64,000 nucleotides of DNA from Candidatus Symbiobacter mobilis CR (GTDB lineage Bacteria > Pseudomonadota > Gammaproteobacteria > Burkholderiales > Burkholderiaceae_C), in contig NC_022576.1 in NCBI RefSeq assembly GCF_000477435.1, positions 1,178,001-1,242,000 of the forward strand. The letters are read 5' to 3'. The notes under the pieces were generated by a model. That model was given only the letters and a program-made list of their open reading frames with translations. It did not search any database and was not told where the DNA came from. The number at the start of each line of letters is the position of its first letter. The stretch's first letter is position 1. The position numbers and the translations under genes are program-made. Below are positions 1 to 64,000 of this stretch, piece by piece.

Positions 1-46
1 GCCACTGCGGCGGCGGCGCTGGCGGCGCAACGCTCCCGCTAAGGTT

Positions 47-835
47 TCACTCCTTGGTCGCAACAATGACCTGAAAATTGCCAAAAAAAGCCAGGTGCCG
101 TTCGCACGTAACCCCGGGCATGGCTTCGAGTAGCGTGACGGGGTCGTGCGTATCCCACAAGGCCAAGCCATACGGCTCGAACACCTTGAAGTACACCCAG
201 CTCAAGGCCCGCAGCAACCATGGCCCAGGGCGATGGAATTCCGCCAGGAAGAGCTTGCCCCCCGGCGCCAACACCCGAATGGCCTCTCGAACCACGTCCT
301 CCTTATAGGCATGGGGCAGCTCGTGTAGCAGGAAAAACATGACGTTGGCACTGACCGAACCGTCTTGCAGCCGCATCGATACCGCGTTGTCACGCATCGG
401 CTCGATGTACTCGCGATAGTCGGCCAGCTTGCGCATGGCGTGATCCAGCTCGTTCTGGATGATGTCGGCCACCAGCACCTTGGAAGCCCCAGCCTGCGCT
501 GCAGCGCGCACGACACGGGGCATCACGTTGCCAAAAGCACAGGACGTGATCAATACCCGCCGACCATGCAAGTCAATGTGCTGCATCCCCTGCGTGATGA
601 TCGACACCAGTCTGCTGTACTGGAACAGCAAAATCGCCGCAATGATCGGCTGGCAATCGACCAACCGGATCAGCCGCATATCCGAGTACAGGGGGTACAC
701 ATGCGCATCCTCGCCGCGCAACCGCCCCAACGCACCGCGAACCAGCAAGGCGCCCCGGGTCGCCGAGAAGAAAAACAGCCCCACAGCCGCCAAGGTTCCC
801 AACAACAGCGCCACGCCGTACGACAACAGTGTCAA
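47..835 (-). CDS. rquA: RquA-family methyltransferase-like protein (candidate rhodoquinone biosynthesis)
   Basis: About 262 residues. The N-terminus has one hydrophobic segment (residues about 4-25). A class I SAM-methyltransferase-like fold follows, but the usual glycine-rich motif I is replaced by T-S-C-A-F-G-N. Downstream come F-F-L-L-H-E-L-P, a G-G-K-L strand-turn and E-F-H-R-P, then E-P-Y-G-L-A-L-W. These match my recollection of RquA, the enzyme that converts ubiquinone to rhodoquinone. RquA is known to be an atypical methyltransferase relative. If correct, the cell can make rhodoquinone for anaerobic fumarate reduction. I chose the TTG at 835 because AGGAGAGG lies just upstream; an upstream TTG at 853 is in frame but has no such site. 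The gene is divergent from hrcA. The alternative is an uncharacterised methyltransferase. Confidence 0.72.
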   Translation of the reverse strand: MTLLSYGVALLLGTLAAVGLFFFSATRGALLVRGALGRLRGEDAHVYPLYSDMRLIRLVDCQPIIAAILLFQYSRLVSIITQGMQHIDLHGRRVLITSCAFGNVMPRVVRAAAQAGASKVLVADIIQNELDHAMRKLADYREYIEPMRDNAVSMRLQDGSVSANVMFFLLHELPHAYKEDVVREAIRVLAPGGKLFLAEFHRPGPWLLRALSWVYFKVFEPYGLALWDTHDPVTLLEAMPGVTCERHLAFFGNFQVIVATKE

Positions 836-978
836 CTTGCCTCTCCTATGCAATCCACAGCACCACTACCCGGACGTCGCCACCCTGCCGCACACGGCAC
901 GCACGCCCCGTGAAACCCCGGTAAACGGGAGCCTGGCAGTGTATCAATGGGGGGAATTCCGCGCAAAAACCCGCCTCC

Positions 979-984
979 TACAAT
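979..984 (+). promoter_or_regulatory. Putative -10 box giving a leaderless hrcA mRNA
   Basis: TACAAT ends six bases before the ATG of hrcA and no Shine-Dalgarno sequence is present, so transcription may start at the A of the start codon. No convincing -35 box is visible, and no CIRCE inverted repeat is seen nearby. Confidence 0.35.
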
Positions 985-990
985 GCCTTG

Positions 991-1998
991 ATGTTGGACG
1001 ATCGCGCCAAGATGCTGCTCAAAGCGCTCGTCGAGCGCTATATCGCCGATGGACAGCCCGTGGGGTCGCGAACCCTATCGCGGGCAAGTGGGGTAGAGCT
1101 ATCCCCCGCGACGATCCGCAATGTGATGTCGGATCTGGAAGAGCTGGGCCTCGTCGCCAGCCCCCACACCTCTGCTGGACGGATTCCCACCGCACGGGGG
1201 TACCGGCTCTTCGTCGACACGATGCTCACTGTGCAGCGCAATACGTTGGATGTGCCTTCGCAGCTCGCAGCAGATCAACCCCAAAAGGTCATGTCCCACG
1301 CTGCGCAGATGCTATCGAGCCTGTCGCATTTCGTCGGGGTCGTCGTCGTTCCCCGTCGGCCCTCGGTACTGCGGCACATCGAGTTTCTGCAGTTGTCCGA
1401 AAGGCGGTTGCTGGTCATCATCATCGGCCCGGATGGGGACGTGCATAACCAGGTCGTGCATACGGAAATCGATTACGGCCCGGCCCAACTGATCGAGGCA
1501 GCCCACTACCTCAACGCCCACTTCGCAGGGTTGACCCTGGAAGAGATGCGGGAACGGCTGGAACGAGAAATCGCTTCCCTGCGCGTGGAAATTGTCGGTC
1601 TGATGACCGCTGCGGTGCATGTCAGCGCAGATGTTTCCGCACAGACTGCGGATAACGTCATCATCTCCGGCGAAAAGAACCTGCTGTCCATCAGCGACTT
1701 CGCCAACGATATGAACCAGCTCCGGCAGGCTTTCGAGTTGTTCGAGCAGAAAGCCCAGCTCATCCGGCTGCTCGACGTCACAGGCCGTGCGCAAGGAGTG
1801 CGCATTTTCATCGGCGGGGAAAGCCAAGTCGTGCCCTACCAGGAACTGTCCATCGTCAGCGCACCCTACAAAGTCGACGGCCAGATCGTCGGCACCCTCG
1901 GCGTGGTAGGCCCCACGCGCATGGCCTACGACCGCATGATCGAGATCGTCGACATCACGGCCAAGCTCGTCAGCAACGCACTCAGCCATCCACGGTAA
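991..1998 (+). CDS. hrcA: Heat-inducible transcription repressor HrcA
   Basis: 335 residues, the normal family length. HrcA binds CIRCE operators and represses groE and dnaK operons; GroEL assists its folding. The N-terminal winged helix (about 1-75) includes the typical R-Y-I-x-x-G-Q-P-V-G-S-R and S-P-A-T-I-R-N stretches. The remainder is the GAF-like and dimerisation region, ending near V-D-I-T-A-K-L. I prefer the ATG at 991 over the in-frame TTG at 988, because the family protein begins M-L-D-D-R-A-K. No grpE, dnaK or dnaJ genes are adjacent, so the regulator is separated from its usual targets. Confidence 0.95.
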
Positions 1999-2071
1999 TG
2001 CCTGCACGGTGGTATGTCCTGGTTTCCTACAATGCTTGGCTCTGCTGTGGCTTCTGAGCCGCAGTGGAGGC

Positions 2072-2366
2072 GGGCCTCTAGCTCATGCATGGTTAGAGCA
2101 GCGGACTCATAGATCGCGCAATTCGATTTGTGCCTTGCGCTCGGAAACGGCGCAAGGGATGGTGTCAAAGTCGGTGAAACCTGTACGCGCATTGCGCATG
2201 GCAACGCCGAGCCAAGCCCCGGAACAACCGTTCCGAGGAAGGTGTAGAGACTAGACGGCACCCACCTACAGCATTGCGCCATGGTGAAGGCATAGTCCAG
2301 GGAGTGGCGAAAGCCACGCAAACCGGAATCCGTTGGTGCGGGGTTCGACTCCCCGGGGGCCCACCA
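2072..2366 (+). tRNA. tRNA-Ile (CAU anticodon) interrupted by a group I intron
   Basis: The exons are 2072-2110 and 2327-2366. Joined, they give a 7-bp acceptor stem (GGGCCTC with GGGGCCC), a D stem GCTC/GAGC, an anticodon stem GCGGA/TCCGT with loop CTCATAA, a T stem CGGGG/CCCCG with loop TTCGACT, discriminator A and an encoded CCA. Anticodon CAT in this body is the minor isoleucine tRNA whose C34 is converted to lysidine by TilS. The first exon ends exactly after the anticodon. A TACAAT at 2028-2033 may be its -10 box. Confidence 0.93.
2111..2326 (+). ncRNA. Group I self-splicing intron, Azoarcus tRNA-Ile type (IC3)
   Basis: 216 bases with no ORF. The internal guide GTG (about 2130-2132) can pair with the anticodon CAT to make a three-base P1 with the required U-G wobble at the 5' splice site. 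The core elements GAGACTAGAC and CATAGTCC can form P7. The intron ends in a G (2326) before AATCCGT. The long stretches GTGCCTTGCGC, GGATGGTGTCAAA, GGTGTAGAGACTAGACGGC and GGCATAGTCCAGGGAGTGGC agree with the Azoarcus BH72 ribozyme as I remember it. That intron is about 205 bases and sits in the same tRNA. Confidence 0.93.
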
Positions 2367-2437
2367 ATCTGCATGGCATCCCGCCTTGCGCGGGTTGCAG
2401 TCATTCAGCGTACAGCAGCCGAAACAAGGAGATCGCA

Positions 2438-2902
2438 ATGCAACGTACAACAGCCATAGGATACGCGCTGGCCGTAGCGCTCATGCTGGGGGCCTGTGCC
2501 ACCAGCAGCCCCGACGTCATCTCGCGCGAGGATGCGCAGCGCATGTCCCAAATTCAGGACGGCGTCGTGGTATCCGTGCGGAACGTGGTCGTCGACGGAA
2601 GCCAAAGCGGTGTGGGCGCCGTCGTCGGCGGCATCACCGGCGCCGTTGCAGGCTACAGCGCCAGCGGCGTACAGCGCGAATCGCAAGTGCTGGGGATGCT
2701 TGCGGGCGTTGCAGGCGCCGCTGCGGGGAACGCCATTGAGCGCATGGCTACCCGTGAAGATGCCATCGAAATCATCGTGCGCCTCGGCAATGGGGAACAA
2801 CGCGCAATCGTGCAAGCCAAGGGCAATGAAACCTTTGCTGCCGGGGAGCGCATCCGCGTCGTCACCAGCGGTGGCAAGGTGCGGGTGGCAAAGGCTCCGT
2901 AG
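2438..2902 (+). CDS. SlyB/Pcp-type outer-membrane lipoprotein with glycine zipper
   Basis: 154 residues. A short signal peptide ends in the lipobox L-G-A-C, so the mature protein should start at Cys18 and be lipidated. Residues about 60-100 form a glycine-zipper membrane hairpin (repeated GxxxG and Ala-rich turns, G-V-G-A-V-V-G-G-I-T-G-A). The C-terminal segment is a small beta domain typical of SlyB and the rickettsial 17-kDa antigen. AAGGAG precedes the ATG. It probably helps outer-membrane integrity; the exact role is unknown. Confidence 0.85.
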   Translation: MQRTTAIGYALAVALMLGACATSSPDVISREDAQRMSQIQDGVVVSVRNVVVDGSQSGVGAVVGGITGAVAGYSASGVQRESQVLGMLAGVAGAAAGNAIERMATREDAIEIIVRLGNGEQRAIVQAKGNETFAAGERIRVVTSGGKVRVAKAP

Positions 2903-2916
2903 ATTTCGTAGCCGGA

Positions 2917-3897
2917 CTACCGGGCCAATCCTTGCATCAGCAAATCCACGTTGTGGCGCATCATTCGCAAGTACGTGTCCCCTGCCGTTCCAGGCAGGGA
3001 GAGTGCGTCGGAATACAGGCTGCCCAACACCTTGGCCCCCGTCTCTGCAACGATCTGCCGCAATAGGGAAGAGTTGTCGAGGTTCTCCGTGAAGATGGCG
3101 CGGATCTGCTCTTTGCGAACCCGTTGAATGAGCTGGGCTACCGCCTTGGCGCTTGGTTCGGCATCGGTCAACACACCCTGCGGGGCCAGAAACGTGACCT
3201 GATAGCGATCGGCAAAATACCCAAAGGCATCGTGGGCCGTCAACACTTTGCGTTGTGCGACGGGTATCGTCCACAACCGATCCCGGATCCACGCATCCAA
3301 GGCGTGCAATTCCTTCTCATACGACTGTGCATTGCGCCGGTACTGCGCTGCACCAGCAGGATCGACCTTGGATAGTGCCTCGGCAATGTTGTGCGCATAC
3401 TGCACGACGTGGAGGGGGTTCTGCCATGCGTGCGGGTCGATGCCACCGTGCCGGTGATGCCCATGGTGTTGATGATCATCATGATCGTCATGGTGTTCAT
3501 GATGCGCACCCAACGTCACCGCATTGCCAAAACGACGCGGCTGCACCCCTACGCTGGCCACGACGACAGCCCCGCTGTACCCGCTGGATCGCAACAACTT
3601 TTGCGCCCAAGGCTCCAGTTCCATGCCATGCAAAACCACCAGGCGACTCGCCAGCAAGGCACGAGCGTGCGTGGGCCGTGGTTCAAAGGTGTGTGCATCT
3701 TGGCTAGGCCCAACCAGGTTTGTCACAGCAATGCGGTCTGCGCCGACCACGCGAACGACATCGCCCAAGATGCTGAAACTGGCCACGACAGGAATTGGCT
3801 CCGACATCGGTACCGGCTTGGAGGCAGCGCCCCATGCCATAGAGACCAACAAAGCGCATAGCCCCACCATCCATTGCTTCCAGCACTGCCACAACAT
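2917..3897 (-). CDS. znuA: Zinc ABC transporter, periplasmic zinc-binding protein ZnuA
   Basis: 326 residues with a signal peptide. This is the cluster A-I metal-binding solute protein that captures Zn2+ in the periplasm and hands it to ZnuBC. A His/Asp-rich loop (about residues 125-148, H-H-E-H-H-D-D-H-D-D-H) marks the zinc rather than manganese subgroup. Family ligands include the His in the D-A-H-T-F-E-P region, the His after the loop (D-P-H-A-W) and the H-D-A-F-G-Y segment. I chose the ATG at 3897 because GGGAGG lies 6-7 bases upstream; the longer ORF start at 3921 has none. It is the last gene of the znuC-znuB-znuA run. Confidence 0.92.
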   Translation of the reverse strand: MLWQCWKQWMVGLCALLVSMAWGAASKPVPMSEPIPVVASFSILGDVVRVVGADRIAVTNLVGPSQDAHTFEPRPTHARALLASRLVVLHGMELEPWAQKLLRSSGYSGAVVVASVGVQPRRFGNAVTLGAHHEHHDDHDDHQHHGHHRHGGIDPHAWQNPLHVVQYAHNIAEALSKVDPAGAAQYRRNAQSYEKELHALDAWIRDRLWTIPVAQRKVLTAHDAFGYFADRYQVTFLAPQGVLTDAEPSAKAVAQLIQRVRKEQIRAIFTENLDNSSLLRQIVAETGAKVLGSLYSDALSLPGTAGDTYLRMMRHNVDLLMQGLAR

Positions 3898-3950
3898 CGC
3901 GAACCTCCCTGTACTGACCACACCAACTCCAGGTCTGCTTCACACATACT

Positions 3951-4826
3951 TCAGGCCACCCTGTGCGGGCGCTTCAGCAAGCGAGGCACATACCCCGATG
4001 GGGAACACAACAACGACACGCCATACAACACCCCCGCGCAGCCCACCATCGTCGGCCCACTTGGGGTATCCAGGTGATAGGACAGCAGCAACCCGCCCAA
4101 ACTGGCAACCATTGCATGGATGCTCGCGTGGGCAAGCTGCGCACCCAAGGTGTCATGCCACAGGCGCGCACTCACCGCAGGCAACATCATCAGGCCGACA
4201 GACATCAGCGTCCCCATCGTCTGGAAGCCTGCAACCAGATTGAGCACAACCAGCAGCAGAAAACCTTGCTGCCACATCCACACGCTGCGCCCACTGGCTT
4301 GCAAATAGATGGGATCAAAGGATTCGAGCACCAACCCCCGGTAGCCCACAGCCAGCGCCAGCAGGCTCACACTAGCCACCGACGCGACGAGCACCAGTCC
4401 ATCGACATCGACGGAAAGCGCGCTGCCAAACAAGATGTGCAGCAAGTCGAGCTGGCTTCCCTGCCGGGAGATCAGCGCCACACCTATGGCCAGCGCAACG
4501 AGGTACATCGCCGCCAGGCTCGAATCCTCCGGCAAGGAGGTGGATCGGCTGACGACCCCGGCAACTCCGGCAACCAACAGCCCCGCCACCACCCCGCCCA
4601 AAGCCATGGCAGGCAAAGAAAGGCCCGCCACCGCAAACCCCACCGCGACCCCGGGGAGCACCGCATGGCTGAGCGCATCCCCCAACAAGCTCATTCGACG
4701 CAGCGTCAACAACACCCCCAACGGCGCGGCCCCCAGGGAAAGCGCCATGCACGCGACGAGCGCACGGCGCATGAAGGCAAAGTCCGCGAAGGGATCGACG
4801 AGGACTTCCCGGACGGTCTGGATCAT
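3951..4826 (-). CDS. znuB: Zinc ABC transporter permease ZnuB
   Basis: 291 residues with about eight hydrophobic segments, of the ABC-3 family used for Zn/Mn uptake. The characteristic S-L-L-G-D-A-L-S-H-A-V-L-P-G loop (residues about 45-60) contacts the ATPase. The start codon overlaps the znuC stop as ATGA (4823-4826), so the two are translationally coupled. The C-terminal tail after the last membrane helix is basic (R-L-L-K-R-P-H-R). The znuA start lies 53 bases further on. Confidence 0.93.
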   Translation of the reverse strand: MIQTVREVLVDPFADFAFMRRALVACMALSLGAAPLGVLLTLRRMSLLGDALSHAVLPGVAVGFAVAGLSLPAMALGGVVAGLLVAGVAGVVSRSTSLPEDSSLAAMYLVALAIGVALISRQGSQLDLLHILFGSALSVDVDGLVLVASVASVSLLALAVGYRGLVLESFDPIYLQASGRSVWMWQQGFLLLVVLNLVAGFQTMGTLMSVGLMMLPAVSARLWHDTLGAQLAHASIHAMVASLGGLLLSYHLDTPSGPTMVGCAGVLYGVSLLCSPSGYVPRLLKRPHRVA

Positions 4827-5641
4827 GGCGCAGACCAAGACGGGGGCGGATTGGAATGCAGATGCGAAGGCGAGGACGGAGATGCCATGGGCAAGGAATC
4901 GTCGCTATGGCAAATATCGGCCTGATCGTCCCAGGCTTCGGCCAGCAACCTGCTGCGTTCCAAGTGAGGCTGGGTCAGCACCTCCGTCGTGGCCCCCCAC
5001 GCTACCAGTTCCCGCGCAAGCAGCACGGTTTGGGGGAAATGCGAACGCACCATGCCTTCATCGTGCAACACGGCAATGACCGTGGTACCGCGCCCATGCC
5101 AACGGTGGATTTGCGCAAGCAGCGCAGTCGTGGTGCGGGAATCCATGGCGTGGAACGGTTCGTCGAGCAAGACCAGGTCAGCCTCCTGCACCGACAGGCG
5201 CGCAAACAGCACGCGCTGTAGCTGCCCCCCGGACAACGACCCCAGGGTACGCTGCTCGAAACCGGCCAACCCTACTTCGCGCAGAGCCGCCAACACGCGC
5301 CCACGCTGGTCATGCCCGACCTTCCCCATGGCCCCGACGGTGTTCCACAACCCGAACGCCACGCAATCGAGCACAGACAGGGGGAAGTTCCGATCGATCT
5401 CCGCAAGCTGCGGCAAATACGCCACCCGCTCCCTAGGGACATGGACCACCACCCGCCCCCCTGCCGGGCGCAACAAGCCAACGATGGTTTTGAGCAAGGT
5501 GCTCTTGCCTGACCCATTCGGACCCATGACCGCCGTCAAAGAACCCGAAGCGAAACAACCGCGCAGATGGTGCAACGCAGGGTGCTGGCGGTAGCTGACC
5601 GTCAGATTGTCGAGAACGACCATATCCGCCGGAACGACCAT
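4823..5641 (-). CDS. znuC: Zinc ABC transporter ATP-binding protein ZnuC
   Basis: 272 residues. Walker A is G-P-N-G-S-G-K-S-T (about residues 41-49), the signature is L-S-G-G-Q-L-Q-R, and Walker B is L-V-L-L-D-E-P-F. A C-terminal tail of about 30 polar residues ends in a Pro/Ser-rich stretch. It energises ZnuB. The start is uncertain between 5641 and 5623. I favour 5641 because its ATG overlaps the stop of the preceding small ORF (TGATG), giving a coupled four-gene run. No zur gene or convincing Zur box is visible. Confidence 0.9.
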   Translation of the reverse strand: MVVPADMVVLDNLTVSYRQHPALHHLRGCFASGSLTAVMGPNGSGKSTLLKTIVGLLRPAGGRVVVHVPRERVAYLPQLAEIDRNFPLSVLDCVAFGLWNTVGAMGKVGHDQRGRVLAALREVGLAGFEQRTLGSLSGGQLQRVLFARLSVQEADLVLLDEPFHAMDSRTTTALLAQIHRWHGRGTTVIAVLHDEGMVRSHFPQTVLLARELVAWGATTEVLTQPHLERSRLLAEAWDDQADICHSDDSLPMASPSSPSHLHSNPPPSWSAP

Positions 5642-5847
5642 CAGCGTCCCATCGCCCACCAGACTGCAAACCACAACGGGCAGAGCACAACCATGACCAA
5701 AGCCAAGCGCTGCGGCACGGACCACAGCAGGGGGTTGCGAGCCACATTGCCCCCCCACTGCGGGCGCAACCCTTTACCACGCTGCGGCTTGGCAGCGTCA
5801 GCCTGGGGGGCAACCTGGGCATGGGGCGCTGAGGGAGCGGAATGCAT
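5641..5847 (-). CDS. Small single-pass membrane ORF upstream of znuC, function unknown
   Basis: 68 residues. The N-terminal half is rich in Ala, Pro, Gln and basic residues. The C-terminal half is one hydrophobic helix (about 49-66, L-A-L-V-M-V-V-L-C-P-L-W-F-A-V-W-W). The stop overlaps the znuC start by two bases, as in coupled genes, which is the main evidence that it is real. No Shine-Dalgarno sequence is seen, and the frame stays open upstream to 6015. I do not recognise the family. Confidence 0.45.
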   Translation of the reverse strand: MHSAPSAPHAQVAPQADAAKPQRGKGLRPQWGGNVARNPLLWSVPQRLALVMVVLCPLWFAVWWAMGR

Positions 5848-6036
5848 CGTGGTGCGGAACAGCGGCAGGCCAGTCGGGAACGAAGCGCGGGAGTGTATCG
5901 ACCGGGGACACAGCATGCATTGCAGGGCATCCAGCCCTTGCAGGAGAGGGGAAAGCTGCGGTATGCAAACCTGTGGAAAGAGGGGGTTTTGGCGACAATG
6001 GATTTTTCTGGCCAATCACCTTACCCCCTGCACTGC

Positions 6037-6744
6037 ATGAAGCTCTTATTGACCTTGACCATCGCCCTATCCCTGCTCGTCGGATCGGTATGCGCCCAAG
6101 AGGCCGTGCTCCGCAAAAACCTCCGCGAACGTCTGCCCCAATTGCCCCCTATTCAGGAAGTGCGCAAAACTCCCCTACCCGGACTGTTCGAGATTCGCGT
6201 CGACGATGCAGACATTTTCTACACCGATGCGCAAGGCAACTATCTGTTCCAAGGCCATTGGATCGACACCAGGCAACAGCGCGACCTGACGCAGGAGCGG
6301 ACCGACCAGCTCACTGCCATTCGCTTCGATGCCCTGCCCGCAGCGGATGCGATCACGATCGTCCGAGGCAATGGCAAGCGGCAAATCGTGATCTTCGAAG
6401 ACCCCAACTGCGGCTACTGCAAAAAGTTCGAGCGCGATCTGCTCCAGATCGACAACATCACGGTTCGCCTGTACCTCTACCCAATCCTCGGTGGCGCTTC
6501 GTTCGAACGTTCCAAAAACATCTGGTGCGCCAAAGATCGGGTCAAGGCTTGGCAGGACTGGATGGTTCGCGATCTCGCCCCCGCCACGGCGACCTGCGAT
6601 ACCTCGGCGCTGACTCGCAATGTAGCGCTGGGGCGCAAGCACAAAATCACCGGCACCCCCACGCTCGTTTTCGCCGATGGCTCGCGCATCCCCGGCGCAG
6701 TGGGCACCGCAGACATCGAAAAACGCCTGGCACGCATACGTTGA
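6037..6744 (+). CDS. dsbC: DsbC-like thiol:disulfide interchange protein
   Basis: 235 residues with a signal peptide ending around V-C-A-Q. The N-terminal dimerisation domain (about 25-95) includes the usual G-L-F-E-I-R-V segment and a Y-T-D-A-Q-G-N-Y turn. The thioredoxin-like domain carries the active site C-G-Y-C at residues 125-128, preceded by F-E-D-P-N. The cis-Pro is in T-G-T-P-T. DsbC isomerises wrong disulfides in periplasmic proteins and is kept reduced by DsbD. The gene converges with the next one, 23 bases away. Confidence 0.88.
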   Translation: MKLLLTLTIALSLLVGSVCAQEAVLRKNLRERLPQLPPIQEVRKTPLPGLFEIRVDDADIFYTDAQGNYLFQGHWIDTRQQRDLTQERTDQLTAIRFDALPAADAITIVRGNGKRQIVIFEDPNCGYCKKFERDLLQIDNITVRLYLYPILGGASFERSKNIWCAKDRVKAWQDWMVRDLAPATATCDTSALTRNVALGRKHKITGTPTLVFADGSRIPGAVGTADIEKRLARIR

Positions 6745-6767
6745 TCCCGAAAAATCTACAGAGGCTT

Positions 6768-8384
6768 TTACGGGTTGCGCCCACCCTGCTCCGGCGCACG
6801 CTGCCGTAGCCGTTCCTCAATGTCCCGCTTGCGCGTATCGATGATCGCGGCTTCAACCAAGTCGCCTGGGCCGAGTTGCGCGGCGTTGCTGCGTACGTAG
6901 TCCTGCGCGGAGCGAAGCCGGTCTAGCGCGCCCTGTTCGTCGAATCGCGCCCAGCATGATTCGGCTTCGGCACGGGCGGCCTGGAGAGGACGGCTCAACC
7001 CTTGTTGCAGCCAAGCAATCCACTGCCACGCGCCTGCGTCGTCCTTGTTCGTTCCCACCCACGCATACAGGCGGCGCAACACGCCCTCGACATCGCTACG
7101 CTGCGCTCCAGTACGAACCAGTTGCGCTTGCAACGCCAAGGCTGCGCGGGAGTGGGCAGCATCGGCCATACCGCCTGCTGGAGCGCTCCCGGCAGGCAAC
7201 CCCACCAAATGCCCCAGCGCCAACCGCTGTGCGGGGGTGCGGTCGTGCGCGGTCAGCGCGATGTCGACTTCCAGATACCCCAAAATTTGTTGCACCGCGT
7301 CGCCCTGCCCCGCCAGCACCGAGCGCAACCGCTCCAGATGCCGACGAGCGAGAGCAGGCTCTTGCAACAGGCTGGCGGATAGCACCGCCGCATACCAGGC
7401 AGGCGCTTGGCGGTCTACGGGATGGGCTGTGGGGCCTGCATCGTCAGGGCCCTTGCTCCAGCCATACAGCACATCGCGGCTTGTGTGGTCTGCCAGCACC
7501 CGCGCACGCGCTGCCATCAGCCCATGCACCAAGTCCGGGTTCCCTTTCGCCGCACCATGCACGGGAAAGCCCACGCGGGCTTGCATGTCTGCAATGCGTT
7601 CCGTCGTCAACGGGTGGCTACGCAAATAGGGATACGTTCCACTGTCGTTGAGCCGCGTTGCCTGCTGGAGCTTTTCGAACATCGACACGGTACCCTGGCC
7701 ATCGAACCCGGCCTGGGTCATCATCCCCAGCCCCATGCGGTCTGCCTCGCGCTCCATATCGCGCGAGAAGTTCAATTGGCCCTGTGCAACCAATGCCTGG
7801 CTTCCCACCATCAGCGCATTGCCCGCATCGGGGCTGCGCGACGCAGCCACTGCGCCAAGCACCACCCCCGCGAGCAACCACGGCGCATTCCTGCGTTCCT
7901 GCGCAATGAGGCGGGAAATGTGCCGCTGGGTAATATGGCTCAGTTCATGCGCCAATACCGAGGCCAGTTCGTCGCGGGTCTCGACGACGGACAACAACCC
8001 CAGATGCACGCCCAGATAGCCCCCCGGCAACGCAAAGGCATTCACGCTGCGGTCGCGGCCCAGCAGAATCTTCCACGCAAAACGCTCATCCAGTTCTGTG
8101 GGAATGTCCCCCCGGCTGCGCGCCGCCGCGAGCAAGGCTTGCCACAAGCCCTCGACATAGTCGCCGAGAACGGGATCGTCGAGATAGTCGGGATCGCGGT
8201 ACAGGCTGCGGACGATGCTGTCACCCAAAGCGCGCTCTTCCGCAGCAGACAAGGGGCTGGATTCGCCCAGCGCAGGCAACCCGGCTGCCCATGCGCCCCC
8301 CATCGCCCACATGCCAACCAGCACGCACAGCGCCCATCGAACCCTTTTGCAAAACCGTAGCCAAGGCAAAAAACAGTACAGCAT
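6768..8384 (-). CDS. bepA: M48 metalloprotease/chaperone with TPR domain, BepA (YfgC) type
   Basis: About 538 residues. An N-terminal signal segment (W-A-L-C-V-L-V-G-M-W-A-M) ends near A-W-A-A. The protease domain carries the zinc motif H-E-L-S-H at residues 146-150, and the downstream E-R-E-A-D-R-M-G supplies the third ligand. The C-terminal half is helical with TPR-like repeats and a Q-R-L-A-L-G-H-L pattern. BepA degrades or helps assemble outer-membrane proteins such as LptD. The start is uncertain: in-frame ATGs also occur at 8417 and further upstream. The one at 8384 places a proper signal peptide at the N-terminus with a weak GCAGG upstream. Confidence 0.87.
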   Translation of the reverse strand: MLYCFLPWLRFCKRVRWALCVLVGMWAMGGAWAAGLPALGESSPLSAAEERALGDSIVRSLYRDPDYLDDPVLGDYVEGLWQALLAAARSRGDIPTELDERFAWKILLGRDRSVNAFALPGGYLGVHLGLLSVVETRDELASVLAHELSHITQRHISRLIAQERRNAPWLLAGVVLGAVAASRSPDAGNALMVGSQALVAQGQLNFSRDMEREADRMGLGMMTQAGFDGQGTVSMFEKLQQATRLNDSGTYPYLRSHPLTTERIADMQARVGFPVHGAAKGNPDLVHGLMAARARVLADHTSRDVLYGWSKGPDDAGPTAHPVDRQAPAWYAAVLSASLLQEPALARRHLERLRSVLAGQGDAVQQILGYLEVDIALTAHDRTPAQRLALGHLVGLPAGSAPAGGMADAAHSRAALALQAQLVRTGAQRSDVEGVLRRLYAWVGTNKDDAGAWQWIAWLQQGLSRPLQAARAEAESCWARFDEQGALDRLRSAQDYVRSNAAQLGPGDLVEAAIIDTRKRDIEERLRQRAPEQGGRNP

Positions 8385-8474
8385 CGTCGAACCTGCGTGG
8401 TGTGAGGAGGGGTTCATGGGCATAACGATGCTCATCGTAATCGGCTCCATTCGTCGCGATTGCTAACATCCTCT

Positions 8475-9044
8475 ATGACATCTATCGCGTCCCCTGCACA
8501 CACCTCGATCGGCCCTCCCGCCGACCTTCTTCCTGTGGATCCTTCTCTTTCCACCCCAGGCTGGCTCCCCAAGCTCAGCGCTTTGCTACTCGCAGCGCTT
8601 GCCACGGCGAGCATGGGCTATTGGGCTGCACGGTGGCGCGATGTGCCTGCGCCGTTCGACGCTGCCTCGACCGCAGAAATCCTGCCCACCCATCGCGCAG
8701 ACCATGACGATGCCGCGCAGGGGAAACTGGCGCAATTGCTCGGGGCATCGCAGAACAAACCGGCATCGGCTCCCGCGCCCGCCAAAGCGGCTTCCACCCG
8801 GTTCAAACTGCTCGGCGTGATCGCCCAAGGCGCGAGGGGCCGGGCGTTGATCGCCGTCGATGGCGCGCCGCCCCAGCCTTTCGGTGTGGGACAAGTCGTT
8901 GCGGACACCCTGGTGCTGCACGCTGTCAGCCCCCGCACGGTGGACTTGGCCCCCCAAGGACAAGACACAGCCACCGTCACCCTGGAACTGCCGCCTTTGC
9001 CCACCGCAGCGACGAGCGCCCCGGCAGCCCCTCAACCGCGTTAA
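8475..9044 (+). CDS. gspC: Type II secretion inner-membrane protein GspC (lone gene)
   Basis: 189 residues. There is a short cytoplasmic N-terminus, one membrane helix (about 34-53, L-L-L-A-A-L-A-T-A), a Pro/Ala-rich linker, and the homology-region domain (about 110-165) beginning F-K-L-L-G-V-I-A. The tail is Pro/Ala-rich and lacks the PDZ or coiled-coil end of long GspC forms. GspC links the secretin GspD to the inner-membrane platform. No gspD or other gsp gene is adjacent: the gene lies between bepA and holB. A separate secretin cluster occurs at 20.8-25.3 kb. Confidence 0.78.
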   Translation: MTSIASPAHTSIGPPADLLPVDPSLSTPGWLPKLSALLLAALATASMGYWAARWRDVPAPFDAASTAEILPTHRADHDDAAQGKLAQLLGASQNKPASAPAPAKAASTRFKLLGVIAQGARGRALIAVDGAPPQPFGVGQVVADTLVLHAVSPRTVDLAPQGQDTATVTLELPPLPTAATSAPAAPQPR

Positions 9045-9067
9045 GCGTTGTCTACCCCATCACACCC

Positions 9068-10048
9068 TTATCGGCTTGTAGGCCGTGCATCCGCACGCAT
9101 GGCCTCCCGCGCTTCGAGCAGCAAGGCATCAAGCAATAGCCCTGCGTGGTAGGGATGCTCGACGGTGCGGGCCGTGCGGGCAAGCGACTGCGCCCACGAC
9201 GTCAGGCTCCCCCAAGTGCCCGCGCGGGGCAGATCTGCGGGGTCGAAGAACCGGGGCGCGGCGCCGCACAAGGTACGCAGCAGATCGTGGCAAAGCTTTT
9301 GCAGCAGATCAACCCACTGCGCTGCCGTCCACCCCTGCAGGGCTTGCACGGTGCCCAATTGCACCGCTCTCGGCAACGTAGGCCATACCCCTGCCAAGGC
9401 GGCAAAGCGCTGCGCCTCATGGGGCTTGTCGGCAGCCGCACGCAGCGCCACAGCGGCCTGCGAACGATCCAGCCCCTGCGCGCACAACCAATCGATGGCT
9501 TCGTCGGGGGCAGGCCAAGCCATCGCGTGGCGAACGCAACGGCTGCGCAGGGTAGGCAGGATTTGGTGCTCGGCCTCGGTTGCCAAAACGAACCGTACCC
9601 CGGGCGCGGGTTCTTCGAGCGTCTTGAGCAAAGCATTGGCGGTGTAGACATTCATGCGCTCGGCGGGATACACCACCACCACCTTGCCCCGGCCCCGCAC
9701 GCAGGTTCGCTGGGCGCATTCGACGGCGCCGCGCATGGCGTCGATGCGGATGTCCTTGCTGGGTTTGGCGCCCCCATCCTCTTCGCCAGGCCAACCCAGC
9801 TCCACCCGCTTGACAGGAGACAACAGCGCGAAAAAGTCCGGGTGCGTATGCACCGCCATCGCATGGCAGGCCGCGCACGCGCCACACGCGCCGTCAGGGG
9901 TGCTGTGTTCGCACAACCAAGATTGGGCTAGGGCCATGGCCAAATCGAACTGCCCCAGCCCTCCCGGCCCCGCCAACAGCAATGCATGCCCACGCTGGGC
10001 CAACAACCGCTGCAACTGCCTGTGTATCCACACGGCCTCCGCACTCAC
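9068..10048 (-). CDS. holB: DNA polymerase III subunit delta' (HolB)
   Basis: 326 residues. This clamp-loader subunit has an AAA+ fold. The nucleotide-site region reads [11 protein letters not shown] and the zinc-binding cysteines are C-G-A-C-A-A-C. The [10 protein letters not shown] and S-R-C segments are typical of the family. The start is the GTG at 10048, whose last bases form the TGA of tmk (GTGA), so the two genes are translationally coupled. Order mltG-tmk-holB is conserved in betaproteobacteria. Confidence 0.92.
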
Positions 10049-10677
10049 GCCAGCACCCCCCGCGCAACGAGAGCCTGCAAGACCTGTTCGCAAACCACCT
10101 GCTGCGGCTGCCCTGCATCAATCGTCACGAACCGCGCCGGGTCACGATCCCGCCTCCAGCGGTAGCCTTCGACGACCAAGGCATGGAACGCCATGGGCTG
10201 CGACTCGAAACGGTCAGGAACGCGCACCCCTGCCAACCGTTGCGCCGCGACCTCTGGATCGAGATCGAACCACAGCGTCAGATCCGGCTGCAGCAACCGT
10301 GGGCCGGGCAACCCTTGCACGATGCGCTCCAACGTGGCAAGCACGTCGAGATCCAGCCCCTTGGCAAACCCCTGGTAGGCAAAACTGGCATCGGTGAACC
10401 GGTCGCACAACACGACTTCCCCGCGCTGCAAAGCGGGTTCGATCACCCGTTGCAGATGATCCCGCCGCGCTGCAAACACGAGCAGCGCCTCCGTCGTCGC
10501 ATCCATGTCCTCATGCAACACCAACGCTCGCAAGCGTTCCGCCAAGGGCGTGCCTCCTGGCTCGCGCGTACACACGACGCTACGCCCTCGGGCCACAAAG
10601 GCTTGCGCAAGGGCGTCGATATGCGTGGACTTGCCCGCACCGTCGATGCCTTCAACGCTCAAAAACAGGCCGCGCAC
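10045..10677 (-). CDS. tmk: Thymidylate kinase (dTMP kinase)
   Basis: 210 residues from the GTG at 10677, the usual length. The P-loop is [10 protein letters not shown] near the N-terminus. The thymidine-binding C-T-R-E-P-G-G-T and the D-R-F-T-D-A-S motif are present, plus a basic lid segment (R-V-P-D-R-F-E). It phosphorylates dTMP to dTDP for DNA synthesis. A GTG at 10737 is also in frame and would overlap mltG by 11 bases, but it adds 20 residues not typical of the family. Neither start has a clear Shine-Dalgarno sequence. Confidence 0.93.
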
Positions 10678-10726
10678 AGGCTTACCGGAAGAAGGCCGGC
10701 CAGAAGAAAAAAGGAGGGCAGCAGAC

Positions 10727-11710
10727 TCAACGTCCACGTTGGTAGCGATTGACGGCACGGTTATGGTCGGACAGATCATTGCTGAATTGGCTGCTTCCAT
10801 CGCCACGCGCAACGAAATACAGCGCCGCACTGCGCGCAGGCTGCACGGCAGCGAGCAATGCAGCCTTGCCGGGCATAGCGATGGGTGTCGGCGGCAACCC
10901 GGCACGGGTGTAGGTATTCCAGGGAGAAGACTCCTGCAAGTCACGTTTGCGCAGGTTTCCGTCGAAACGCTTCCACATCCCGTAGATGACCGTGGGGTCG
11001 GATTGCAAAGGCATTTTGCGTCGCAACCGGTTGTGGAACACGCTGGAAATCATCGTGCGATCGGCAGCAGTCCCCGTCTCTTTTTCGATGATGCTGGCGA
11101 GGATCAACGCCTCTTCCGGGGTGGACACCGCCAGTTGGGGCACTCGTTGCCGCCAAGCCTGGGCGAGTTGTGTATCCATCGCACGCAGGGCACGGCGCAG
11201 CAAAGCCAGTTCGCTGGAGCCTTTGGTGTAGTGGTAGGTATCGGGGAAGAACCGGCCTTCGGGGTGCTTACCCGGCCGACCGAGTTTTTTCATCAGCGCA
11301 GATGGTTCCAAGCCTTGGGCGTCGTGCTGCAAATGCTCCTCGCGCGATAGCGCTTGCAAGCACTGCCACAGATTCCAGCCTTCGACCAGGGTCACTGCCC
11401 GCACCGAAATGTCCCCACGTACCAGACGCGCCAGCAATGATCTGGGGGTGACGCCCGCCTCCCATTCGTAGTTCCCCGCCTTGAGCTGGGGCGCCTTGCC
11501 CGAAAGCCGGAACCATGCGTATAGCAGCCATGCGGGGGTCTGCACCCCGGCGTCGACGACGGCTACTGCAACGTCTCGGGGCGACATGCCATAGGGAATC
11601 AACACCTCGACCGTCGGCGTGGCCAGCTCAAGGTCGGCATCGACCCACCAGCGCGCCCATCCGGCCACGCCCAACGCCACAACGACGATCCACCCGACAA
11701 CGATCCGCAC
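10727..11710 (-). CDS. mltG: Endolytic peptidoglycan transglycosylase MltG (YceG)
   Basis: 327 residues. One N-terminal membrane helix (about 3-20) is followed by a LysM-like region and the YceG catalytic domain. The catalytic Glu is in I-I-E-K-E-T, and the R-F-F-P-D-T-Y and [10 protein letters not shown] motifs are intact. MltG cuts nascent glycan strands and sets their length. I chose the GTG at 11710 because AAGGAG lies about six bases upstream. The longer ORF start (TTG at 11779) has no such signal. Confidence 0.93.
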
Positions 11711-11900
11711 TCTCACTCCTTGACCCGAAACCGGCACATCAACGCTGCGCCCCTCGCTCCCCACCCTGGTGGGGGGCAAAGATCATAATTCCCGAGGCTC
11801 CTGCCGGATCGCGCCATGGAGAAACAGACGCCGTGCATTGGGGGGCCACGCACAACCCTCCACCAAAACCGCAATCTAATGAATTTGTAGGCTTTTTAGG

Positions 11901-12923
11901 ATGCATAACGGTGTCGTTCGGTGTACGAGACTCGGGGTATTGCGCTGCCAGGGACAGGATGCCGCCGCGTTTCTCCACAACATGTTGACCCAGGACGTGT
12001 TGCATCGGGACGCGAACCACGCATGCCTGGCTGGGTGGTGTTCCCCCCAGGGGCGGCTGCTGGCTAGCGTCGTGCTATTGCGCGGGACGCAAGTGGCGGT
12101 GCCCAACGCCACCCCGAATGCCACACCAGGTACCACGCAAAACCCGGTGCATGATGCAACGCAGGAGGCCGTGTTCCTGGTCGTGGCCCAGGATCTGGTC
12201 GCCACCACATTGCAGGGACTGCGCAAATTCGTGTTGCGCTCCCGAGTGATCCTCGAAGATTGCAGCCTGCATCGACCGGTATGGGGTCTCGTCGGTTCCG
12301 CAGTCGCCGCCTGTGCCCCGCAACACGCTGCCGACGATGCGGCCCCTTGGATGCGCTGGCGTATCAATGGCGCCGACGTGGTGCGCCTGCCCGATGCCGC
12401 AGGTGTGGCGCGTGCCCTGTGGATTGGTGATTCGCCCGCCACCCAGCCCCCCGCACCCGCGAGTCCAGACAACGAGGTAAATGAACCGAATGCGCTGGAC
12501 GAAGAAACCTGGGAATGGCTGGCCGTACACAGTGGCATCGCGTGGATCACGGCGCGCACGTCCAACCTGTTCGTCCCGCAAATGCTGGGATACGACGCCC
12601 TGGGCGCCATCGACTTCCGCAAAGGTTGCTACCCTGGGCAGGAGGTGATCGCACGCAGCCAATACCGGGGCAAGGTGCAACGCCGCGCCTGTCTGGCACG
12701 CTGTGCCGTCGCACTCCATGCGGGGCAGGAGATCTGCGCCGACCCCGAAACCCCGTGCGGGACGGTGGTGCAGGCGGCGGCGTCCCCTGGCGGCGATGGG
12801 GGGTATGACGCCATCATCTGCATCCATGCCGATGCCCCGGCACGCATCTTTGCCACGACTACCGAAGGCAAGCCGATCGCGTTGACCCTCTCGCCACCCT
12901 TCCCAGCCGCATCGTCGCCGTAA
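11901..12923 (+). CDS. ygfZ: YgfZ/GcvT-like folate-binding protein
   Basis: 340 residues. YgfZ is a tetrahydrofolate-binding protein needed for the function of some iron-sulfur and MnmE-modified-tRNA pathways; it resembles GcvT. The diagnostic K-G-C-Y-P-G-Q-E motif is at about residues 238-245, with R-G-K-V-Q-R-R shortly after. A low-complexity insert (N-A-T-P-N-A-T-P-G-T-T) lies near residues 70-85. The gene is divergent from mltG, an arrangement common in betaproteobacteria. Confidence 0.9.
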   Translation: MHNGVVRCTRLGVLRCQGQDAAAFLHNMLTQDVLHRDANHACLAGWCSPQGRLLASVVLLRGTQVAVPNATPNATPGTTQNPVHDATQEAVFLVVAQDLVATTLQGLRKFVLRSRVILEDCSLHRPVWGLVGSAVAACAPQHAADDAAPWMRWRINGADVVRLPDAAGVARALWIGDSPATQPPAPASPDNEVNEPNALDEETWEWLAVHSGIAWITARTSNLFVPQMLGYDALGAIDFRKGCYPGQEVIARSQYRGKVQRRACLARCAVALHAGQEICADPETPCGTVVQAAASPGGDGGYDAIICIHADAPARIFATTTEGKPIALTLSPPFPAASSP

Positions 12924-12928
12924 CCCGC

Positions 12929-13504
12929 ATGGCTACCGCGCTCCATGCTTCAGCAACCTTGCTCCGGGGGTTGCCCCCGATCATCGACGAACGGTCGGTG
13001 GTTTTGATCCTCGGGTCGTTCCCGTCTACGGCATCCCTGGCCGCGCAGCAGTACTACGCGCACCCCCAGAACCATTTCTGGAAGATTCTGGGCGCGATCC
13101 TGGATCGACGGCAGACCGGGGATGCAGCCCATCGCCCCTACAGCCCACTCATCGCCATGGACTACGCCACCCGACGAGCTGCCGTGCAAGCGGCAGGCAT
13201 CGCCATCTGGGATGTCTATGCCGAATGCGAACGGCAAGGCAGCCTCGACAGCGCAATCCGCAACGGCAGGCCCAACGATTTCGGCGCGCTGCCCCGGTGG
13301 GCGCCATCGCTACGGCGCGTCCTCTTCAACGGCCAAACGCCCGGCCGGTTCGCGCCGCAACTGGCAGCGCTCGGTTTCGACACCCGCATCATGCCTTCGA
13401 CCAGCCCGGCCAATGCGGGCTGGAGCTTCGAACGCAAGCTCCAGGCATGGGAGGCGGGGTGCGGCAGTGCCGATTTTTCGGATAGTTGGCTCAGCGAACG
13501 CTGA
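12929..13504 (+). CDS. Uracil-DNA glycosylase superfamily family 6 (DNA-deoxyinosine glycosylase)
   Basis: 191 residues. Motif 1, L-G-S-F-P-S, is followed by Q-Y-Y-A-H-P-Q-N-H-F-W, and the late motif is M-P-S-T-S-P-A. This combination marks the hypoxanthine-DNA glycosylase (HDG) family, which excises deaminated adenine. It starts five bases after ygfZ ends, so it is probably co-transcribed. The Asn in the H-P-Q-N-H motif is the expected catalytic-site residue. Confidence 0.82.
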   Translation: MATALHASATLLRGLPPIIDERSVVLILGSFPSTASLAAQQYYAHPQNHFWKILGAILDRRQTGDAAHRPYSPLIAMDYATRRAAVQAAGIAIWDVYAECERQGSLDSAIRNGRPNDFGALPRWAPSLRRVLFNGQTPGRFAPQLAALGFDTRIMPSTSPANAGWSFERKLQAWEAGCGSADFSDSWLSER

Positions 13505-13600
13505 CTGGCTCCAAGGGATTACCGGGACCACCGCAACCGAATACCAAGACAAAACCGGGGCAACGCCGTGCAGTTGTGTGTGCAAACAGGCCCAGCTTAT

Positions 13601-13620
13601 ATTGACTGAAATTGACTGAA
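13601..13620 (+). repeat. Perfect 10-base tandem repeat upstream of rhuM
   Basis: ATTGACTGAA occurs twice back to back. A further TTGTCTTGACA follows at once. It lies 40 bases before the rhuM start, so it could be a promoter or operator element. Confidence 0.6.
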
Positions 13621-13659
13621 AAATTGTCTTGACACTGGGGTCCACTTTATGGGCAGAGC

Positions 13660-14745
13660 ATGAAATCTGGCAAACCACCACAACCCTCCAAGAAAGCCGA
13701 GGCTTCCTTCGTTCGCTCCTCGGCAGCAGAATATCTGACCTTTGTCGCAGCGACCGGCAGTGGCAACGCCAGCGTGGAAATGCGCTATGAGGATGGAAAC
13801 CTCTGGCTCACGCAAAAAATGATGGCCACGCTCTACGATGTATCCGTGTCGGCTATCAGCCAGCATTTGAAGCGCATCTATGCCGACAACGAGATGGAGC
13901 GCGACGCAACTATTAAGCAGTACTTAATGGTTCAAACCGAAGGCGAACGGGAGATTCAGCGCAAGGTCGATCACTACAGCCTGCAGGCCATCATTGCCGT
14001 CGGTTTCAAAATCGAAAACGAGCGAGCCGTGCAGTTCCGCAAATGGGCCAACCAGATCGTCAAGGACTACACGATTCAAGGCTGGGTCATGGATGTGGAT
14101 CGCCTGAAGAGCGGTGGCAGCGTGCTGACCGACGATTTCTTCGAGCGGCAGTTGGAGAAGATCCGGGAAATCCGGCTCTCTGAACGCAAGTTCTACCAGA
14201 AGATCACCGACATCTATGCTACGGCGCTGGATTACGACTCCTCAGCCACGGCTACCAAACGTTTTTTTGCAGCGGTGCAGAACAAGCTGCACTATGCCAT
14301 TCACGGGCAGACGGCAGCCGAGGTGATCGTAGACCGTGCGAATCACCAGAAGGACAACATGGGCTTGACCCACTGGGAAGGCACACCCCACGGCAAGATC
14401 CACAAATACGACGTGTCCGTCGCCAAGAACTACCTCTCCGAATTCGAATTGGCGCAGATGCAGCGAATCGTGTCAGCGTATCTGGACATGGCCGAACTCC
14501 ATGCCATGCGCCGCATCCCCATGACCATGCAGGATTGGGAAGAACGCTTGGGTGGCTTCCTGAAACTCTGGGACCGGGAAATCCTTCAGGATGCAGGCAA
14601 GGTTTCTGCGGAAATCGCCAAGACGCATGCCGAAAGCGAATTCGAGAAATACCGCATCATGCAGGACCGCTTGTTTGAAAGCGACTTCGACCGACTGTTG
14701 AAACAGATTGAGGTGTGCAACGAGCGAGGTGATAACAATGCGTAA
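13660..14745 (+). CDS. RhuM family protein
   Basis: 361 residues. The N-terminal third has the DNA-binding-like segment typical of RhuM and related phage proteins (L-W-L-T-Q-K-M-M-A-T-L-Y, then S-A-I-S-Q-H-L-K). This is followed by D-H-Y-S-L-Q-A-I-I-A-V-G-F and the conserved F-R-K-W-A-N. The C-terminal half is helical with many charged residues. RhuM was named from a Salmonella pathogenicity island; its molecular role is not established. It has no obvious partner, and its lower GC than its neighbours fits horizontal acquisition. Confidence 0.85.
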   Translation: MKSGKPPQPSKKAEASFVRSSAAEYLTFVAATGSGNASVEMRYEDGNLWLTQKMMATLYDVSVSAISQHLKRIYADNEMERDATIKQYLMVQTEGEREIQRKVDHYSLQAIIAVGFKIENERAVQFRKWANQIVKDYTIQGWVMDVDRLKSGGSVLTDDFFERQLEKIREIRLSERKFYQKITDIYATALDYDSSATATKRFFAAVQNKLHYAIHGQTAAEVIVDRANHQKDNMGLTHWEGTPHGKIHKYDVSVAKNYLSEFELAQMQRIVSAYLDMAELHAMRRIPMTMQDWEERLGGFLKLWDREILQDAGKVSAEIAKTHAESEFEKYRIMQDRLFESDFDRLLKQIEVCNERGDNNA

Positions 14746-14767
14746 CGCAATGCGCAGTGCCTATCGC

Positions 14768-14791
14768 ATTGCCTTGCACATTGCCTTGCAC
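14768..14791 (+). repeat. 12-base tandem repeat after rhuM
   Basis: ATTGCCTTGCAC is present twice in tandem, shortly after the rhuM stop. The 14746-14908 stretch otherwise holds nothing I recognise. Confidence 0.6.
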
Positions 14792-14908
14792 ATCTTCCCG
14801 TAAGCAAGCTGACTGTGCAGTTCACCACTGCTCCGAAGTTCCTTCGATTTTTTCAGGATCACTGCCACGACTTTCGCCCTGACGCATCTGTCCATCACGG
14901 TTTCCACT

Positions 14909-16117
14909 ATGCCTACGCTGTTCACCTTCCTCACGCCCTACGCCATTCGACGCAGGCTGGCACTGGCCTTGCTAGCTGCCTGTACTGCTGGGTCAGCCTT
15001 CTCACTCGAAAGCGTCTCGCTACAACTGCGCTGGCGGCATCAATTTCAGTTTGCCGGCTACTACGCTGCGCTGCACCAGGGGTACTACCGTGAAGCTGGG
15101 TTGGAGGTCACGCTCAAGGAAGGTGGCCCCGACATCAACCCGGTGGTGGATGTACTGGAAGGTCACAGCGATTTTGGTATCGCGGTGTCGAGCCTCGTCA
15201 TCGAGTACCTCAAGGGCAAGCCGGTATTGATGTTGGGGCCGGTGTTCCAGCATTCCCCCAACATCCTGCTCATGCATGGACACAACAAGCACTTGGCTGA
15301 TCTCGCTGGCCCAGGGAAAGGAGCCATCGCACTCATGGGCGGCGACCAGGACGTCGAACTCAAGGCGATGTTTTCCAACGAAGGCATTGCGCTTGACAAG
15401 CTGCACATCGTGCCCAACGAGCGCCACCTCGACGACTTTCTCGACCGCCGCGTGGAAGCCCTCAACGCCTACGTGTCGAATGAGCCTTTCCTGCTCAATC
15501 TGCGCGGTATTCCGCACACCATCTTCAAGCCGCAAACCTATGGCATGGATTTTTACGGCGACGTGCTGTTCACCCGCAAAGCCATGGAGACCGAACGGCC
15601 CGATGTCGTCGCGGCCTTTCGCGCTGCATCGATGCGCGGCTGGCAATACGCGCTGCAACACCAGTCGGAAATCATCGATCTGCTTCTCACGCGCTACAAC
15701 ACCCAACACAAAAGCCGCGAGCACTTTGCCTACGAGGCCCAAGCGCTGTACCGTCTGATCGACCCCACTGTGATCGAGATCGGCCACAGCAATCCTGGCC
15801 GCTGGGAATACATCGCGAATGCTTATCAGCGTTTCGGACTAGTCAAGTTCGACCGACCTCTCGATGATTTTTTCTACCAGGAAAAGCGAGAAGTCGATCT
15901 TCGACGTTTGTATTGGGCGCTGGCGACGACTGTCTCGATCTTGTTGCTCGTTGGCGGTATTGCCTTCTACATCCATCGCATCAATCGACGCCTTGCTCTG
16001 GCTCTCGCAGAGAATAGGACTTACGCACAATTGTCCCGGCTAGGTATGCCCACGCAGACAGTGCCAAACAGTACGGCAGGTGGGGATGACTGCCATGACG
16101 TTGCACAGACACCCTGA
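14909..16117 (+). pseudogene. NMT1/THI5-like periplasmic sensor gene, apparently truncated after its membrane helix
   Basis: 402 residues. A signal segment is followed by a complete NMT1/THI5-type ligand-binding domain (about 34-325; L-Q-L-R-W-R-H-Q-F-Q-F-A-G-Y-Y near its start). Then comes one membrane helix (about 334-355) and the start of a linker, R-I-N-R-R-L-A-L-A-L-A. In the family this linker leads into PAS, histidine kinase or GGDEF domains. Here it stops: the last 35 residues look random and the gene ends. The break coincides with GGACTTACGCAC at about 16017, which resembles an insertion-sequence end. It could still express a tethered binding protein. Confidence 0.65.
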
Positions 16118-16185
16118 ATCAGGCAGGTGCGCGGCATCGTCTGACGAGTAAGGGGGCTATATCGTCATGCTCATCACGCACTTGG

Positions 16186-18096
16186 TCAAGGTAGCGTAAG
16201 GCCCGCAGCGGCGCCGGGCTTGGGTTCGAGGATGCGGACACCCAGTACCTGCCGCAGCACTGCGGAATAGGCTTGGCCTTCGGCATCGCTCCAGGCGCGG
16301 GCGTATTGTTCGCGGTCTTCCTTGGCTGATGCCGAACGATCCGCAGGGACGATGCGTGCGACGCGAACGACTGCGTAGCCCGTCGTTCCCAGCGCAACGC
16401 CTTGCACCACGGGCAGCGACGCCGCTTCGGCCTGCATCGCCGCCTGCACGAGCTGCGAAGGCACGTCCCCGAAAGACTGGCGCGAGACGAGCTTTTCCGG
16501 CGGCAATGCTACGGCGGGGTCTTTGTTGCGCAGCTTCGCAGCCAGCGCATCCCCTTCCTGCTGCGCCAGCGCCATGGCCTTGTTGCGGGCCACACGCGCA
16601 AGCAACTGCTTGCGCACTTCATCGATAGTCTGCTTGCGTGCCGGGGCATGGGCCAGGACCCTCCCTGCCACAAGCTGTTGGGGCGATAGCTCAATGGCTG
16701 CGGTGTTGTGTTTTTTGGCAATGCTGTCCGGGGCAAAGATGGCATCAAGGAATTTCTGGTTCGCCAACACGCCCCCGGCAGGATGCGGACGGCGCGCCAA
16801 ATGCTGCTCGGTGCGAACTGTCAGGTTCCACTTTTCTGCAGCGGGTTGCAGGGTATCCGGCTGCTCGTACACAAAGTTGGTGAAGGATTCGGCGGCCTCG
16901 GCAAAGCGCTGCTGCGCCTGCTGGGTACGCAGTTCCGTTTCGATCGTGGAACGCACCTCTTCCAAACCGCGTTGCACAGGCTGGCGCTCGTCAGTCAGCA
17001 TGATGAGGTGGAAGCCAAAGTCTGATTCGACCACGTCGCTCAGCTCCCCCACCTTCAGCGCAAAAACGGCATCCTCAAAGGGTTTGACCATCATCCCGCG
17101 CCCAAAATGGCCAAGGTCGCCGCCCTTGGTAGCCGAACCCGGATCTTGCGAATGCTGTTTGGCCAGCTCTGCAAATCGTGTCGGCGCCTTGCGCAAGGTT
17201 TGCAGCAACTCCTCAGCGCGGGCACGGGCCTGCGCACGCTGCGCCGCATCTTTGTCTGCACGAATCAAGATATGGCTGGCGCGGCGCTCTTCCTTGCTGC
17301 GGTAGCGGTCGATGTGCTGGTCGTAGTAGGCGCGAACGTCAACCTCCGGCACGTCAATCGTTTTTTGAATGGCTTCGATGTCGAGGACGACATATTCGAT
17401 GCTGACCGTCTCTTCAGTGAGGAATGCGCCAGGGGTGGCGTCGTACTCCTTCTGCAGTTCCGCATCCGTCGGCTGCACCTTGGGCAAGTAGGTAGCGATG
17501 GGGAAGTTCCATACCTGCACCGCACGCTGCTCGTGGTACGCCTGCGTAGCCAAGTCCGCCAGAGCCGGTACGGGAAAAGCCGAATCCCGCACGGTGGATT
17601 CGATCTGCCTGCGTGAAAGATCCTGGCGAACGCCGTGCTCGAATCCTTCGGGCGTCATGCCGTGCATCGCGGCCAACTGCCGGTAGCGATCCATGTCGAT
17701 CTGCCCATCCGGCTTGCGCAGCGAGGCGATGGTAGGATCATCGTGCAAGGTTTTGGCAAGCCGGGCATCGCTAACCACCAAGCGGTATTTCTCGACAGCG
17801 GCGGACAAGACCTTGTCGCGCACCAGTTCTTCAAGGGTGGCGTAGCGCGCAAACGGAGAGTCCAGCAGCTTGGCGTCGAATTCCGGGTGCGCGGCACGCA
17901 GACGCTCGGCATTGGCCCGGTGCGCGGCCTCCCATTGCGCATGGCTGATGTCGGTACCGCCGACCTCCGCCACGACACGATCCTCGTTCTGCATCCGCTG
18001 GTATCCATCAATACCGAAGAGTACAAACGAAGGAATGATCAGCAGGAACACAAAGAACATCATGATCCTGGTGTGCTTGCGGAAAACGTCCAACAT
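16186..18096 (-). CDS. ppiD: Periplasmic folding chaperone PpiD (SurA-like N-terminus, parvulin domain)
   Basis: 636 residues. The N-terminal membrane anchor (about 12-31, [11 protein letters not shown]) leads into a SurA-like chaperone region. A parvulin-type PPIase domain (about 255-360) carries [14 protein letters not shown] and F-G-F-H-L-I. PpiD sits at the SecYEG exit and helps fold secreted and outer-membrane proteins. I chose the ATG at 18096 (AGCAGGG upstream) over a TTG six bases earlier. It converges on the truncated sensor gene. Confidence 0.93.
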
Positions 18097-18318
18097 GCGC
18101 AAACCCTGCTTTCGTTAGCGGTGAAAAATAGGCGATAAAAAAGGCGAACAAAAAGCAAACACTTCGTTCGCCCTTCTTCGTTCGCCCTTTATTGTTCGCC
18201 ACATACTGGCCACGCCCTGGATTTTCTGCCCCTGCGGCGCAACACCGGAACGATTATGGCATCCCCCCCCCACCGTCGCGCAGATGCGCCCCAGCCCAAT
18301 TCCCCAGCGGATCGGGCC

Positions 18319-18981
18319 ATGTCTGCCGACGAGATTGCCGGGTTCTTCGCTGCCCTGTCGCGCACGCAACCCGAACCTCGCACCGAATTGGCGTTTTCCA
18401 GCCCCTTCGAGCTACTCACCGCCGTGGTGCTGTCGGCGCAATCGACCGATGCGGGCGTCAACAAGGCCACCCAGCGGCTTTTTCCCCTGGCGCGTACCCC
18501 GCAAGCGATGCTGGAACTGGGGCTGGAACGGCTGGAGCACCTCATCCGCACGATCGGGCTGTACCGCACCAAGGCAAGGCACCTGATCGAACTCAGCGCC
18601 ATCTTGGTTCAACACCACGGCGGCGCAGTGCCCCGCACCCGAACGGAGTTGGAAGCCCTGCCCGGCGTGGGCCGCAAAACCGCCAACGTCGTGCTACACG
18701 TGGCCTTTGGGGAATCCACCGTCGCCGTCGATACCCATGTGTTCCGCGTGGCGAACCGCACCGGGCTTGCGCCGGGGAAAACCCCTCTGGCCGTCGAACA
18801 CGCCCTGCTGGCGCGCATTCCCCCAGCCTTTTTGCACCATGCCCACCACTGGCTGGTGCTGCACGGTAGATACGTCTGCCTGGCCCGCAAGCCACGCTGC
18901 ATCGAATGCCCGGTGCAGTCCTATTGCCGTTTCGTGGGAAAACCCTGCCCCACCACGCCTACGGGACCTACGGGATATTGA
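18319..18981 (+). CDS. nth: Endonuclease III (DNA glycosylase/AP lyase)
   Basis: 220 residues. It removes oxidised pyrimidines from DNA. The helix-hairpin-helix L-P-G-V-G-R-K-T-A contains the catalytic Lys, and V-D-T-H-V-F-R contains the catalytic Asp. The 4Fe-4S cluster motif C-X6-C-X2-C-X5-C is intact at the C-terminus. The ATG at 18319 gives the usual N-terminus; an ATG at 18256 would add 21 Pro/Ala-rich residues. Its end overlaps the convergent gene by 14 bases. Confidence 0.94.
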   Translation: MSADEIAGFFAALSRTQPEPRTELAFSSPFELLTAVVLSAQSTDAGVNKATQRLFPLARTPQAMLELGLERLEHLIRTIGLYRTKARHLIELSAILVQHHGGAVPRTRTELEALPGVGRKTANVVLHVAFGESTVAVDTHVFRVANRTGLAPGKTPLAVEHALLARIPPAFLHHAHHWLVLHGRYVCLARKPRCIECPVQSYCRFVGKPCPTTPTGPTGY

Positions 18982-20767
18982 CCCAAAACCCCACACCATG
19001 GCCCAGGGTCTTGCTGGCCGCAGTGAAATCCAGGTATCGCGCCTTGTCGATGTGCTGCTGCAAGGCATCGCCACCTTCTGCGTCGAGCGAGGGTGCATAG
19101 AAGTACCAGCGGTTCGAGGGGTGATCCCAAGCCCACAACGTCAGCAAATTGTTGGGCACGACACCGGGATCCATCGGCAGCGTGTTGAGCGCATGGTTGA
19201 ACATGCGCGGCGTCATAGGCTGCCCTACCGCCGCCAGAGTAAAGCCCTTACGCAAAGCCAGAGTCTGCCCCGGCTGAAAGTCCTGCCCTACAACGGACGT
19301 CCCACTGGGTAGATTCAGAACGAACGATTTCGTCGTATTGACCCAAAACCCCTGCCCGGCATCGATCTGCGTGAGTACGTCATAGCCTTTGGACGCTGCA
19401 TGACTGCGCAACGCCGCTGCATCCATCAAGGGCGTGTAAAACCGCCAACGCAATCCTGCTGCGTTCCATGCCCACACCGTGCTCACCGCAGTGTTCTGAC
19501 CAAACAGGGTGTCGATGGCCAAGGGTTGGCGCGAGCCGTTGCCCAGCAGATTCCACCCGGCACACACGGGAAAAGCCTGCGTCGTCGTATCCGCTGCATG
19601 GAACCGCGCCGTGACTGTTTTCGATGCATCCAAGGTCACGGTACAGGTCGTAGCCGTTCCCGAACATGCGCCGCCCCATTCGGCCCAACGCCACGCTGGC
19701 TCGGCAGTCAAGGTGATGCGGGTGCCGGAGCTGTATTCCCCCGCGCACGTTTCGCCGCAATCCACCCCCCCCAGCGCCGAGCTGCGCACCGTGCCATCCC
19801 CTGTTTTCAGCACGGTCAGGGACACGATAGAAGCCTGTTTGCCGCCACGAACCATGCGCACCGCAGCAGACAGGCCTTGCGGATTGCCGTGGCTAGTGCC
19901 GTCGAATGCATCAACCACCCACGCGCTGTCGGCGAACCCTGTGACGGGTGTCGAAGAAAAAAACAGCGCACCTTGTGCGGTCGGCGCGTTCGGGAACATC
20001 CGGGGATGGAGCGCAGGCCCCAAACGTTCGTAATCGACCAAAGTCAGGAGTTCTGCGACCGTCGGGATACGCCAATCGGTATTCCCGCCCAAGCTACTGG
20101 TGAGTCCGCGTGCATCCTTCCACGCATATTGCGTCGGCGTCCCGCTGCAAGACCCCGCAGCCCACGACTGCCCCACAGCGCACCGCTGCCAGACCAGGCC
20201 CGTCGCAATGTCCGTGACGGTACCGTCGCCGTTCTCGGTGTATGCCGTATCGGACTTGGTCAAGGGCAATGCGGTTCCACGAACCAGGCGCGTGGCATGG
20301 ACACTCGTTCCCGCACTCACAGCCACGCTGACACCGTAGCCAAAATTCACTCGCCAGAAAGGGTTGGCTTCCCACCCTTGCGGATGCCCGATGACGATCG
20401 GCGTGCTCGTCCAGAACCCGAGCGCAGGGGCTGCGGGGAAAGCCTTCGTGTCGATGGCCGGTGATGCCATGGTTCGATCGACGAGGGAAAGCAGATCCCG
20501 AATATTGGGCAAGCGCCAATCGCTATGCCCAGCAAAGGTCGTCGTCGTCACCGCCGTGGTCGCCGCTGTTCCCGTACAAGTGTCGTTTTGCCAGGTTTGC
20601 CCCATCGCGCAGCGCATCCACATCAACCCTGTGGTCGGGTCGGTGACGGTACCGTCGCCATGATCCGTGTACGTTTTGACCACCGCAGCAGCACTGACCC
20701 CCACGGTGAAACAGAGAAGACAACCCACGCTCCAGCGCAGGAAGCTCGACGCAGAAAGCTTGCTCAT
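18968..20767 (-). CDS. Exported protein with two DUF1566 domains and two C-terminal W-N-L/G-F-W-V-N modules
   Basis: 599 residues with a signal peptide (cleavage near V-S-A-A-A). Two DUF1566 (Lcl C-terminal) domains cover about 31-165 and 170-310. Each begins D-G-T-V-T-D and contains D-W-R-L/I-P. A Cys-containing beta-repeat (about 317-389, C-G-E-T-C and W-G-G-A-C-S-G) follows. Two copies of a Trp-rich module come last (about 398-487 and 497-599), each with a central W-A-W ... W-x-F-Y and a final G-F-W-V-N. The same module ends the CAP protein at 25.4 kb. AGGAGGA precedes the start. It lies directly downstream of the secretin, so it is probably a secreted or surface product of that system. 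Function unknown. Confidence 0.82.
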   Translation of the reverse strand: MSKLSASSFLRWSVGCLLCFTVGVSAAAVVKTYTDHGDGTVTDPTTGLMWMRCAMGQTWQNDTCTGTAATTAVTTTTFAGHSDWRLPNIRDLLSLVDRTMASPAIDTKAFPAAPALGFWTSTPIVIGHPQGWEANPFWRVNFGYGVSVAVSAGTSVHATRLVRGTALPLTKSDTAYTENGDGTVTDIATGLVWQRCAVGQSWAAGSCSGTPTQYAWKDARGLTSSLGGNTDWRIPTVAELLTLVDYERLGPALHPRMFPNAPTAQGALFFSSTPVTGFADSAWVVDAFDGTSHGNPQGLSAAVRMVRGGKQASIVSLTVLKTGDGTVRSSALGGVDCGETCAGEYSSGTRITLTAEPAWRWAEWGGACSGTATTCTVTLDASKTVTARFHAADTTTQAFPVCAGWNLLGNGSRQPLAIDTLFGQNTAVSTVWAWNAAGLRWRFYTPLMDAAALRSHAASKGYDVLTQIDAGQGFWVNTTKSFVLNLPSGTSVVGQDFQPGQTLALRKGFTLAAVGQPMTPRMFNHALNTLPMDPGVVPNNLLTLWAWDHPSNRWYFYAPSLDAEGGDALQQHIDKARYLDFTAASKTLGHGVGFWVNIP

Positions 20768-20832
20768 GTGTCCTCCTAGCTTGCAGAAAACCAAAGCAGA
20801 AAAGGCCTCCCAACCCCCTTGGGCATTCTGCC

Positions 20833-22767
20833 TCAACGGCTGCCCACGCCGGGAGGAGGCTCAAATTCCATAGCAGGAGTGGAAGTATTCCCCATGGATC
20901 CAGCGGGTGAGCCGGGTACAGGGGGCGCATTCGGCGCCGTCGACGCAGGCAGGGCGCCAGCGCCAGGGGCCATGCCACCGACTGCAGGAGGGAACCGGGG
21001 AGCGACCGGCATCGGCGCAACATACGGCACAGGCGCCATGCCCCCGGAAGACACCGCCGTCTCAGGCCCCGCGTTGAATTCGAGTAGATCGGCTGTAGGC
21101 CGGTGCAGATTGCGCAGGATACGCGGGGTGATCGACAACAGGATTTCCTTACGCCCCCCCTTGATCGCACGGCTTCGGAACAGATTGCCAAGCACGGGGA
21201 TATCCCCCAGCCCGGGAAGATGGTGTCTGGTGTCCGTTTCATCCGCGCTGTACAGCCCAGCAAGCACCTGGGTCTCCCCATCCCGCAGGGTCAGCGTCGT
21301 TGCAGCGTTGCGGGTACCGACCTGGTACGCAGTCGTTCCCGTGTTGACGACGGTGTTCGTGATGGCACTCACTTCCAACGACGTCTTGATGACGACATCG
21401 TCGTCCAGGCCGATCCATGGCTCGAATTCGAGTTTGATCCCAACATCAAGGTAGCTCACCGACGAGGTAGTCGCCCCCGTGGTCGAACCTGGATAGGTCG
21501 TCGAGGTAATGACCGGAACCTTGTCGCCGATATGGAACTTGGCTTTTTCCCGGTTGCGTACACGGATGCGGGGATTGGCCAGGGTGTGGATGTCTCCAAG
21601 CTGGCGCTTGAGGTTCAACACCACGGCGGTGTCCAGCCCGCTGACGGAAACGGCCGCGTCATTGACCGCGCGCAAGGCTTGGAGCGTGATCGGACTGGCA
21701 ACGCCAAACGTCACCTGATCGGGGAAGCGCACGCCAATCTGGTTGTCGGTCGTGTGGTTGAACTCGAGGATTTCGACTTCGAGCATGACTTCCGGCTCGG
21801 GCTGGTCGTGCGCGGCGACCATTTTTTCTGCGAGCGCGACCTGCTCCGGGGTATCGCGAATCACGATCAGGTTGCGCTTGTCGTCGGTATGGATGTCCTT
21901 GATCTTGAGCACGTTTTTGAGCAGAGCCGAAAGCTGCTTGACGTCCGCGTTGGCGACGAAAAAGTTGCGCACCATCAAATCCTGGTACTCCTTGATCTTG
22001 TCCGCACGCGCCGGATAGATCAAGATGGTGTTGGCATTGACCACGCGCTGGGCGAGGCCGTTGGAGCGGGTGACCTGCGCGAGCGCTTCGTCAAAAGCGA
22101 CTTCGCGCAGAAAAACGCTGACCCGCGTATCGGGCCGCACGTCTCGGTCGAGAACGAAGTTGACCCCGGCATTGTTCGAGAGCGCGTCAAAAACCATCTT
22201 GAGCGTGGCATCGCGAAACACCATCGACACCGGCTTGCGCAACCCTGCTTCCAGCACCGGAAGCTGACCGGTATAGCCCATCTTCTCATCAAGCGCCCGC
22301 AGGGCTTGCCGGGCCGCCGCATGACCGGGGCGCTCCCCCAACAGTTTCTGGAACTTGGCGCGTGCTTCGCGATCCCTCCCCGCATCCGCCGCACGCTGCG
22401 CTTCATCGAACCAGTGCTGGTGGCGCTGCGCGGTCTCCACGCCCTGCAAGCCCTGTTGCGCACGGTCGTTGGCAGGGTCGAGCAGCAACACGCGGCGGTA
22501 TGCCTGGGCCGCTTTGTCCCATTGCTGCTGGGCGACCGCCGAGGCTGCATCGCCCAAGACGGCTGCAACGGCGCGCTCCCTGCTCGACGTAACGGCAGCG
22601 CGTATTTCTACGTTGTCCGGGTCCAGCTCCCGCGCTTCCAGAAAGCTGGCCAAGGCTGGCTCCCAGCGCTGGGCAGCCAGGTGCTCCCGCCCACGGACAA
22701 ACGCCTGCTGCGCTGCACAACCGGCAAGCCACACAACGAGGACACAGTAGCAAAAAATGCGGGTCAT
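20833..22767 (-). CDS. Secretin (GspD/MshL-like outer-membrane pore) with TPR N-terminus
   Basis: 644 residues. The signal peptide ends in the lipobox L-A-G-C, so it should be a lipoprotein. Three TPR-like helical repeats (about 25-150) precede the secretin periplasmic domains (about 190-340, with V-N-F-V-L-D-R-D-V). The secretin core (about 345-545) contains V-P-V-I-T-S-T and a typical ending G-D-I-P-V-L-G-N-L-F. The tail (about 560-644) is Pro/Gly/Ala-rich. TPR-bearing secretins occur in MSHA-like pili and some type II systems. The start overlaps the preceding gene as ATGA. Confidence 0.9.
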   Translation of the reverse strand: MTRIFCYCVLVVWLAGCAAQQAFVRGREHLAAQRWEPALASFLEARELDPDNVEIRAAVTSSRERAVAAVLGDAASAVAQQQWDKAAQAYRRVLLLDPANDRAQQGLQGVETAQRHQHWFDEAQRAADAGRDREARAKFQKLLGERPGHAAARQALRALDEKMGYTGQLPVLEAGLRKPVSMVFRDATLKMVFDALSNNAGVNFVLDRDVRPDTRVSVFLREVAFDEALAQVTRSNGLAQRVVNANTILIYPARADKIKEYQDLMVRNFFVANADVKQLSALLKNVLKIKDIHTDDKRNLIVIRDTPEQVALAEKMVAAHDQPEPEVMLEVEILEFNHTTDNQIGVRFPDQVTFGVASPITLQALRAVNDAAVSVSGLDTAVVLNLKRQLGDIHTLANPRIRVRNREKAKFHIGDKVPVITSTTYPGSTTGATTSSVSYLDVGIKLEFEPWIGLDDDVVIKTSLEVSAITNTVVNTGTTAYQVGTRNAATTLTLRDGETQVLAGLYSADETDTRHHLPGLGDIPVLGNLFRSRAIKGGRKEILLSITPRILRNLHRPTADLLEFNAGPETAVSSGGMAPVPYVAPMPVAPRFPPAVGGMAPGAGALPASTAPNAPPVPGSPAGSMGNTSTPAMEFEPPPGVGSR

Positions 22768-23312
22768 GGGGCGTTTTCCAAAGAAACGGTATGGAGGAAT
22801 CCGGTACTGCGGTGCCGGAATTGCAAGAGATGGTCTTCGACCACGCTGAGTTCCCAGTCCCCGTCTACGACGTTGCCGACGGACTCCACGGTCGTGACCT
22901 GTTCCAGGGCATCCACCAGAAAGAACCGCCGCTGAACCCCATCGTGGTATTCGCCGACGTAGCGCAGCCGAAATTCCGGGGGTGGCGGGGGGGGCACAGG
23001 CTGCGGGGACAACGGCTCGACCCTAGCAGGAGCAGGCAGCGCAAAAAGGTCGTCCACCGGCACATCCTCTTGCGCGGAGGACGAAGCGCGCACCGGCCAA
23101 GACACGACGGGCACTTCCATCGGGGTTTTTGCAGTTTTTGCAGATTTGGCGGCTGTTGCAGCTTTCTCCGCCCTCGCGGCAATACGTTGCGCAGGCTGTG
23201 CGGCAACAGGGGCCACAGGCTCTTCCTGCCCCACCCACCACGTAGCCCACAAGGTCAGCACAGCAGCCACCCACAGCAGCACGCGACGTATCCGATCGGT
23301 CTTCTGCGTCAT
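22764..23312 (-). CDS. PilP/MshK-like inner-membrane lipoprotein-type component
   Basis: 182 residues. One N-terminal membrane helix (about 9-28) is followed by a Lys/Ala-rich and then Pro-rich linker. A small C-terminal beta domain (about 110-180) begins F-R-L-R-Y-V-G-E-Y. The layout (anchor, flexible linker, compact beta domain) matches PilP/GspC-type proteins that contact the secretin. Sequence identity to a named family is not obvious. It overlaps both neighbours by four bases (ATGA), so it belongs to the five-gene assembly set. Confidence 0.6.
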   Translation of the reverse strand: MTQKTDRIRRVLLWVAAVLTLWATWWVGQEEPVAPVAAQPAQRIAARAEKAATAAKSAKTAKTPMEVPVVSWPVRASSSAQEDVPVDDLFALPAPARVEPLSPQPVPPPPPPEFRLRYVGEYHDGVQRRFFLVDALEQVTTVESVGNVVDGDWELSVVEDHLLQFRHRSTGFLHTVSLENAP

Positions 23313-23800
23313 TGGCAATAGAACACGAATTGGGCCACGGCACACACCGTCGTGGCACAGCGATGCATGGCCAGCGATTCCAACGCTGCGGCTTCGTCCT
23401 GGCGCAACACATCTTGCAGAAATTGCCGAATCGCCGGGTATTCCCCCGCCAGATCGGCGCGCACTTCGCACTTCCCTACCGGCCCAACGGCCTCGGGCGA
23501 GCGGTATTCGGCCTTGCGGATCAACACGGCATTGCGCTGCGCGGCAAGATGCCATTGCGCAATGCGATTACGCCAACCGGGCTGTGCGCGCAAATGCGCG
23601 GCAATCGCGTCGAGCCGTTCCTGCGACGTGGAAGCCGCAGCACGGGGCGGGGCGGCACGAGCGCTTTCCAGAGCGACCTGCGCCTGGGCTATCGAACGCT
23701 CCATGGGCTGCGCGACGAAATGCTCGAAAGCCCACTGGCCCCCGACCATCGCACACAGCACCAACCCCACCGCCACCGAGGGGCGAACGCCCCCCTTCAT
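23309..23800 (-). CDS. PilO/GspM-like assembly protein
   Basis: 163 residues. One membrane helix (about 9-28) is followed by a helical stretch rich in Ala, Arg and Gln (about 30-85). The C-terminal domain is about 80 residues, with E-V-R-A-D-L-A-G-E-Y-P-A-I-R-Q-F-L: the PilO-type pattern of a beta strand followed by a helix starting Y-xx-I-xx-F-L. Start and stop both overlap neighbours as ATGA. Three Cys near the C-terminus could form disulfides. Confidence 0.65.
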   Translation of the reverse strand: MKGGVRPSVAVGLVLCAMVGGQWAFEHFVAQPMERSIAQAQVALESARAAPPRAAASTSQERLDAIAAHLRAQPGWRNRIAQWHLAAQRNAVLIRKAEYRSPEAVGPVGKCEVRADLAGEYPAIRQFLQDVLRQDEAAALESLAMHRCATTVCAVAQFVFYCQ

Positions 23801-24396
23801 TGCAATACCAATCCCGGCAACCCCGGCTGCGATGCCAACCCCGGTACACACATGGCATCCACGACGGCATCGATACGTCCCTGCTCGCGCAGCGACTCCG
23901 ACACCAGAGATACCCGGCGCAACACAGGTTGCCCTTCAAGACGATGCAACCATTCGAGCACGGAACCGATATCGGGAGCGTGTACGCGAAGAATCACCCG
24001 GTGCCCTATTTCCTGCGCACGTTGATCCTGCGCATGGGAATTTTGCGTACGTTGCGGAGCACGCTGCTCCATGGCATCGACGACGACATCGGGTACCCGT
24101 GCCTTCTCCATCGCGGCCAGCACGGCGTCCCAGGGGAAAGCCAGACTGTCGATCATCTCGCGCACCTGCGTGACGACTTCAGCGGAGGCAGCGGACGTAG
24201 AGGTCGCCCCCTGCACTGGTTGCCGGAGCGCGTGCATCGCATCTTCGTGTTCCTGCAAGCTGGTCACCGCAGCCTGGTACCGCCAGGCACACACCCCCAC
24301 CTGCACCCCCAACACCAGCCCCAGGCTGGCTACGGCAAGCTGCACGCGCCGCGCACGCTGTGCGCGATTCAGAGCAAAGTCGAGTTCCAGTTTCAT
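23797..24396 (-). CDS. PilN/GspL-C-like assembly protein
   Basis: 199 residues. A short cytoplasmic basic segment (N-R-A-Q-R-A-R-R) is followed by one membrane helix (about 20-40), a helical linker and a C-terminal alpha/beta domain ending near A-M-C-V-P-G. In PilN the N-terminus binds PilM; the start K-L-E-L-D-F is compatible. GGGGGAA precedes the ATG. A 112-base gap separates it from the PilM-like gene, unlike the tight overlaps elsewhere in the set. Confidence 0.65.
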   Translation of the reverse strand: MKLELDFALNRAQRARRVQLAVASLGLVLGVQVGVCAWRYQAAVTSLQEHEDAMHALRQPVQGATSTSAASAEVVTQVREMIDSLAFPWDAVLAAMEKARVPDVVVDAMEQRAPQRTQNSHAQDQRAQEIGHRVILRVHAPDIGSVLEWLHRLEGQPVLRRVSLVSESLREQGRIDAVVDAMCVPGLASQPGLPGLVLQ

Positions 24397-24508
24397 CGAG
24401 CCAGTTCCCCCAGTCCGATGTCCTCGGAACCGGGGTATGTTTGCTAGCAATCAACAGCCCCATCCACCATCCCAAGCACAGCCCACTCTGGGTTCTCGAT
24501 TCCGAGCC

Positions 24509-25330
24509 TCATGCCGGCCACGAGGACAAGGCCACCTGCCGCAACCTCCAGGCCAGGCTGCCACGAATCTCCCGCTGAGCGCAGTGATGCACCGACCATC
24601 CAGCATGGCGCATCCCCTCCCAGATCCGCGACGATTCGCCACCGCCGACTGTCTCGAAATCGACGAGGACGATATCGCGGCAGGTATCCCCACGGCGCGC
24701 GGCTTCTTGCTCCAACCGCAGGCACAGGGCTTCGACTCGCCCGCCTTCTGCCGGGTCGGGCAGTACGAACCAGTCGAGCAACACCCCAGAGCTCCACCGC
24801 ATGACAGACAAGGTTGCCGCAGCAATGACGAGCCACATCTCGTCTTTGATGACGATCAATCCGCCAGCCAAGTCGGCGCCCATCGGCTTGGCGCTGGACA
24901 GCGTGCAACCCCGCTGCGCCATGCCTCGCGCCAAGGCCAACCATCCCGCATGAGGCCAAGACACGGCGACGAGGGAATCGGCCTGCGGACCCCAGCACCA
25001 GTGCCATTCCTGATCCTGATCGCCATAGGTGCGCCGTGCATATTCCCGCAGCGCAGTCTCCACTTCTTCCTCGGACAACGAACCCGCCGCCAGCGGAAGG
25101 ACGACGGGGCGCGCCCAATCCTCCCCAACGACGAGCTTCCAAGAACGGCACCGGGCCTTGCTGCCGTCGATCGCACGAAACAACTCGGCCACCCCGGCTT
25201 CGAATTGCTCGTGCGGCCCAGCTCCCTGCACATTCAGACAACGCAAAAGCGTACTTTTGCGCCAGCCGAATTCCAAGACGAGGAAGCGGGATGTCAGCAG
25301 CGCGCACCCACCGGCTTCCAACCCGGGCAT
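24509..25330 (-). CDS. PilM/GspL-like cytoplasmic component (tentative)
   Basis: 273 residues with no clear membrane helix apart from a hydrophobic stretch in the middle (W-L-V-I-A-A-A-T-L-S-V). The N-terminus R-F-L-V-L-E-F-G-W and the alternation of beta and helical segments fit an actin-like PilM or GspL N-domain. I see no clean nucleotide-binding motifs, so the call rests largely on position upstream of the PilN-like gene. The start is uncertain: ATG 25330 lacks a good ribosome site, and a GTG at 25369 sits directly on AAGGGAG. Confidence 0.5.
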   Translation of the reverse strand: MPGLEAGGCALLTSRFLVLEFGWRKSTLLRCLNVQGAGPHEQFEAGVAELFRAIDGSKARCRSWKLVVGEDWARPVVLPLAAGSLSEEEVETALREYARRTYGDQDQEWHWCWGPQADSLVAVSWPHAGWLALARGMAQRGCTLSSAKPMGADLAGGLIVIKDEMWLVIAAATLSVMRWSSGVLLDWFVLPDPAEGGRVEALCLRLEQEAARRGDTCRDIVLVDFETVGGGESSRIWEGMRHAGWSVHHCAQREIRGSLAWRLRQVALSSWPA

Positions 25331-25374
25331 GTAACGCGCCCGAGGGGGGGCGATTGGAGGGCTACGCACCTCCC

Positions 25375-27210
25375 TTATTTGTTGATCCAGAATCCCTCCC
25401 CACGCCGCAGAAATAGGTGTTCTTCGAGGTCAAAGGGCAGATAACCCATCTTGCTGGCATAGTCAGCCAATTCGGTACCTCCCTGCGCAGCCTTACTGGG
25501 CGCAAAAAAGCGCCATTTCCCTTCTTGCCCTTCGTCCTGCACCCACGCCCACAGGGTGCGGAAGCCAAACGACGCCAACGTGGTGTCGGGCGTGGTCACA
25601 TGCCAGCATTCCTCACTGGAATAGCACAGCGAGTGTCCTCCCACCGCGCCCGTAACCAAGGCTTCCTGGAACGCCGCCGGACTCATGGCCTCGCTGACGC
25701 CGAGCAAATTCCAGCCTCGCACCAGGGTCGTCGGAATGACCGAGGCAGGCACGCCGGTACGAACGGGTAAGTCCAGACTCGCTGTCGACTTGACCCAGAA
25801 CCCTTCGCCCCCGCCAATGCGGTCGAGAACGATGTACCCCCTTGGTGCAGCAAACGCCGCCAGTTCTGCATCGGTCTTCGACGGGGTATAGAACGCCCAT
25901 TTACTTTGGGACGCGACCCACTTCCAGACCGAAATCACCCGGTCGCTGACCCCAGCAATCGGCGCTTGCGGGGTGCCGAAACGCTCCCGCACCGCAAAGG
26001 ATTCGAGCATGGTGTTGCCGACGAGGTTCCAGTCCTTTTGTAGGGAGATCGTTTCGGGCACGGGAACCACAAAATCGATGACAGCCTGCACGGTTTGTCC
26101 ATCGCTGTCCTCGAACGTCACCGTGACTTCCGCTGCGGAAGCAACACGCACCTCGAAGACACCCGCAGAAACCATGGTCACAGAAGGAGCAGGCTCCGTG
26201 CCTTGGGCTGCACTCCAGCCCATGCGGGCATAGCGCACATCCCCATTGCCCCCAGTGACCTGAACACGAACCACGTCACTGGTGGCCACGCGCCGATACG
26301 GCATATCGACCACCATGCTGGAGTACGGCGCAGTCGTGAACGTCCAATCTTTGGTGAACTCTTCTCCATCGACTGCGCCCTGGAAATGCACTTGGTAGCT
26401 CGTTCCGTACTCAAGAACGTCTAGGGGAACGATGGCGGCTGCATTGCCAGGAACATGTGCATCCGTCGCCGCATCCAGCAATGTCGTAGCCAGCTCACTG
26501 CCCCCGACTGGGCGTACCGTGAAGGCATCGACCGTCAAGACAACACCAACCGGAACATGGATGCTGATGGGGTAGCCTACGCGATCCTTATTAGCCACGG
26601 GGTCCGGCACCTCCGTGTCAGAAGAAAAATCCCGCGTCACATCGCTTTGCCCATCGATCGGGTAGGTACCCACCCACCCAGCGGGCATCGTGACGATGTT
26701 GTCTTGCGTTGCCGCCAGATTGATGACGACGTTGGCATAAGCACCCACATCCCCGGCGACGCCCACACCGACTTCCGCGACTTGGGGGTTGAGCACGCCG
26801 AAGCGGTGGTAAATCGCCTGCACCAGCCCCAGGACGGCTTTTCGCCCCGTATCGATCCCGGAATCGGTGCCGCCATGAATCACTTCGGCGACAGTCTGCC
26901 AGGTGTACCCAGCCGCCCTCGTGCGATCTGCCACCCATTCGCCCGTAAACCCAGGCTTGCCAGGCGTCTCTTCATGCGCAATCGCATCAGTGAGATTGGT
27001 TTGCAGATAGGTCGAATGCGCCTGCGCCGCGACGTCAAGGATGCCACTGCGCGCTACAACCGGAAGCCCAACCAGCGCACGGATGCGATTGGTTTCCGCC
27101 ACGACCTCTTCGGGTTCCGCAGCGGCATGCGCTACCGAAGCCGCCAGACACATCCATACGCCACACGCCACAAGCGCGGCCCCGACGATGCTGCCCCGGT
27201 ACGTACCCAT
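25375..27210 (-). CDS. Exported CAP/SCP-domain protein with Ig-like domain and two W-N-L/G-F-W-V-N modules
   Basis: 611 residues with a signal peptide (to about A-H-A-A, residue 30). A CAP (cysteine-rich secretory protein, YkwD-type) domain covers about 31-170, with A-H-S-T-Y-L and H-E-E. An SbsA-type Ig-like domain (about 205-293) and another beta domain (about 300-385) follow. The C-terminus holds two Trp-rich modules (about 388-482 and 495-611) like those at the end of the DUF1566 protein. GGAGG precedes the ATG by six bases. It sits directly upstream of the secretin set in the same direction, 45 bases from the PilM-like start. Probably a surface or secreted partner of the system. Confidence 0.82.
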   Translation of the reverse strand: MGTYRGSIVGAALVACGVWMCLAASVAHAAAEPEEVVAETNRIRALVGLPVVARSGILDVAAQAHSTYLQTNLTDAIAHEETPGKPGFTGEWVADRTRAAGYTWQTVAEVIHGGTDSGIDTGRKAVLGLVQAIYHRFGVLNPQVAEVGVGVAGDVGAYANVVINLAATQDNIVTMPAGWVGTYPIDGQSDVTRDFSSDTEVPDPVANKDRVGYPISIHVPVGVVLTVDAFTVRPVGGSELATTLLDAATDAHVPGNAAAIVPLDVLEYGTSYQVHFQGAVDGEEFTKDWTFTTAPYSSMVVDMPYRRVATSDVVRVQVTGGNGDVRYARMGWSAAQGTEPAPSVTMVSAGVFEVRVASAAEVTVTFEDSDGQTVQAVIDFVVPVPETISLQKDWNLVGNTMLESFAVRERFGTPQAPIAGVSDRVISVWKWVASQSKWAFYTPSKTDAELAAFAAPRGYIVLDRIGGGEGFWVKSTASLDLPVRTGVPASVIPTTLVRGWNLLGVSEAMSPAAFQEALVTGAVGGHSLCYSSEECWHVTTPDTTLASFGFRTLWAWVQDEGQEGKWRFFAPSKAAQGGTELADYASKMGYLPFDLEEHLFLRRGEGFWINK

Positions 27211-27726
27211 ATAACCTCCGTTGGTAGGTGTTGCGCAAAACTGACAATTGCCTTGTCTGCGTCGGGCTATGTTACCCCTCAGAGCCGGGCAAAAAATCGA
27301 CTCCCATGCAAGGCCATCACAGCTCGCATCGAACTGCCCCGTGTTCTGTCCAAAGACCATCGCGACTTCCGTCGCACCCATACCCACACCACGCTGGTCT
27401 ACCCCAACGAGGGGTCGGTACAATCCAAAATCCGGTTTGCTCCGGAATCATCCGCTGTACCACTGGACATGCTGCAAGGCTCTGGATGCAGTGGTTACAG
27501 CCGGTCTGCATGCAGGGTATTTGCCATTCGTTCCCCTCGCGACACCTCGCGGTAGTGTCTCGGCCCTGCGCCCTGTATCTCTGGGTGCCGTGCCTCTCCC
27601 GTCTGCGATGGAAAAGCCCTGGCTTCCTCTCTTGCTCAGGATGCTTGGGATGCCCATCCTCGCTGATGCATCCAACCATCAACCCGCCAATCCGGCAACC
27701 TGGTTTTTCCGCTCCAAGCCTTTCCC
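27211..27726 (+). other. 516-base intergenic region between the CAP gene and rpoD
   Basis: No ORF with coding character. A TACAAT at 27419-27424 could be an rpoD -10 box, giving an untranslated leader of about 300 bases. No dnaG or rpsU, the usual rpoD neighbours, is here. I could not match the rest to a known RNA. Confidence 0.4.
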
Positions 27727-30360
<2,634 letters not shown>

Positions 30361-30432
30361 CCCCCCATCTCCACCACCCCGCATCCATTCTTTGCAGGAG
30401 CAACGGGAGTCGCGATAGCGGGGGGGGCATTA

Positions 30433-30577
30433 AGAACCTATTTCAGTAGGCAGGCGAGCCGAAGCAGTGTGCGTGGCGCCGGAGCGCAGGAACCGGAATG
30501 TACTTACGGTACATGAGGATTCCGAGCACCGCCGCCGCGTGCAATGCGATGGCGCAGCCCCTACTGGAATAGGTTCT
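30433..30577. repeat. 145-base imperfect palindromic element with inverted ends
   Basis: The ends AGAACCTATTTCAGTAG (30433-30449) and CTACTGGAATAGGTTCT (30561-30577) are inverted repeats matching at 16 of 17 positions. The inner sequence is also a long imperfect palindrome, closing on ATGTAC-TTACG-GTACAT (30498-30514). It has no ORF. It resembles a small dispersed repeat (MITE or REP type). Its right end reaches into the chpA stop codon. Copy number cannot be judged from one window. Confidence 0.75.
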
Positions 30578-33500
30578 AAGCCGCAGCGCAGTACTGGTGC
30601 AACAGGCCAATCAGCTCGTCTTCGGGGTACGGCTTGCCGAGGTAGTGGTTGACCTGGAGATCATGGGCGTAGTCGCGGTGCTTTTCGGCGATGCGCGAGG
30701 TGATCACGATCACCGGCAGCGCACGCAAACGCTCGTCTGCACGGATATTGCGGATCAGGTCAAAGCCGTCCATGCGCGGCATTTCGATGTCGGAGAGCAC
30801 GACAACGGGCCGCTGCTCCTGCAACAGCTCCAGCGCGTGCAACCCGTCGTGCGCGAGCACGACCTCAAAACCTTCGCGCCGCAGTAGCCGTTGCGTCACC
30901 CGGCGGACGGTGATCGAATCGTCGACGACCATGATCAAGCGCGAAGCCGTTGCCTCCGGCGCCACCATTGCTCCAGGCACTGCCCCCGGCGCCTGGGCTG
31001 CTGCCGCTGTACCGGCATGGGCACCCGCCGCAACAACCACGCAAGGCGGTGCAAACCGGGCACACTGACCATGCACCTTGGCTACAGCCAAGGGGTTGTA
31101 GATCAGGAACACCGTCCCCGAAGCCTGCACCGACATGCCAACCAACCCCGGCATCCGTGCCAGTTGGGGCCCCAGGTTCTTGACAACGGCTTCACGGTTC
31201 CCCAGCACTTCTTCGACATGCAGCGCCATGCGTTGCCCTGCGCTACAAACGATGGCGACCGAGGCATTGCGGCTCGGCGTCGATTCATGCCCTGCGCCCG
31301 GAACGCACTGCCACAGCGCATCGGCCCAATACAGGTCGATGTCCTGCCCCGCATAAGGAAAGCGGCCTGTGGCGTAGGCAGACTCCAGCGCGCTCCACGG
31401 CAGCCGCACGACCCGTTCGATCAAATGCGTGGGCACCCCGAACACCATGGCACCTGCACGCAACATCACCACCTGCGTCACGGCTGTCGTCAACGGCAAC
31501 ACGAGGTGGAAGCGGGTGCCTTCCCCACTGCGGGTATGCAGGTCGATGCGTCCGCCAGCGGCGTGGACATCGTTGCGGACGACATCCATGCCCACCCCAC
31601 GGCCAGCGAGTTCCGTCACCGACTCTGCCGTCGATAACCCCGGGCTGAAGATCAACTGGGCGATGTCCTCTTCGGACAACACTTGGTCGGCAGTGACCCA
31701 CCCCTTGCGAACGGCCCGTTCGCGAATGGCAGCGATGTCAAGCCCACCACCGTCGTCGGCAAAGGTGATCCGTACATCATTGCCCTGCTGCGCCAGCGTG
31801 ATCGTGATCGTCCCTTGCGATGGCTTCCCACGCTCCAGGCGCGTGGCCTCGTCTTCCATGCCGTGGCACACCGCATTGCGCAGCAGATGTTCGAAAGCGC
31901 TGCCCATCCGATCAAGCACGCCCCGGTCGATGTCCTGCGCGCCACCGATGATCGTCAACGCAACCGATTTGCCGGCTTCCCTCGCAGCCAGCCGCACCAC
32001 GCCGTGCAGGCGCTCTGCGATGCTGTCGAATTCAACCATCCGGGTACGCAACAAATCCCGTTGTAGTTCGCGGGCTTGGCGCAACTGGGCGGCCAGGGCG
32101 TCCTGCACCCCGGACACCGACTGCTGCACTTGCCCCTGTACCGTGCCGATGTCGTGTACGGACTCGGCCAACATCCGGCTCAGCTCCTGCACGCGGGTAT
32201 AGCGGTCGAATTCCAAAGGATCGAAGCCCTTGTCGCTCTCGCGCGTCAGAGCCAGGCGGGACTGCAATTGGGTATCGGTTTGCAGTTCCAGATCGCGCAA
32301 CTGCTGGTGCAGCCTATCGAGATTGGCAGTGAGGTCGTGCATGGCGCCGCGCAACTGGTCCACGTGCGACTCGATGCGCGCACGCGCGGTCAGCACCTCC
32401 CCGGTTTGCCCAATCATGCGTTCGATCCACTGCGAACGCACCCGCACCGTCTCCGTTCCCCCCTTCCGTACTGCAACAGGAGCGGGAGCAGCAGCCTCGG
32501 AAACATCGGCAGCGCCAGCCGTTGCCGGCACTTGTTCCGGAAAAACGATGGCCGATGCCGCAGCCGCACACACCCCCTCCATGCGGTGGACGATGGCATC
32601 GAACCCCGCAAGCAAGGCAGCCATGGCCGCAGGCGAAGCAGTGTCTACATGCTCCGCAGCGGATTCGAGCCGGTGGAGCATGTCCCCGAGCCGCATCGCC
32701 CCGGCAAGCCGCGCCCCCCCTTTGAGGGTATGCAAATCGCGCAATACGGACTGTCTGGCAGCCAGGTCTGCCGGGTTCGCGCTCCACTGGCGCAACGCGG
32801 CGCCCAGGCGAGGAAGCAGTTCGTGGGCTTCCTCTTCAAAGATGGAGAACAGATCGACATCGGGGGTATCTTGCAGCGCAGAATCTTCCCTGCTCTGTGG
32901 CGCGACGACCTCTGGTTCTTGGGCTTGCCGTGTTCCGACCGCCAGGGCAAGGTCCGACTGGCCTTGCGCCACGGATTCGGCAAGGGCTGCAAGGTGGACG
33001 GGTTCTTCCTGCATCGCAGCCATGTCGATTGATGCAGCATCGTCAGGATGCCCCACTCGCTCTGCCAAGGAGTCCGCTGACGATGGCGGAAACGGCTCCA
33101 CGGCTGGCAGAGCGTCCAATGCATCAGCATCATTGTGTGCATCGACGGGCAAATCGAGATCCGGCAATTCCAGGGGAGGCAGGGCGGCAGGGCTCCAATC
33201 GCCGAAATCCAGCTCGATGGGCGCCAGGTCTTCTTCCGCCACTGTGGCGCCCGTGGCGATATCCCTATCGCTACGACCCATGGTGGGGTCCATGGCTGGT
33301 TCCATGGTGAAGTCCAAGCCAAGATCGCCGCCAAGGTCCATGCCAAAGTCGGCATCGAAGCCTGCATCGGCATCTTGCATGATGGGCCGGGACTCTTCCG
33401 GGGCATCCAGCTCGATGGCCAGCATGTCGTGCAAGGCGGAAAGCTGGGCAGGGTCGGCATCGGGCGTCTGCACTACACCAAAGGGCAGATGCCCTATGCC

Positions 33501-36500
33501 AAAACCATGCACCATGGCTCGCATGGATCGGGCCACCTGCACGAACAGCCCTTCCTGTTCCGCAGTGCGCACCCCGGCTGGCTGCAAATGGGCCAGCGCA
33601 TGTTCCAAGGCACGGGCTAGCTCGGACAGCGCATGGAACCCCACTGTCGCCGAACTGCCTGCCAGCGAATGCACCAAACCGATGGTCGAATCCGGCACAC
33701 GCTGGTGCGGCGCGGCGGCGCCCTTTTCCAGTTCGTCGACCAGACGCAAGGACCAAACTTCCGCTTCAGACAGGTAGACCTCATGCAAGGCTTTCCCAAT
33801 GCCTCCCTCCTCTGTAGACGACGCCAGTTCCGGTGGTACTTCAGGCAAGGCTGCCATCGCAATGTCTTCGCCCGACGCTGCCCAGGGCGCCAGCGTAGGC
33901 AACTCCGCAAGCATGTCGCCCACTGCCTCGGTGGCGTCTGCAAGAACGTCCACGGGTGCTTCCGTCCATGCCGCAGCAGACGCAGTGTCTGCCTCCGCTG
34001 CCGGAATCAGGTCTACGGAAAAATCGAGTGCCAGGTCATCGGATTCCAGGGGCGCTTCAGCATCCCGCGATTCCTGGGGTTCTTGGAGTTCCTGGGGTTC
34101 CAGAGGCTGATCAAGGACATCGGGCGCATGGCATTCTTCGACATCCTCGGATTCGTCGACTTCCCCGAATGCAGCCAGCGCCCCGGCGTGCGCTGCTGCG
34201 TCGATCGGTGACGCAACTTCCAGCTCCGGGGGCAGTGCTGCATCCGGCTCCATGGCAGGAGGTTCCACCGCCAGCACCTCTGCTGCTGGCTGCTCTATGG
34301 AAAACAGCGGAGTCGGCGCAGTGTCTTCGGCATCGGATTCGTGCAGCAACTCCGGGGCCAAATCCGGGGTCGGCTCGGGCATCGGCGCGGCGACGGGTTC
34401 CGGCGCGGTATCTTCCCCCGGCAGTGGCAGAGCGATCAGCTCGTTGTCCATCCGCATCCGATCCGCAGCCTGGCGAAAGGGCTGTGCCGCCCACGCGCCA
34501 TCGTCGTTCTCCGCGATGTCTTCAATCCACCGCGCAAAACCCTGCATGGCCCGCGAAGACAGCGTCAGCACCTCCGCGCCGATCGGCTTTTGCTGCGCGA
34601 GCCAGGCATTCATCAACTGTTCCATCGCCCACGCAGCCTCGCCAAACTCGACCAACCCCACCATCCGGGAACTGCCCTTGAGGGTATGGAACGTCCTGCG
34701 CAGACGGGTCTGCTGGTCGATATCCGCAGGACGGGACTCCAGATGCGAGATCGCGGCGATGCCGCTTTGGATGACATCGCGCGCCTCTTCGAGAAAGATG
34801 TCCCGTAGCTCATCCTCGTCTTCTTCGTCGCTAGGCGCAGGCTCGGGTGCAGGTTGCGGTGTGGGCGGGGAAGCAGGCGCCACGGGAGGCAGCGGTGAAG
34901 CGACCGGTGCTGGCGCAGGCGCCTCGTCTACAGGCGTTTTGTGGCGCCCCATCAGCGACCGGAATTCCCCCAACTGTTCGTCATACACGAACAACTGTTT
35001 GGCCAATTCCCGCTGATAGCCCAACATATCGACAAGGAAGCCCAGGGCGCCAAGACTGTTGCCGATCTTGTCGAAAACGCCAGTGCGGGCTGCAGCATCG
35101 GCATCGATATCGTCTTCCAGACACTGTTCGACACGAGAGCGAATCCGCACGGCAGCCATGGCTGCCTGATCAAGCCCCAGCACCGAAAACACGCCGCGCA
35201 TCTGCGCCAGGCGCATCGGCACATCGTGCAGGGCAGTCTTGTCCACCGGATTGCGGAAGAAGGCATCCAGCGTCGTTTCGATCTCCGCCAGCGAAGCCGC
35301 CAGCTCTTGCACCACGCTGCCCATCACCTGCCGGTCGCTGACACGGCGATAGAGATCTTCCATCCACGCATCCAGCGGTTCCGAAGCCGCTCCGCCACAC
35401 ACCGCGTCGATGCGCTGTGCAAGCCGGGCACTGCGGTCCTCCAAAGCGTCTTCCGTGCCCAAATCTTCGTAGGCTGCATCCAGATACAACACCGAGGTCG
35501 CGACCTCCAGCGCCAACGCTGGCGTTGGGGGCTGCCCGGAACGCTGTACTTGCACCATGGACCGCAGCAAGGCATCCGCCAGATCCTTGCTTCCCGGATG
35601 CAGCCGAATCATCGAATCCGTGACCAACGTCATCTGATCCGCAGACTGCTTCATCCTGGTCATATCGCCACCGGACAACGCAGACCACGTCTCGGTCAGC
35701 GCCGCAATGCGCTTGCGCGCCTGCGCCACCAGTGCGGGGTCGAAACGACCCAGGCAAGGCCGCTCCACATCGCGAACGACAACCCCACGCAGCCCGTAGC
35801 TTTCCCGCGCCACCGACAAAATGCTCGGCGCAGGGCGCACAGGCTCGGTTTGCGCACAGTGGAACAGCAAGTCTTGCGCAAGCCGCTCGGAGATGTCCGG
35901 CACTCCCTTGGCCAGGCTACGAAATTGCGTCAGGATGCGCGAGGCGGAACGCTTTGCATACACATCCGCGCTCGCGCTGACGGTGGCCATCGCTTCGAAA
36001 TACGCCGCGCACAGGCACCAGAATCCACGCGGGCGCGATTCCTGCTGCGCTGCGGCAAAGCCCAGGCTGATGTCGGAGAGGATCTGTGCCGAAGGCCCGT
36101 GCCCCGTCTTGACGACCTGGAGCACAAAGCTGTCGATGCGCGCACACACCGGCGCGTCATACGCCAGGGGGCGGATCGTCGGCGCCAGGGGAATATCCCG
36201 CCACCGCCACGGAAACACCCACAGGTCTGCGGGGTGGATGCGCTCTTCGCCCAGCTCCTTCAACACGTCGCGGTACTGCGGGAACAGCGCGACAGCCGAA
36301 GTCGTCCGCCCCTTGAGCAAGCCTTCCAAGTATTCGATGAGGGCAAAACTCGCGCCTTCGAGCTTTTGGGCAGCCCGCTCATTGCAAGTGCCCGGGCGCT
36401 GCACGAACTTCTGCGCGAGCATTTGCATCGCACGCAGTACTTTGGCTGGTACTTCCAACCCCACCATTTCTAGCGCCCCGACGGCTTGGTGCAACTGCTG

Positions 36501-36698
36501 CCGGGCAATGCGCAACTGGCTTGCATCCAGCGCGGCAATGTCCGACCCACGCGATGCCTCGGCATCGCGAACGAAACGCCGCAGAGCCGACACCGCGCTG
36601 TCGAGCGACTTGCGCAGTTCGTCGAGCACCCAGGCTAGGGGGCCTAGATCCGATTCCACGGGGGGAGAACTGCCGACAACGGCCACAGAAGGCTGCAT
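30576..36698 (-). CDS. chpA: ChpA/PilL hybrid CheA-type histidine kinase of the Pil-Chp system
   Basis: 2040 residues. ChpA takes signals from PilJ and phosphorylates PilG/PilH to control type IV pilus twitching. The N-terminal 560 residues are helical, degenerate Hpt-like repeats. Clear Hpt sites follow: H-T-L-K-G-S-S near 670, H-S-L-A-G-S-S near 1012 and H-T-L-K-G-G near 1321, separated by long acidic Pro/Glu-rich linkers. CheA dimerisation and ATPase regions follow (H-L-L-R-N-A-V-C-H-G and G-R-G-V-G-M-D-V-V). A CheW-like domain and a C-terminal receiver domain (V-V-D-D-S, from about 1918) end the protein. It is the last gene of the pil-chp operon; no Shine-Dalgarno sequence is seen. Confidence 0.95.
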   Translation of the reverse strand: MQPSVAVVGSSPPVESDLGPLAWVLDELRKSLDSAVSALRRFVRDAEASRGSDIAALDASQLRIARQQLHQAVGALEMVGLEVPAKVLRAMQMLAQKFVQRPGTCNERAAQKLEGASFALIEYLEGLLKGRTTSAVALFPQYRDVLKELGEERIHPADLWVFPWRWRDIPLAPTIRPLAYDAPVCARIDSFVLQVVKTGHGPSAQILSDISLGFAAAQQESRPRGFWCLCAAYFEAMATVSASADVYAKRSASRILTQFRSLAKGVPDISERLAQDLLFHCAQTEPVRPAPSILSVARESYGLRGVVVRDVERPCLGRFDPALVAQARKRIAALTETWSALSGGDMTRMKQSADQMTLVTDSMIRLHPGSKDLADALLRSMVQVQRSGQPPTPALALEVATSVLYLDAAYEDLGTEDALEDRSARLAQRIDAVCGGAASEPLDAWMEDLYRRVSDRQVMGSVVQELAASLAEIETTLDAFFRNPVDKTALHDVPMRLAQMRGVFSVLGLDQAAMAAVRIRSRVEQCLEDDIDADAAARTGVFDKIGNSLGALGFLVDMLGYQRELAKQLFVYDEQLGEFRSLMGRHKTPVDEAPAPAPVASPLPPVAPASPPTPQPAPEPAPSDEEDEDELRDIFLEEARDVIQSGIAAISHLESRPADIDQQTRLRRTFHTLKGSSRMVGLVEFGEAAWAMEQLMNAWLAQQKPIGAEVLTLSSRAMQGFARWIEDIAENDDGAWAAQPFRQAADRMRMDNELIALPLPGEDTAPEPVAAPMPEPTPDLAPELLHESDAEDTAPTPLFSIEQPAAEVLAVEPPAMEPDAALPPELEVASPIDAAAHAGALAAFGEVDESEDVEECHAPDVLDQPLEPQELQEPQESRDAEAPLESDDLALDFSVDLIPAAEADTASAAAWTEAPVDVLADATEAVGDMLAELPTLAPWAASGEDIAMAALPEVPPELASSTEEGGIGKALHEVYLSEAEVWSLRLVDELEKGAAAPHQRVPDSTIGLVHSLAGSSATVGFHALSELARALEHALAHLQPAGVRTAEQEGLFVQVARSMRAMVHGFGIGHLPFGVVQTPDADPAQLSALHDMLAIELDAPEESRPIMQDADAGFDADFGMDLGGDLGLDFTMEPAMDPTMGRSDRDIATGATVAEEDLAPIELDFGDWSPAALPPLELPDLDLPVDAHNDADALDALPAVEPFPPSSADSLAERVGHPDDAASIDMAAMQEEPVHLAALAESVAQGQSDLALAVGTRQAQEPEVVAPQSREDSALQDTPDVDLFSIFEEEAHELLPRLGAALRQWSANPADLAARQSVLRDLHTLKGGARLAGAMRLGDMLHRLESAAEHVDTASPAAMAALLAGFDAIVHRMEGVCAAAASAIVFPEQVPATAGAADVSEAAAPAPVAVRKGGTETVRVRSQWIERMIGQTGEVLTARARIESHVDQLRGAMHDLTANLDRLHQQLRDLELQTDTQLQSRLALTRESDKGFDPLEFDRYTRVQELSRMLAESVHDIGTVQGQVQQSVSGVQDALAAQLRQARELQRDLLRTRMVEFDSIAERLHGVVRLAAREAGKSVALTIIGGAQDIDRGVLDRMGSAFEHLLRNAVCHGMEDEATRLERGKPSQGTITITLAQQGNDVRITFADDGGGLDIAAIRERAVRKGWVTADQVLSEEDIAQLIFSPGLSTAESVTELAGRGVGMDVVRNDVHAAGGRIDLHTRSGEGTRFHLVLPLTTAVTQVVMLRAGAMVFGVPTHLIERVVRLPWSALESAYATGRFPYAGQDIDLYWADALWQCVPGAGHESTPSRNASVAIVCSAGQRMALHVEEVLGNREAVVKNLGPQLARMPGLVGMSVQASGTVFLIYNPLAVAKVHGQCARFAPPCVVVAAGAHAGTAAAAQAPGAVPGAMVAPEATASRLIMVVDDSITVRRVTQRLLRREGFEVVLAHDGLHALELLQEQRPVVVLSDIEMPRMDGFDLIRNIRADERLRALPVIVITSRIAEKHRDYAHDLQVNHYLGKPYPEDELIGLLHQYCAAA

Positions 36699-36769
36699 AC
36701 AGGGGAGATGAATTCAAAAAATGCGTGCAATCGGTGCGTACTGGATGGGTGCGTACGGAACCAGGTCAT

Positions 36770-38992
36770 TCAGGCAATGCGAAATCGGGCAACAGACTGG
36801 CGCAATTCCTCCGCCATCTTGGAAAGCTCCCGCACTTGGGCTGCCGTCGATCGGGTTCCCTCGCTGGTTTGCTCGGTCACCGCAAAAATGTGCTGGATGT
36901 CCCCGGCCACCTCGTTGGCCAAGCTGGCCTCGCGCGAGGTCGATACCGAAAACTGCTCGATCATCTCTGCCAATCGGCGCGACACCTGGTCAATTTCCGT
37001 CAACGCAGTACCGGCGTTGTCCGACAACCGCGCCCCTGCGACTACGCCTTGCGTCGAGCGTTCCATCGCGCCGATGGCATCCTGGGTATCGGTCTGAATG
37101 GCTTTGACGAGCGCGGCGATCTGGCGCGTGGCGTCAGCAGAGCGTTCCGCCAGACGCTGTACTTCTTCAGCCACCACAGAAAACCCCCGGCCTGCATCCC
37201 CCGCCGAGGCCGCTTGAATGGCTGCATTGAGCGCAAGTACGTTGGTCTGTTCGGTGATGTCCGAAATCAGTTCGGTGATTTCCCCGATCTCCTGCGATGA
37301 CTCTCCCAGCCGCTTGATGCGCTTGGAGGTCTCCTGGATTTGATCGCGAATCGCGTTCATCCCGCCGATCGAATTCTGCACGGCGTGCAGCCCGACTTCT
37401 GCGGCCTGCAACGACTGCCGGGCGACTTCCGCAGACGCCTGCGCCTGGGCAGACACGTCGTTGATCCGGCGAGCCATATCCAGGATGGCGCGGCCCGTCT
37501 CGCGAATCTCGTGCAACTGCTCTTTGGACGCAACGAGCAGTTCGGTGGAGGTGGCGTCCACATCACCGGTGGTCTGCGCCACGCGCGAGGCAGTGCCTTG
37601 CACATTGCCGACGAGCACACGCAGCTCTTCGACCGTGTAGTTCACCGAGTCGGCAATCGCCCCAGTGATGTCTTCGGTCACGGTCGCTTCCTGGGTCAGG
37701 TCCCCTTCGGCGACGGCTTGCAGCTCGTTCATCAATCGCAGAATCGCCGCCTGGTTGGCGTCGTTGACACGCTTGGCCTCCCGCTCCTGGCGCAGCGCCT
37801 GCTGGCGTTGCGCTTCGGCGTAGCTTTGGCGCCTACGGCTCTCCTGAAGCTGGGCATAAGACAAGCCCGCAGCAGCCAACAAGGCGATGACCACGCACAG
37901 CGCGAGCAGCAGGCCGAACAGCAACCCCGTCTGGGAGCCTAGGGCCAACTGCAACCCTTCGAGATCGCCGCGCAACCGCTCCGCATCGGTAGCCATGGAA
38001 GGCTGTACCGCACGCACCACAACGATGGCGGATGCCCCCTCTCGCAGAACCAGCAGTTGCTCGCGCAACGGCGCCACTATCGCTACCAACGCTGGCGGCA
38101 CCCCGGCGGAATCGGCCTCTGCAGCCAGCGTTGCCAACAATTCGAGGTCCTGGCCAATGGCCGTATCCAGCCGCTCTGGCTGCGCCTGCACATCTTGCAC
38201 CCACCCTGCGATACGCTGTGCCAACAGCAACCATCGCACGCTGGCCGCCAAAGGTACCGTCGTTTGCGATTCGGAGAGCAGCGCCGTCAGCCACTGCGTG
38301 GCGTTGCCTTGCATATCCATCGCCTGCCGACGCACTGCCTGCGCGGCATCAAGGGCGCGGGACATGGCCGCACGTTGGGCTGCCATCTTTTTGGCGCTTT
38401 CCTCCAAACGCACAAGTGTCGCCAACGATCCTTCCATCCGCAAACGGTACGGTTCGCGCAAGGCAGGAATTTCCTCGACGCCAGACGCCGAAGGCTGCAC
38501 GCCGACTGCGCTCAACGCCCGCACGATGCGCCCAAGCTCCTCGACGCTATGCACCAGGTCGGCGGCAAAACGCAATTCCCCGCCCACCATGTGGGACAAG
38601 GCCTTGCCGACGCGCTGTGTGTGCATCAAAGCTTGTCCGATCACCGCCAACTGCTGGGCCACCATCTGGGTACGCCCCAACCCCGATACCGTCACCCCGG
38701 CCAGCGCCAGCAATGCTCCCACCAGCAAAACGGAAAAGAACCGCTGATGCTGCGCAACGGTTTTCTTGCCTAGGAAAGGGATGCGAACCAACTCCAAGGC
38801 GTCGGTCGATGCCTGCGGGGCATCGGCTTTCTCGGACTTGGGGTGCGAATCCGACCGGAGAACGGAATCCGACACGGGAATGGATCGGGCAGCATCTTCC
38901 CCCGAGATCAGCGTCGACTCGGGCGCCGAAAGACTCAACCGGGAATCCGGAGACGCTTCCCCCATCCAACGCTGTACCCATCCCCAAGCCAT
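36770..38992 (-). CDS. pilJ: Twitching-motility methyl-accepting protein PilJ
   Basis: 740 residues. An unusual cytoplasmic N-terminal extension of about 85 Ser/Asp-rich residues precedes the first membrane helix (about 86-104). The periplasmic PilJ-type four-helix domain follows, then a second helix (about 360-385), a HAMP-like region and the methyl-accepting signalling domain. The hairpin region includes [16 protein letters not shown]. The start overlaps the pilI stop as TGATG. PilJ is the receptor feeding ChpA via the CheW-like PilI. Confidence 0.94.
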
Positions 38993-39612
38993 CACCCCCC
39001 CCTGCCCACGCATTGGGCGATGTCCAAAAATTGCGGACACGTCGCCAGCGCACGCAAATCCAGTTCTTGCCACACCACTCCCGCGCCATCTTGCCTGCAC
39101 TTGCCATAGAACGCTGGGGCATTGGCGGGGGCATCCGCATCGCCCAGCGAATCAGCGCCTCGCAAACCGGCGAAGGCATCGACACGCAGCGCACACGGAA
39201 CACCCAGATCGGGATGCAGGCTCAGATACTTTCCTGCTTGGATGCCGCCTGCACGCAGGGGAGTAGCGGCGTGCCCGGGCGTAGCGTCGTTCGGTATCTG
39301 GCTTGATGTCTGTCTCGATGACGGGTTCCACGCCGGGTTCGACTGCCCAACTGCCTGCCCCAGAAAAATGCCGAGATCGACCACCCCGTATAGCACCCCG
39401 CGAGCGTGGGCGACACCCAGGAACCAGTCTGCGGTATAGGGCACCGGGGTCAAAGCAGTAGCCAACAAAATTTCCCCGGACTGCGCCAACGGTAGCAGCA
39501 AAGGCAGAGAACCAGCCCGCACAGCCAGCCAAGCCGCGCAAGCCCCGTCGGCCATCGCAAGCCGCTGTACCAGGCGGAGCTGGAACTCGCGCAGACTCTC
39601 CCGTCCGCTCAT
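38992..39612 (-). CDS. pilI: CheW-like adaptor PilI
   Basis: 206 residues with the beta-barrel CheW-like fold pattern ([13 protein letters not shown] and [10 protein letters not shown]). It couples PilJ to ChpA. A Pro/Ser-rich insert lies at about 115-145. Its ATG overlaps the pilH stop (ATGA), and its TGA overlaps the pilJ start. Identification rests on both the fold pattern and its place in the operon. Confidence 0.88.
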
Positions 39613-39989
39613 GCCGTGCGCGCCGAAGCAACTGCCTGAATCTTGGTCAAGAGCTCCTCCGCGTTGATGGGCTTGACGATGTAGTCCCGCGCTCCCTGCC
39701 GCAACCCCCACACCCGATCCGTTTCCAGGCTCTTGCTGGTGCAGAGGATGATGGGAATCCCGGCGTATTGCGGATTGCGACACAACGAACGGGTAAGCTG
39801 AAAACCGTTCTGCCCAGGCATGACTACGTCCATCAGGATCAAGTCCGGCTTGTCGTTTTCCATGCAGCGCATGGCTTCCTCGGCGTTTTCAGCAATGTGT
39901 ACCGTCATACCGTGGCGCAACAGAATGTCGCTGAGGAATAGCGAGTCGGTCTTGGAATCGTCGATCACCAATACCTTGCGAATCGTCAT
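39609..39989 (-). CDS. pilH: Twitching response regulator PilH
   Basis: 126 residues, a single receiver domain. The acidic pocket is I-D-D-S, the phosphorylated Asp is in L-M-D-V-V-M-P-G, and the conserved Lys is in I-V-K-P. PilH is thought to drive pilus retraction or act as a phosphate sink opposing PilG. It is coupled to pilG (ATGA) and to pilI (ATGA). Confidence 0.92.
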   Translation of the reverse strand: MTIRKVLVIDDSKTDSLFLSDILLRHGMTVHIAENAEEAMRCMENDKPDLILMDVVMPGQNGFQLTRSLCRNPQYAGIPIILCTSKSLETDRVWGLRQGARDYIVKPINAEELLTKIQAVASARTA

Positions 39990-40399
39990 GCCAGGCTCCC
40001 TTGTGCGGCCCGATGCCCGGCCATGCCAAACTGCTGCACGGCCTGCAACAGTTGATCCTTGGTAAAAGGTTTCGTCAGGTAATCCTGCGCGCCGACCATG
40101 CGCCCACGCGCCTTGTCGAACACGCCATCCTTGGAGGAAAGCATGACCACGGGCACTCCGGCAAAACGCGCATTGCGCTTGATGATCGCGCAGGTTTGGT
40201 ATCCGTCGAGCCGAGGCATGAGGATGTCGCAAAAGATGAGATCGGGCTCGTAATCGCCGACCTTGGAGAGCGCATCGAAGCCGTCCTCGGCCAACATCAC
40301 CTCATGCTGACCCGCCTTGAGGAACAGTTCCGCGCTGCGGCGAATCGTATTGCTATCGTCCACGACCAGGATTTTCAAACTCGTATCCCCTATAGCCAT
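39986..40399 (-). CDS. pilG: Twitching response regulator PilG
   Basis: 137 residues, a single receiver domain with V-D-D-S, F-C-D-I-L-M-P and L-T-K-P-F. PilG promotes pilus extension. It is the first gene of the pilG-pilH-pilI-pilJ-chpA operon, with GGGGAGAGG just upstream of its ATG. The 227-base region to hemL should hold the divergent promoters; I see no clear boxes. Confidence 0.93.
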   Translation of the reverse strand: MAIGDTSLKILVVDDSNTIRRSAELFLKAGQHEVMLAEDGFDALSKVGDYEPDLIFCDILMPRLDGYQTCAIIKRNARFAGVPVVMLSSKDGVFDKARGRMVGAQDYLTKPFTKDQLLQAVQQFGMAGHRAAQGSLA

Positions 40400-40626
40400 C
40401 CGCCTCTCCCCGTGTCATTGCCACGCCTGGAGCCGAACTCCCCGACGGAACAGCCACCTGCCCGCCCACGTGAAGGCTTGCCTGCACAGGGAGCCTCCTA
40501 CACATCGGCAGCCCACCAGAAATCGATCCTGAATCATAGAATAGTCGGCTTCCCTGCGGCCTGCGCCGTCTTCGTTGTTCTGTTGGTGGCTTCCTCGCTG
40601 CCTCGCTTCCTTGGATAGGTTCGCGC

Positions 40627-41922
40627 ATGGATCGCAACGTTTTCTTGTACGAACGCGCCTCGGCGTGCATTCCCGGTGGTGTCAATTCCCCCGTTCGGGC
40701 CTTTCGCGCCGTGGGGGGCACCCCCCGCTTCATCGCCCGCGCCCAAGGCTCCGCCTTGTGGGACGCCAACGGACAGCGCTACATCGACTACATCGGCGCC
40801 TGGGGGCCGATGATTCTGGGCCATAGCCACCCCGCCGTTGTCGAAGCCGTCGAGCGCGCCTTGCGTGATGGTTTTGCTTTTGGCGCACCCACCGAGCGCG
40901 AGACCGAACTAGCCGAATTCCTCGTGGCTGCAGTGCCGTCGATGGAGATGGTGCGCCTGGTCAATTCGGGCACCGAGGCAGCGATGAGCGCGATTCGCCT
41001 GGCGCGCGGGTTCACGCAACGCAATCTGCTCGTCAAGTTTGAAGGCTGCTACCACGGGCATTGCGACCCCCTGCTGGTACACGCAGGCTCCGGCCTTTCG
41101 ACGCTAGGGCATCCCTCCAGCGCTGGCGTGCCTGCGGAAGTCGCCGGGCAAACGATCGTGCTTCGGTACAACGACGTCGCCGGGCTGGAACGCGCCTTCG
41201 CCGAACACGGCCCAGCCATCGCTGCACTAATCGTCGAACCGATTTGCGGGAACATGAATTTCGTTCGTGCCAGCGTCTCTTTTCTGCGCCAATGCCGTGC
41301 GCTATGCACCCGACATGGCGCCGTGTTCATCCTCGACGAAGTCATGACGGGCTTCCGGGTGGCGTGGGGCGGCGCCCAAAGCCTCTATGCACGCGAGATT
41401 CCCGGCTTCGCCCCAGACTTGACGCTGCTCGGCAAAGTGATCGGCGGCGGGATGCCCCTGGCAGCGTTCGGTGGCAGGCGGGAGATCATGCGATGTCTCT
41501 CCCCGCTCGGGAGCGTGTACCAGGCTGGGACGCTCAGCGGGAACCCCGTCGCCACGGCCTGTGGGCTTGCCACGCTGCGCGAAGTTGCTCACGAAGGCTT
41601 TCACGACCAACTCTCGCAGACGACGCGCACGCTCCTTGCCGGGTTGCGCGCTGCGGCAGAGCGGCATGGGGTCCCCTTTTGCGCCGACTCCGAAGGGGGC
41701 ATGATGGGATGGTTCCTGCTCCCCACGCTGCCCCACGACTACCCGGCAGTGATGCAAAGCAGTGGCGACTTGTTTGCCAGGTTCTTCCATGGCCTGCTCG
41801 ACCGAGGCATCTACACCGCCCCGGCGCTCTTTGAAGCCGGATTCGTCAGCGCGGCCCACAGCGCGCAAGACGTCGCGGACACGATCCGCGCCGCAGACGA
41901 GGTGTTTGCGCTGCTGCGGTAG
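40627..41922 (+). CDS. hemL: Glutamate-1-semialdehyde 2,1-aminomutase
   Basis: 431 residues, the usual length. It forms 5-aminolevulinate from glutamate-1-semialdehyde in the C5 haem pathway. The PLP Lys is K270 in [10 protein letters not shown]. The N-terminal [11 protein letters not shown] and N-S-G-T-E-A motifs are intact. The start is the first ATG, with GGATAGG about 7 bases before it. Confidence 0.96.
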
Positions 41923-42074
41923 CCTTTGCGGGCCGCCCTCAGGCTCCCCGCAATGCCGACGGCTATAGTCCCCCGCTTCGTGTCGGGATCGACGCACACG
42001 CGCACACTGCCAAGCTGCTTGGTCTCGTGATCGTGCGCCTACCTCGATGCACCGCTGACAACAAGGAGCTTTCC

Positions 42075-43064
42075 ATGCCCTTCCTCGCTTCGAGTGTCCG
42101 ACTGTTGTGGGCTTTTTGCCTGGGTATGGCTGTATTGCTGTGGGGATGCCAACCCACTCCAACGCCTGTGACCACCCCAGCTTCCGCACCCGTTCCGCCA
42201 GCAGTGGTGCGCATCGGCCTGGTGATGAAAACCCTCACGAACCCCTTTTTCGTCGATATGGAAAGCGGGGCGCGCCGCGCAGCGAAGGAATTGCCCATCC
42301 AGCTCCTCGTGCGTACTGCTGCGCAAGAAACATCGATCGAACAGCAAATCCAGCTCGTCGAAGACCTGATTGCAGACAAAGTCCATGCCATCGTCATCGC
42401 CCCGGGGGATTCGCAGCGGCTCGTCCCTGCGCTGCACAAGGCACAGCGTGCAGGCATCCACATCGTCAACATCGACAACCGTCTCGACGACGCAGCGATC
42501 CAGCGCGCGCAAATGCAGCCCGTGCCATTTCTGAGCGTCGACAACGAAGCCGGCGCCTACAAAGCCGCCCAGTACCTCGCTCGCCATATCAAGGCCCCTA
42601 CGCAAGCAGCCATCCTGGAAGGCATTCGCAGCGCGGACAACGCCCGGCAACGTGCCCAAGGCGCACGCAAAGCATTTGCGGAAAACCCGCACATTCACGT
42701 GGTGGCTTCGGAAACTGCGAACTGGAAGATCGACGAAGCCTATGCAGTGACCCGCAAAATCTTCGAACAGCACCCCGACATCAAACTGGTTTTTGCCTCC
42801 AACGACATCATGGCGATTGGCGCAATTCGGTACTTGCAGGAAAGGGGCCGTACCTCTGTGCAGGTCGCAGGCTTTGACGCCTTGGAAGAAGCCATCGCAG
42901 AAATCGCAGCGCGCAGATTGGTAGCCACCATCGACCAACAGGCCGCCGAACAAGGCTACCAGGGAATCCACCTCGCCTGGCGTCTGATTCAGAAACAGCC
43001 GGTATCGCCGTTGACGGTCATCGATACCCGCCTCGTCACCGCCGAATCGCTGCCGAAACAGTAG
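42075..43064 (+). CDS. RbsB-type periplasmic binding lipoprotein (sensor partner)
   Basis: 329 residues. The signal peptide ends in a lipobox-like L-W-G-C (Cys23). The mature protein is a type I periplasmic binding protein: R-I-G-L-V-M-K-T-L-T-N-P-F-F at the start, D-K-V-H-A-I-V-I-A-P and A-S-N-D-I-M-A-I-G-A later, as in ribose/galactose binders and LuxP. AAGGAG precedes the ATG. No ABC permease or ATPase is nearby, but a hybrid kinase follows 72 bases later. I infer a ligand-sensing rather than transport role; the ligand is unknown. Confidence 0.85.
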   Translation: MPFLASSVRLLWAFCLGMAVLLWGCQPTPTPVTTPASAPVPPAVVRIGLVMKTLTNPFFVDMESGARRAAKELPIQLLVRTAAQETSIEQQIQLVEDLIADKVHAIVIAPGDSQRLVPALHKAQRAGIHIVNIDNRLDDAAIQRAQMQPVPFLSVDNEAGAYKAAQYLARHIKAPTQAAILEGIRSADNARQRAQGARKAFAENPHIHVVASETANWKIDEAYAVTRKIFEQHPDIKLVFASNDIMAIGAIRYLQERGRTSVQVAGFDALEEAIAEIAARRLVATIDQQAAEQGYQGIHLAWRLIQKQPVSPLTVIDTRLVTAESLPKQ

Positions 43065-43136
43065 CATCCCACCGCGACATGCCGTTGCATTGCACCATGC
43101 ACCGTCGCTTCGCCAGTCTCACCGTGCAGGGTTGAC

Positions 43137-45575
43137 GTGCGGTGGCATTGCAGACTCTCGACCAAGCTGCTCGTCGGTTTGCTTGGTGCTGGGGTGTTGC
43201 CCCTGGTGCTGCTCGGCGTGGCAGCGTTCTACATCGCCCAAAACCTCGTCGTCGAACAAGCCAAAACAGAGAGCAGCCGCCTGCTCTCCAGCTTGTCTTC
43301 GTACCTGCTGCTGTACCAGGATCAGATCGACGACCTTGCCGCGAGCATCGCCGGAAACCTCGAAATCGGCCAAGCGCTGCGGCGTGCGGACGAAAAGGAT
43401 GCGGACTCTTTCGACATCCTCGACACCCGCGCACGCATCGGCTACATCCTCAACAGCCACGTTCGCTCTCGCGGGTTGGTATCGATCAATGTGTATTCCC
43501 GAGGGGGCAAGCGTTTTCAGATGGGGGAAACGATCCATGCCCCACCCATCGACCCCGCAGAAGTCGATGCCCTGATCCGGGAAATCGAGCATTCCGGGCT
43601 GCCCACGCTGTGGCGCGGCATCCATGACAACCCCAATCGGCATTCGAGCCAAAGGAAGACGCTAGGCGTTGCCAGGCTCATCCAGCACTACTCGCCAACG
43701 ACAGGCGCGTCGGATATCGTCGGTGTGCTCACCATCAGCCTCAATAACGCGGTCATGGACCGCTTTCTGGAAACCTCGCCCCTTCCAGAAGGAATGCAGA
43801 TGATGGAGGTGGATCGACGCGGCAGTATTGCGCTGCATACCGACTCCACCCGGTTCGGTACTCCCCTGGATCCCACACTGCTCGAATCGATCTGGGCACA
43901 ACGTCCTCCCCACAGTCTGCGACTAGGGCATGACATCATGCTGATGCGCATAGAACCCGCTCCCAAGCGCAATAGCACGTTGGTCGTGCTGTTGCCAGAC
44001 AGGATCGTGACGCAGCAAATCCAGCGCCTGGCTGTTGCCACCTTTGGCTTCGTCCTCACGGCATTGCTGGGGGTAGTGCTGTTGGCATGGCACTTCGCAC
44101 GTTCCGTTATCGCCCCCGTCCGTTTGGTTTCCGAAGGCTTCCTGGCCCTCTCGCGCGAACCCGAGGCAGCCCATGCCCCGTTGCCCATCCGGGACATCCC
44201 CGACGAAGTGGCCCAGCTCGTCCATGGCTACAACGACCACTTGCTCGCCCTCGATACCCAACGCAATTCGGCCAGGGAACTCGAACAGGCCAAGCTCGCC
44301 GCAGAGGCTGCCAGCGTGGCCAAGAGCAATTTCCTCACGACCATGTCGCATGAGATTCGCACGCCGATGAACGGCATTCTGGGCACGACGCAGCTCTTGC
44401 TACAGCCCACGCTCAGCGACCAAGATCGGCTGGAATACGCCCGCACCTTGCTGTATTCCGGGCAATCCCTGCTGAGTCTGCTCAACGACGTGCTCGATCT
44501 TTCCGCCATCGAGTCTGGCAATCTGCCCATCCACCTGTCTGCGGTCGAACCAGCGCGGATCCTCGCGGAAATCCACGCCCTCTACCTCGGTGCGGCACGA
44601 AGCAAAAACCTGCACCTAGAGCAACGCTGGGACGGCCCGCCCGCCGGGTACTACCTGTCGGACGGGTTGCGGCTGCGCCAAATGCTCTCGAACCTGCTGG
44701 CCAACGCCCTCAAGTTCACCCACAGCGGCAGCATTGGCATCGTCGGCAAGGAAGTGGAACACGTGGTGGAGCGCGGTGCAGACCATGCCATCCTCGAATT
44801 CCGCGTGCAGGACACAGGCATCGGTATCCCCCGGGAAAAACACGCCACCCTATTCCAGCCTTTTTCCCAATTCGATAGCAGCTCCACGAGGCGCTATGGA
44901 GGCAGTGGGTTGGGGTTGTCGATCGTCCGTCGGCTTGCAGCATTGCTTGGCGGCAGCGTCGGCGTGGAGAGCGACGTCGGCAAAGGCTCCACGCTGTGGT
45001 TCCGCATCCGGGCACAGCGCATGGAACACGCCGAACCGATCGCACGTGGAGAACAGATCACGACGCTGTTTGCCGACGACTCCTGCCGTGTGCTTGCACG
45101 CATCCTGCTCGTCGAAGACCACCCCGTCAACCGCATGGTTGCCGAGACGCTACTGACCCAATTGGGCGCCACCGTCGCGACGGCATCCGATGGCCAACAG
45201 GCAGTCACCCAGATCACCGGCGGCTCCACGCCCGATCTGATCCTGATGGATCTGCACATGCCCACGATGGACGGCTACGAAGCTACGGAAAGGATCCGGC
45301 AATGGGAAGCCATCCATGCCCGGGCACGCATACCTATCGTGGCGCTGACCGCCGGCGCCTTCGAGCAAGATCGCCAACGTTGCTTGGCCATTGGCATGGA
45401 CGACTTCCTCACCAAACCGGTCAACGTCTCGCTCTTGCGCCAAACCATCCTGCGCCATGTTCCCCATGCACGCAGCGTCAATGAGGGATCGGCGACGCAA
45501 GCATCGACTCCCCCTCGCTCAACGCCTGTAGAACAGGTTGCCAGCGCCCCCATCCACGCCACAACGCCCCACTAA
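43137..45575 (+). CDS. Hybrid sensor histidine kinase with periplasmic sensing domain
   Basis: 812 residues from a GTG. Membrane helices lie at about 13-36 and 298-322, bracketing a large periplasmic domain. The HisKA phosphoacceptor is His405 (M-S-H-E-I-R-T-P-M-N). The HATPase N box is N-L-L-A-N-A-L-K-F, and the G box is G-S-G-L-G-L-S-I-V. A C-terminal receiver domain carries Asp705 in L-M-D-L-H-M-P. No Hpt domain is present. The gene order with the upstream binding protein resembles luxP-luxQ. A weak GCAGGG lies before the start. Confidence 0.92.
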   Translation: MRWHCRLSTKLLVGLLGAGVLPLVLLGVAAFYIAQNLVVEQAKTESSRLLSSLSSYLLLYQDQIDDLAASIAGNLEIGQALRRADEKDADSFDILDTRARIGYILNSHVRSRGLVSINVYSRGGKRFQMGETIHAPPIDPAEVDALIREIEHSGLPTLWRGIHDNPNRHSSQRKTLGVARLIQHYSPTTGASDIVGVLTISLNNAVMDRFLETSPLPEGMQMMEVDRRGSIALHTDSTRFGTPLDPTLLESIWAQRPPHSLRLGHDIMLMRIEPAPKRNSTLVVLLPDRIVTQQIQRLAVATFGFVLTALLGVVLLAWHFARSVIAPVRLVSEGFLALSREPEAAHAPLPIRDIPDEVAQLVHGYNDHLLALDTQRNSARELEQAKLAAEAASVAKSNFLTTMSHEIRTPMNGILGTTQLLLQPTLSDQDRLEYARTLLYSGQSLLSLLNDVLDLSAIESGNLPIHLSAVEPARILAEIHALYLGAARSKNLHLEQRWDGPPAGYYLSDGLRLRQMLSNLLANALKFTHSGSIGIVGKEVEHVVERGADHAILEFRVQDTGIGIPREKHATLFQPFSQFDSSSTRRYGGSGLGLSIVRRLAALLGGSVGVESDVGKGSTLWFRIRAQRMEHAEPIARGEQITTLFADDSCRVLARILLVEDHPVNRMVAETLLTQLGATVATASDGQQAVTQITGGSTPDLILMDLHMPTMDGYEATERIRQWEAIHARARIPIVALTAGAFEQDRQRCLAIGMDDFLTKPVNVSLLRQTILRHVPHARSVNEGSATQASTPPRSTPVEQVASAPIHATTPH

Positions 45576-45685
45576 TCGCCCACCCCCGGTATCTGACCAG
45601 TATCTGTAAGCGGCGATGGGATTTGCTACGATGCCCCGGCTACGTCTGCGGTGGTGCTCCCTGCCACCGGCTCCAGTACACCAAC

Positions 45686-47833
45686 ATGGATCAGCAGTCC
45701 CACCGCCCCAAAATCCTCGTCATCGACGACACCCCAGTCAACCTGCTGACCTTGGGCGCCGCGCTCAAGAACGAGTTTGATCTGCACATGGCGTCTTCCG
45801 GCGCCACGGGGCTTGCGTTGGCAAAGCAATCCCCGCCGGATCTGATCCTGCTCGACATCATGATGCCGGAAATGGATGGGTTCGAGACCTGTACCCGGCT
45901 CAAGCAGGATCCGCTGTTGCAGGACATCCCCATCGTGTTCGTGACCGCATTGCACGAGACACAGTCCGAGGTACGCGGACTCGAACTCGGCGCGGTGGAC
46001 TACATCACCAAGCCCATCCAGGTCGAAACTGCCAGGCAACGGATCCGCAATCTGCTCGAACGCGAAAGGCTGCGCAAGGAAGTGCTGCGCCAGCGCGACC
46101 AGCTCGAAGCCGACATCGTCGAGCGCAAGGCTGCCGAAGCCAAGCTGCGCCTTGCAGCCAGGGTGTTCGCCAGCGCCTGCGAAGGCATCGTCATCACCGA
46201 CCAGCACGGCACCATCCTGGAAGTCAACGCCGCGTTCACGAACATCACGGGCTACCTCCGTGAAGAAGTCCTCGGTCAGAACCCGCGCCTGCTCCAGTCT
46301 GGCCGACACAGTGCGGCGTTCTACCAAGCGATGTGGCGGGACCTGCGTGCCCGGGGAACCTGGAGCGGCGAGATTTGGAACCGCCACAAATCCGGCATCG
46401 CCTACGCAGAGCTGTTGACGATCACGGCGCTGCTCGACGAACGCGGCAACCCCACCAATTTCGTCGCGATGTTCAGCGACATCACCGCCTCGAAAAACCA
46501 CCAACGCGAGCTGGAACTCGTCGCCCACTACGACCCCCTCACCGGACTACCCAACCGTACCCTCGTCGCAGAACGGCTGCGGCAGGGAATGACTCGTGTT
46601 CAAGGCGGTTCCCAACGATTGGCGGTGGCTTTTCTGGATTTGGACAACTTCAAGTCGATCAACGACGCCTACGGCCACCACTTCGGCGACCAGCTCATCA
46701 CGACAGTGGCCAAGCGCCTCAAACAGACGCTACGTGACGGGGATACCCTCGCACGCACCGGTGGGGACGAATTCGTTGCAGTGCTGACCAATCTCGACAC
46801 CAACGCTCCCAATACCCCCGTGCTGGCGCGCCTGCTGGAAATTGCCTCGCAATCGATCGACTTCGGCGACCACAGTGTCACGATGACCGCCAGCCTGGGT
46901 GTCACGTTTTACCCGCAGAACACGGACATCGACGCCGAGCAACTGCTGCGGCAGGCAGATCAGGCCTTATACCAAGCCAAGCTCTCCGGCAAAAACTGCT
47001 TCCATGTCTTCGACGCAGACCGGGACATGGGCCTACGCAGCCGCCACGAACAGGTAGACCGCATCCGCCAGGCGTTGTTGGGTGGAGAAATGCTCCTGCA
47101 CTACCAGCCCAAGGTGAATATGCGCACCGGGCAGATCGTCGGCGTCGAAGCGCTCATCCGCTGGCAACATCCGCAACGCGGTCTGCTGGCTCCAGCCCAT
47201 TTCCTGCCCCTCATCGACGAATCCCCCCTCGCCATCGACCTTGGCGAGTGGGTCATCGACACTGCCCTGGCGCAAATCACCCAGTGGCGCAGCATGGGCT
47301 TGCCCACCGGCATCAGCGTCAACGTGTGCGCACGCCAGCTCCAACGGGAAGATTTCGTCCCCCGGCTGCGTTCGGCACTCCAATGCCACCCCTTGGTGCA
47401 GCCAGGCGACCTCTCTCTCGAAGTGTTGGAAACCAGCGCGCTCGAAGACATTGCCGGGGTATCCGAGGTCATTACCCAGTGCAGCGCCTTGGGCGTGGAA
47501 TTCGCCCTCGACGACTTCGGAACAGGCTATTCCTCGCTGACTTACCTCAAACGGCTCCCCGTGACGCTGCTCAAAATGGACCGCAGCTTCGTCCGCGACA
47601 TGCTCGTCGACCCCGAAGACACCGCGATTCTCAAAGGGGTGATCGGCCTGGCCCAGGCTTTTGGCCGGGCGGTCATCGCCGAAGGGGTGGAAAGCATTGC
47701 GCACGGCACCGGCTTGCTGGAGCTGGGCTGTGAATTGGCCCAAGGCTATGCCGTTGCCAAGCCCATGCCTGCGGAGGAATACCCTGCGTGGGCCACCCAA
47801 TGGCGCCCCGATCCCGCGTGGGCTGGCCACTGA
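45686..47833 (+). CDS. Response regulator with PAS, GGDEF and EAL domains (c-di-GMP turnover)
   Basis: 715 residues. The receiver domain (about 8-125) has Asp57 in L-L-D-I-M-M-P. A coiled linker, then a PAS domain (about 152-270), follow. The GGDEF domain has an intact G-G-D-E-F at 359-363. The EAL domain (about 465-710) has E-A-L at 488-490 and D-D-F-G-T-G-Y. Both enzymatic motifs look functional, so it could make or break c-di-GMP. It follows the hybrid kinase by 110 bases in the same direction and is the likely output of that pathway. Confidence 0.94.
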   Translation: MDQQSHRPKILVIDDTPVNLLTLGAALKNEFDLHMASSGATGLALAKQSPPDLILLDIMMPEMDGFETCTRLKQDPLLQDIPIVFVTALHETQSEVRGLELGAVDYITKPIQVETARQRIRNLLERERLRKEVLRQRDQLEADIVERKAAEAKLRLAARVFASACEGIVITDQHGTILEVNAAFTNITGYLREEVLGQNPRLLQSGRHSAAFYQAMWRDLRARGTWSGEIWNRHKSGIAYAELLTITALLDERGNPTNFVAMFSDITASKNHQRELELVAHYDPLTGLPNRTLVAERLRQGMTRVQGGSQRLAVAFLDLDNFKSINDAYGHHFGDQLITTVAKRLKQTLRDGDTLARTGGDEFVAVLTNLDTNAPNTPVLARLLEIASQSIDFGDHSVTMTASLGVTFYPQNTDIDAEQLLRQADQALYQAKLSGKNCFHVFDADRDMGLRSRHEQVDRIRQALLGGEMLLHYQPKVNMRTGQIVGVEALIRWQHPQRGLLAPAHFLPLIDESPLAIDLGEWVIDTALAQITQWRSMGLPTGISVNVCARQLQREDFVPRLRSALQCHPLVQPGDLSLEVLETSALEDIAGVSEVITQCSALGVEFALDDFGTGYSSLTYLKRLPVTLLKMDRSFVRDMLVDPEDTAILKGVIGLAQAFGRAVIAEGVESIAHGTGLLELGCELAQGYAVAKPMPAEEYPAWATQWRPDPAWAGH

Positions 47834-47849
47834 GCCTTTCGTTCCCCTT

Positions 47850-47874
47850 GGCGCCTCGCGCCTCTCTCTTTTTT
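47850..47874 (+). terminator. Weak hairpin and T-run after the GGDEF-EAL gene
   Basis: GGCGC-CTC-GCGCC forms a 5-bp stem, followed after six bases by TTTTTT. The stem is short and the T-run is displaced, so activity is doubtful. Confidence 0.3.
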
Positions 47875-47902
47875 ATCCCCGCAATCACGTACGGAGGTTT
47901 GC

Positions 47903-49219
47903 ATGACGCAGTCCTATATGACGCAGTCCTGGAAGTTCGAGACCAAGTCGGTACATGCCGGCTACTCCCCAGACCCCACGACCAAGGCCGTCGCCGTCCC
48001 GATCTACCAGACGGTGGCCTACGCCTTCGATAGCGCCCAGCATGGCGCAGATCTCTTCGACCTCAAGGTCCCCGGGAACATCTACACCCGGCTCATGAAC
48101 CCGACGACCGACGTGCTGGAACAACGCATGGCTGCACTCGAAGGCGGCATCGGCGCCTTGGCGGTCGCTTCCGGGCAAGCAGCGATCACCGCCGCGATCC
48201 AAACCATCGCCGAATCGGGGGACAACATCGTCTCCAGCTCGGCGCTCTACGGCGGCACGTACAACCTCTTTGCCCACACCCTTCCCCTTTCCGGCATCAC
48301 CGTCCGGTTTGCGGATCCGCACGACCTGTCGGCTTGGGAACGACAGATCGACGACCGCACCAAGGCGATCTACGCAGAATCCCTGAGCAACCCGCAGGGT
48401 GCGATCGTCGACTTGGCCGCGCTCGCAGCCATTGCGCACCGTCACGGTGTTCCGCTCGTCATCGACAACACCGTTGCATCGCCCTACCTGCTACGGCCCA
48501 TCGAACACGGCGCAGACATCGTCGTGCATTCGCTGACCAAATACCTGGGCGGGCACGGCAACAGCCTGGGCGGGGTGATCGTCGATAGCGGGACATTCCC
48601 CTGGGCGCAACACCCGCAGCGCTTTCGCCGCCTCAACGAACCCGATGCCAGCTACCACGGCGTGGTGTACACGCAGGCGCTGGGTCAGGCTGCGTACATC
48701 GGCCGGGCGCGGGTCGTTCCGCTCCGCAACATGGGCGCGGCCATCTCGCCGTTCAACGCCTTCCTGATCCTGCAAGGCATCGAAACCCTGGGGCTACGCA
48801 TGGATCGCATCAACGCCAACACGCTGGCCGTGGCCCAGTTTCTGCAACGGCATGACAAGGTCGCCTGGGTGCAGTACGTGGGGCTGGCGGAGCACCCCGA
48901 TCATGCGCTGGCACAGAAATACCTGGGTGGCAAAGGCTCCGGGCTGTTGACCTTTGGGGTACGCGCCGCTCCCGGTTCCGGGCGACAAGCCGGCGCTGCG
49001 TTCCTGGACGCGCTGCAACTCTTCACCCGGCTCGTCAACATCGGCGACACCCGCTCGCTGGCCACGCACCCTGCGTCAACAACGCACCGCCAGCTCTCTC
49101 CAGAAGAACTAGTCAAAGCAGGAGTACCGGAAGACGCCGTGCGGCTGTCTGTCGGCATCGAGCACATCGACGACCTTCTGGCAGACCTGGATCAAGCGTT
49201 GCGCACAGTGCCCGCATGA
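47903..49219 (+). CDS. metY: O-acetylhomoserine sulfhydrylase-type PLP enzyme (MetY)
   Basis: 438 residues, of the Cys/Met metabolism PLP family. The PLP Lys is K213 in [10 protein letters not shown]. The N-terminal V-P-I-Y-Q-T-V-A-Y and Y-T-R-L-M-N-P-T-T segments and the length above 420 residues point to O-acetylhomoserine (thiol)-lyase, which makes homocysteine from sulfide. GGAGG precedes the ATG by five bases. The first ten residues [10 protein letters not shown] come from a 15-base tandem duplication, so a second in-frame ATG exists at 47918. Confidence 0.9.
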
Positions 49220-49256
49220 ATCCGCATTCCCTGATGCGGCAGCGGGTTTCCTAGCG

Positions 49257-50183
49257 ATGTTCAGCTACCGCCATGCCTACCATGTCGGCAACCATGCCGA
49301 TGTCCTCAAACACCTGACCATCCTGGCGGTGCTGCGTCATCTGACGCAGAAAGACACTGCGCTCAGCGTCGTCGATACCCATGCCGGCGCAGGGCTGTAC
49401 CGGCTGGACAGCTACGCGGCACGCCACAGCGGGGAAGCCGCTTCGGGGATCGTTCGCCTCGTCGAACGCATTGGCTCCGCCACCGTCCCACCAGCCTTGC
49501 GGGACTACCTCGATATGGTGCTGGGTTGTCAGCCTCGTGGCGCGGCGACGGTGTACCCCGGTTCGCCCTTGCTGATGTGGAAAGCGTTGCGCCCACAGGA
49601 TCGCCTCGCGCTCGTCGAGCTGCACCCGCGTGACGCCAAAACGCTGCGCTCGACGTTGGGGAAGCAAGACAAACACGATGCAGCGAAGGTCACGATCCTG
49701 CAATCCGATGGCTTTGATGCCGTGCGCCAGTTTCTGCCCCCTCCCAGCCGACGGGGTTTTGTGCTGTGCGACCCCAGCTACGAAATCAAAAGCGACTACG
49801 ACCGGGTGCTGGCGATGGTGTCCGACTCGCTACGCAGGTTCCCCACCGGCACCTATGCCATCTGGTACCCCATCCTTCCCCGGTACGAGGCCCACCAATT
49901 GCCGCGCAAGCTCAAAACACTGGCGCAGCGTGCGGGCATTCCCTGGCTCCACGCAACGCTGTCCATCGCCCCCCCTGCCCCCGGCGCGACGACGGGCGCC
50001 CACGGCCTCCACGACCACGGCCTACTTGCCAGCGGGATGTTCGTCCTACGTCCGCCGTTCACCTTGGAAGCAACCCTGCGGGATGCACTGCTCTGCCTGA
50101 CCACGCTGCTACCCTGCACGGGCAAAGACGCTGTGACCGTGGAGACTTCTGCGCGGACTGACGGAACCACGCAGAAGGAGTAG
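49257..50183 (+). CDS. rlmJ: 23S rRNA (adenine2030-N6)-methyltransferase RlmJ
   Basis: 308 residues, a little longer than the E. coli protein. The N-terminal M-F-S-Y-R-H-A-Y-H-V-G-N-H-A-D-V-L-K-H is diagnostic. The SAM site is V-V-D-T-H-A-G-A-G-L-Y. The catalytic motif IV reads D-P-S-Y rather than the common D-P-P-Y. It methylates A2030 of 23S rRNA before ribosome assembly. A C-terminal Thr/Glu-rich tail is extra. Confidence 0.93.
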   Translation: MFSYRHAYHVGNHADVLKHLTILAVLRHLTQKDTALSVVDTHAGAGLYRLDSYAARHSGEAASGIVRLVERIGSATVPPALRDYLDMVLGCQPRGAATVYPGSPLLMWKALRPQDRLALVELHPRDAKTLRSTLGKQDKHDAAKVTILQSDGFDAVRQFLPPPSRRGFVLCDPSYEIKSDYDRVLAMVSDSLRRFPTGTYAIWYPILPRYEAHQLPRKLKTLAQRAGIPWLHATLSIAPPAPGATTGAHGLHDHGLLASGMFVLRPPFTLEATLRDALLCLTTLLPCTGKDAVTVETSARTDGTTQKE

Positions 50184-50208
50184 GGAAAGCCCTACAGCTT
50201 TTGGCTCC

Positions 50209-50238
50209 ACTTCACCAGGCGCTACTTCACCAGGCGCC
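50209..50238 (+). repeat. 15-base tandem repeat covering the 3' end of the NlpC/P60 gene
   Basis: ACTTCACCAGGCGC(T/C) occurs twice in tandem. On the minus strand the repeat includes the stop region of the NlpC/P60 gene: the first TGA ends the gene, and the duplicated copy lies just beyond. Confidence 0.6.
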
Positions 50239-51057
50239 AGTTCCACTGGAGCGTGCTTCCGTCCCCTCGGCATCAAGTACCCGCCGCGCGCCATTGAAAC
50301 GATTGCGCCAGTACGACATCGACATGTCTTCGACCCGTACCGAAGAACCCGTGCGGGGCGAATGCACGAACCTTCCGCCCCCCAGGTAGATGCCTACATG
50401 GCTGAAGGCGCGGCGCATCGTGTTGAAGAACACCAAATCGCCAGGCTGCAATTCCGACTTGTCGATCCGCTGGGTCACCTGCGCCTGCTGCGACGCCTTG
50501 TGCGGCAACACCAAGCCAAGCGTTTGGGCGTACACGGTACGGACGAACCCGCTGCAATCGAAACCTCCATCCGGGGATTGACCACCCCGCCGGTATGGCA
50601 CCCCGAGAAAACCCATGGCCGTATCGATCAGGGAAGCAGCGGAAGACCCAATCGAGGCCCCCAGCGTTGCGCTGGCCTGGTCAATCCGTTCACTCAACGC
50701 ACCAAGATCCGGCAATGGCAAAGAGGAAGAGCCAGTCGGCACTGCCGGTGCCACTGGCGCCGCCGGTGCTACGGAAACCCCTGCATTCCCTGCATTCCAG
50801 GGTAGTGCTGTATCTGATACCGCAATATCCGGTACGGCTATCTTGGGTGCAGTCGTGTCCGGCACGGCTAGTACCGGTTCTGCTCCCCCCCCTTGCACGG
50901 CTTGGGTCGCTGTGGCAATCGCTCTGGGGTCCAGGTTGAACCCAGGCACTAACAAGCCGGTATTCGCAACAGCCAGATCAGGATCGGCATGCGCCACGGC
51001 AACCCATGCCAGGGCGCCAACGCATCCCCCAACCAGGATCGATAGCGTACGACGCAC
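50227..51057 (-). CDS. NlpC/P60 (C40) peptidoglycan hydrolase
   Basis: 276 residues from the GTG at 51057, which gives a normal signal peptide ending V-A-H-A. GGGGAGG lies only two bases before it. An ATG at 51123 would add 22 residues but has no ribosome site. A Pro/Val/Ala-rich linker (about 60-120) precedes the C-terminal C40 peptidase domain. The catalytic Cys is in D-C-S-G-F, and the His in S-H-V-G-I-Y. It cleaves stem peptides in the periplasm. It converges on rlmJ. Confidence 0.85.
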   Translation of the reverse strand: MRRTLSILVGGCVGALAWVAVAHADPDLAVANTGLLVPGFNLDPRAIATATQAVQGGGAEPVLAVPDTTAPKIAVPDIAVSDTALPWNAGNAGVSVAPAAPVAPAVPTGSSSLPLPDLGALSERIDQASATLGASIGSSAASLIDTAMGFLGVPYRRGGQSPDGGFDCSGFVRTVYAQTLGLVLPHKASQQAQVTQRIDKSELQPGDLVFFNTMRRAFSHVGIYLGGGRFVHSPRTGSSVRVEDMSMSYWRNRFNGARRVLDAEGTEARSSGTGAW

Positions 51058-51156
51058 AACCTCCCCAACCTCGAAAAAACCCCAAAAGTTCTGCTCTGCC
51101 TTGATTAAATTGATTTTTTTCATCTTAAGATTTTACCGTAGCCCCCAAAAACCGGT

Positions 51157-52029
51157 TCAAAGGTAAAAAGCCTCCAGCCGATACCCTGACACAGGGATAT
51201 CCAAAACCCCTGGCTCCACGCGCAACCCCAGGGAAACCGCCCATTCCGCGTGGGCTGCCATCGCAGCAACCGTGGCCCCCATGTCTTGCGGCGTCAGCAC
51301 ACGGCGCAAAACCGGGGTGTCTGCATGATCAGTCAGCGTGAGTTCGATATGGGTTCGCGCTACCTCGGTCGCTGCGGTGTTGCGTACCGTGAAACCGAGA
51401 TGGAAATCCCCCCCACCCGTTCGCATAAAGGCTGCGGATTCGATCACCACCGCATCGATCCGACGCGGCGCGTCGATCTGGCAAGCTAGCACGCTGCACA
51501 AGGCACGCAATGCAGTGCGGGATGCAGGCCAGTGTGAGGCTAGGTTGTCGCGTTCCCAGTACGCGCCCTGCGCCAGCAGCCCCCCCGTGGCAAGTAGCGA
51601 CACCAGCCCCCAGACCACGTGATACATCCACGTCTTGGCAGAAGGGCGATGCTGCAAAAAAGAGGGCGGCGGGTCGTCGTCGTCCATATCCAGGGGCAAC
51701 GGCTCCCAATCCACATCCAGCGCAGGTTCCGCGCCAGGAATCACCGCTCCAGCATCTGGAACGGATGGCAAGGAGGGGTCGGATGCGTGGAATGGGTGGG
51801 ATGCCATGGGTTGTACGCCAGCCGCTGGCATCTGCCTTGCAGGCAGAGTGGCCTGCTGCTCGATGTACGCCCCCCCCGGAGCATCCGGCTGGGATGCCAG
51901 CATGTGCAGCGCGCCATCGAACACTTCCCCGCAACGCCCGCAGCGTACCCAGCCTTCGGAAATGCGCAATTGGTCGGGAACGACCCGAAAGCAAGTCTTG
52001 CACTGGGGGCAACGTGTCACTGCGCCCAT
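51157..52029 (-). CDS. DUF3426 protein with MJ0042 zinc ribbon
   Basis: 290 residues. The N-terminal zinc ribbon C-P-Q-C ... C-G-R-C-G (residues 8-34) is followed by a long acidic/Pro-rich linker and one membrane helix (about 143-163). The extracytoplasmic DUF3426 domain is rich in beta strands. It starts six bases after prmA ends and is probably co-transcribed, as in many betaproteobacteria. The function of the family is not established. Confidence 0.88.
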   Translation of the reverse strand: MGAVTRCPQCKTCFRVVPDQLRISEGWVRCGRCGEVFDGALHMLASQPDAPGGAYIEQQATLPARQMPAAGVQPMASHPFHASDPSLPSVPDAGAVIPGAEPALDVDWEPLPLDMDDDDPPPSFLQHRPSAKTWMYHVVWGLVSLLATGGLLAQGAYWERDNLASHWPASRTALRALCSVLACQIDAPRRIDAVVIESAAFMRTGGGDFHLGFTVRNTAATEVARTHIELTLTDHADTPVLRRVLTPQDMGATVAAMAAHAEWAVSLGLRVEPGVLDIPVSGYRLEAFYL

Positions 52030-52035
52030 GCCGCC

Positions 52036-52977
52036 TTACCGCAGCGACGCGGTGTACGCGCTCTTCGTGACGGCCTGCCCGGTCAGCAGCACCCAGTCTT
52101 CTTCCTGGTCGGAAAGCGTCAGCGTGCAAAACGGCGCATACGCCGCGTGCAACATCTCCACCTGCGATGCCAACACTCCCGCCAACACCAACCAACCCTC
52201 GGAACCCAGCAAGGCTTGCAGCCGCCCCGCCAGTGCGACAAGGGGAGTCGCGAGGATGTTCGCCAGCACCACGTCGTAGACGCCATGCGCTACATCCGGC
52301 AAGCCGCAATTCAGCGCGATACCGTTTGCGCTGGCGTTGGCGCGGGTGGCATCCAACGCAGCGGGGTCGATATCGACGGCGCAGACTTCGCCAGCACCCC
52401 ACAGCCCTGCGGCCATGCCCAGGATGCCGGAACCACAGCCGTAATCGAGCACGCGACGCCCCCGGACACGATCCTGCCAATTCGCAATCCAACGCAGACA
52501 CATGCGCGTGCTGGGGTGGGTTCCCGATCCAAAAGCCAAGCCAGGGTCGAGCCGCAATACGGTACGCGCCGAAGCAGGCGGTTCATGCCAGCTCGGAACG
52601 ATCCAAAACCCCGGGGTGATAGGAACCGGCGCGAACTGGGACTGCGTCCATCGCACCCAATCGACATCCGGAACGGGTTCGATGCCCACGATGTCGACTC
52701 CATCGGGCATTCCGCCTTCTCGTGGCTGCCTTGCATTACCCAAGTGATGCAGTCCTTGCAGGGCGCGCTCGGCTTCTTCCCTGTCGACGAACAGCGCCCC
52801 GATGCGGGAACGCTGCCACGCCTGCTCCGCCATGCCCGGCTCGCCGAAGACGGCTTGCTCGTCGAGCGTATCGGCGTCTGCATCTTCGACGCTGGTGCTC
52901 GACGCACCATGCTCTTCCAAGACCGAGCACACCTCCTCGACGAATGCGGCGGGACAAATCAAACGCAACTCGACCAC
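52036..52977 (-). CDS. prmA: Ribosomal protein L11 methyltransferase PrmA
   Basis: 313 residues from a GTG. The N-terminal substrate-recognition domain (about 1-95) joins the SAM domain. Motif I is L-D-Y-G-C-G-S-G-I-L-G, preceded by D-P-G-L-A-F-G-S-G-T-H-P-S-T, with the catalytic-loop A-N-I-L. It trimethylates L11. AAGG lies just upstream. It sits between accC (154 bases before) and the DUF3426 gene. Confidence 0.94.
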   Translation of the reverse strand: MVELRLICPAAFVEEVCSVLEEHGASSTSVEDADADTLDEQAVFGEPGMAEQAWQRSRIGALFVDREEAERALQGLHHLGNARQPREGGMPDGVDIVGIEPVPDVDWVRWTQSQFAPVPITPGFWIVPSWHEPPASARTVLRLDPGLAFGSGTHPSTRMCLRWIANWQDRVRGRRVLDYGCGSGILGMAAGLWGAGEVCAVDIDPAALDATRANASANGIALNCGLPDVAHGVYDVVLANILATPLVALAGRLQALLGSEGWLVLAGVLASQVEMLHAAYAPFCTLTLSDQEEDWVLLTGQAVTKSAYTASLR

Positions 52978-53131
52978 GTCAGCCTTTGCGCAAAGTACCC
53001 ATCAGCCACGGAAACTGCTACGAGGCCCGTAAGACATCGCGCAACGCCTGCCGCAATACCCGCCGCAACGACGGATGCAGAGCACTTGCTGCGCTTGTCC
53101 GCTCGCGCCCGGTATCGCAAAACGCTGTTCA

Positions 53132-54484
<1,353 letters not shown>

Positions 54485-54499
54485 GCGCAAGACCCCAGA

Positions 54500-54955
54500 T
54501 CAATCGATGACGAACAGCGGCTGCCCGTACTCCACGGGTTGCCCGTTTTCCACCAAGACGCTGCGGATCGTCCCGGCATAGTCGGCGTCGATCTCATTGA
54601 GGATCTTCATCGCCTCGATGATGCACAGGGTATCCCCCTCTTTCACTGCCACGCCTACCTCGACGATGGGCTTGCCTCCGGGGGAAGCAGAGCGGTAGAA
54701 CGTGCCAACCATCGGCGACTTGACGACGTGGCCCGTCTCCGGTTGCACCACCGGGGGCACCGGAGCATCGACAGCCAGCGTGGACACAGAAGGCATGGCT
54801 ACAGTGATCGGCGCCGACACCGCTGCATGAGAAACGCCCCCCGCTCCCGAACCTTTGACAATGCGCACGCTCCCTTCGGCCTCGGTAATTTCCAGTTCCG
54901 AAACATTGGACTCCGATACAAGGTCGATCAAAGTCTTGAGTTTTCTCAGATCCAT
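54500..54955 (-). CDS. accB: Acetyl-CoA carboxylase biotin carboxyl carrier protein
   Basis: 151 residues. The N-terminal interaction segment ([12 protein letters not shown]) is followed by a flexible Pro/Ala/Val linker. The biotinyl domain has Lys117 in E-A-M-K-I-L-N; the usual form is E-A-M-K-L-M-N, so two residues after the biotin Lys differ. GGGAG precedes the ATG. Together with accC it supplies half of the carboxylase; accA and accD are not here. Confidence 0.96.
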
Positions 54956-55277
54956 GCGTACTCCCGGGGAATATGGTTTTTCACCATGGAAAATGAATCA
55001 AAATACATGATCTTGTATTCATCTTCCATCAAAACTGCTCTATGCCGTCCCCTACGCCACAGGGAAAGGCCCAACGAATTCAGGGCATTGTAGGCGGGGC
55101 ACTGCCACCCACCACAAAATCGTCCGCCACGAAAGGTAGGGGATCCACGTCGCACAACGGCATACCTTCGGCCGCAATGCGGCGGGTATATGTGGCGGGC
55201 ATACCGCAGGCATATGGCGGGCAATTCGCAATCTTTAGTCTTGTTCTGCGAACCCCACAGGCTTTTAGAATCTCTTT
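54956..55277. promoter_or_regulatory. 322-base divergent region between accB and mpl
   Basis: It contains an AT-rich stretch near accB with a short inverted repeat AATACA-TGATCT-TGTATT (about 55002-55019). A 27-codon ORF on the minus strand (55029-54946) overlaps the accB start. On the mpl side, TAGAAT (55266-55271) ends six bases before the mpl ATG, with no Shine-Dalgarno sequence. The middle is GC-rich with no recognised feature. Confidence 0.4.
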
Positions 55278-56690
55278 ATGCATCTACATATCCTCGGAAT
55301 CTGCGGCACTTTCATGGCTGGGCTAGCGGCCTTGGCCAAGGAAGCAGGGCACCGTGTCACAGGCTGTGACCAAAACGTATATCCCCCGATGAGCGACCAG
55401 TTGCGTTCGTTGGGGATCCCCGTCACCCAGGGTTTCGGCGCCGAACAGCTCGACCTGCATCCAGACGTGTACATCGTCGGCAATGTCGTCAGCCGCGCCC
55501 GCCGCCCGGACGGTGGTTCGCGCTACCCGCTGATGGAAGCGATCCTGGATGCCGGTCTGGCCTTCACCAGCGGGCCCCAATGGCTGCATGACCATGTTTT
55601 GCAAGGCAGGCATGTCGTTGCCGTGGCAGGCACCAACGGCAAAACGACGACCACGGCAATGGTCGTCGCGATCCTGGAACATGCAGGCATGCGCCCGGGG
55701 TTTCTCATCGGTGGCGTTCCCCGGCAGTTTGGTGTCTCCGCCCGGCTGGGCGCAGGCCCGTTCGTCATCGAAGCCGACGAATACGACACCGCGTTCTTTG
55801 ACAAGCGCAGCAAATTCCTGCACTACCGGCCCAGAACGCTCGTGCTCAACAACCTGGAGTTCGACCATGCCGACATCTTCGATGACCTCTCGGACATCGA
55901 ACGCCAGTTCCATCACCTGATCCGGACGATCCCCGGCATCGGCTCGCATGGAAGTGGCAGGATCCTCGTCAATGCCACGCAAGAGAGCTTGCAGCGGGTG
56001 CTGGCGATGGGCTGCTGGAGCGAGGTACGCAGCTTCGGAACCCCGACGAGCGACTATGCCGCAGAAGGCGATGCCAGGGATTTCGCCGTTCTCGTTCGCG
56101 GTACCGCCAAAGGCCGCGTGCAATGGGATCTGTCCGGCTTGCACAACCAGCACAACGCGCTCGCGGCCATTGCAGCTTGCGAGCATTTGTGGGTGGCAGC
56201 CAGTGTGGCGTCGCAGGCGTTGTCCCAATTCCAGGGGGTGCTACGACGCATGGAAGTGCGCGGTGCCGTTGGCCCAGCAGATACGCCAATCACCGTGTAC
56301 GACGACTTTGCCCACCACCCCACAGCGATTCGCACCACGCTCGACGGGCTGCGCGCTACGCTCCAAGAAGGGGAACGCATCCTAGCGGTTTTCGAGCCCC
56401 GATCCAACACGATGAAGTTGGGGTCGATGAAAGACAAGCTGCCCTGGAGCCTGGAGCCTTGCGATGCCGCCTTTTGCCTGGCTTCCGGGCTGGAATGGGA
56501 TGCGGCGACAGTGCTGTCGCCCTTGGGAAACCGCGTCACGGTCTGTGCGGAAGCGGCTTCCTTGGTCGACGCGGTATGTAAAGCTGCCAAGCCAGGGGAT
56601 CACATCGTTTGCATGAGCAACGGCAGCTTCGACGGTATCCATGATCGATTGCTGGATCGCTTGCATCAGCAATACCCCAGCGTTTCCTGA
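55278..56690 (+). CDS. mpl: UDP-N-acetylmuramate:tripeptide ligase Mpl
   Basis: 470 residues. Mpl recycles murein tripeptide by joining it to UDP-MurNAc. The Mur-ligase N-domain begins H-I-L-G-I-C-G-T-F-M-A-G. The ATP loop is A-G-T-N-G-K-T-T-T, and the central H-N-Q-H-N-A and late E-P-R-S-N-T-M-K motifs are present. The start is likely leaderless (TAGAAT ends six bases upstream). Confidence 0.95.
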   Translation: MHLHILGICGTFMAGLAALAKEAGHRVTGCDQNVYPPMSDQLRSLGIPVTQGFGAEQLDLHPDVYIVGNVVSRARRPDGGSRYPLMEAILDAGLAFTSGPQWLHDHVLQGRHVVAVAGTNGKTTTTAMVVAILEHAGMRPGFLIGGVPRQFGVSARLGAGPFVIEADEYDTAFFDKRSKFLHYRPRTLVLNNLEFDHADIFDDLSDIERQFHHLIRTIPGIGSHGSGRILVNATQESLQRVLAMGCWSEVRSFGTPTSDYAAEGDARDFAVLVRGTAKGRVQWDLSGLHNQHNALAAIAACEHLWVAASVASQALSQFQGVLRRMEVRGAVGPADTPITVYDDFAHHPTAIRTTLDGLRATLQEGERILAVFEPRSNTMKLGSMKDKLPWSLEPCDAAFCLASGLEWDAATVLSPLGNRVTVCAEAASLVDAVCKAAKPGDHIVCMSNGSFDGIHDRLLDRLHQQYPSVS

Positions 56691-56816
56691 AGCGCTACGA
56701 CTTGCCCCACACTGAGCCTTGCTGGGGATCGAGCGACAAGCCGATACATTCAGCGACACGGTAGGTACGCCCTTGCAACGGGGGCCATGGATGATTCCCG
56801 CACCCATCGAGATGCC

Positions 56817-57128
56817 ATGCACTTCCTAATCCTTATCGTCTGGGTAGCGTACACGGCGTGTGCCGGGGCGCAGTCTCTCCCCACCGGGGGGGGGAATGCG
56901 ATACCAGCCCACCCGAACGATTTTGCTACACATAGCGTTGCAGCGCGGCTCAGTGCCGCACTGCCCGCCGCGTCCAAGCAAGACGTGCGCACCAGGGACG
57001 ATTCGGACGATGCGCAGCGGTGGCTTCCCTACGGATCCGGGTACGAAACCCGGATGCGCTCGGGAAGCGGATCGCACCAAGGTGCAGGGCGTGGAGGTGG
57101 GAGAGGCGGCTCCGGCCGCGGACGGTAA
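56817..57128 (+). CDS. Small exported Gly/Arg-rich protein, unknown
   Basis: 103 residues. A signal peptide (V-A-Y-T-A-C-A-G-A-Q) is followed by a polar region and a C-terminal Gly/Arg/Ser-rich tail. I do not recognise a family. An ATG 30 bases earlier is in frame. It is followed after 24 bases by another small exported protein, so the two may share an operon. Confidence 0.5.
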   Translation: MHFLILIVWVAYTACAGAQSLPTGGGNAIPAHPNDFATHSVAARLSAALPAASKQDVRTRDDSDDAQRWLPYGSGYETRMRSGSGSHQGAGRGGGRGGSGRGR

Positions 57129-57152
57129 TCTTCAACTTTCAAGGAAATCATC

Positions 57153-57446
57153 ATGACAACCACCACGCAAAACAGCATGTATCGCACTTTGGCCATCCTC
57201 GCCACTTCCCTCGCCGTCGTTGGCGCCGTCCATGCAGCAGGCCCGAACGGCAAGGGCCGCGCCATGGGCGCTGGAACCGGCACCAGTGGCACCGCCACCC
57301 AAACCCGTTCCCAGATGCATACCCCCGGCACAGGATTGGGCACTGCTACGGGTAGCGCTGTATCGCGTGGCGCCCAGCGTGGTATCCACACGCCTGGAAC
57401 GGGCCTGACGCAATCGACGACCGCGACGACATCGACCGCGCAGTAA
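57153..57446 (+). CDS. Small exported Thr/Gly-rich protein, unknown
   Basis: 97 residues. A signal peptide ends V-H-A-A, and the mature part is low-complexity. It contains two copies of H-T-P-G-T-G-L (about residues 56 and 80). AAGGAA precedes the ATG. No known domain is visible. It is flanked by two other exported proteins in the same direction. Confidence 0.55.
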   Translation: MTTTTQNSMYRTLAILATSLAVVGAVHAAGPNGKGRAMGAGTGTSGTATQTRSQMHTPGTGLGTATGSAVSRGAQRGIHTPGTGLTQSTTATTSTAQ

Positions 57447-57511
57447 TCCTGCCCAGTCCGATCAGGCAGTGCCTGGTCGGACTGGGGAATCCTTCCATCC
57501 AGGAGACCGCC

Positions 57512-58135
57512 ATGCGTCACGCCCTGCTTGCCCTTGCGCTCTGCACTGGCTGCGCCGCAGCCCAGGAAACCGGCGTCGTGTTGTCCTCGACGCCCATCAT
57601 CGAAACCATCACCGTATCCCGGGAAGTCTGCACGACGACCGAAGAATGGGTGGCCCGACCCAAAACCGGCGCTGGCGCCGCAGCAGGCGCCGTGCTGGGC
57701 GGGGTGCTCGCCCATGCAACGGCCCGAGGCCGCGACCGCGCAACGACGACCATGCTCGGTGTCATGGGCGGCGCCGTGCTGGGTGACCAACTCGAACGCA
57801 CGACGACGGAGCCACGCAGTGTGCAGCGCTGCGTCCTACAACCGGAGCTAGAGCAACGAATCGTTGGCTACGAGGTGGTGTACCGCTATGCAGGCAGACG
57901 CCACACTGCCCGACTGCCCCAGGCGCCGGGAGCCACGATTGCCCTCACCGTTAGCCCGACAGCAACGCTCGCACCGACACCCAGGCCTGCGCGTACCACC
58001 GACGCCACAACAACGACCGTCATCGTCCAAGCGCCGCCCCGCCCTAGCCGTATGTATAGAGAGCCATACACGCCATGGCGTGCGCACTATTCCCGTCCAG
58101 CCCCTCGGGAAATGCAGTACGAGCGCTGGCGATAA
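57512..58135 (+). CDS. Glycine-zipper 2TM-domain exported protein
   Basis: 207 residues. A signal peptide is followed by a Cys-containing beta segment. A glycine-zipper hairpin follows (about 50-92, [14 protein letters not shown], then G-V-M-G-G-A-V-L-G). A basic R-C ... Y-E-V-V-Y-R-Y strand region and a Thr/Pro-rich tail end the protein. The layout matches surface-antigen-like glycine-zipper proteins of Comamonadaceae. AGGAG precedes the ATG. The tal gene starts within ten bases of its end. Confidence 0.75.
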
Positions 58136-58136
58136 T
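58131..58136 (+). promoter_or_regulatory. Putative -10 box for leaderless tal mRNA
   Basis: GATAAT overlaps the stop codon of the preceding gene and ends six bases before the tal ATG. There is no Shine-Dalgarno sequence and no clear -35 box. Confidence 0.3.
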
Positions 58137-58142
58137 AGTTTT

Positions 58143-59090
58143 ATGAACCAACTCGACGCCCTCAAACAGTACACCACCGTGGTCGCCGACACCGGCGACT
58201 TCCGGCAAATCGAAACCTACAAGCCGACGGATGCCACGACCAATCCGTCGCTGATTCTGCGGGCTGTTCGCAAGCCCGAGTACCGGGCACTGCTCACCGA
58301 AACGGCGGCCCGATACCGTGGGGGAGCCGTGGACGAAATCGTCGACCGCTTATTGGTCCGTTTTGGCTGCGAGATTTTGTCGATCGTCCCTGGCAGGGTA
58401 TCCACCGAAGTCGATGCCCGCCTCAGTTTCGACGTCACTGCCACGGTGGCGCGTGCGGAACGCCTCATCGAGATGTATGAGGCCCAAGGCATCCATGCCA
58501 ACCGGGTGCTCATCAAGGTCGCTGCAACGTGGGAGGGCATCGCCGCTGCCGGGCAGCTCGAACGCAAGGGCATCCACACGAACCTGACCCTGCTGTTTTC
58601 CTTCTGCCAAGCCGTAGCCTGCGCCCAAGCCCGGGTGCGGCTAATTTCCCCTTTCGTAGGCCGCATCTACGACTGGTACAAAAAAGCCGCAGGCCCCAAC
58701 TGGGTTGAAGCCGACAACGCCGACGCCAACGACCCCGGCGTGCGCTCCGTTTCCACCATCTTCCATTACTACAAGAAATTTGGCATCGCCACCCAGATCA
58801 TGGGAGCGAGTTTCCGCAACACGGGGCAAATCGCCGCGCTGGCAGGCTGTGATTTGCTGACCATCAGCCCGGAGCTGCTCGCCGAACTCGCCGCGAGCGA
58901 AGCGCCCTTGGGACGTGCGCTTGACCCCCAGCAAGCCAAAGGGATGGACATTGAGCACATGCACTACGACGAAGCAGCGTTCCGCTTTGCCCTGAACCAG
59001 GATGCCATGGCGACTGACAAGCTCGCCGAAGGCATTCGCGCTTTTTGCGCCGATGCCGAAAGCCTTGATCAGCTTTTGCTATCGGCTTGA
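58143..59090 (+). CDS. tal: Transaldolase
   Basis: 315 residues, the TalB-type length. It moves a dihydroxyacetone unit between sugar phosphates in the pentose phosphate pathway. The Schiff-base Lys is K125 in [11 protein letters not shown]. The signature T-N-P-S-L-I and the P-F-V-G-R-I-Y-D-W phosphate-binding stretch are present. pgi follows, so the two sugar-phosphate enzymes are neighbours but separated by a terminator. Confidence 0.96.
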
Positions 59091-59151
59091 CCCTTTTTCT
59101 CCCCTACCCTGCCCTAGGCTCTGCGTCTACGTCTAGGGCACAGGACACCAA

Positions 59152-59179
59152 CGCGCGGCACCTGCCGCGCGCTTTTTTT
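59152..59179 (+). terminator. Rho-independent terminator between tal and pgi
   Basis: An 8-bp perfect stem, CGCGCGGC (59152-59159) with GCCGCGCG (59164-59171), has a four-base loop and is followed by seven T within two bases. It is a strong canonical terminator for tal. Confidence 0.9.
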
Positions 59180-59202
59180 GTCGAAACACTTGGAGGAACC
59201 GT

Positions 59203-60756
59203 ATGAACCAGACCCGTTGCGACCGTACCCCCGCCTGGATCGCCTTGCAAAACCACTATGCCGATGCGGGCCAAGGCTTTGATCTGCGCACGGCTTTTGC
59301 GCAGCAGCCCGACCGGCCCCAGCGCTTCGCCATCGAAGCGCCGCACGTCTTTGCCGACCTCTCCAAGAACTGGATCGATGAAGCTGCCTCTGCCCTGCTG
59401 CTCGACCTGGCCAGCCAAAGCGGGCTACCCCGGCACCGGGATGCCATGTTCGGCGGGGAAGCCATCAACCACACCGAACAACGCGCCGTGATGCACTGGT
59501 TGTTGCGCAGCCCCGCCAACGCCCCCGTCAATACCGGTTTCGTCGCCGACATGCTGCGGGAAGTCCACACCACGCTCGATGCCATGCTTGCGTATGCAGA
59601 GCGTGTCCGCGCCGATGCCACGATCACCGACGTAGTGAATATCGGGATTGGTGGCTCCGACCTCGGCCCGCAAATGGCCACGCTGGCGCTCGACGAATAC
59701 GTCACCCCCACGAAGCGCTTCCATTTCGTCTCCAACGTCGATGGGCACGAACTGGCTGCCGTGCTGCGTCGCATTCGCCCCGACAACACGCTGTTCCTGA
59801 TCGCCAGCAAGACTTTTACAACGATCGAGACAATGACCAACGCCCGGTCTGCCAAGGCCTGGTTCGAGGCGCAGGGCGGCAAAGACGTAGGACGGCATTT
59901 CGCCGCGCTCACAACCAACGTCGCCGCCGCGCGGGACTTCGGCATCGACACCACCTTCGGGTTCTGGGACTGGGTGGGAGGGCGCTATTCGGTCTGGTCG
60001 GCCATTGGGCTGCCACTCGCCATCGCCGTCGGTGCAGCGAACTTCCGCGCCTTCCTGGCCGGCGCGCACGACATGGACGAGCATTTCCGCACTGCCCCCC
60101 TCGCTCGCAACCTGCCCGTGCAATTGGGCTTGCTCGACATCTGGTACCGCAACTTCCATGGCCTGTGCAGCCGCTGCATCGCCCCGTACCACAGCGCACT
60201 GCGGCGCTACCCCGCCTACTTGCAGCAACTGGAAATGGAAAGCAACGGCAAGCGGGTCGATAGCGATGGCGCCGCGCTGCCTTTCGCGACCTCGCCCGTG
60301 CTGTGGGGGGAACCGGGAACCAATGGCCAACATGCCTACTTTCAGATGCTGCACCAGGGCACCGATGTCGTTCCGGTCGAATTCGTCGCAGTCAAAAAAC
60401 CGCAGCATGACTTGCCTGGTCACCATACCCTGCTGCTCTCCAATGTAGTAGCACAGGCCCAGGCGTTGATGCAGGGCAAGGCAGATCCCGGCGGTCACCG
60501 CCACTTCGTCGGCAACCGCCCCAGCACGCTACTGATGCTGGAAGAACTGACCCCCGCCAGCCTGGGGGCGCTGCTTGCCTTGCAGGAGCACCGCGTTTTC
60601 GTCAGCGGCAGCCTGTGGGGGATCAACAGCTTCGACCAATGGGGGGTGGAATTGGGCAAAGTGCTAGCCAAGGACATCGAAGCCCGCTTGGTCAGCGGCG
60701 ATGTAGTCGGGCTGGACGGTTCCACGGCTGCGCTGGTGCAACGCCTGCGTTCGTGA
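59203..60756 (+). CDS. pgi: Glucose-6-phosphate isomerase
   Basis: 517 residues. It interconverts glucose-6-phosphate and fructose-6-phosphate. The substrate loop I-G-I-G-G-S-D-L-G-P and the S-K-T-F-T-T-I-E-T segment are intact. The family signature G-G-R-Y-S-V-W-S is present near 265. GGAGG lies six bases before the ATG. It is somewhat shorter than the E. coli enzyme (549). Confidence 0.96.
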   Translation: MNQTRCDRTPAWIALQNHYADAGQGFDLRTAFAQQPDRPQRFAIEAPHVFADLSKNWIDEAASALLLDLASQSGLPRHRDAMFGGEAINHTEQRAVMHWLLRSPANAPVNTGFVADMLREVHTTLDAMLAYAERVRADATITDVVNIGIGGSDLGPQMATLALDEYVTPTKRFHFVSNVDGHELAAVLRRIRPDNTLFLIASKTFTTIETMTNARSAKAWFEAQGGKDVGRHFAALTTNVAAARDFGIDTTFGFWDWVGGRYSVWSAIGLPLAIAVGAANFRAFLAGAHDMDEHFRTAPLARNLPVQLGLLDIWYRNFHGLCSRCIAPYHSALRRYPAYLQQLEMESNGKRVDSDGAALPFATSPVLWGEPGTNGQHAYFQMLHQGTDVVPVEFVAVKKPQHDLPGHHTLLLSNVVAQAQALMQGKADPGGHRHFVGNRPSTLLMLEELTPASLGALLALQEHRVFVSGSLWGINSFDQWGVELGKVLAKDIEARLVSGDVVGLDGSTAALVQRLRS

Positions 60757-60790
60757 ATCGCCTGCGCTTGTGACCCCCCCGGTGGCGCAC

Positions 60791-61441
60791 ATGACCCCCT
60801 GCAATCTCGTTCTCGACTTCGGCTCCGTCCTGTTCGCCTGGGATCGCGTCGGGCTGGTTCGCGAAGCCTTTGCCGATCTGCCCGACGACCGCGCAGCGGA
60901 TGTGGCGCGCAGTCTGTTCGACCACCAAGACTGGCTGGATTTCGACCGGGGCGTGCTCGACGCTGACGGCGTGGCTCGGCGTGCGGTGGAACGCCTCGGC
61001 GTTACGCCCACTGCGGTGCTGTGGTTGATCGAACGCATCGGCGAGACGCTAACCCCCATCCCCGGGACGCTGGCCCTGTTCGAGCACTGGTGCGCACGGC
61101 GCGATGCAGGTGGCTGCGAGCGCGTGTACTACCTCTCGAACATGTCCACCGTCCATGCCGATGCGCTGCGGCGGCGTTTTCCCTTTTTGCAGCGCTTCGA
61201 CGGGGGTGTCTTTTCGAGCGCGGAGCATTGCATCAAGCCTGACCCTGCCATCTACCTGCTACTGCAAGACCGGTACGCACTGGCTCCTGCCGATACCGTC
61301 TTCGTCGATGACGTACAAGCCAACGTCGATGCCGCCCGCGCACTGGGCTGGCACGCCATCCATTTCACGTCGGCGGCGCAGACGCAGCGCATCCTTGAAG
61401 AAGAATACGGATGCGCTTTGGACGTGCCACGATGCGCTTGA
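60791..61441 (+). CDS. HAD-superfamily phosphatase (YihX-like)
   Basis: 216 residues. Motif I is L-D-F-G-S-V-L-F, with a Gly in place of the second Asp, as in the YihX subgroup that removes phosphate from alpha-glucose-1-phosphate. Motif II is Y-L-S-N-M-S, the motif III Lys is in I-K-P-D-P-A-I-Y, and motif IV is F-V-D-D. It lies 34 bases after pgi, which suggests a role in sugar-phosphate balance; this is inference. A GTG at 60770 is an alternative start. Confidence 0.82.
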   Translation: MTPCNLVLDFGSVLFAWDRVGLVREAFADLPDDRAADVARSLFDHQDWLDFDRGVLDADGVARRAVERLGVTPTAVLWLIERIGETLTPIPGTLALFEHWCARRDAGGCERVYYLSNMSTVHADALRRRFPFLQRFDGGVFSSAEHCIKPDPAIYLLLQDRYALAPADTVFVDDVQANVDAARALGWHAIHFTSAAQTQRILEEEYGCALDVPRCA

Positions 61442-61502
61442 GGCGCGTACCTCCACATTCCTGGCAACGTCCCTGCTGCGTAACGCTTGATCAGCGGCAC
61501 CC

Positions 61503-62453
61503 ATGCCAGACATCCCTTATCTGGCGCTGACCGGGCCGACGGCATCCGGCAAAACCGCCGCCGCGCTCGCCATCGCCCGGCAGCATCCCGTAGAAATCGT
61601 CAGCGTCGATTCCGCGCAGGTCTACCGGGGCATGGACATCGGCACGGCCAAGCCCACTGCTGAAGAACGCGCGCTCGTCGTCCACCATCTGCTCGACATC
61701 CGCGACCCCACCGATCCATACAGCGCGGCGGAATTCGTTGCAGACGCCCGTCGCCTCATCGCGGATATCCGCCAACGCAACAAGCTGCCGTTGCTCGTCG
61801 GCGGAACGATGCTGTACCTCAAGGCACTGCGTGACGGGCTGGACGACATCCCCAGCGCCGACCCCGCCCTGCGAACCCGCATCCAAGCGCAAGCAGCCGA
61901 TTTGGGCTGGCCCGCCCTGCACGCAGAGCTTGCCCGCGTGGACCCAGTGACTGCGGCGCGGCTTGCTCCCAACGATTCACAGCGCATCGGCAGAGCGTTG
62001 GAGGTCTACCAAGCCAGCGGACGGCCCCTGTCGTCCTTCCACGGCCAATCCAAACAGGATGCGCAACCCTTGCCGGGGATGGTGCTCGTATCGCTGGAAC
62101 CGCGCAACCGCGAATGGCTGCACCACCGCATTGCGCAGCGTTTCGACCAGATGCTTGCTGGTGGACTGCTCGAAGAAGTCCAGGCACTGCGCTCATGCAG
62201 TGGCATACACGCCGACCTGCCCGCCATGCGCTGCGTAGGCTACCGCCAGGCATGGCAAGCGCTGGATGGCGCAATACCGATGGCAGCACTACGAGACCAG
62301 GGCATCCACGCCACCCGCCAGCTTGCCAAGCGGCAACTCACCTGGCTGCGATCCTGGCCTGATCGCCACGTCGTTGCCTGCGATGCAGACGATGGCGGCG
62401 ATGCCGTGGAACGAGTTTGTGCGTTGGCTGGCAGGTTTTTGGGGGAACGATGA
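61503..62453 (+). CDS. miaA: tRNA dimethylallyltransferase MiaA
   Basis: 316 residues. It adds a dimethylallyl group to A37 of tRNAs reading UNN codons. The P-loop G-P-T-A-S-G-K-T lies at residues 11-18. [18 protein letters not shown] and the [10 protein letters not shown] stretch are typical. No Shine-Dalgarno sequence is evident before the ATG. Confidence 0.96.
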
Positions 62454-62500
62454 CCGCGATGCCGAAGGTAATCTCTTCGTAAAAACTTGGCAAGAGCGTA

Positions 62501-62731
62501 TTAGCTGTGATTTTGACGATCCCTGCCTTCTCGGACAGCATGAATGATGTCTTCACGGCTCCAATGCAATTGGACGCCTTGGACATCAAGAGGAGAGCAG
62601 CTTTCTTTTTCAGGCGATAGCAAGAAAGACCTTCCATCCCTGCGCGTAATACGGACGGCCCCCTCTAATTTGGCAATATCGAGAACGGAAGCGAATTTCT
62701 GACGGGCTTCTGACAATGTATAAAACTTCAT
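62501..62731 (-). CDS. Phd/YefM-family antitoxin, no toxin partner downstream
   Basis: 76 residues. The N-terminal DNA-binding domain begins M-K-F-Y-T-L-S-E-A-R-Q-K-F-A-S-V-L, with R-I-T-R-R-D-G-R-S-F-L-L, the Phd fold pattern. The C-terminal part contains S-P-L-D-V-Q-G and ends V-R-E-G-R. The ATG at 62731 has AGAGG upstream. Only 47 bases remain before the convergent miaA end, so no RelE/Doc toxin gene follows. In-frame upstream codons encode a possible PIN fragment. Confidence 0.75.
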   Translation of the reverse strand: MKFYTLSEARQKFASVLDIAKLEGAVRITRRDGRSFLLSPEKESCSPLDVQGVQLHWSREDIIHAVREGRDRQNHS

Positions 62732-62866
62732 GGACTCAACCTCTAGAATTTGAATCGCAAGATCGCTAGCTATTTTATTGAGTGGCTCATCAATGGAAAG
62801 CAAAGGCGATTTATATTGCAAAGCGCAAACCAATAAATCCATGATGTAAAGAAAAGTTTTTCGTTG
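62732..62866 (-). pseudogene. Possible C-terminal remnant of a PIN-domain (VapC-like) toxin fused in frame to the antitoxin
   Basis: 45 in-frame codons before the antitoxin ATG read D-L-L-V-C-A-L-Q-Y-K-S-P-L-L-S-I-D, then an Ala/Ile/Leu helix and I-Q-I-L-E-V-E. This resembles the last acidic strand-helix of PIN domains (D-x-L-x-x-A-L ... L-x-S-x-D). An in-frame TGA at 62867-62869 closes it upstream, and the rest of a PIN domain is missing. The match is short, so it may be coincidence. Confidence 0.35.
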
Positions 62867-62896
62867 TCAGACCATTTTCCAGGACTTCTGGAGAAT

Positions 62897-64000
62897 TTAC
62901 ACCTCTACCACCTCCACCCTCTCCCCATCGCTCAACATCAACCAGCTATGCAGCTTCGCCATCGCCGCTATCTCCGGCAACGCACGGTATGCGGCAATTT
63001 GTTCCAGCCCTTCTTGTCTCTTGGCTGCCCATCTCGCTTCGCCTTCTTGCTTCTTGGCGTATTTCAATTCGATCAAATGTTGCCCAGCCAGCTCAAATGG
63101 GCTACGTTCCCACAGCAATACATCGGGGTAGCGGCGGTTCACTTCCGGTTCGCTTTGTAAACGCCATACGGAAGTTTGAAATAACAGCGTTACCAAGATG
63201 ACTTTGAGGTGCTTTTCGTCCATCCTCATGCTGTCCCGGTTCGATAGGTGTTGTAGCACCCGTTCCAACTGGGAACGCAACGGTTCGATGTCATTGGCGC
63301 GGTACAAAGCGCGCAGGGCATTGCGCACTTCCCAGATCGGAAGATCAACGTGATTGCGTTGCTCCAATTCCACAAGAAAATACTGAAAGTACAACTCGCG
63401 AATTACATGATTCGGGATTGCATAGCGCATATCGTTCCCATCTCCCCCGGAAAGAGACGCAAAGCCCACATACGCCAGCAGGCTAATGAAGTCATCCCGC
63501 CCAAAGGTTTTATCCAAGTCAAATCGGCGCTGCTGCTGGGCTATCACTTCGCCATCGGTAACCAGTGCTTCTAGCACGCGATAGTTGTCTTCACGGTCTC
63601 CAATCGCAAATAATGCCATCAGCTTGCTGTAGTCGGATGCAATGTTTTCATCGAGCATTCGATCCGGGTATGCGCAATTCTTGTGGTCAAAGTTGTCCGC
63701 AAAATACAGCACCATATCGGAGTTATAGATGGCGTGGCCTCTACGGTGAAACCGGTACCCGTTGTACCAGTGGGTCACGTCTTCCATCACCGTCTCGGCA
63801 TCCAGCTTGCATCCCTCTACCAAGGGCCGAATCAGTGAGAACGTCTCTTCGCGGGTAAAGCCGAGAATGTCGTGGAAATCTTCCTCGAATGTCAAGTTCT
63901 TGGCGATGTTGAACCCACTCGTCAAGCTATCGAGCATGATGGCCGTAACGCCGGTAATAAAAAACCGGTCAATGGTTCCCGCTTGCGTTGCAGACTTGAT
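62897..64000 (-). CDS. AAA-ATPase-like / DUF1703 PD-(D/E)XK nuclease-family protein, 5' part beyond the window
   Basis: 368 residues visible; the frame is open to the window edge. The N-terminal visible part contains D-R-F-F-I-T-G-V-T-A-I-M-L-D-S-L-T-S-G-F-N-I, the end of the AAA-ATPase-like domain with its W-Y-N-G-Y-R-F segment. The C-terminal DUF1703 nuclease-like domain has P-D-V-L-L and the E-x-K motif in L-I-E-L-K-Y-A-K-K. The family is common in Bacteroidetes and some betaproteobacteria, often as scattered accessory genes of unknown function. The P-loop would lie outside the window. Confidence 0.88.
   Translation of the reverse strand: MKSATQAGTIDRFFITGVTAIMLDSLTSGFNIAKNLTFEEDFHDILGFTREETFSLIRPLVEGCKLDAETVMEDVTHWYNGYRFHRRGHAIYNSDMVLYFADNFDHKNCAYPDRMLDENIASDYSKLMALFAIGDREDNYRVLEALVTDGEVIAQQQRRFDLDKTFGRDDFISLLAYVGFASLSGGDGNDMRYAIPNHVIRELYFQYFLVELEQRNHVDLPIWEVRNALRALYRANDIEPLRSQLERVLQHLSNRDSMRMDEKHLKVILVTLLFQTSVWRLQSEPEVNRRYPDVLLWERSPFELAGQHLIELKYAKKQEGEARWAAKRQEGLEQIAAYRALPEIAAMAKLHSWLMLSDGERVEVVEV

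Follow-up and report, generated by a model that had tools for sequence, protein, structure and literature searches.

An operon-like run of genes occupies positions 18968–27210 on the minus strand of the window, the whole stretch of 64,000 nucleotides analysed here. As shown in Table 1, two tail proteins flank the platform and secretin genes. Read from 27210 down to 18968, the gene order is CAP, the gene in the pilM position, the pilN-, pilO- and pilP-like genes, the TPR secretin gene and the double Lcl_C gene. The bounding genes are nth-like and rpoD-like (by eye), and both lie on the plus strand. The tRNA and Rfam scans of the 64-kb window gave no matches. At 30576–40399, genes for a large CheA-like hybrid kinase, a chemoreceptor and CheY/CheW-like proteins form what looks by eye like a Pil-Chp chemosensory cluster.

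The TPR secretin that an earlier note had read from the letters of this DNA was borne out by matches to four domain models, and its N-terminus has a lipobox-like LAGC (by eye). The four genes from pilN to the secretin are joined, as that note had described, by three ATGA overlaps (pilN/pilO, pilO/pilP and pilP/secretin). The platform genes had been called PilM/PilN/PilO/PilP-like. The N, O and P assignments stand, with support solely from profiles built with relatives, and PilM identity was not supported, as no relationship to PilM or GspL appeared in the Pfam, PDB and hhalign comparisons. The protein in the pilM position had no Pfam, NCBIfam or PDB match, also with a profile of 24 relatives. 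Compared as single sequences with the genome's own PilM and GspL, it gave hhalign E values of 0.34 and 0.39, respectively, and thus no detectable homology. Its gene has a GTG start 5 bases past the CAP stop, and an alternative ATG is found at 25330.

The two flanking proteins were confirmed as a CAP-domain protein and a double-DUF1566 (Lcl_C) protein, and the latter also has an InlB-type repeat (Flg_new_2, 5e-7). The ATG codons of the CAP and Lcl_C genes are preceded by GGAGG and AGGAGG, respectively. Both proteins have Sec-type N-termini, judged by eye.

Table 1. Features of the operon-like run (window positions) and of the third set of machine genes (genome positions)
Feature	Position	Strand	Basis
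CAP-domain protein, 611 aa, two-module tail at end, predicted cargo/surface protein	25375..27210	-	Pfam CAP 2.7e-7
Two-module tail of CAP protein	25375..26010 (5' limit approximate)	-	Module BLAST and tail profile
Protein in pilM position	24509..25369	-	Placed between CAP tail gene and pilN
PilN-like platform protein	23797..24396	-	Profile of 24 relatives vs Myxococcus PilN (3jc8), 1.3e-4
PilO-like platform protein	23309..23800	-	Profile of 24 relatives vs Myxococcus PilO (3jc8), 4.5e-7
PilP-like protein	22764..23312	-	Profile of 24 relatives vs PilP, weak: 4av2 0.011, 2ivw 0.015
TPR secretin, predicted outer-membrane pore	20833..22767	-	Pfam Secretin 4.7e-38, STN, Secretin_N, TPR
Double Lcl_C (DUF1566) protein, 599 aa, two-module tail at end, predicted cargo/surface protein	18968..20767	-	Lcl_C 4e-57, two stretches
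Two-module tail of Lcl_C protein	18968..19606	-	300.6 bits, model 4-205 of 205
gspG and gspF of third set	genome 1873627-1875242		Similarity to relatives' cluster genes
gspE of third set	genome 2762883-2764487 (start chosen by hand)		
Three prepilins of third set	genome from ~2315875-2317262 (~2315.9-2317.3 kb)		

The two-module tail

Both flanking proteins share a tail of about 200 residues made of two Trp-rich modules. That each ends in two copies of one module, as had been noted from the sequence, lies beyond chance by BLAST. The first modules of the CAP and Lcl_C proteins matched each other at E 1.6e-21 and the second modules at E 2.6e-14, and the module pairs within the Lcl_C and CAP proteins matched at E 1.6e-10 and 3.5e-11, respectively. 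The best pairing is first with first and second with second, and the tail is therefore shared as a two-module unit. The tail match of the CAP protein (246.8 bits) runs to within one model position of the end. No Pfam or NCBIfam model covers the tail in the window proteins.

A search with the Lcl_C tail returned 33 proteins. Each has the two modules, complete or in part, and the module pair ends at the final residue in 27 of them. The tail sits on unrelated proteins: in precomputed Pfam, the N-terminal parts of the 33 homologues are diverse (Lcl_C, RCC1, fn3, filamentous-haemagglutinin type, cyclophilin and others), and Laminin_G_3 and NHL are further N-terminal domains found on tail proteins. 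Among the matches listed from 7995 scored candidates, the CAP protein has at least 49 relatives, at least 28 with the tail and at least 21 without it, and the tail is C-terminal in all 28 tail-bearing relatives among those listed. The fetched genome stretches yielded 38 distinct tail genes after removal of one duplicate: 33 encode a C-terminal tail, and the other five a tail near the N-terminus.

The proteins with N-terminal tails are encoded at L116 6097–8382, L122 8080–11823, L068 3984–6251, L141 6499–9939 and L151 9275–12706, and those of L141 and L151 share 69% identity along almost their full length. A crude survey of signal peptides, in which many starts were miscalled, gave 18 of 38 tail proteins vs 94 of 284 other genes. 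The tail profile matched designed Kelch propellers, but no individual stretch passed alone, and the match is only a lead to the fold. Short remnants of tail genes are present in the window genome (G000:C1:2211459-2211935 and 648576-648704), suggesting turnover of tail proteins.

In literature searches that for most papers covered listings, neither a shared tail of this kind nor a tail-linked type II system was recognised. The tail family appears new, and the machine is the known part.

The machine and its relatives

The window genome (3.0 Mb, one contig) contains three secretins, three GspF genes, twelve N_methyl matches and ten matches to the T2SSE family, nine of them over the cut-off. Loci were labelled as T2SS, T4aP or third set from sequence similarity and by eye. 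The orthodox T2SS has gspD/E/L/M/N at about 1843–1849 kb, gspF at 1934 kb and pseudopilins at about 2495–2497 kb. The T4aP has pilBCD at 1140 kb, pilMNOPQ at 1625 kb and minor pilins at about 1170 kb. Outside these loci lies a third set, at three genome places and with no adjoining secretin (Table 1). The ATPase, GspF and prepilin genes that the earlier note suggested seeking were thus located elsewhere in the genome as cognate gspE, gspF, gspG and three prepilins. With the secretin locus included, the machine genes are split over four places. An incomplete system was ruled out by the presence of these parts.

Homologous TPR secretins occur in contiguous clusters of other Burkholderiales, and at a threshold of E <= 1e-60 the secretin was present in 109 of 300 genomes of the order and in 102 of 249 genomes of family f21. 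A survey of 65 loci, mostly top-scoring and several of them ending at contig ends, found a cognate GspE in 55, GspF in 53 and GspG in 48. The usual order in relatives is gspG–gspF–gspE–four genes–secretin–prepilins, and the interval between gspE and the secretin gene was exactly four genes in 47 of 67 loci. In the clusters inspected, GspE, GspF and GspG were closer, among the matches listed, to the window genome's third set than to its T2SS or T4aP genes.

Gene sets of this make-up have been printed before. Passages of PMC2864759 report for C. metallidurans a small gsp cluster made up of gspD, gspEFG, a further two copies of gspG and four conserved hypothetical genes, and a stretch of the CH34 megaplasmid shows the same order, in agreement by gene content. 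Ralstonia clusters of similar make-up are named 'unorthodox T2SS' in passages of PMC5080846 and PMC6428702, where four hypothetical genes separate gspE from gspD in one of them (PMC5080846 / PMC6428702). Passages of PMC6668835 cover T4aP, T4bP, MSH, T2SS, Tad, Com and archaeal types, and a TPR-secretin type is not named in them. The match of the window machine with the printed 'unorthodox T2SS' is one of gene content. The proposal that this was an undescribed system was given up, since its gene set agrees with those of the clusters described in these passages (PMC5080846, PMC6428702, PMC2864759). The machine itself is therefore not new; it is a relative of the type II secretion machine that has been little studied. 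The papers searched gave no characterised substrate of the 'unorthodox T2SS'.

The window set shares with the 'unorthodox T2SS' of Ralstonia and the second small gsp cluster of C. metallidurans CH34 a gene content of GspE, GspF, GspG, a secretin, extra GspG-like pilins and four hypothetical genes, which in the printed clusters lie between gspE and gspD, as far as these are laid out in passages of PMC5080846 and PMC2864759. It differs in its dispersal over four genome places, in a secretin that falls into a clade apart and in the flanking tail proteins. With the orthodox T2SS (GspC–M), which is present separately in the genome, it shares GspE, GspF and secretin homologues and a major pseudopilin of GspG type that exceeds the curated cut-off: the third-set GspG (1874.8 kb) scored 166.8 bits against TIGR01710 (cut-off 88.85). 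However, the other parts lie under the T2SS cut-offs. The secretin scored 157.0 bits against GspD TIGR02517 (cut-off 351.35) and GspF scored 220.9 (cut-off 424). GspE scored 436.9 (cut-off 630.25) in a gene model judged to start about 84 residues late, and a full-length GspE of a relative was likewise below 630.25, at 494.6. The PilN/O/P-like platform and the TPR in the secretin are further differences from the orthodox machine.

The order N–O–P–secretin and the weak PilN, PilO and PilP profile matches are shared with the type IVa pilus (PilMNOPQ), but the window secretin is under the PilQ cut-off (TIGR02515, 161.6 vs 284.35 bits) and the genome has separate T4aP loci. The MSHA pilus includes a TPR protein, MshN, according to a passage of PMC6668835. 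A secretin accompanied by platform genes and TPR is common to that pilus and the window set, whereas the window secretin itself holds the TPR and stays under the cut-off of MshL (TIGR02519, 90.7 vs 250.2 bits).

Several features were observed around TPR secretins in other lineages. PEP-CTERM-like proteins, recognised by pattern, lie near 10 of the 65 clusters (L060, L063, L067, L070, L071, L075, L163, L169, L177 and L182), and at L063 the assignment was confirmed by Pfam and a subtilase adjoins. Different cargo may accompany this machine in other lineages. In four of ten TPR secretins scanned (L067, L071, L069 and L232), the pore domain is followed by a cohesin domain, which is seen in none of the four tail-linked secretins among these ten and not in the window secretin; RefSeq labels some of the cohesin-bearing proteins 'cohesin domain-containing protein'. 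The cluster of L232 (Janthinobacterium lividum plasmid p356839) is flanked by RHS-repeat and FG-GAP-like proteins. An rhsB gene adjoins a Ralstonia 'unorthodox T2SS' in a passage of PMC6428702.

Linkage of tail genes to the secretin

At a threshold of E <= 1e-10, the tail profile matched 3 of 300 genomes of the order, 1 of 9 of family f38, 6 of 249 of family f21 and 1 of 369 of the class sample, which included the window genome (G000) itself. The tail is thus rare and scattered among the sampled genomes, and none was found in 72,556 plasmid records. The tail-positive genomes are eight distinct ones. The earlier note had held that module proteins occurring mostly apart from the secretin set would speak against it, and the outcome was mixed. 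Five of the eight (G000, G124, G067, G424 and G475) have a TPR secretin, at 738 bits or more, four of them with one of the tail-linked clade. The other three (G317, G449 and G534) have none, their best scores being 96–128 bits with every first-look candidate scored. The majority of tail loci counted do not adjoin this secretin type. The tail is not exclusive to this machine, because the set in G317 and G449 is, by eye, MSHA-like and that of G534 is an orthodox T2SS.

Tail loci within 10 kb of such a secretin numbered 2 of 6 in G000, 3 of 6 in G124, 3 of 6 in G067, where one of the three is a partial module match, and 1 of 1 in G424. Together, 9 of the 19 tail loci of these four linked genomes lie within that distance. 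Against uniform placement the combined P was 1.4e-12, a value that would be too small if the tail genes arose by tandem duplication, and 2.7e-4 on the basis of at least one locus per genome. None of the nine tail rows of G475 was seen near its secretin, which is located at a contig edge. In the order sample, the secretin was present in 3 of 3 tail-positive genomes vs 109 of 300 overall (about 0.05, by hand). In f21, 3 of 6 tail-positive genomes have it against 102 of 249 in the family as a whole, which is no enrichment, and genome-level co-occurrence was set aside as weak proof of the link.

Breaks or splits of the usual gene order coincide with the loci that have tail genes (window, L055–L057, L065, L068 and L157). 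At L065 (13775–13999) and L157 (1905–2180), a tail gene and gspG are separated by the gene of a small protein that contains a PPPVP motif and looks exported (by eye).

In a 68-secretin tree, all seven secretins that have a neighbouring tail gene group together (SH-aLRT 97), and after removal of the outgroups and three difficult rows the seven-member group had bootstrap and SH-aLRT values of 100 and 100, respectively. The hosts belong to families f1 (window), f21 (G067 and G424) and f38 (G124), with three metagenome contigs. L055–L057 were retrieved by similarity to the window secretin and are not independent members, so independent support for the clade comes from L065, L068 and L157. The second TPR secretins of G067 and G424 fall away from the clade, that of G475 lies outside it, and the tail-linked secretin of G124 separates from those of its genus mates.

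The trees of the other machine parts do not confirm one clade. The N+O+P trees gave two groups, {L065, L068, L157} and {window, L055–L057}, with supports given as 100/97 and 100/100 for the two groups. They were joined as one in 0 of 200 bootstrap trees, and a single tail-linked clade was not rejected (p-AU 0.157). In the GspE and GspF trees, L065 groups with L157 and the copies of the window genome are unplaced, and the GspG and prepilin trees gave no signal. The GspE, GspF, GspG and prepilin of the window genome showed no grouping with the copies of tail-linked clusters, and co-phylogeny of these parts as support for the link was not borne out for this genome. Since the secretins form one clade and N+O+P form two groups, the linkage arose either once or at least twice.

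Proposed function of the tail and the machine

We propose with moderate confidence that the operon encodes an outer-membrane pore and an inner platform for one branch of the 'unorthodox' T2SS, with the flanking proteins as its predicted cargo and the tail as a putative export or anchoring tag. A shared targeting or anchoring domain, as the earlier note had suggested, is favoured because the tail occurs on many proteins and is linked to this secretin type elsewhere. The cargo would cross the inner membrane through Sec and then fold in the periplasm. The secretin or the PilN/O/P-like ring would recognise the tail, and a short pseudopilus of the GspG-type pilin, powered by the cognate GspE via GspF, would push the cargo out through the pore, so that the scattered parts would work together as one machine of export. 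The tail may afterwards remain as a surface anchor or depart with the cargo.

More tentatively, any protein that gains the tail might become a substrate of the tail-linked TPR secretin, which would make this a modular export-and-display system of Burkholderiales with a logic like that of the T9SS CTD. The T9SS CTD, GlyGly-CTERM/rhombosortase and PEP-CTERM are C-terminal sorting tags common to many unrelated exported proteins. Like them, the tail is one C-terminal unit on many unrelated proteins. Unlike them, it has about 200 residues in two Trp-rich modules, is without a short cleavage motif and is tied to a TPR secretin in some lineages. The sequence comparison with these tags consisted of the Pfam and NCBIfam scans of the window proteins.

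The main rival, which we find less probable, is that the tail is instead a general surface-binding or anchoring domain, for instance with a cell wall, polysaccharide or outer-membrane partner, that is exported by whichever type II-like machine the host has. The tail would then adjoin the secretin through one common function in adhesion or matrix, and the machine would not read it. The tail-positive genomes without a TPR secretin, at least two of them with other machines, fit this explanation, as do the five of 38 tail genes with the tail near the N-terminus and the adhesive or extracellular types among the N-terminal domains (Lcl_C, fn3, RCC1, Laminin_G_3 and NHL). However, a general anchor does not require the C-terminal bias, the linkage in four genomes or the single clade of linked secretins.

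A pilus-like appendage carrying the flanking proteins as tip adhesins, which the earlier note had offered beside dedicated cargo, now appears improbable. In the solved-structure matches the platform genes are nearer to PilN/O/P than to GspL/M, as a pilus would predict, but the cognate major pilin is over the T2SS GspG cut-off and the kindred clusters are in print as T2SS, in the passages concerned (PMC5080846, PMC6428702, PMC2864759). Some genomes also have six or even nine tail loci that differ greatly in make-up, which would be odd for tip adhesins. Hitch-hiking, in which tail genes and this secretin branch share mobile or rearranged segments with no joint function, is likewise very unlikely: it would suit the coincidence of tail loci with broken or split gene order and the sparse scatter of the tail among taxa (3/300, 6/249, 1/9 and 1/369), but several lineages have tail genes inside the set or at both its edges with different N-terminal domains, and the plasmid records hold no tails.

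To our knowledge, substrate recognition in type II secretion is a long-standing question, and we know of no common signal. If the tail is indeed an export tag, a signal that can be read from sequence on unrelated proteins would make recognition directly testable. The tail would also provide a handle on the 'unorthodox T2SS', present in about one-third of the sampled Burkholderiales genomes (109/300).
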